Assembly (NCBI GenBank): GCA_002690445.1
Contig: NZER01000303.1
Coordinates: 1-28,148 of the forward strand
Length of the DNA: 28,148 bases
Source: Candidatus Pacearchaeota archaeon
Lineage (GTDB): Archaea > Nanoarchaeota > Nanoarchaeia > Pacearchaeales > GW2011-AR1
Reading direction: 5' to 3'
The translations under genes and the position numbers were made by a program. Each line of letters begins with the position of its first letter. Position 1 is the first letter of the stretch. Below, piece after piece: positions 1 through 28,148 of this stretch. The notes below the pieces were generated by a model that had not been told where the DNA came from, searched no databases, and was given only the letters and a program-made list of their open reading frames with translations.

Positions 1-3000
1 GGAGCACCAGATGACGTATTCAAAAAAAGATTTGGGTTTACAGGAAGCCTGTTAAAAGGCGACGCCAAAAGAACTCTAAGTACAAACGCAGGATCTTCGC
101 TTGTTAATAAAATATTTAATACAAAGGGAGATTTCCAATGGAAAAGCGACATGGACGCTTTAAAGAGGTCAACGCCTAGGCCGGGCAAAACAGCAGGTGG
201 CTATATACCAAACTTCAACGCTCTTTTCGAAGCAGTCCGTAGGGAAAGAGATGCTGGCGTACCTGCAGGTAGGATAAGAGTTGGTCGTAGCGATAGATTA
301 AAGAATGGCTCGAACCCAAGCGGCTTTGGTATATACAACACCAGAGATGAGCCCATGGGGCTTAATCAAGGCATCAACAATAGCATGGCGGCTGGTATGG
401 ATCCCAAGAGAAAGGGCATGTCTCATGGTTTCTTTCCTAACTTTATTGAGCCTTGGGCTGAAAGAGGAGGCCCAGCTCCCCCACCACCGACTAAGGATTG
501 GAGTAAGGACAAGCCTAGCAAAGAAACGTCCAAAGAAGTTAAGAAAAACACTAAGGCTGTACAAAAAAGCACTCAAACTGGGATGAAATCCATCGCGCAG
601 TTAATGATTCTCCAACAAGTCGGTACAGGTTTAAAGAATGTGATGGGAGACAGCAATAATGTTGCTCAAGGAATTACTAGTGGCATAACAGGTGTGATTG
701 CTGCTTTGATAGCTGTGAAATTCGCTTTAGAAAATCTACCCGACGACTGGACGAAAAAAACACAAAAGAAAATAGGAAACTTAGGCGGCGATGTGGGCGG
801 CGGAGGAAAAAGAGGAAGGCTCGGGACATTTTGGGCAGGGGATCGTAAAAAACGGGGTGGCGCTTTTGGGCGTGGTGGTAGCGAGGACCGTTTTATGGTA
901 GGAACAAAACCCGGTCGAGGCTTTAAGGGTGCTGCTGGTAGATTTCGGTCAAGAGGAGGCCTAAGGGGAAGCATGAAGCGAGGACTCGGGAAAGGCATGG
1001 GCGGAGGATTCATGAAGATGGCGGGAGGCGCAGCGGCTATGTCAGGCGTGGCAAACCTTATGGAAAACACAGACTTAAGCGCCACCTTCAAAGAAGCCAG
1101 ACTGGCCGGAAAAGCCTTCGAAAAAATAAAAGAAGAGACAGAAAAAAATATAGGTAAACTCAATGCGTTTGGAACTGCAGCAGAGCAAGCTATGACAACG
1201 TTCGAAGACCAGTCTGCAACGATTGCGCAGGTCATAAACGCTTCTAGAAAAATGGAGACAGAAATGCTCAAGCTTCCTGCTGAGATGAGAGCCAAGATGC
1301 AAGGTATGGTTGATCCGGGGAAAATAGCTGCAATGAAAGATCAGTTAATTGCGAGCGAGCAGAAAAAAACCACGGAAGCTAAGCAAAGAAAAGAAGGAGC
1401 TGATCTTGTTAGGGAAACAAGAAGTAGGGGAACAATGGATCTCCTTTCGTCAGGTGGGATGGGCACGAAAGGCGTTGGGAATTGGTTATCAACAGGAGGT
1501 TGGAAGGAGATGCTAACTTTGGGGTTTGCAGATACAAACGCGAACATACAAGGAAAGACAAAAGAAGAGTTCGATATGGAAGATAAGGATGTGGGGCGAA
1601 TGGCAGAAAGAATGATAGGTGATGCCGCTGCAAAAGACCCCGATAAATTCAAAAACTTGGATTTGGACGCTATTTTAGCAGATCTTGGCTCAGCATCCAT
1701 AAACGACGCTGACGCACTAAAGGAACACGCTAAAAAGTTAGGCATTACTGAATCAGACATGGTTTTATTATCCAAGGCTTTCCAAGAAGGAGGAAATACA
1801 GCAGCACTGCTTATTGATGGGTTGGGGAAATCCGCCTCGTCATTACAAAAAGATATAAAGTTGGGTGAAGCAAGCAGAAAAGGTAGAGAAGCGATGCTAA
1901 AAGCAACCAAACAAGCTAATCAAGCAATCAGAGACCATAAGAGAGGGTTAGAGCTAGACCAAAAAATCAGAAAAGAAGTCATAAAAATAACAAAACAAGG
2001 AGCTAATGCGTTTTTGACTGAAGTAGGAAAAATTAACCTTGATGAGATGGTTAAACTGGGAGACGCGCAGGCCGAGTCAGCCGACAAGATTGGCGCAGCA
2101 ACAACTCAAGTCCAGACAGCTTTCCAAAAGACCGGAGATGTCCTCGGCTCGGGCGAAGGCGCATCAATTGGGAGCGCAGTACAGGGAATACTTAGTAACG
2201 TTGCTGGAGGCGGTACGGTTACAGAAGGAGAAGTAACTCAGCAAGCAGACGCAATAGACGCCTTGATTAAAAAATTCAACGCTGACACGGGGCCGGATGC
2301 CGAAATGAACAAAGCTCAAATATCAGGCCTAGAATCATTAAAGACCGAACTTCTAGCCTTGAACGGAACACAGAAAAACGCATTGAAAGATTTGAGCGAC
2401 CAAACAAAAGAGATAAAAGAAGTCTCAAAAGCCCAAAGAATGGTTGCCGCCCAACAGAAGAGACTTAAGTCATTTGGCGGCCCTCAGGCCCTCCTTGATC
2501 CTAGTAAACTTAATAGTCCGATAAACCAGATAATGAGTGGCGGTAAAGCTATGGCCTCCGCTGGAAGGGCTGGTAGCGTAACGGGTGTTAACAGGGGTAG
2601 AATAAACCAATTAGCAGGAATGCAGCAGTTGTTCGGGGGGTCATTACCTGAAAACCTACAAAAAGAAGGTGTAGCAAAAGCTACTCAGGTTGGAATCGAG
2701 CAAATGAGTATAATGAACAAGTCGCTGGGAATGGGCTTGAGTAAAGAGGAAATTAGAAAAGCCGCTTCGGAGCAGGCTGCGAATTTATTCAAGGGTGACC
2801 CAATGCAGCAAAACACCGGTGCTCTTGAGACTTTAACAAAAACCCTCAAAGAAAAAGACGACATAATATCACATTCCAGAAGCGATCGGATAGACGTAGG
2901 TAGAATGCAGGGGCAGGCTTCTTGGAACCAAATGCAAAGATACAAGCAGTTCAGGGGAGGGATGAATCAGCTCAGGCAAGGCATGGATTATAAACAACAA

Positions 3001-3552
3001 CGCCAGTATGGCAGATTCCGTAGTATCCATCAGAAATCTTTGCGGGGCTATACTGGGGCAGATTTCTGGGGAGATGTGGGGCAAGGCGCTACAGCAGGAG
3101 CAATTGGTCTTGGCACATTCGGAGCTCTAGGTGGTACTGCTGTATTACCCGGGGGAGGTACGGTGGCAGGAGGTTTAGCTTTGGGTGCGGTAGGAGGCGT
3201 TGCAGGTGGAGCAGGTGGCGCTATAAAAGGTGGGATTGATTATATGTTTAATGCTCACGATGAAGACGCAGCGAGAGCAGCAGGTGGCGGTGGTTTTGGA
3301 AAAGACGCACGGTACGCAGGGGCAGACGCTGCAGCTCAGGAAAAAATGAAGGCTGGTGAAACGGCGATGGCGCAGCTCACTATAAATTTAGGTGGTATTA
3401 CAGCGAAGGGTAAGTTTTCTAATGAGGAGGCTGAAAACATTGGGAAAGAGTCAGGAAAGGAAATAACAAATCGCCTTAGATCTTTGGAAAAGACAGCCGA
3501 AGAGGCCAACGGAGCGACATATAACAAACATAAAGTCCCGACAAAGGAATAA
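1..3552 (+). CDS. Tape-measure-like tail protein (5'-partial)
   Basis: The frame is open from base 1 (first codons read G-A-P-D-D-V-F), so the ATG at 151 is internal and the true start lies upstream; 1183 residues are visible. Reading along the visible part: GGYIPNF at about 66-72, an NTRDEP motif at 113-118 and GFFPNF at 143-148, separated by basic, Gly/Asn-rich sequence; a hydrophobic helix-like stretch at about 221-246; a very basic Gly/Arg-rich tract at about 259-355; a long Lys/Glu/Ala-rich, probably helical and partly coiled-coil region to about 1000; and a Gly/Ala hydrophobic stretch at about 1025-1083. Helical bulk with hydrophobic Gly-rich patches, great length and a position ahead of tail-tip genes are typical of tail tape measure proteins, which set tail length and may be ejected with DNA. 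It could instead be a large internal virion protein. The coding call is certain; the function is inferred. Confidence 0.7.
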   Translation, partial: GAPDDVFKKRFGFTGSLLKGDAKRTLSTNAGSSLVNKIFNTKGDFQWKSDMDALKRSTPRPGKTAGGYIPNFNALFEAVRRERDAGVPAGRIRVGRSDRLKNGSNPSGFGIYNTRDEPMGLNQGINNSMAAGMDPKRKGMSHGFFPNFIEPWAERGGPAPPPPTKDWSKDKPSKETSKEVKKNTKAVQKSTQTGMKSIAQLMILQQVGTGLKNVMGDSNNVAQGITSGITGVIAALIAVKFALENLPDDWTKKTQKKIGNLGGDVGGGGKRGRLGTFWAGDRKKRGGAFGRGGSEDRFMVGTKPGRGFKGAAGRFRSRGGLRGSMKRGLGKGMGGGFMKMAGGAAAMSGVANLMENTDLSATFKEARLAGKAFEKIKEETEKNIGKLNAFGTAAEQAMTTFEDQSATIAQVINASRKMETEMLKLPAEMRAKMQGMVDPGKIAAMKDQLIASEQKKTTEAKQRKEGADLVRETRSRGTMDLLSSGGMGTKGVGNWLSTGGWKEMLTLGFADTNANIQGKTKEEFDMEDKDVGRMAERMIGDAAAKDPDKFKNLDLDAILADLGSASINDADALKEHAKKLGITESDMVLLSKAFQEGGNTAALLIDGLGKSASSLQKDIKLGEASRKGREAMLKATKQANQAIRDHKRGLELDQKIRKEVIKITKQGANAFLTEVGKINLDEMVKLGDAQAESADKIGAATTQVQTAFQKTGDVLGSGEGASIGSAVQGILSNVAGGGTVTEGEVTQQADAIDALIKKFNADTGPDAEMNKAQISGLESLKTELLALNGTQKNALKDLSDQTKEIKEVSKAQRMVAAQQKRLKSFGGPQALLDPSKLNSPINQIMSGGKAMASAGRAGSVTGVNRGRINQLAGMQQLFGGSLPENLQKEGVAKATQVGIEQMSIMNKSLGMGLSKEEIRKAASEQAANLFKGDPMQQNTGALETLTKTLKEKDDIISHSRSDRIDVGRMQGQASWNQMQRYKQFRGGMNQLRQGMDYKQQRQYGRFRSIHQKSLRGYTGADFWGDVGQGATAGAIGLGTFGALGGTAVLPGGGTVAGGLALGAVGGVAGGAGGAIKGGIDYMFNAHDEDAARAAGGGGFGKDARYAGADAAAQEKMKAGETAMAQLTINLGGITAKGKFSNEEAENIGKESGKEITNRLRSLEKTAEEANGATYNKHKVPTKE
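3543..3548 (+). promoter_or_regulatory. Shine-Dalgarno site for the 3555 gene
   Basis: AAAGGA lies 6 nt before the ATG at 3555 and inside the last codons of the preceding gene. It supports that start and shows that the phage uses Shine-Dalgarno initiation for at least some genes. Confidence 0.65.
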
Positions 3553-3554
3553 CA

Positions 3555-5450
3555 ATGGCATCATCAATAAATTTAACTAATGTTGAGCTTTTGGATTACA
3601 GTCATAGTGCCAATATGGTGGAAGGTGGTATTTATCAGTTTGGTCGTACCGTAAGTCTAAACCTAACCGCGTTCATGTTTCCTTCCGGTATGAGCGATGG
3701 CGCAAAATTTAAATCAATAGATAATGACCAGAAGAATCACTTACAGGAAATACTTGATAATGGTTTTGTTGAAAGCATAAACATTGCAGGAGAGGTTTTA
3801 AAAGATGTAAGGATACTATCTTACGATTTTCCTACTGAACCGGGCTTAACCAACAAGATAAATTTACTAAGAGTAAATATGGCTATCGAATATAAGGAAG
3901 CTTTCAACAACACGGCAAAGTTGAAGTCGGCAGATGGGGAACTATATAGCAGCAAATCCCTAGTGGCTTTGGGCGCTACTTACGCTAAATATTTTGAAGA
4001 CTTTTCTGAAACATATAGTTTTCAAATAAGTGATGGCTGGGAGTTTTCTTTTAATCAAAGCGTTAGTTTTGGTTTAAGCCAACGATCTTCAGATTCTATA
4101 AGCTTGGTCAGTAAGGCTAAAGATATAGTTAGGTTGGCATTTTTAAGCGACCCACCCAAGATAGGGTATGTAGACTCTAGGTATAATAATTTTATACAGG
4201 TATTAAAAGCTAGAGGCAAAATCAGCGAATCTTACGACTCGATAAACGATAAATATTCCTTCTCTCGTGCTGTCAATTTTAAGGCTGGCGCTCATAAGTC
4301 AGAGTTACGAGGCGATGAATGGACAGCCAGTTTAGCTTACGGATTGTCTACAGACCAAAATGGATCAGCAACTGTAACTGAGACAGCGGAGATACAGGCT
4401 CATCTGGGTTTAAGCAGCCTTGAGACACCAGAGAAGCTTTATGAACACGCTTTTCAAGGATTTAAGGCGGTAAAAGGGTCAGCTTATTCAAGATGTAACG
4501 ATCTGTTTAGAGACTTCATAAAAATCAAAAAGCTTGACTCTATCCCGGGCACCGATGAATGGAACAACTCTAGCGATCTTAAAAGCAAACACGTTTCCTT
4601 TGGTAAAAATATTAACAGAATGAATGGTACTATTGGTTACACTATGACTTTTACAAATGATCCAAAGATGCATGGTTCTGGCATTTTTGAATATACTTTA
4701 TCAGCAGCCAGAGATGGAAATAAGAACACTCAAATAACTGAGACCGGTTCAATAAAACCTTACGACGAAAACAAGAACGAACTTTTTGATCCAAAAATAT
4801 TGTACGATAGAGTTACTAGCTCTTTAGATGTTTTAGCAAGAATAAAACCTATCTATGAGTCTGTTGCTGATGGCACGAAGGCTTCCGTGGGGGAGTCCGG
4901 CGAGTTGGAGTTGAAAAATGAACCCATAGAATTAGAACACCCGAAGAACTTAATCTCTTCCAACATATCTTTTCCTGCTTATGGCATTACGATCAATTAC
5001 GGGTTTACTTATTCTGATGATCCGACTTTGAGAAACGGAACATATTTAAGAAAACTCGATCGAAATGAATCATACAATTTACCCGTAATTCATAGGCAAA
5101 ATGTAATAGCTCCAAGTGTTAAAGAAACTAACTATGACGCAAACCAGACTAAAGAGGGTGGCAAGACCGTGTCTTTTGATTGTATTTTTAAAAGGTATCC
5201 TGTTTCGAACGAAATAGACAAGAACTATACAGATTATATAAAAACAGCAACGACAGGAGTCTTTGCTACCTTGAAGAGTGAATTGGAAAAGAGGGCTTTT
5301 GTCAAAGGAAAACAAAACGCAAAAAATAAACTATCTTTTTATCTAAGGGGTCTAAGTTACAACTTTAATTCTGGGTATTCTCTTAGTTCTACCGGTGAGA
5401 TAGGTTTCATAGATAAGAGGGGCGTAGCCGCGACAGCTTTGGAGTATTAA
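3555..5450 (+). CDS. Beta-repeat virion protein, probable tail component (paralogue A)
   Basis: A 631-residue protein starting 2 nt after the tape-measure stop. No signal peptide or membrane segment is visible, so it is probably a virion protein. The N-terminal ~115 residues look like a compact beta domain: a strand around RTVSLNLTAF (31-40), a helix near 58-69, then strands with FVESINIAGE at 71-80. After this come beta-rich modules with a recurring pattern of Asn, small residues, Gly, then alternating hydrophobics around Tyr and a Phe/Tyr-x-(N/D)-D turn. Clear examples are MNGTIGYTMTFTNDP at 356-370 and YGITINYGFTYSDDP at 476-490, 120 residues apart; weaker ones begin near 159 and 232. The next gene has the same architecture, so the two look like an ancient duplication. 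The position after the tape measure suggests a distal tail or baseplate protein. I do not recognise a named family; the role is inferred. Confidence 0.75.
   Translation: MASSINLTNVELLDYSHSANMVEGGIYQFGRTVSLNLTAFMFPSGMSDGAKFKSIDNDQKNHLQEILDNGFVESINIAGEVLKDVRILSYDFPTEPGLTNKINLLRVNMAIEYKEAFNNTAKLKSADGELYSSKSLVALGATYAKYFEDFSETYSFQISDGWEFSFNQSVSFGLSQRSSDSISLVSKAKDIVRLAFLSDPPKIGYVDSRYNNFIQVLKARGKISESYDSINDKYSFSRAVNFKAGAHKSELRGDEWTASLAYGLSTDQNGSATVTETAEIQAHLGLSSLETPEKLYEHAFQGFKAVKGSAYSRCNDLFRDFIKIKKLDSIPGTDEWNNSSDLKSKHVSFGKNINRMNGTIGYTMTFTNDPKMHGSGIFEYTLSAARDGNKNTQITETGSIKPYDENKNELFDPKILYDRVTSSLDVLARIKPIYESVADGTKASVGESGELELKNEPIELEHPKNLISSNISFPAYGITINYGFTYSDDPTLRNGTYLRKLDRNESYNLPVIHRQNVIAPSVKETNYDANQTKEGGKTVSFDCIFKRYPVSNEIDKNYTDYIKTATTGVFATLKSELEKRAFVKGKQNAKNKLSFYLRGLSYNFNSGYSLSSTGEIGFIDKRGVAATALEY
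4029..5024 (+). repeat. Degenerate ~120-residue protein repeats (paralogue A)
   Basis: This covers residues 159-490 of the 3555 gene. Two strong copies of a G-x-(I/T)-x-Y-x-x-x-(F/Y)-(T/S)-(N/D)-D motif lie 120 residues apart at about 358-370 and 478-490, and two diverged copies begin near 159 and 232. The similarity is visible in protein, not in DNA, so the repeats are old. Confidence 0.5.
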
Positions 5451-5454
5451 TGTG
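5441..5454 (+). promoter_or_regulatory. GGAG ribosome site and GTG start overlapping an out-of-frame ATG
   Basis: GGAG at 5441-5444 precedes a GTG start at 5452 by 7 nt. The stop codon of the upstream gene ends at 5450, and its last base begins an ATG (5450-5452) that overlaps the GTG in another frame. That ATG reaches a stop after eight codons, whereas the GTG opens 607 codons, so GTG is the real start. Confidence 0.75.
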
Positions 5455-7275
5455 GCGTACGATCGAGACATATTAGTTAGGTATGGGAACTTTACGTTTC
5501 CAGCTCCGACCCCTTTTGTATCCAGAAGTTACAAGAACCAGTACGTAGGCGGCACAATTTGGAGTACTACTGTAGAGGTAACTCTAGCTGGCCAAATAGC
5601 TATTCTTCCCAAAAGAGACGGAAGCACGGGGGGAAATAGTTACCTTGAATTAAAAAGCAAAAGAAATGCTATAGCCAAGGCTTTTGCTGGCGCTTTAGGT
5701 AAGAACTTTCAACAGTTATCAGTTTCTGGGCACGGAACCAGCTTTGTTCTTGATAATTGTTCTGTCGAGGGCTTAAGCTTTGGTTCTTCTGATTATAATG
5801 GCTTAGTGGATTATACCATTAATATAAAAGGCTATGATCATACGAACCCTGAGACAAAAACAAATTTTATAATAGATAACTATGGAGTGGTTAGCCCTAC
5901 TGATAGTTGGGCTTATTCAGATGCGGGAGGTACCGCTACTCTAACACATACAGTTTCTGCTCAAGGTTATAATACGAGTTCGGGCTCATATAATGCTTTC
6001 CTAAAAGCTAAAGCTTTTGTTGAGTCTAGGAAAGGGACCTCTTATAAAATACCTTCTTTTTTAATTGAAAACGCTCATCCGGGATCCGCTTTAATATTAA
6101 CTAGTAAAAGCGAACAGGTTAACAGGTTAGGTGGTAGTTATAGTATAACTGAAAATTATTCATTCGCCACAAATGAGTCTAAGGAACCTGCTGGGAAGGA
6201 AACTGGTTTGCCAAGTATGCAGACCGCTAATATATTACTCACTTACTCTTTAACTGCAGACGAACAACAGGGGGGAGATTTTTCTACCGTAACTTTGTCA
6301 GGAAATGTAGTGGGAAATAAAGCAAGCAATACAAGCTGGACTGATGTAAAGAAAGATTTCAGAAAAAGGGATTTTTACGATTTAGCAAATAAAGCTTATT
6401 TAAATTATACGCTACCTACGAGAGGAGCCAATAAAAACTTAAACAAAAGCCCTATTAACTTTTCCATAAACCCAAACGAAGAAGCAAGGACAATTAGCTT
6501 TAGCTTAACCTACGACAATAACGACCTTTACGAAAAGGCTGCAATAAAAAACAGTGGTGGAGCCTATTTTGATTACAACATATCTTTTCAACATGACAAT
6601 ATAACAGACATCATTAGTGTTAATTGCAACGGAAGCATAAGAGTAAGAGGAGCTTTAGGTAAAAGAAACAGGGTTGCAAAAGAACTCTTAGATACTGAGG
6701 TATTAAAAGATAACTCCTTCAGGGTTAGACAAGAAGCGGAGAAACTGTATCATAAAATGTATCCGAGCAGAACAAACTATAAACTATCTCCTAGGCCCTC
6801 CAACTTAAGTGTCGGTCAAAATGAGTTTAATGGTACAATAACCTACTCAGCTACGTTTTCTGATAATGATTTTCCGAAGGACTCGGAGCTGCAAAAGCTT
6901 GATTACAGCGTACAGGTTACTCCCGCTTCTCAAGAATATAGACCTGTCCCCTCCTGTAATGAAAACGGGCATTATTTGATATTTGATTTGAATTTAAAGT
7001 CTAAGAGGGAAAAGACGAGTATTTCGCTAAACGCAAACACAGATTCACGAAACGCTAAGGCTTTAGAAGGGGCTTGGGGGGAGGCACAGAAGACAAGTAA
7101 TTTGTTATTGGGTAGCCTTCTACTAGAGTCTGACGAGAACGGAGATCTCATAGACAATGTTTTAAGGTTAGACTCTGAAAATAAAGTAGAAAATAAGAAT
7201 ACGGGAGCTATAACTTACAGTAGGGCTTTTTCCAAAGAAAAGGATGTGGAAGACATTACTTTACTGAAAATATAA
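5452..7275 (+). CDS. Beta-repeat virion protein, probable tail component (paralogue B)
   Basis: A 607-residue protein with a GTG start, one base after the previous stop. Residues 1-130 show the same pattern as the N-terminus of the 3555 gene: GG at 33-34, strands through TTVEVTLAG at 39-47, a helix around 65-82, QQLSVSGHG at 87-95, and strands ending DYTINIKGYD at 120-129. Four later copies of the shared repeat motif occur: GGSYSITENYSF at 227-238, ARTISFSLTYDNND at 345-358, FNGTITYSATFSDND at 459-473 and TGAITYSRAF at 584-593. They are about 115-125 residues apart. There is no signal peptide or transmembrane helix. Homology with the neighbouring gene is inferred from these patterns, not from a computed alignment. 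It is likely a structural tail or baseplate protein, possibly partnering its paralogue; the exact function is unknown. Confidence 0.75.
   Translation: MAYDRDILVRYGNFTFPAPTPFVSRSYKNQYVGGTIWSTTVEVTLAGQIAILPKRDGSTGGNSYLELKSKRNAIAKAFAGALGKNFQQLSVSGHGTSFVLDNCSVEGLSFGSSDYNGLVDYTINIKGYDHTNPETKTNFIIDNYGVVSPTDSWAYSDAGGTATLTHTVSAQGYNTSSGSYNAFLKAKAFVESRKGTSYKIPSFLIENAHPGSALILTSKSEQVNRLGGSYSITENYSFATNESKEPAGKETGLPSMQTANILLTYSLTADEQQGGDFSTVTLSGNVVGNKASNTSWTDVKKDFRKRDFYDLANKAYLNYTLPTRGANKNLNKSPINFSINPNEEARTISFSLTYDNNDLYEKAAIKNSGGAYFDYNISFQHDNITDIISVNCNGSIRVRGALGKRNRVAKELLDTEVLKDNSFRVRQEAEKLYHKMYPSRTNYKLSPRPSNLSVGQNEFNGTITYSATFSDNDFPKDSELQKLDYSVQVTPASQEYRPVPSCNENGHYLIFDLNLKSKREKTSISLNANTDSRNAKALEGAWGEAQKTSNLLLGSLLLESDENGDLIDNVLRLDSENKVENKNTGAITYSRAFSKEKDVEDITLLKI
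6121..7245 (+). repeat. Four ~120-residue beta-module repeats (paralogue B)
   Basis: This covers residues 224-598 of the 5452 gene. Four copies of the G-x-(I)-(T/S)-(Y/F)-S-x-(T/A)-(F/Y) strand motif, three of them followed by an acidic/Asn turn, recur at about 230, 347, 461 and 586, an interval of 114-125 residues. Divergence is high at the DNA level. Confidence 0.55.
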
Positions 7276-7282
7276 TTTAATA

Positions 7283-9454
7283 ATGCTTAAATCAATTTTA
7301 GATGTTTATCTAGATAAGGCTGGGGTAGAAAGCGGTACTCTGGCTAGCTATTATAACCTTAGTGGTTCTGTAACAGGCCCAGACGAAGATTCTTTTTTTA
7401 AGTTAACTAGCGGGGCAAGTAACTCATTAGACACGTATCTTATCTACAACCAGATTTTTTCTACTGGTTCTCAATTATACCCTGATTCAGAGGGAAACCC
7501 TTTGATATCTACAGACAATTACCCGGCGGTAATAAGTAGTACCTCAACTACCCCTACAGGAAGTGGGTTCTTTGATGGTAAATCTTCACTTAAGATTTCT
7601 AAGCCTTTTACTGGCGAAAGTTGGACGTGCTTTTTTGACTTTTCTGGTTACGATATTGATAGTGAGACTTTTGGTTTAAATCAGGTTTTATTCTCAACGA
7701 TGAAAGATCCATTTGCTCTCTCTGGTTTTAACGTTGGCATAAATGGCTCTAATCGTTTTTATTATGAATATATTTCTGGCCAAGAGGGAACTAATTATCA
7801 TAGAGTTTCAGAGACTCTACCGGCTCATTTAAAATCCCTAAACCTAGTTTCTTTAGCTAAGAACGATGAGTCCATAGAGTTTTCTTTACATAAACCTAAT
7901 GAGGAAACTGTCTCTTTGAAAAATTTTATAGATAATTTTTCAAGATCAAACGATATGTATATCGGCGGCATGTCAAATGGCGGGGCTTATTCTCAATTTT
8001 ATACTGGGTATTCTGGTTATATGAATACTTTTATTTTCTTTGATGAATATATAACTGAAACCACCAGAGATACTGTGGCTGAGAGTTTTTTTGTTACTGG
8101 TTATACAGCTGAAACTCTAGTAACTGGCGAAACCATAAACAAGGAAGTTACGGGTGTAGAGGTTCAGAATGTTTTGTCTGGGGTGGGTATAACTTCTTAT
8201 AGTTTAACTCAAGATGGCACCTATTCCAATGAAGCTGGGAACGATGTCCCTATATACGCCCTAAAGGGTGTCGAAGGTGATATATACACAGATGTTTTAG
8301 TGGACCTGACTGGGCAAAATAATGTTTCGTCTATCAGTGGTTATTATAAAGAAGAAGAGGAAGTAAGAGACGAACATTATATTCGTAAATCCAATACTGT
8401 ACCCGGTAAAATCAAATTTGACGAACCTCTTTTAAATGGGGAGGTTTACGAACTATATAGTCATCGTTCATTTCTGAATACTATAAACCATAGGACAGAA
8501 AAAAATCTTTATAGTTTCGGTTATGCAGGCGGGACCCCCGTCGTACCCGGGGGTGATGGAGAGGGCGGCATAAATGTAAAAGCTATGGAAATAAGAAACG
8601 ATAATCTTTCTTATGACCCAACGAGCAAGCAGCCTTTTGTGCAGTTTTTTCATAATGGAGTTTATAATCGCGAGGTGTCTGGATTATATTCTGTAAGTGA
8701 TGTTTTTACTAATGATTTTGGGAACGTAGGCATAAAAGGTAGCAGCGCTACCCACAAAGGGGAATATTTTATACATGATAATGCTGCTGGGCATGATGGA
8801 ACAGCGGACGTATCTCAACTGGTTGAGAAAAGTAATTACTACTTAGCTTTAAACGAAAAAGAGGGAATAATGGATAAAGATGATTTTGGCTTATTTGATA
8901 TAGTTTCTGGAGCTACTATAACAGGTGAATACAACCCAAATCATTTTCCACACCCAGAGTTCAAGAGCACAGACGGATACCACCCCAAAGATATATACTA
9001 TAATGGTATGAAATTAATGTCTGGCGTACACTATACATTTGATTATATCTATGGTGATCCAGATGGTTTTTTAACTCTTAATTCTGAGCTTCAGTACATG
9101 ATTAAAGAGAGGGCTCGTTTTGACTTTGTTCCTCAAGCATCTACAGATTTTACAAGAGTAACCGGAAATATTATAACAGAAACCAACGAAATAGATGTTG
9201 AAAATATATATAATGAGCAACTATGGAGAAATGGAATAAGACTAATACCGGGTGTTGATTATTTTAGAACGCCTTTAGACAGCTTGCTGAGTGGAGCAGA
9301 TTATCCAAGTTACGCTAATGATTCATTTGTTTTTGATTTTTCTAACACTGCTATAGACGTCTCAATAGATGAAAACAGAGCTAATACTAATACAAAAATA
9401 TTTTCATTCAACAATGGGGAACAAAAAACTAATTTATTTGAAACAACGAGTTAA
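7283..9454 (+). CDS. LamG-containing tail appendage / receptor-binding-like protein
   Basis: A 723-residue protein. Residues ~97-270 look like a LamG/concanavalin-like jelly roll: FFDGKSSLKIS at 96-106, then ESWTCFFDFSG at 112-122, with a closing MYIGG...GYSGYMNTFIFFDEYI segment at about 225-257. A Gly/Pro-rich linker follows at 414-429. Near the C-terminus two matching modules read YNGMKLMSGVHYTFDY (573-588) and RNGIRLIPGVDYFRT (649-663), the 'NG-x-x-L-x-x-G-x-x-Y' pattern often seen in phage fibre and appendage proteins. LamG folds commonly bind carbohydrate or protein ligands, so a host-recognition role is reasonable but inferred. The start is the first ATG after the previous stop (7 nt gap) and has no Shine-Dalgarno sequence; the upstream sequence is only AT-rich, so translation may be coupled. 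Confidence 0.75.
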   Translation: MLKSILDVYLDKAGVESGTLASYYNLSGSVTGPDEDSFFKLTSGASNSLDTYLIYNQIFSTGSQLYPDSEGNPLISTDNYPAVISSTSTTPTGSGFFDGKSSLKISKPFTGESWTCFFDFSGYDIDSETFGLNQVLFSTMKDPFALSGFNVGINGSNRFYYEYISGQEGTNYHRVSETLPAHLKSLNLVSLAKNDESIEFSLHKPNEETVSLKNFIDNFSRSNDMYIGGMSNGGAYSQFYTGYSGYMNTFIFFDEYITETTRDTVAESFFVTGYTAETLVTGETINKEVTGVEVQNVLSGVGITSYSLTQDGTYSNEAGNDVPIYALKGVEGDIYTDVLVDLTGQNNVSSISGYYKEEEEVRDEHYIRKSNTVPGKIKFDEPLLNGEVYELYSHRSFLNTINHRTEKNLYSFGYAGGTPVVPGGDGEGGINVKAMEIRNDNLSYDPTSKQPFVQFFHNGVYNREVSGLYSVSDVFTNDFGNVGIKGSSATHKGEYFIHDNAAGHDGTADVSQLVEKSNYYLALNEKEGIMDKDDFGLFDIVSGATITGEYNPNHFPHPEFKSTDGYHPKDIYYNGMKLMSGVHYTFDYIYGDPDGFLTLNSELQYMIKERARFDFVPQASTDFTRVTGNIITETNEIDVENIYNEQLWRNGIRLIPGVDYFRTPLDSLLSGADYPSYANDSFVFDFSNTAIDVSIDENRANTNTKIFSFNNGEQKTNLFETTS
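7571..8092 (+). other. LamG-like jelly-roll domain (in the 7283 gene)
   Basis: Residues ~97-270 carry the features of a LamG-type fold: an opening FDGKSSL strand, an aromatic strand (WTCFFDFSG), a segment reporting sequence around SLNLVSLAK, and the GG-x-S...GYSGYMN-x-F closing strand that LamG proteins usually have. The match is by eye and weaker than the LamG domain in the last gene of the window. Confidence 0.55.
8534..8554 (+). other. GC-rich perfect inverted repeat (hairpin)
   Basis: ACCCCCG at 8534-8540 pairs perfectly with CGGGGGT at 8548-8554 around a 7-nt loop. It stands out in an AT-rich gene and encodes part of a Gly/Pro linker. No T-run follows, so it is not an ordinary intrinsic terminator. 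It may be a by-product of Pro and Gly codons. Confidence 0.6.
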
Positions 9455-9463
9455 ATATAACAT

Positions 9464-9473
9464 AAAAGAAGAA
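9464..9473 (+). promoter_or_regulatory. Purine-rich ribosome site for the 9476 gene
   Basis: AAAAGAAGAA lies just before the ATG at 9476 within a 21-nt AT-rich gap. It is a weak Shine-Dalgarno at best but supports this start. The gap shows no clear promoter. Confidence 0.4.
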
Positions 9474-9475
9474 TT

Positions 9476-12400
9476 ATGGCAAAACCAGATAGAGTAAAAG
9501 TACCAACCGTAAAAATAAGTAATCAAAAGGCGGGCACCGCTTTCGGAGGCGTTATATATTCTTCTGACGTAAGTGTTGGGTACAATGGAGAGTCAACGAA
9601 GCTGAATGTGAACGTAGCCCTAGACACCAAGCTATCTAAGAAAAGGGATTTTCTAATTTCTAAAAAAGATCTTGACCTAACTTCTCCCGTCGATGTAAAA
9701 ATTGGTGAAACTCCTATGTTTCATAATATGTTTCTCAACTCTTATAACATAAACACAGGGGTAGGGCAGAAGACTCTAAACTTGACTTATGTTGACGGCT
9801 CTATTGTTTTAAGTAGGATATATATTGGTTTAATTCATCAGCACTTTCAAGTAGATAAGGGTAAACATTATGTCCCTAACGTAGTCGAGTTCGATGTTAA
9901 CTGCCCCACGATAGAGATGGTTACTGTAGACGATACCACTGTTCCTGTCTGCAGCAGTCAAGGCTCGACATTACACAAGAATATTAAAACTTATAGATTG
10001 CTAGCTTCCCCAACAGGAATTGCGGGTAGACCATATAAGGTTTTTAAACAGTCAAGCAAAAATATATTTGAAGGCGGTTGGGTGGTTTTAGGTAGGGAAG
10101 AATTTACTGAAGTGAACTGTGATATGAGCGACGTTAGTTACGGTTTCGAGGACCTTCTTTCTGCTCTTAGTGATAAGAAAAATGGATTTAATATTAAGAT
10201 AAACAGATCAAGGTACACTATGTCAGATGACTCTAACCTCTTGTTAAGGTCCTATACGGGGACAGTAAAAGACGTTTTGCAAAGTTGGGCGAATGATTTA
10301 AAATTGTCTTATTTTTGGGACTTTACTCAGAAATCGCCGACCCTCGTTATATCAGATAAGGCCGATAAATCTGTAGATACTTTAGTGGAAAAGTGTGTTG
10401 TAGAGATAGAAAAGTTGGACAAGACTGGTACGGGAGATGATCTTTCTGATCGGACAGGCGTTATTATAAACTCTAAAAGTGAGTCAGTCACTTTGGATGG
10501 TACCGTTTCTCAGGCTTTTTCCTCTAATTTTAATATTGGGCCAAGAGCAAAGACTAATACTAAAAGAAAAACTAGCGAAATATATTTTAGTTGCCAACGC
10601 ATAGAAGACATAGGAGCCAGCGGATTTATAGCTGGCCGTCATACTCAGGACGTGAAAATATGTGCTGGGTTAGGTAAATATTCCAAGGATCTGAGAGACA
10701 TATGGAATATCAGAAAAGCTATAGCTATTCATATGAAACACACTAGAGGTATGACCTCTTCTGTCTCAGCGGCAAGTGGATTAAATGAGGCGATAGGTTA
10801 TTATAACGCCGCAGGTTTTAGTGACGTAATATCTGTTAATTACGGGGAGCTAGCAGAGGCGTCAGGAGGTTTGGGCAACAGAAAACAAATGGATCAAATA
10901 ATAGGTATGCTCAATCTAACCCAAATGATCTCCAGCCAATCAGGAAAGGGGAGTAACGAGAATACTTTAGAGCAAAAAAATGCTAGCTATAAGATCTTTA
11001 TAGGTTTATACGACGAAAGACTGAAAAACCTCTCTAGTTCGATAGAAGATGAAATTTCTGGAGGTTACTTAGGCAAGCACTACCTTTTCGGAGCTCCCAA
11101 ATCTGAGGTTTTTGATGCCTCTTCTTCTTACAAGCTACACGAAACATCAGAGACTAGGCCTAGTTCAACCTACTTTTCTCAAAATCAGCATTTTAAAACT
11201 CCGATGGCGAAGTTTATTAAGAAAATAAAAGACCTTCGCTTAAATAGTCTTGCTTCTGCTGACTATATTTATAAGAATAAACTTTATGAAGAGACAGGTA
11301 AGATGAAATTTGATGTTTTAGATGAATGTCAGGAAAAGAGTAGAGATAAAAGTCTATGGAGAGATTCCTTTAAAAGTGGGTTTTACCATTTCGAAAGAGA
11401 AGCTCCTTGGGCAACTTTTCAGGAAGATATTGATAGCTTGTTGAACCCACACGAATTGCAAATTAGGGACTGGGCAGATACCAAAGGCGCAACTATATTT
11501 CATGACGATAAAGAAAGAGTAAAAATCAATCTGCTTAAAGACTATGTGCCGACTAACCATGAGTTTCCTGCTATCACGCAGCTTATGAAAAAAATGCCAT
11601 CAAAGATATTTAATATGTTGGCGGCGGGAGAGGCTTCGGACAAAAAGGTTGTTGTTTGCATAGTTAAAGCACAAGGCTCGAAGGGATCGGTGATGATGAG
11701 TGGCAAACCGGGAGCAGGGGGAAGCACTGAAATAGGTGATCTAGATCTTGATGTTAGTTTTAAAACTTCAGACCTTGTGGATTACATGAATAAAGAGGGA
11801 GGCCTTTCCGGTAGGAGGGTTGAAAGCAAAGGTGGAGCTAGGAACCCAATAGAAGAGATAAATGCTTTAAGAAGTCTTTGCGATAGAACTAACGCTGCAA
11901 AATCTGACGCCATACAGGAACATAAAACTACCTGCGAGAGAGACTTCGTTGAGGAACTGTGTTCTAGCGTTAACTTTGGTCAGAAAGACAAGTCGTGCGG
12001 GGAAGCTGAAGCAGAGAAAGACTCTCTTTATAGCTTAGAGTTAGAGCCTGACGTAAGATCAGGAAACGAAATTCATGGTATTTATTCAGATTGCATAAGT
12101 CTAGTAAGAAAAAATAAGAAGGTCCCTGTTAGTCTTCCGTCTAATGAGGGAGCGTCTGAGATGGGATATCTTTATCAAGACACAAGAGAGGCTAAGTACG
12201 CAGTGAGTATCGGTGAGGGTGGGGAGCGCACGCCTTTGGCTGACCAAGCTCTAGTTAAAATAGTTTACCCAAGTGAAAATCGTCATAATGCAATGATAAT
12301 ATATAATAGAAATTTGACTGTCACCGATCTTGGGGTAAGGAAAGTTTTTGATCCAATAAATGGAAATATAATACAAATAAACCCAAAGGCTTCTTCTGTT

Positions 12401-12880
12401 GCTTATCAACTGAAAGACATAAGTCAAGATATTACTTCGTTAATTAATGAGGAAAGAAAAAATCAAATACAAAGAAGTGAAATACCGCAAAATATAGTAG
12501 CCGACATAGATAATATAACAGCAAAAGATGGAGACACAACCTATAGGCTACTGCAGAACGTGACAGCTCAGGCATATCACGAAAGATTAAGAGGTAATAT
12601 AAGCGACATACAGGTGGACGAGCCTAGAAAAAGCTATACTTTTAAAATTTATATAGCTGATGTTGATAAAAATATGAAAGATTTTATAGAACTACTTACT
12701 CCAGAAAATGGCCTTGATAGTTTGTCTATGAGTATTGATGAAGGTGGCCTTTCTATATCGGTGAGTTTAAGTAACAGGGCTTCGGCTGACGTCGCTTTAG
12801 AGGAAATATTTAATAAAGTCGGTCCTTTAGCTAGAGAAGTTAAAGATAAATATTCGACCCAGAGGTCAAACAACGCTTAA
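9476..12880 (+). CDS. Large tail hub-like protein
   Basis: An 1134-residue virion protein. The most informative part is residues ~254-283, containing SYTGTVKDVLQSW (259-271) followed by LSYFWDF (277-283) and a strand TLVIS. This resembles a segment in phage tail hub proteins in which a 'Y-(S/T)-G-T-x-x-x-V-L-x-x-W' helix precedes an aromatic strand and a '(I/V)-x-(F/V)-I-D/S' strand. Residues 1-130 form a beta-rich domain with alternating hydrophobics, and the middle is a long mixed region with a helix-rich part around 500-700. Residues 802-841 carry four cysteines (802, 820, 829, 841) that could bind metal. The C-terminal ~110 residues are a separate alpha/beta domain. It lies between appendage genes, consistent with a hub or tail-tip role. 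The hub assignment rests on one motif region and is moderate; coding is certain. Confidence 0.65.
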   Translation: MAKPDRVKVPTVKISNQKAGTAFGGVIYSSDVSVGYNGESTKLNVNVALDTKLSKKRDFLISKKDLDLTSPVDVKIGETPMFHNMFLNSYNINTGVGQKTLNLTYVDGSIVLSRIYIGLIHQHFQVDKGKHYVPNVVEFDVNCPTIEMVTVDDTTVPVCSSQGSTLHKNIKTYRLLASPTGIAGRPYKVFKQSSKNIFEGGWVVLGREEFTEVNCDMSDVSYGFEDLLSALSDKKNGFNIKINRSRYTMSDDSNLLLRSYTGTVKDVLQSWANDLKLSYFWDFTQKSPTLVISDKADKSVDTLVEKCVVEIEKLDKTGTGDDLSDRTGVIINSKSESVTLDGTVSQAFSSNFNIGPRAKTNTKRKTSEIYFSCQRIEDIGASGFIAGRHTQDVKICAGLGKYSKDLRDIWNIRKAIAIHMKHTRGMTSSVSAASGLNEAIGYYNAAGFSDVISVNYGELAEASGGLGNRKQMDQIIGMLNLTQMISSQSGKGSNENTLEQKNASYKIFIGLYDERLKNLSSSIEDEISGGYLGKHYLFGAPKSEVFDASSSYKLHETSETRPSSTYFSQNQHFKTPMAKFIKKIKDLRLNSLASADYIYKNKLYEETGKMKFDVLDECQEKSRDKSLWRDSFKSGFYHFEREAPWATFQEDIDSLLNPHELQIRDWADTKGATIFHDDKERVKINLLKDYVPTNHEFPAITQLMKKMPSKIFNMLAAGEASDKKVVVCIVKAQGSKGSVMMSGKPGAGGSTEIGDLDLDVSFKTSDLVDYMNKEGGLSGRRVESKGGARNPIEEINALRSLCDRTNAAKSDAIQEHKTTCERDFVEELCSSVNFGQKDKSCGEAEAEKDSLYSLELEPDVRSGNEIHGIYSDCISLVRKNKKVPVSLPSNEGASEMGYLYQDTREAKYAVSIGEGGERTPLADQALVKIVYPSENRHNAMIIYNRNLTVTDLGVRKVFDPINGNIIQINPKASSVAYQLKDISQDITSLINEERKNQIQRSEIPQNIVADIDNITAKDGDTTYRLLQNVTAQAYHERLRGNISDIQVDEPRKSYTFKIYIADVDKNMKDFIELLTPENGLDSLSMSIDEGGLSISVSLSNRASADVALEEIFNKVGPLAREVKDKYSTQRSNNA
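10235..10324 (+). other. Hub-protein-like signature segment
   Basis: Residues 254-283 of the 9476 gene: a 'LRSYTGTVKDVLQSW' helix start followed after a short turn by 'LSYFWDF'. In phage hub proteins known to me, this type of segment marks a conserved beta-alpha-beta unit. The match is by memory and eye. Confidence 0.45.
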
Positions 12881-12881
12881 G

Positions 12882-14630
12882 ATGAGGATATCTGGATATA
12901 AGAAAAGAAGAATTTCTACTTTTGACAGTAGTACCCCCATTGCTTTCGACCTCGACATAGAGGTGACCTCTACCACCGGGGAGGCTACTTTTGGTTTGTC
13001 TGGTACTGTAGACATGCATCAAAAAACGTCTTCCTTTACTTTTAAGAGTGGTAGGATTTTTGATCCTGAGGGTAGAAACGTTTTCTCTTATTCAGCAAAC
13101 CAGAACATAAATCTGAAAGGGACTTTTCTTCAGAAGACTTACGATTATTTCATTAACAATGACTTGATTTGTTCTATAGGCAAAAAAGATGCTTTCAAGA
13201 TTAATAGTTTTTTCTTTGATTCGGATGGCTGCGAGATAGAGATAAATGATTTGAATGTTTATGGTCCACAAGGGACCCTTGATGTAAGTAATTCTTTACT
13301 GGCTAAAGTATTTAGCGCCGACGGGATAGCCGGGGAGGCGGGGAGTGCAAATGCTGTATTAGGATCATCTTCTGTGGGCAGTACCTTAACTTTTAAGGAC
13401 GCTTTAACTTTTAATAAAAACACAAGTTTAATCGGTAGTATTTTATCAGGAGAAGTTACTGACGGTCATCAATTTTTTGAGTTCGACAACTCCGCTTCTA
13501 ATATTAGCTACCTGTCTGATGTTGCTGGGGGAGGAACAAAGAAAGACCTTAAGTTAATTTCGCAAACTGAATTAGCCGAACGAGGCTACCCTCTTGGTTT
13601 TACTTTTTATACAACTTTTGGTAATTTCAAAGCAGGAGCTTTCTTGCTGGCTGGTAGTCCGGAGAACCCAAGCGGTGTTATGATCAATATAGGAGGAGAA
13701 GGTTATCCTCTAAACGAAGACGAAACTATAGTAAGAAGACATTCGCTCCAGTCTTCGGCTGGGGAAGCTGTAAGCGGATCATTTTTTGTGTCTTATCTTT
13801 CTGATCTTGCGGTTGGTGATGATGCTACTCTGGGTTTACCCTATAAGATATATTTAGAGCATGTAGACGGGGACCACTCCAAAAAATATTCTTTCCTTAC
13901 TGGTGTTCAGCTTAGTGGTAGCGGATTATATTACGACACAGAAGATATCAATAAAAAAATTAGGTTTAGGTCAGGAGAGCTTGGTGCAGCGGCTGCATCC
14001 GCGACAGATGGGGCAACTTTAGGGCTTAGTATAAATGATGAAGCTTCAGGGTTGGTAAGCAGGGAAAACAGCACATACAAAACCATGATGACCGAAGCTC
14101 ATATATCTAGCATAAGGACTAACTTATACTCTGGGGATACTGTGTCCGCTACTCCAAACTTAAATTTTAATATACAAAAAATGAAAGATGGTCATCTGCT
14201 GGTTCAGTTTCCCAATACTGGCATAGCTGACGTAGTAACTATGATAGATCCTCCTGACGACTTAACGAACTATAGTCCTTTTCAGCTATCCTTAAATAAA
14301 CCAAGTGGAATAGCTAAAGTTTTTTCCTATACTAAGCCGGTTACAGACTGGAAGGTATTTACTGGGGACCCTTTTATGGTGACAGATTCGTACGTAGAAC
14401 ATACCCAGACAGGCATTGATTCCACACCTCTAAGGAGACATAAATATGTTGCTGGACAGAATGAATATTTTTTAAAAGTTGTTGTTCAGGCCAAAAATTA
14501 TGTTGATTCGGATCCGATGTCTTATAAATTACATATTAGCGGAGCGGACGGGTTTAAAGCAGAGAGCTTAATAAAGGCAACTGTTATGGAGACTGGGTAT
14601 GACATACCTCTTTCCCCGAAACTATTTTAA
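12882..14630 (+). CDS. Unrecognised virion protein (beta-rich)
   Basis: A 582-residue protein starting one base after the preceding stop. Only a poorly placed GAGG (12862-12865, about 16 nt upstream) is present, so translation is probably coupled. The N-terminal ~130 residues look like a distinct beta domain: a basic start (KKRR at 7-10), IEVTSTTGEATFGLSGTV at 26-43, SGRIFDPEGRNVFSY at 56-70, then a Tyr/Phe/Asn-rich stretch to NDLNVYGPQG near 130. The remainder is Ser, Gly, Asp and Thr rich with alternating hydrophobics, typical of extended phage fibre or tail-tip proteins. There is no signal peptide or membrane helix. I do not recognise the family. Its place directly after the hub-like gene suggests a tail-tip structural part, by context only. 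Confidence 0.65.
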   Translation: MRISGYKKRRISTFDSSTPIAFDLDIEVTSTTGEATFGLSGTVDMHQKTSSFTFKSGRIFDPEGRNVFSYSANQNINLKGTFLQKTYDYFINNDLICSIGKKDAFKINSFFFDSDGCEIEINDLNVYGPQGTLDVSNSLLAKVFSADGIAGEAGSANAVLGSSSVGSTLTFKDALTFNKNTSLIGSILSGEVTDGHQFFEFDNSASNISYLSDVAGGGTKKDLKLISQTELAERGYPLGFTFYTTFGNFKAGAFLLAGSPENPSGVMINIGGEGYPLNEDETIVRRHSLQSSAGEAVSGSFFVSYLSDLAVGDDATLGLPYKIYLEHVDGDHSKKYSFLTGVQLSGSGLYYDTEDINKKIRFRSGELGAAAASATDGATLGLSINDEASGLVSRENSTYKTMMTEAHISSIRTNLYSGDTVSATPNLNFNIQKMKDGHLLVQFPNTGIADVVTMIDPPDDLTNYSPFQLSLNKPSGIAKVFSYTKPVTDWKVFTGDPFMVTDSYVEHTQTGIDSTPLRRHKYVAGQNEYFLKVVVQAKNYVDSDPMSYKLHISGADGFKAESLIKATVMETGYDIPLSPKLF

Positions 14631-14632
14631 AA

Positions 14633-15085
14633 ATGAACGCAAATCTTATATATAAAGTTAGCCCAGTCCAAGATGCGGTGCCGCCGAATGACTCAACCAA
14701 CTGGGACTTATCCGTCGCAAGCAAAGCTTTATCTGAAAAATATGGCGACCGTAAGGTCTTGCTTGTGAAGCATGTTTTTGCTAATAGACTAAGCGAAGAC
14801 TCTCTTGCAGAAGGAGACGGCTCTTACAAAACCAGTCCAGAACAAAATTCAACAGAGGATTTTTTTTACATAGATGTACCTAAGCATTTTTTCGAAAAGA
14901 GTGCGGAAGGAAAGCTAGGGGATTTCATAGCGAAACCAGAATACGCCCCAGAAGACGTCCTACATGTTAGATGGACAGGTTGGGGTAGGCATTCTGGTTG
15001 GATAGATTTGAATGTTCAGCAAAGAGGAGCCGGAGTTAGCAGTATCATAACAGAAGGCGGGGTCGCTTGCGCAAAATGGAGTTAG
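14633..15085 (+). CDS. Small unrecognised protein, probably virion-associated
   Basis: A 150-residue protein, the smallest gene here, beginning 2 nt after the previous stop with no Shine-Dalgarno sequence. It is acidic in the middle, with a Trp-rich C-terminal block HVRWTGWGRHSGWIDLNVQ at 111-129 and a final GGVACAKW at 142-149. It has no signal peptide or membrane segment. It ends with TAG immediately followed by an in-frame TGA. The tight packing with the following 1372-residue gene (6 nt gap) suggests a partner or assembly factor of that protein, or a small tail structural piece. No family is recognised. Confidence 0.7.
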   Translation: MNANLIYKVSPVQDAVPPNDSTNWDLSVASKALSEKYGDRKVLLVKHVFANRLSEDSLAEGDGSYKTSPEQNSTEDFFYIDVPKHFFEKSAEGKLGDFIAKPEYAPEDVLHVRWTGWGRHSGWIDLNVQQRGAGVSSIITEGGVACAKWS

Positions 15086-15088
15086 TGA
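15083..15088 (+). other. Tandem stop codons TAG TGA
   Basis: The 150-residue gene ends with TAG at 15083-15085, directly followed in frame by TGA at 15086-15088. A second stop would prevent readthrough into the next gene if TAG is leaky. This may be chance. Confidence 0.6.
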
Positions 15089-15091
15089 GAT

Positions 15092-18000
15092 ATGGATTTT
15101 TACTCCAATGTACCTCTGGCCAAAGAAAATATATGCCCCAGTCATTTAGATCACAATAGACTGGCTAGGCAGTTTAATCTTAGGCTGAAGCGCTCTGGCC
15201 CTGATTGCGCTTGGAGGATTTTCTATTATGCTGATAGCATATTTCTCGGTATGCGAAACACAGCCACCCCTCAAGTACCCTTAGGGGTCAGTCCAGCTGA
15301 AGACGAGTGGTGGAAGGTATACATGAATATCGAGTACCCTACTGGTACTACTGGAGAGGGGAATTGGCCTTTAGCTTTTGCTGGTACCCCTCAGGGGGCA
15401 AATGTTATGAACCCTCTAAATGCTTTTATTTTCGGAAGAAAGACTGCTGAAAATAAATTATTAGAGAAGATGGGTCCTTGGGCCGAGGGCAATAATTTTG
15501 ATGGAGCGGTCGACTCTACTCGTGCAGTCCTTAGTAACCAGCAATATTGGGAAAGCGCTTTTAGACAAAGAGGGGCTATAGCTTTAAATCCTAGTCGGAG
15601 CAAATCTCTTCAAGCAGCTTTTGAGGGGTATGACTATCATGGCAGGAAAATAAATGCTAAACACTTAGTTAGTCCCTACGATAATATCTATTTGAGTACA
15701 GGTTTGTTTACGGCAGGCAGATCTGGAGATAAGTATTTTACTGAATACGCTAGCAATACTATATATATGAGATATCCGCCCTCCGTAAAACATGGGGTAT
15801 ATGTAAAGTATGGACAAGCTCATCCAGCTCCAGATGGAGTGCTTAAAAGAAAAAACGCAGCTAAAGATTTGCTGAACTGGGGGTTATGGGTATATACATA
15901 TTATTTTAGGGGAGCGGAACAGCAAAGGAGTTTATTATGCGAAGGTGGAGGACTTTCTCCTTTTAAAAGAAACTGGAAGACCGATGTTATCGCACTCGAT
16001 GCAGACAAACAGTACGCAGGACAACATGCTCCATATGTTGATAAGAGGCTTCATCAGGGACCTTTAACTATTTGTGATATAGGTTTTGATTTTTTTAAGT
16101 ATTTTACTAGGCAAAACGTGTTCGCTCCCTCTTTGGGTATTTCTAGGAAGCCCGTAACCTACGAAAGAATGGATGGTATAGGTAACCCTCGGCTTGAACA
16201 ATATAGAGTCACTTATAAATACGAAATCCCTATTGTTCTTTCTAGCGCAGTGGATTATAAAAAGAGAGGCTCGTTAGCGTTTTGTCATCACCCGATTTCT
16301 AAAAGCTACGGTTCTGGTTCTCCGCCAGCAATATTAGAAAATTATGATACTTGGGGAGGTTCGGGCAGCATGGCAGATGGATCAGAGAATATTCCTGTTT
16401 TAGGGGGAAAGCATGGGTTTCACGGTAAAACGATCAGATTCAAAAAAGAAGGAATGTCAAAGACTACGTGGAGTAGCGACTTTTTGATGAAGTGTTCTTA
16501 TGATAACTCAGAAACACTATCTGGGCGGCACAAGTCGAAAGGGGTTAACTTTATAGGAAGTCCTGTTTTTTCCTATCAAAAACTAACAGGAAGAGGGGCA
16601 AATCTTGAGGAGTACGACTACAGCACAGGAAGGGCTATTAATAGTTTTGACGCCTGTTTAGCTGGTTATTATCTGGAAACTACAGCAGTAGAAAACGATA
16701 GTATGAAGTTTAAATTGAGGATTTGGGGTGGCTCTGCTCCTACTGGCATGAAGATAGTTCACGAGACCGTAATAAAGAAAAAATATAGTTACGCTGTTAA
16801 CAGGAACGCCAATAGAAAAAAAACCGGAAAAAGAGCTTATATTTATAACAAGATATATTATTTTAAAGAAGGTTTGGACTATGAATTTATGAGGTTTGAG
16901 ATAGTTCCTACTTCTTTAGATAACCACCCCCGAACATTAAAAGAAATAGATGGTAAGCCAAACCCATATTATAAAAAATACAAGGGGAATGGGTTAATTT
17001 CTTTTGGTAATACTTTCTCTAGTACAGTGGATGCCAGTTATTGGGGTAATAGTTCAGGAGCTCAAGACGGAAAACAGTGGTCTGTATATCCTAATTCAAA
17101 TAAAATTGGCGAAGAATGGAGTCATTTAATTCACCAAAATGCGTCCCCTAATTTGGAAACAGGAGACATGGTCAAAATTAAATTCGAATACAAGCCAAAT
17201 TTAACAAAAGAACAAGAACAAAAAGATGAAAAAGCAGAACCGATTATTGGCTATGTACATGATGGCCAGATCCTTTTTGTCAGAAAAGTCGGAACGACGG
17301 ACAACGCAAAGTTATACTTTTATGAGAGGCAAGATGATAGGTTAAACTATGGCACTAAAGACGAAGCAAACAATACCATACCTGTTGGCCCTGTGGTTAA
17401 AGTTTTTGAATCTCTTTCAAAAAGACACAACGAAATAGAAAAAACTAAGACAGTTACAATAGAAAAGATGCTGCCACCTACGGAGCTTTTCAAAGTAACT
17501 TTAGATCTTGCTGTTTTGGCTAAGGCTAAGCCTACTTTTCACGATTTATACGCTTTACTCAGGGCAACTACGGACAAGCAAAATAGAAGAAACACTTCTT
17601 CAAACATAATACTTGGAGACGGAAAAGGGATAGGCACGGTTGGCCACCATTTTACTGAGTCAAAAAGGGTTTGGCAAAATTATTATAAATATGGTTCAGC
17701 TATGAACATATATGGCTCAAGTGTGGTTCCCGCCCTAAGAATGTATATTTCAGCTAACCCTATTTACGAATCAATGAGAAAGTTCGTTAGTTCTTTTATG
17801 AGGCTTGCTGACAGAAGAGAGCTAATAAACTACGCAATAGAAGGCGGCAGAGGGGTTCTTTATTTCAGGCGTTACGCTTGGGGTTTGCCTAAGAGAGCTA
17901 AAGCTACGGTGCTTAGAAACATGGAGCCTCCTATTGATCCGGCTGGCTGGTTTTATAAAGGAACGGACGCTGTTAATAGCAACGATATTGGCCATGCTAA

Positions 18001-19210
18001 ATTTATACCCATCAAAAAGGGTAAAAAATATAAGGTAGTTTGCACCCAAGGTACTGGGGTAACGTATACTAGCCCCGGCAAATATAAGAATAAGCTTTTC
18101 GGTAATGGTACAACTTTTTGGGGTGGCGATCAGGAGTATTTGGACACCAACGAGACAGAAGATCCAAAAACACAGGGGGCCTTTGAGCTTGACGGAATAC
18201 ATAACGAGTCTTTTGGGTTTACAAATCTTTTTAAAACTACTGTCCCTTCTGAGACCAATGAATGGATAATGTTTATGACTAGCAGTCATTATCATTGGGC
18301 CAATACTAATATATATAAACCAAGCATTTACAATGATATTATGGGTTTTCTAAACAATAGATGCCATCATAGGTCTAAAGAATATGAGAGGGGAGTAGGT
18401 GATCAGTATGACATGATAAGAACAGAATTATGTAGGGTAATGCCGGGTCCGAGAAACGATCCGGGACCTAGGCTGCACATATTCATGTCTAAAAGTTCGA
18501 GTAACCTCACTTATGTTTTTAATACCAACAGTCCTTATGAAGGTAATTTAGGTTTATACGCAGAACATTCTGCACCTCCTTACGATTATTATCGTTCGTG
18601 TCCCCCTACTACCCCTAAGCCGTATAGAGTTGTGTCTACTCAAGTTGTGGCGTCAAGAGCTTATGCGGGACTAAACCCTTCTTGCAAAAAGATAAACGGT
18701 AAAATGCCCAGCGAAATAATTAAAGTGATCCTTGATAAGCCCTTGAGAAAAACAGGAAGACTTAGTGTTGGCCGTAGTGGTTGGCGTAGCGTAAACCCTG
18801 CTAAACTACAGAAAGAACCTTATAGAACCGATGAAAATGCAGTTATCGAATACCTACATCACATGGCAGGAGACTATTCTTGCAAAAGAAATATGATTGG
18901 GGACCATGGTGCACAATCAGACGTGGTAGAAGGCTCTGGTTACAGGCCTTTTGGGGCTTGCTACCCTAGGTTTTATTTTCTTAAGTTGATACCCAAAGTG
19001 CAAGCGGGAGCTGTTTTAAATACAGAACCTTATGCTCAAATGGATTTCTATCTTAGAGCTATGGGCGGAGCTTTTATTAATCCATACGCAACCCCTGTTT
19101 ATAGGCAGACTAGCGCTCTCAATTGGCAGTTTGGGGAGTTAGCATCAAGGTCTGTCGAGGAGGACCCGAGTATGTATGAGTATATTGATCCGAGGAGTAT
19201 CCAAAGCTAG
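15092..19210 (+). CDS. Giant unrecognised virion protein (1372 aa)
   Basis: The protein is unusually rich in Tyr, Trp, Phe, His and Lys, with no signal peptide or membrane helix. GGAG at 15078-15081 lies 10 nt before the ATG, an acceptable ribosome site. I see no familiar domain. The protein reads as several globular parts: an aromatic N-terminal half, a charged linker near 700-730 (NLTKEQEQKDEKAEP), a second aromatic part, and a C-terminal segment that looks conserved because it is dense in Cys, His, Arg and aromatic residues: VIEYLHHMAGDYSCKRNM at 1251-1268 and RPFGACYPRFYFLKLIP at 1285-1301. It ends in an acidic tail. Its size and position between tail-tip genes and the giant adhesin argue for a structural or host-interaction protein. 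An enzymatic role (for example in cell-wall or glycan processing) cannot be excluded but no catalytic motif was identified. Confidence 0.65.
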   Translation: MDFYSNVPLAKENICPSHLDHNRLARQFNLRLKRSGPDCAWRIFYYADSIFLGMRNTATPQVPLGVSPAEDEWWKVYMNIEYPTGTTGEGNWPLAFAGTPQGANVMNPLNAFIFGRKTAENKLLEKMGPWAEGNNFDGAVDSTRAVLSNQQYWESAFRQRGAIALNPSRSKSLQAAFEGYDYHGRKINAKHLVSPYDNIYLSTGLFTAGRSGDKYFTEYASNTIYMRYPPSVKHGVYVKYGQAHPAPDGVLKRKNAAKDLLNWGLWVYTYYFRGAEQQRSLLCEGGGLSPFKRNWKTDVIALDADKQYAGQHAPYVDKRLHQGPLTICDIGFDFFKYFTRQNVFAPSLGISRKPVTYERMDGIGNPRLEQYRVTYKYEIPIVLSSAVDYKKRGSLAFCHHPISKSYGSGSPPAILENYDTWGGSGSMADGSENIPVLGGKHGFHGKTIRFKKEGMSKTTWSSDFLMKCSYDNSETLSGRHKSKGVNFIGSPVFSYQKLTGRGANLEEYDYSTGRAINSFDACLAGYYLETTAVENDSMKFKLRIWGGSAPTGMKIVHETVIKKKYSYAVNRNANRKKTGKRAYIYNKIYYFKEGLDYEFMRFEIVPTSLDNHPRTLKEIDGKPNPYYKKYKGNGLISFGNTFSSTVDASYWGNSSGAQDGKQWSVYPNSNKIGEEWSHLIHQNASPNLETGDMVKIKFEYKPNLTKEQEQKDEKAEPIIGYVHDGQILFVRKVGTTDNAKLYFYERQDDRLNYGTKDEANNTIPVGPVVKVFESLSKRHNEIEKTKTVTIEKMLPPTELFKVTLDLAVLAKAKPTFHDLYALLRATTDKQNRRNTSSNIILGDGKGIGTVGHHFTESKRVWQNYYKYGSAMNIYGSSVVPALRMYISANPIYESMRKFVSSFMRLADRRELINYAIEGGRGVLYFRRYAWGLPKRAKATVLRNMEPPIDPAGWFYKGTDAVNSNDIGHAKFIPIKKGKKYKVVCTQGTGVTYTSPGKYKNKLFGNGTTFWGGDQEYLDTNETEDPKTQGAFELDGIHNESFGFTNLFKTTVPSETNEWIMFMTSSHYHWANTNIYKPSIYNDIMGFLNNRCHHRSKEYERGVGDQYDMIRTELCRVMPGPRNDPGPRLHIFMSKSSSNLTYVFNTNSPYEGNLGLYAEHSAPPYDYYRSCPPTTPKPYRVVSTQVVASRAYAGLNPSCKKINGKMPSEIIKVILDKPLRKTGRLSVGRSGWRSVNPAKLQKEPYRTDENAVIEYLHHMAGDYSCKRNMIGDHGAQSDVVEGSGYRPFGACYPRFYFLKLIPKVQAGAVLNTEPYAQMDFYLRAMGGAFINPYATPVYRQTSALNWQFGELASRSVEEDPSMYEYIDPRSIQS

Positions 19211-19221
19211 TGTAATTTATA

Positions 19222-19238
19222 AGAAGGAATAAGGAAAA
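19222..19238 (+). promoter_or_regulatory. Tandem Shine-Dalgarno-like sites before the giant gene
   Basis: AGAAGGA at 19222-19228 (10 nt spacer) and AAGGA at 19231-19235 (3 nt spacer) both precede the ATG at 19239, within the longest gap in the window (28 nt). Together they support the start and suggest efficient initiation. I could not identify a promoter here. Confidence 0.6.
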
Positions 19239-22200
19239 ATGCCATTTAGCGTCGAAAAAAAACAGAACGAAAATAATGTAAAATTTATTAAAAAGTTCTT
19301 CCCTGATGAAGACGTAAACCTAACCTATCCTGACTTCAACTATAGGGTTAGGATGGCTGAGCTAACTAATTTCTGGCCATATTATTCCGAGGCGGCAAAA
19401 AGCCTTTCTGAAACTCAGTCTGATTATGAAGCTAGGGTAAATACTTCTGGTAAGTTATTCGAGAACCAATATATAGTACTGAACGATATTATCCATCAAG
19501 ATATGGACGTTTCCGGTATGATTGTGGGTGACGATTACGCAGGGCAGCTTCCAGAAGCTTTATTTTATATAGAAAGATGTGAGCTTTTAGAGGGAGGAAA
19601 GGAATACGAAGTTCATCCTAAAAATTTAAGTGACGAAAATTTTGTAATAAATATTCCTCCTCAGGTTGTTTTTCCGGTAGATTTATCTCAAGATGATAAA
19701 GGTTATTATTGTTATAGAAAAACTTCAGCCGTACAAAAAAATAACGACAAGCTAATAGAGGTCCATTCTGGTTGGGAAAAGGTAGCAGAGTTTTCTAACA
19801 ACGACATAAAGAATTATATAGCTGGAGTAGACCTTGGTGACAAAAAACAGAATATAGGTTTTGGTTTTATTGACTCTGGGGTCTCTGGTTATTCAGGTTG
19901 GACAAACGAACTAATGACCAGCTACAAGGTTCTGGATAGCGGGGCTGTGGAAGCTAAGGAATCAGACAGGAATATCCACTATCTGCGTAAATCTAGGACC
20001 GTAAATTATTTATCAGATCCTTATAAAAGCTATACTCTGGAAAGAAAAGTATCAAGAACTAGCAACTCTGCAACAAACCCTCCTTCTTGGGAGCTATTAA
20101 GTCCTCAGGCTCAATTCCCCTATACTGATACGGAATATTTAGGGGATTCGGTAAGCGGTGCCATGGACTTTAAGGTGAGTGGTGTTTACGGAATAATTGA
20201 GCCAACGGGTTATTATTCTGAAAGCGATTTGGATTATTTCCAAGTAGACTTGGTGGAAGACTGGGGTAAGTCGGAACAAAAGGACTATACATTTAGACAA
20301 GATACAAAAGAGCTTAATTTTAAGAGTGGTGAGAGTGTCAAATTGGTTCAAAAAAGTGTGTCTAGGGATAATATTAAAATGGACGAAGATGGCATTGTTG
20401 TTGGTTCCCATGATATTATAGGTGTTGTCGAGGCATCTTTTAGTCCCAATTCGATTGGTGTTAGCGGTTCTATTACTGGCTCTGGCAACGCTAATAATTT
20501 TTACCAGTTGGAATATCAACTTCTTCCGAAAGAAAGGGAACATAAAAAACTTTATTACCAAAAAGTATCCGATCCTAGCGATACTATCAGTGTTGGGGAC
20601 AGGGTATTTTTTAATAGCGGATCAAATAAGGATAGCAATGATGATGATGTTTATACGCCTATAGAAACAAATGTTTTTGGGGATAGTGTGGAGCAGCTCG
20701 ATTCTATCTCTCCTATAGCAATAGAGGCTTCGTCAAAAGAGCAAGAGGAATATATAGGTCCGTCTCTAATTTCCGGAGCTCTTCATACCATAGAGCCCGA
20801 AGAGGTTTCTAGCAACGATTCTAATGGGGGTGGATATTCTTATTTTTCTTCTGGAGAAAAGTATTTAGTGGTACCTAAGGGTGGCTATAATACCTTAGAT
20901 GCAGAAAGAAGTTTGCTTTCTTATTCTGCTGGAGAGGTTCGTAGTACATTTTATCAGGGTGCTCAAAAATGGTCAGAGGATGAAAACCTGCAATATGCTT
21001 TAACAGAGTATAGAACTTTCGACCCAGTAAACGCTACCGAAGAACCTTACTCTTTTAATAAAGAAAAAGAGATAAGAATGAGCGATCAAGCTTTGTGTCT
21101 AGGCGATTCATCTACAGAGCTTCCGGACAAAAAAATGGGAAAGGTCAAGCTTTTAGATTATAAGTATGGCTCCACTAATATTTTAAGAAACGCTAGCATA
21201 CTAAACATAGATCATTTAGATGGCTCTATAAAAAAATCTAACTTAAGTTCTAGCAAGGAAGAGTTCGAAAGAAAGCCAAATCTGTTTTTTGAAAAAAAAT
21301 ATATAGGCGCTGTGACTATACTTGCTACAGGGCAGAAGCAAAGACAGGACGCTTCACTTCTTAAGGAAATAATTTCAACAGAGCTAGCTGCGGATTCATC
21401 TGTCTTTTATTTAGAGAGGGATGTCTACGTTGATTCAGATACGTCTACTCAGTCTAATTCCAATGCTCCTTCTGTTTTTTCGAGTAGTAACGCTGGGTCT
21501 GTAGCGCCTTTTTCTATAAACGAAAACACGCGCAACCCTCAGTCTAGGGGTGAGGAAAAGCTTTACTTAACAGAAACATATCATACCAACTTTGACTCTT
21601 ACCCTTTCAACGATAGCAGCTACTATACCAAGCGGCCTAAGGTAGTCGAAGAATTTAGGTATTCTAATAGCGAAGAGAAGAATTTTTCCTTAACTAACAT
21701 ACAGGACAAGCTAACATACGCAGAAAATAATTTTGGTTGCATGGTCAATTATGGAAAAGCTGATGAACTTAGTATTGATGGCTATGGTCTACTGTCTTAC
21801 CTAGGGGTTACTTTAACTGGTACAGCTTCTGCTTCTGACCCTCTTACGACGGGAAACTATGATTCTACTAATAACACTGTTGAAGTTCAGGGTTTTGTTC
21901 CCCCTAATACTGGGGTTTATTATGAGTTTCAGGTTAGGGATAGGAATCAGGGCTATAATTGGGAGACAGTACTGCAGGCAAAAGAGGTGCATGACGGTAA
22001 CATCGGAACCTTCACTGTTCAAAGCAAGTTGTTTGCTCAAGCTCATGCAGATGTAGATGTTAGAGCGGTTGAGTGGAACAAATCTAACATAACGACCAAC
22101 ATAAACGCTCTCAGGGTGGTTAATGAGTCTCCGGATAGCTTAATTCTAAGGTCCGATGCAAGTAATTTTTATGATTATTCTAAATTTGAGCATTCTATTA

Positions 22201-25200
22201 GTAATACAAATGTAGAGATAGTCACGAACGGCAGCCCTTTCACTCCAAATGTTCCTGTCATAAACTTAGACGGAAGTGTCAATAAATATCTTTCTTTAGC
22301 TTCTCATAGGTCTTTCGATATTCAAAACGGAAATTTCTCTATGGAGTTTTGGATTAAGCCGGACTCTAGTCACAGTGGTACTGGCTATGTGGCGCAAAGA
22401 GGGAATGGGTTTCAAATTACTCTTGATTCCAGCAAGATACAGTTCAAAGTTAACGGAGACCTTCTCTTACAGTCTGCAGCATTAAATGATGATACTTGGC
22501 ACCATGTAGCCGTAAGCGCTAGATTAAACGGGATCACAAGAGATATAGATCTTTCTTTGTTTGTGGATGGAGGCCTAAAAAGCAGTGGGAAAGCTGATTA
22601 TGGTGACTTGTCGGGGCCGAATGGCTCCGCTTTGGAAATTGGCAAAGGGTTAACCGCCATGCTGTACGGACTAAGGATATATGTAGGTAAATCTAATTAT
22701 ACTGGAGAATTTGAAGGCTCCCTTCCCGCCGCTCCTTTTGAAAAGGACGAGCGTCCTAGGTCTTACAAAATATTAAAATATGAATCTCATAGAGCGGTAC
22801 CGTCATGTAACTGGGTAATAAATAAAAACGCTTTTAATAATGTATCTCCTCCCAGCGAGTACAAAGATACAACTGATGAAGCAGAACCTGTCTATATGAG
22901 CGAATGGGTGGCTGCGTCTTCCACTACGGCAGAGATGTCCAGTTCATACAATAGAGCGGTAATAAATTATATAAATGGCTATGCTTATAGCGCCCCCAAC
23001 AACCCTCACATTAATAAGAACTATGAGGGGTTTGCTATAAAGAAGGCCTCGGATTTAGATGATATAGTTTTTGATAATTACGAATACGTAGACAAATCTG
23101 CAGGGGATGAAGACGGCAAGGAGAAACAAGCTTTAGCTGCCCCTTATCTATATGAATATACAAAAGGCAATGACTTAGATTTGGTTAGGCTTCATAAAAA
23201 GGGCGGCTACGACTTAGAAATTCAAGACACGTTCCAAGGCGCTACTTTTGGCGAGGGGTCTAGATTAAGAATAACAAAATACGTATACAAGCTTTATACC
23301 AAAAGAGCTGTGGTTGTCGGTGATGTTGGATACAAAAACAACAGGGGTCACCAATCTGGCTGGGATTATCAGTTACAATACAAAGATAGTGGTAACGTTT
23401 GGACAGACTTGGTGTCGGACTCCCTCTCTAATAAGACTATCTTTTTTTATAATAATGAGTATGTTGATGCTCCGTCTCCAGATGGTTTTGGTAATATCTC
23501 TTCTTTTAATTCTCTACCTGTGGTCTTGTTAAAAACAGATATAACTAAAAACTATAAGCCAGAAGAAATAGAGTTCAGAGTAATTAAAAAGCAAAATTTA
23601 ACTTTAGGTTCAACAGGAGATACCGGAAAAGTTCTCAAGAAGTTGAATTTCTTACCGTTAGAGGTTGACATTCCTTCTGTTAATTGTTTGCTTGATATGA
23701 CCCAGCAGAGCGAGCACTCTCAGGTAGATGGAGCCAACGAAGCAGAAGTCAAGCTAGACCCAGACAGAGCTTACATTTTAATCAAAGATAAAGACGAGAC
23801 AATTTTAAAATCTTCTGACCCTAATGACAAATTACAAATAAGCTCCCTCTCTTTTAGCACAACTCACCCTACCAGAAAAATTAGTCCAGACAATACTGAC
23901 GAAACAGGCTTTATAAACAATACTCTTACTGATTTACCTGATGGAAGACCTATTGAGGTTAAGGGTTTGACTGGCTTGCGTATCGCCGACATCTCGCAAA
24001 ATTCGTTGGACGCTATAAAAACTGTTATTGGGCCAAAGCCTAGCGGTTTAATTCTAAATAGAGTTGAGAAATCTTATAAAGGTAAGAGTATCGACGCCTA
24101 TATAAACACAGGAGAAAGTTCTGAGTTGCCTTTCGACGAGACTAAGGCTTTCATAACTCCTTCTGTTAACGGAAGTCACTTTGAGGAGTTGGACGATTTC
24201 AATAAATTTGCCGACCAACCAGTCGATCCAGTTGGGGCTTCTTTAATTAATTTTTCATGTAAATCTTATACTACTGGCGACGCTCAGGTTTCTATAGAAA
24301 CAGGTGTTTCTGGTGTTCAGTTTTCTCCTTTGGATAAATTTTATAATTCGCCTGTCATAACTAGTGATATAACGGTCGGACAAGAAGATGCGGGCAAGAC
24401 CTTTATTACTTCTGGCAACTTTACTTTAACAAATCACGCTAAGACTGCAGATGGAACAAATATTGAGATAGCAAATATTAATGGTGGGACTTTGGCGATA
24501 GGGGGCACCGAAACCCCTACGTTAATAACTAGCAGCACCCCTATTCCTACTGCTACAGTAGAAAATGATGACGACGTAGTGGTCATACAAGACAGCGGCA
24601 GGGTTAATATAGCTGGTGCCGGAGCAAGCAATTCCACCAACATAGTAAATATATTCTCTGGGGATGATAGTAACGTTAATTTTAATTTAAACGGCAACTC
24701 TTCCAATAGTCTTTCTGTGAATGAGGATGTTGTATTTGTAGAGCATGGAAAAATAAACCTGACAAAAGACGATGCAGGGCAAACTATTGTTATTGATTCA
24801 TCTGCTGACGTTATTTTACCTAGCGGGTTTGGTAATTGGCCAGCAGAAAGCGACCAAATCATAACCTTCTTAAACGCTACAAAATACGAAGCTAAGGTAC
24901 ATGCTGGTACTTCAAAAGAAAATAATATAATCTCTCAGCAAAAGATAGGTGACAAAAAAACCAATATAGATTATATACCAAAGGAAACAGCTAGGAAATA
25001 TACTCATAATGAAGGTGTTTGGACAGCTTCTGATGCTGAAATAATTAAATTCAACCAGCTTAACTTAAGTAATAGCGACTTTTCTGCTACTGGAAATACC
25101 ATAGTTCATAACGAAGATGTTGATATTAAAATAACTGATGGCGGCGCTATTGTCGCTTCAGAAGAGTTTACTATTTCTTCGATTACCGAAGTCAATCCAG

Positions 25201-28148
25201 CTGATATAACAGAGTCTTTAGGAATAGCAACAGCTACAACATCGACAGTTCATTCCTTAACAACTGGTGATACAGTGACTATCTCTGGAGCTACACCGAC
25301 AGCCTATAATAACAGCTTTTCGGTTATTGTTACTGGAGATACCACGTTTACTTTTGACATCAAAGATGGTACCGGTAATGCAACTGGCACAATTACTGGG
25401 AATACCCCTAGAGATAAATACATAAATATCGTAAGGAATCAGGTAAACGATTTTGATATAGAAGGCGATTTGACTGATTGGTCTACTCCTATAATTAGAG
25501 TTTATATAGATGGGGTACTTAACCATGTTGCTCCGAGTGGGTCTTTAGGCATAAGGATAAGTAAGACGACTCAAGGCTGGCAGTTCAAAAAAATTAAACC
25601 TATTATACTTAACGAGGTCGTTATAACTCCTGACAGTTCTGGCAAGGTATATTCATATGGTGGAAGCGACGACTCTATATCTATGATGTTCTCTGGGTTT
25701 ACTGAGGCTAATCGGTCTGACAAGCTTAAAGGTTTTAAAATATTCTTAATATCAAGCAAAGAGTTTACAGCAGATGTAACTTTAGATCTTTATTCCGATA
25801 GGGAAGAAACTAAGTTTTTAGATAAAAATGGTGATGATACAACTGGGTATTTCTTCAAAGCTACCATGAAGAAGGATGCTGTTTTTAGTATATCTAGGGA
25901 AGATTCTTTGAGTTTTATTATCAAGGAGGAGGATCAGAATAATATATATAAATTTAATCAACCAAGCGACGCCGCCACAAGGGTAAAAATAAATAGGAAC
26001 GACGATTTCTCTTTAGAGCTCCCCTCTATTGATAGCGACTTTGATTATGACAGGGGTTTTGATTTAGTATTTTCTAATTTTTCAGAAACTTCTTGTGACT
26101 CTTTAAGCCCCAAGGAGGAAACTTTTGTCTCGCCCTCTACTATTCCCAGTTTTAAATCTAGAAATTATAAGTATGTAAATTCAAATGTTTTCGAAGGCCC
26201 TTACGATAATTTTAAAGATACTTCTAATATAAAAGATCCGTCTATAACTTTGAATGATGGAGACTTTGTGGTTTTGGATGGGTCTTTGTCTGATGTAAAC
26301 TTAAAATCTTTTAAGGGCAGCAAAAAACAGCATAAATTCGCTTACGATAGACTGTATAATAATTATGGACTTGAGGGGGAAACAACAAAGTATATTACGC
26401 TTGACCATACTAGTAGCAAATTTACTTTAACCAATCACGAATTAGTTACTCACCAAAAGCTTGTTTTTAATTGTGATAAACTTTTTGTTGCGGATCATTA
26501 TCATAATGGCGACGCTTACACTTTGACGGGTAATGGCGCTGGCGAAGCAACAGTGACAACTGGAACACTAAAAAAAGGACAAAGTATACTGGCCTATCAT
26601 GGCAATATATATTCTTTCTTTGCTTGGGACGGTAGCTCTGTTAAAAAGCTGAAAATAGAATTCCCCCCAACCCTCTCGGCCTTTTTTGATACCGATTACC
26701 AGATAAATAAGGTTGAGACCGCAGATCGTTTTTATGTTTTTGTAAGGGAAGATGACGGAGGTAAGGTGTATGATTTTAATACCAACCAGTCAGGCTTAGG
26801 TACAGAAAAACCCGAAGACGAAAGGATTAGTTTTAATTTTATCATAAACCCAGAAGACTATATATCCGACACAAAGAAGCAGACCTTTTTTGTAAAAGTC
26901 ATTGATGAAAATACTTTTGAATTATATGGAAAGAAAGATTTAACAGAACAAATTGATAACAAGACAAGTTCTTTCTCTTTCTTGTCTGATACTTTCTACG
27001 TGGAAGACATAAACGTTGGCACTTTAAACGTAATTAATTTAGGGAATGCTCCAGCCGGGCAGTCTATAAAAAATTACTCAGAAGGAGCAGATATCCTTGA
27101 TAGCCCTCTTGGGGCGGTTAAAGAAAGCACTATACATCAGCATTCGTCGAACGTATATACAAACGGAGACGCTACGCCTTCCGGGGTTTATATTGCTAGT
27201 GGCTATAACGACGCTACTTTGACAGACACGTTAGATATAGATGGTCTTACGCAGCAAGACACGATCTTCTTGACGGGTAAGTTCCATGCTGTTCTTGAAG
27301 ACGATCCCGAATATGACGAGAAATACTATGTAAATGCCGGTTTGGATAAGCTAGAAGTAGAGGACGAACTTGTAAAAGAGTCTCTGTTGAAAAACAGAGC
27401 TTATAAGTATGATTACGACAACGATACAGATCCTTGGACAGCAAATATACAAGACCAAAACTCATCTAACAGAGATTTAATATATTACCCCAAAAATGAG
27501 CTACATGTTTTAGATAGAAAGACTCTCAGTAAAAATAATATAGAGCAAGAATATAATTTTGTTTTCTTTAAGCCTGATAAGCATAGCGACGACCTAAAGG
27601 TCGTGTTGCCTGACGCTTGGAATAATCTTGTAATCGGCTCACAGATGGGGTTCGCTGTGGTTAATTTACACGACAGAGCAGTAGCCGTGTCTAATTTTAC
27701 GGGAGATGAGAGTTTTGATTTAGCTGCCGGTACCGTGGCATTTATAACTAGCGCCACAGACTACTCAGCACCCGCAAACAGAACAGAAAAGAACCTTTAC
27801 AATAATATTATAAAATCAAAATGGGGAGACCAGTACAGTATTACTCTTGGTTCTGAAAAATTTACATTTGCATTCTTTGAAGACAGTAATGAAATTCAGG
27901 TCCTTCATAACAAACCAAATGTTACAAATTATTGGGCTTATTACTATATATTAAAGCCGGGAGATATAACCATAGACCATTCAATTCATCATGGCAAGAA
28001 GATACTTGTAGATGGCCCGGTTAATTTCTTGAGGCCCTATTTGAAATCTAATGATGCTACGGTTGAATATGGAGGGGAGGAGGAATACGACAACAACACT
28101 AGCGACCCCACATCCTTTCATATAGCAAATATAAGCAAAGACCCTGCC
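19239..28148 (+). CDS. Giant mosaic adhesin / tail fibre-like protein (3'-partial, at least 2970 aa)
   Basis: The frame is open from the ATG at 19239 to the last base without a stop, 2970 codons, so the protein is cut by the window end and exceeds about 320 kDa. The N-terminal ~300 residues include an acidic helical start and aromatic beta regions; HYLRKSRTV lies at 247-255. A LamG domain spans about 1009-1153, with MEFWIKPD at 1035-1042 and the typical DTWHHVAV at 1085-1092. Downstream are fibre-type beta modules: a 'HSLTTGDTVTISG' module from about 2005, a repeated FTLTNH motif, and two domains containing an 'LP...(G/D)...F-x-N' pattern near 1858 and 2789. No signal peptide is visible. LamG and these modules point to extracellular ligand binding, so a host-contact or baseplate-linked appendage is likely. 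The coding call is very firm; the function is inferred. Confidence 0.8.
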   Translation, partial: MPFSVEKKQNENNVKFIKKFFPDEDVNLTYPDFNYRVRMAELTNFWPYYSEAAKSLSETQSDYEARVNTSGKLFENQYIVLNDIIHQDMDVSGMIVGDDYAGQLPEALFYIERCELLEGGKEYEVHPKNLSDENFVINIPPQVVFPVDLSQDDKGYYCYRKTSAVQKNNDKLIEVHSGWEKVAEFSNNDIKNYIAGVDLGDKKQNIGFGFIDSGVSGYSGWTNELMTSYKVLDSGAVEAKESDRNIHYLRKSRTVNYLSDPYKSYTLERKVSRTSNSATNPPSWELLSPQAQFPYTDTEYLGDSVSGAMDFKVSGVYGIIEPTGYYSESDLDYFQVDLVEDWGKSEQKDYTFRQDTKELNFKSGESVKLVQKSVSRDNIKMDEDGIVVGSHDIIGVVEASFSPNSIGVSGSITGSGNANNFYQLEYQLLPKEREHKKLYYQKVSDPSDTISVGDRVFFNSGSNKDSNDDDVYTPIETNVFGDSVEQLDSISPIAIEASSKEQEEYIGPSLISGALHTIEPEEVSSNDSNGGGYSYFSSGEKYLVVPKGGYNTLDAERSLLSYSAGEVRSTFYQGAQKWSEDENLQYALTEYRTFDPVNATEEPYSFNKEKEIRMSDQALCLGDSSTELPDKKMGKVKLLDYKYGSTNILRNASILNIDHLDGSIKKSNLSSSKEEFERKPNLFFEKKYIGAVTILATGQKQRQDASLLKEIISTELAADSSVFYLERDVYVDSDTSTQSNSNAPSVFSSSNAGSVAPFSINENTRNPQSRGEEKLYLTETYHTNFDSYPFNDSSYYTKRPKVVEEFRYSNSEEKNFSLTNIQDKLTYAENNFGCMVNYGKADELSIDGYGLLSYLGVTLTGTASASDPLTTGNYDSTNNTVEVQGFVPPNTGVYYEFQVRDRNQGYNWETVLQAKEVHDGNIGTFTVQSKLFAQAHADVDVRAVEWNKSNITTNINALRVVNESPDSLILRSDASNFYDYSKFEHSISNTNVEIVTNGSPFTPNVPVINLDGSVNKYLSLASHRSFDIQNGNFSMEFWIKPDSSHSGTGYVAQRGNGFQITLDSSKIQFKVNGDLLLQSAALNDDTWHHVAVSARLNGITRDIDLSLFVDGGLKSSGKADYGDLSGPNGSALEIGKGLTAMLYGLRIYVGKSNYTGEFEGSLPAAPFEKDERPRSYKILKYESHRAVPSCNWVINKNAFNNVSPPSEYKDTTDEAEPVYMSEWVAASSTTAEMSSSYNRAVINYINGYAYSAPNNPHINKNYEGFAIKKASDLDDIVFDNYEYVDKSAGDEDGKEKQALAAPYLYEYTKGNDLDLVRLHKKGGYDLEIQDTFQGATFGEGSRLRITKYVYKLYTKRAVVVGDVGYKNNRGHQSGWDYQLQYKDSGNVWTDLVSDSLSNKTIFFYNNEYVDAPSPDGFGNISSFNSLPVVLLKTDITKNYKPEEIEFRVIKKQNLTLGSTGDTGKVLKKLNFLPLEVDIPSVNCLLDMTQQSEHSQVDGANEAEVKLDPDRAYILIKDKDETILKSSDPNDKLQISSLSFSTTHPTRKISPDNTDETGFINNTLTDLPDGRPIEVKGLTGLRIADISQNSLDAIKTVIGPKPSGLILNRVEKSYKGKSIDAYINTGESSELPFDETKAFITPSVNGSHFEELDDFNKFADQPVDPVGASLINFSCKSYTTGDAQVSIETGVSGVQFSPLDKFYNSPVITSDITVGQEDAGKTFITSGNFTLTNHAKTADGTNIEIANINGGTLAIGGTETPTLITSSTPIPTATVENDDDVVVIQDSGRVNIAGAGASNSTNIVNIFSGDDSNVNFNLNGNSSNSLSVNEDVVFVEHGKINLTKDDAGQTIVIDSSADVILPSGFGNWPAESDQIITFLNATKYEAKVHAGTSKENNIISQQKIGDKKTNIDYIPKETARKYTHNEGVWTASDAEIIKFNQLNLSNSDFSATGNTIVHNEDVDIKITDGGAIVASEEFTISSITEVNPADITESLGIATATTSTVHSLTTGDTVTISGATPTAYNNSFSVIVTGDTTFTFDIKDGTGNATGTITGNTPRDKYINIVRNQVNDFDIEGDLTDWSTPIIRVYIDGVLNHVAPSGSLGIRISKTTQGWQFKKIKPIILNEVVITPDSSGKVYSYGGSDDSISMMFSGFTEANRSDKLKGFKIFLISSKEFTADVTLDLYSDREETKFLDKNGDDTTGYFFKATMKKDAVFSISREDSLSFIIKEEDQNNIYKFNQPSDAATRVKINRNDDFSLELPSIDSDFDYDRGFDLVFSNFSETSCDSLSPKEETFVSPSTIPSFKSRNYKYVNSNVFEGPYDNFKDTSNIKDPSITLNDGDFVVLDGSLSDVNLKSFKGSKKQHKFAYDRLYNNYGLEGETTKYITLDHTSSKFTLTNHELVTHQKLVFNCDKLFVADHYHNGDAYTLTGNGAGEATVTTGTLKKGQSILAYHGNIYSFFAWDGSSVKKLKIEFPPTLSAFFDTDYQINKVETADRFYVFVREDDGGKVYDFNTNQSGLGTEKPEDERISFNFIINPEDYISDTKKQTFFVKVIDENTFELYGKKDLTEQIDNKTSSFSFLSDTFYVEDINVGTLNVINLGNAPAGQSIKNYSEGADILDSPLGAVKESTIHQHSSNVYTNGDATPSGVYIASGYNDATLTDTLDIDGLTQQDTIFLTGKFHAVLEDDPEYDEKYYVNAGLDKLEVEDELVKESLLKNRAYKYDYDNDTDPWTANIQDQNSSNRDLIYYPKNELHVLDRKTLSKNNIEQEYNFVFFKPDKHSDDLKVVLPDAWNNLVIGSQMGFAVVNLHDRAVAVSNFTGDESFDLAAGTVAFITSATDYSAPANRTEKNLYNNIIKSKWGDQYSITLGSEKFTFAFFEDSNEIQVLHNKPNVTNYWAYYYILKPGDITIDHSIHHGKKILVDGPVNFLRPYLKSNDATVEYGGEEEYDNNTSDPTSFHIANISKDPA
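22263..22697 (+). other. LamG / concanavalin-like domain (in the giant gene)
   Basis: Residues ~1009-1153. They read as a classic LamG: LDGSVNKYLSLASH, then FSMEFWIKPD (1033-1042), a GNGFQITLDSSKIQFKVNG strand pair, DDTWHHVAVSA with Trp1087 and two His, a LFVDGGLKSSGKA hairpin, and a closing LEIGKG...YGLRIYVGKSN. This is the best-supported domain assignment in the window. Confidence 0.85.
25251..25409 (+). other. Phage fibre-type beta module 'H-S-L-T-T-G-D-x-V'
   Basis: Residues about 2005-2057 of the giant protein: HSLTTGDTVTISGATPTAYN followed by SFSVIVTGDTTFTFDI. The pattern 'H-x-L-x-(S/T)-G-D-x-V-x-I-x-G...(Y/F)-x-V...T-F-T-(F/Y)' is one I associate with phage virion and appendage proteins. 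No function beyond structure is implied. Confidence 0.55.

Follow-up and report, generated by a model that had tools for sequence, protein, structure and literature searches.

Gene content and organization of the window

The window, i.e., the whole stretch of 28,148 nucleotides that was analyzed, carries eight genes on one strand, with gaps of 1–28 bases, followed by a very large open reading frame (ORF) that runs to the last base. All eight upstream genes are found in the same order on the uncultured phage contig G001 (IMGVR_UViG_3300025131_008220), with identities of 33–53%, giving a synteny of nine genes when the giant gene is included. A second uncultured phage contig, G004 (IMGVR_UViG_3300024344_003209), likewise carries an orthologous giant and a syntenic tail module. 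The features are listed below, with identities to the corresponding proteins of these contigs.

1..3552, + strand: C-terminal part of a tape measure protein, at least 1183 aa, cut by the window start; assigned by homology only
3555..5450, + strand: 631 aa tail-module protein, paralogous to the 607 aa one that follows; 47% to G001
5452..7275, + strand: 607 aa tail-module protein, GTG start; 53% to G001
7283..9454, + strand: 723 aa tail-module protein; 47% to G001, no Pfam match
9476..12880, + strand: 1134 aa tail-module protein; 39% to G001, no PDB sequence match
12882..14630, + strand: 582 aa tail-module protein; 46% to G001
14633..15085, + strand: 150 aa tail-module protein; 34% to G001
15092..19210, + strand: 1372 aa conserved protein adjoining the giant upstream; 44% to G001, 50% to G004
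19222..19228, + strand: Shine–Dalgarno-like AGAAGGA, 10 bases before the ATG of the giant, read by eye
19239..28148, + strand: giant protein, residues 1–2970, ATG start, 3′ end cut by the window
22281..22646, + strand: LamG/concanavalin A-like domain, residues 1015–1136 of the giant, PF13385, E 3.2e-13

The first gene was recognized through its homologue in G004, a 2134 aa protein that matched 17 PHROG families, 14 of them tape measure families (best E 7e-55). The window fragment, which gave no PHROG match of its own, aligns to this protein with 57% identity over 145 aa and 33% over 807 aa, and to the G001 homologue with 42% over 313 aa; a tape measure gene identified in this way thus lies upstream of the giant gene and on the same strand. 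Motifs of the form G(Y/F)(I/F)PNF (AGGYIPNF, SHGFFPNF, and SSGFIPNF) were observed in the tape measure proteins (window 1–3552 and L018:6247–12651). No informative PHROG or Pfam match was obtained for the neighbors other than the first gene: the 631 aa protein was without a match in either collection, and the 607 aa protein matched no PHROG family of known function. Additionally, four neighbor alignments found no match in the PDB, and tblastn with the 607, 1372, and 1134 aa proteins against 50,697 phage records returned nothing. Since no neighbor in the window alone matches a family of known function, the placement in a tail module rests on the homology of the first gene together with the gene order. 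The 631 and 607 aa families are paralogues according to HHalign (95% probability), and the 607 aa protein has remote homologues in two further contigs, G002 (27%) and G003 (25%). The 1134 aa protein could be the tail hub, as suggested by its position only.

As the original prediction had stated, the frame opening at the ATG at 19,239 remains open to the last base, 28,148, a run of 2970 codons with 0 stops for which the chance is about 10^-94 at the base composition of the window. The ATG is situated 28 bases past the end of the neighboring 1372 aa gene. When codon use was scored after training on seven of the eight genes that precede it, the giant frame came out best of the six frames in all ten consecutive blocks of 900 bases. 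The prediction had also described the protein as lacking a signal peptide and not dominated by repeats, and both descriptions held: no signal peptide was seen by eye, the best 19-residue hydropathy mean was 1.03, the hydropathy scan found no membrane-type hydrophobic segment, and the window part of the giant contains 0 tandem arrays. An HHalign self-comparison of 49 segments of the full-length family and the seven neighbor families (1492 pairs, overlapping pairs excluded) exceeded 30% in only one pair, between two neighbor families, so that no internal repeat of the giant was detected by this method.

Full-length relatives of the giant protein

A protein search with the window part of the giant, covering 5.8 billion proteins with 7972 candidates scored, returned two proteins at E ≤ 0.001, namely P0002 (2852 aa) and P0003 (3582 aa), the latter aligning through its residues 23–695 to residues 2322–2966 of the window protein. 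Three further proteins were found with a C-terminal query (P0006–P0008) and five with an N-terminal query (P0009–P0013). Among these, P0011, a fragment from the N-terminal query, is listed under a Nitrospinaceae metagenome-assembled genome, which is not decisive for the host, and P0007, a Tara protein of 826 aa that is marked as complete, spans no more than the C-terminal part of the giant. Searches for relatives in genome contigs with two alignments gave 78 and 126 pattern stretches, with 0 confirmed, and two single-protein scans of viral contigs gave 4 and 5 stretches, also with 0 confirmed. Two relatives from IMG/VR contigs are complete:

L001:3041–20794 (contig G001): P0004, 5917 aa, 660 kDa, intact single ORF
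L009:9992–27061 (contig G004): P0005, 5689 aa, 638 kDa, intact single ORF

The P0005 ORF begins with TTG, followed by ATG as the second codon. Both proteins have a pI of 4.8–4.9 and are collinear from end to end, with 32.5% identity. The window protein aligns to P0005 with 47% identity over the larger, N-terminal block of 1997 columns and 40% over 949 columns, and to P0004 with 38% over the corresponding block of 2144 columns and 32% over 1001 columns. Because the relatives reach 5917 and 5689 aa, about half of the window protein is missing; their alignments place approximately 2,900 residues beyond the window end, and we therefore infer a full product of about 5,870 aa for the window gene. 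The original prediction had taken the frame as one gene, and this stands. That two genes were joined by a sequencing or assembly error has a negligible probability and is ruled out in practice by the intact single-ORF relatives on two independent contigs, with fragments coming from others and codon use being uniform along the frame.

Related phage contigs and intragroup variation

Scans of viral contigs recovered five contigs of a wider group. The giant is present on G001, on G004, and on the contig of L022, which shows only its C-terminal end, while G002 (IMGVR_UViG_3300030329_005540) and G003 (IMGVR_UViG_3300030419_005498) bear other proteins at this place. These two contigs share the remote 607 aa homologues and a tail gene order similar to that of the window; at the place of the giant, G002 encodes proteins of 2522 and 1343 aa, and the module of G003 ends with a protein of 894 aa. 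None of the three showed a blastp match to the giant at E 0.05, and of the records G002, G003, and G004, only G004 contains LamG. Weak matches were limited to the 563 aa protein of G002 against the short module region of the giant (E 0.004 and 0.014) and the 1400 aa neighbor in G001 against residues 4076–4182 of P0004 (E 0.019). Since G002 and G003 carry other proteins here, the giant is not required by every phage with a related tail.

This variation bears on whether the giant is a polyprotein cut into several virion proteins during assembly, a reading that we regard as improbable. Its very great length would suit such processing, as would the two ORFs at its place in G002, which are not detectably homologous to it, and P0007, with its C-terminal coverage; however, P0007 and the other short relatives may be contig-end cuts or assembly errors.

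In all three contigs showing the 3′ end of the giant gene, a small cysteine-rich gene is located just 3′ of it (L001:20791–21150, L009 from 27054, and L022:2404–2760; 119, 112, and 118 aa, respectively), with the pattern C..C ... C..CGCVVPLK ... CPIxKW, overlapping the last codons of the giant in L001 and L009. The window genome should hold such a gene just beyond the window end. Regarding other functions, G001 encodes a DnaE-type DNA polymerase, a DnaB helicase, a RecA-like protein, a B12-type ribonucleotide reductase, and glycosyltransferases, and G003 encodes a terminase. No tail sheath was recognized among the scanned head-to-tail genes of G003 and G004, most of which were without an informative match. 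Prepilin-type proteins of 315 and 326 aa are situated near a contig end in G001 and G004 (L002:334–1281 and L015:1900–2880) and are not decisive for the host. NeuB/PseI-like sugar acid synthases were observed in G001 and G004 below the equivalog cut-offs (L003:10836–11768, L003:7658–9154, and L016:10661–11491). G004 encodes a further protein of 1724 aa (L019:983–6157), very rich in cysteine and with NTAVG-type repeats, which had no Pfam domain above cut-off and, judged by eye, is perhaps a separate tail fiber. Likewise, the 2522 aa protein of G002 (L006 with L011) bears a metzincin-like HEIGHSLGFGHS motif and a Matrixin match just under the cut-off (E 4.9e-5, 23.7 bits versus 24), and is perhaps a surface-degrading tail protein. 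No description of G001 or G004 was found in the searches of open-licence papers.

Domains and predicted structure

The LamG domain that had been read from the sequence is clear: Laminin_G_3 (PF13385) scores 50.5 bits against a cut-off of 27.6 over residues 1015–1136. The accompanying claim of several fiber-type beta modules was not borne out, as Pfam yielded LamG alone above its own cut-off in the window part of the giant. The C-terminal halves of P0004 and P0005 had 0 Pfam domains above cut-off, and neither these halves nor the window part gave a Pfam match to a trimeric beta-helical or chaperone-assisted tip domain. Profile searches, which the original prediction had proposed, thus returned LamG and a single PHROG match of unknown function (residues 1990–2053, E 1.4e-7). 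Structure prediction, also proposed there, was informative in part. The AlphaFold model of residues 1–1178 (8 sequences) was good over LamG, the sole stretch with 10-residue pLDDT means above 70, and poor elsewhere (mean pLDDT 41.0), while the model of the last 1100 residues of P0004 (5 sequences; mean pLDDT 35.5) was too poor to use. Foldseek with the poor 1–1178 model against the PDB gave 21 matches at E ≤ 0.001 with rmsd of 5–24 Å, the aligned ranges not being shown; they include laminin fragments, a legume lectin, a trans-sialidase, and large clostridial accessory proteins, all presumably containing concanavalin A-like domains, and would point to a shared fold at most rather than to kinship. 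In BFVD, the matches of the same model include phage proteins named concanavalin A-like and a Synechococcus phage baseplate protein. Against the sequences of solved structures, six alignments (A6–A11) gave 0 matches each up to E 1.

The window protein matched 28 phage records, all of cyanophages, and among the 20 matches listed all fell in the LamG region. The matched genes are annotated as structural, virion, or baseplate in 18 of these 20 and as hypothetical in two. These annotations, the position of the giant embedded in a tail operon, and the lack of a signal peptide (by eye) or of any strongly hydrophobic stretch argue against a non-virion protein, that is, an intracellular or secreted product of the phage. 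We consider such a product very improbable.

Conservation along the giant protein

Identity between P0004 and P0005 ranges from 21 to 59% per 100-residue block, with 56% in the first block, values of 53, 36, 51, 41, 45, and 41% in the blocks from residue 5,401 on, and a median window identity of 37.7%. The least conserved windows of this pair start at residues 3,121–3,181 and 3,421–3,561. The C-terminal end is kept in all five members compared, with invariant cysteines. Identity equal to that of LamG or below it was observed in 26% of the 134 windows into which the four-member alignment was divided and in 38% of the 288 windows for the full-length pair; in four cyanophage giants, the share was 55% of 358 windows. 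LamG as a hypervariable host-range domain is hence unsupported, many windows being equally or less conserved.

Receptor-binding genes are often situated at the end of the tail module, and a fiber with a fast-evolving tip is expected to show a different pattern of conservation. The original prediction of a giant tail adhesin retains the single giant, its location at the end of a tail module, and LamG; the adhesin role itself was deduced, and no hypervariable end was found. A protein serving mainly for receptor binding, i.e., a giant side or tip fiber for host recognition, would account for the presence of LamG, for the giant being the last large gene of the module, and for G002 and G003 differing from the group at precisely this place, but it is unlikely, given that the conserved attachment end and variable distal end of a classical receptor-binding fiber were not seen: conservation is fairly even, with the C-terminal blocks about as conserved as the rest, LamG is not unusually variable, and it remained the only Pfam domain above cut-off when the C-terminal halves of the two relatives were scanned as well as the window part. 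Such evenness up to both ends is more in keeping with a scaffold than with a fiber that has a variable tip. Among the rivals, the pure adhesin ranks first in probability, ahead of the polyprotein and then the non-virion protein.

Comparison with the giant proteins of cyanophages

LamG-bearing giants of 6,180–7,312 aa were present among the baseplate genes in the five cultured cyanophages checked (AY940168.2, NC_021559.1, NC_015282.1, NC_031903.1, and NC_020875.1), all T4-like members of the Kyanoviridae:

S-SM1: SSM1_102 (T4-GC969), 6,180 aa
S-CAM22: gp152, 6,273 aa
S-SSM4: CYXG_00059, 6,932 aa, reached via the C-terminal query
P-SSM3: PRAG_00216, 7,312 aa, annotated 'similar to gp7'
P-SSM4: PSSM4_080, 7,312 aa by coordinates, annotated 'gp7'

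In P-SSM3, S-CAM22, and S-SM1, the giant gene is located between gp6 and gp9. In S-SSM4, it has a baseplate wedge gene on one side and a hypothetical gene on the other, and in P-SSM4, of which only the downstream side was viewed, gp9 comes next. For purified virions of S-SM1, Sullivan et al. 2010 (PMC3037559) reported 41 proteins, each detected by multiple peptides, and T4-GC969 is one of those named; this is the label carried by the 6,180 aa gene in the GenBank record of S-SM1. Taken together, this virion protein and the label in the record indicate that LamG-bearing virion giants larger than those of the window family are already known. Size, which the original prediction had put forward as a distinguishing mark, is therefore not new in itself, since cultured cyanophages hold giants of similar size (6,180, 6,273, and 7,312 aa, for example). 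Apart from PMC3037559, no paper on such tail giants was found among titles and abstract beginnings of open-licence papers, and none about these cyanophage giants was found by title. Phages also have giants of a different kind, namely the giant proteins of the transcription apparatus in crAss-like phages (PMC7886860).

The cyanophage giants and the window family have several traits in common: a single ORF of more than 5,000 aa (5917 and 5689 aa in the relatives, the window copy being cut at 2970), a LamG domain (HHalign 96%), a short NGG-x-GY module (HHalign up to 90%), a location among tail or baseplate genes, and a marine origin. In contrast, LamG lies near residue 1,010 in the window family and near residue 4,260 in the cyanophage giants, and the NGG-x-GY module is found at about 5,143–5,203 of P0004 but mostly in the first half of the cyanophage giants. 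The neighbors differ as well, those of the cyanophage giants being T4-type gp25, gp6, gp9, gp7, and gp8, unlike those of the window. Seven window neighbors were compared with eleven cyanophage proteins by blastp, without a match at E 0.1, and with six proteins of the cyanophage baseplate region by HHalign, where no pair rose above 30%. The HHalign comparison comprised 658 pairs, in which 49 family segments and 7 neighbor profiles were set against four giants and the six baseplate-region proteins; only nine pairs exceeded 30%, all with segments holding LamG or the NGG-x-GY module, and neither blastp nor HHalign found collinear homology to the cyanophage giants outside LamG and this short module. 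With only these two modules shared, and at other positions, the comparison indicates no common descent along the whole chain, and the window protein was rejected as an orthologue of the cyanophage giants.

Proposed role and significance

The reading that we favor, and consider probable, is a virion protein made as one unbroken chain of about 5,900 residues (approximately 650 kDa) and built into the tail tip or baseplate of a phage with a long tail as a structural component. In the tail operon, the tape measure gene and seven tail-module genes come first and the giant is the last large gene; its product would be a large scaffold at the distal end of the tail, presenting the lectin-like LamG domain, and probably other domains too, to glycans of the host surface. 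A place in the virion is supported by the position of the gene and by its relatives, and a structural role by the even conservation; LamG speaks for glycan contact without demonstrating it. Because cyanophages have such proteins, the giant is of a known kind, but it comes from a different lineage and is built differently than the cyanophage giants, and the phage group is an undescribed kind of ocean phage that encodes a giant together with its tail genes. That a non-T4 marine phage lineage independently evolved a single tail-tip chain of 640–660 kDa, convergent with the cyanophage giants, is possible, and we put it forward tentatively.

The window protein and its relatives represent a second family of giant (>5,600 aa) proteins encoded in phage tail modules, apparently not orthologous to the first. 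If the convergence is true, giant scaffold-type tail-tip proteins would be a recurrent solution among ocean phages and not a peculiarity of cyanomyoviruses. If both families are tail-tip scaffolds, the question of why one enormous chain is used for adsorption would become testable by comparing them.
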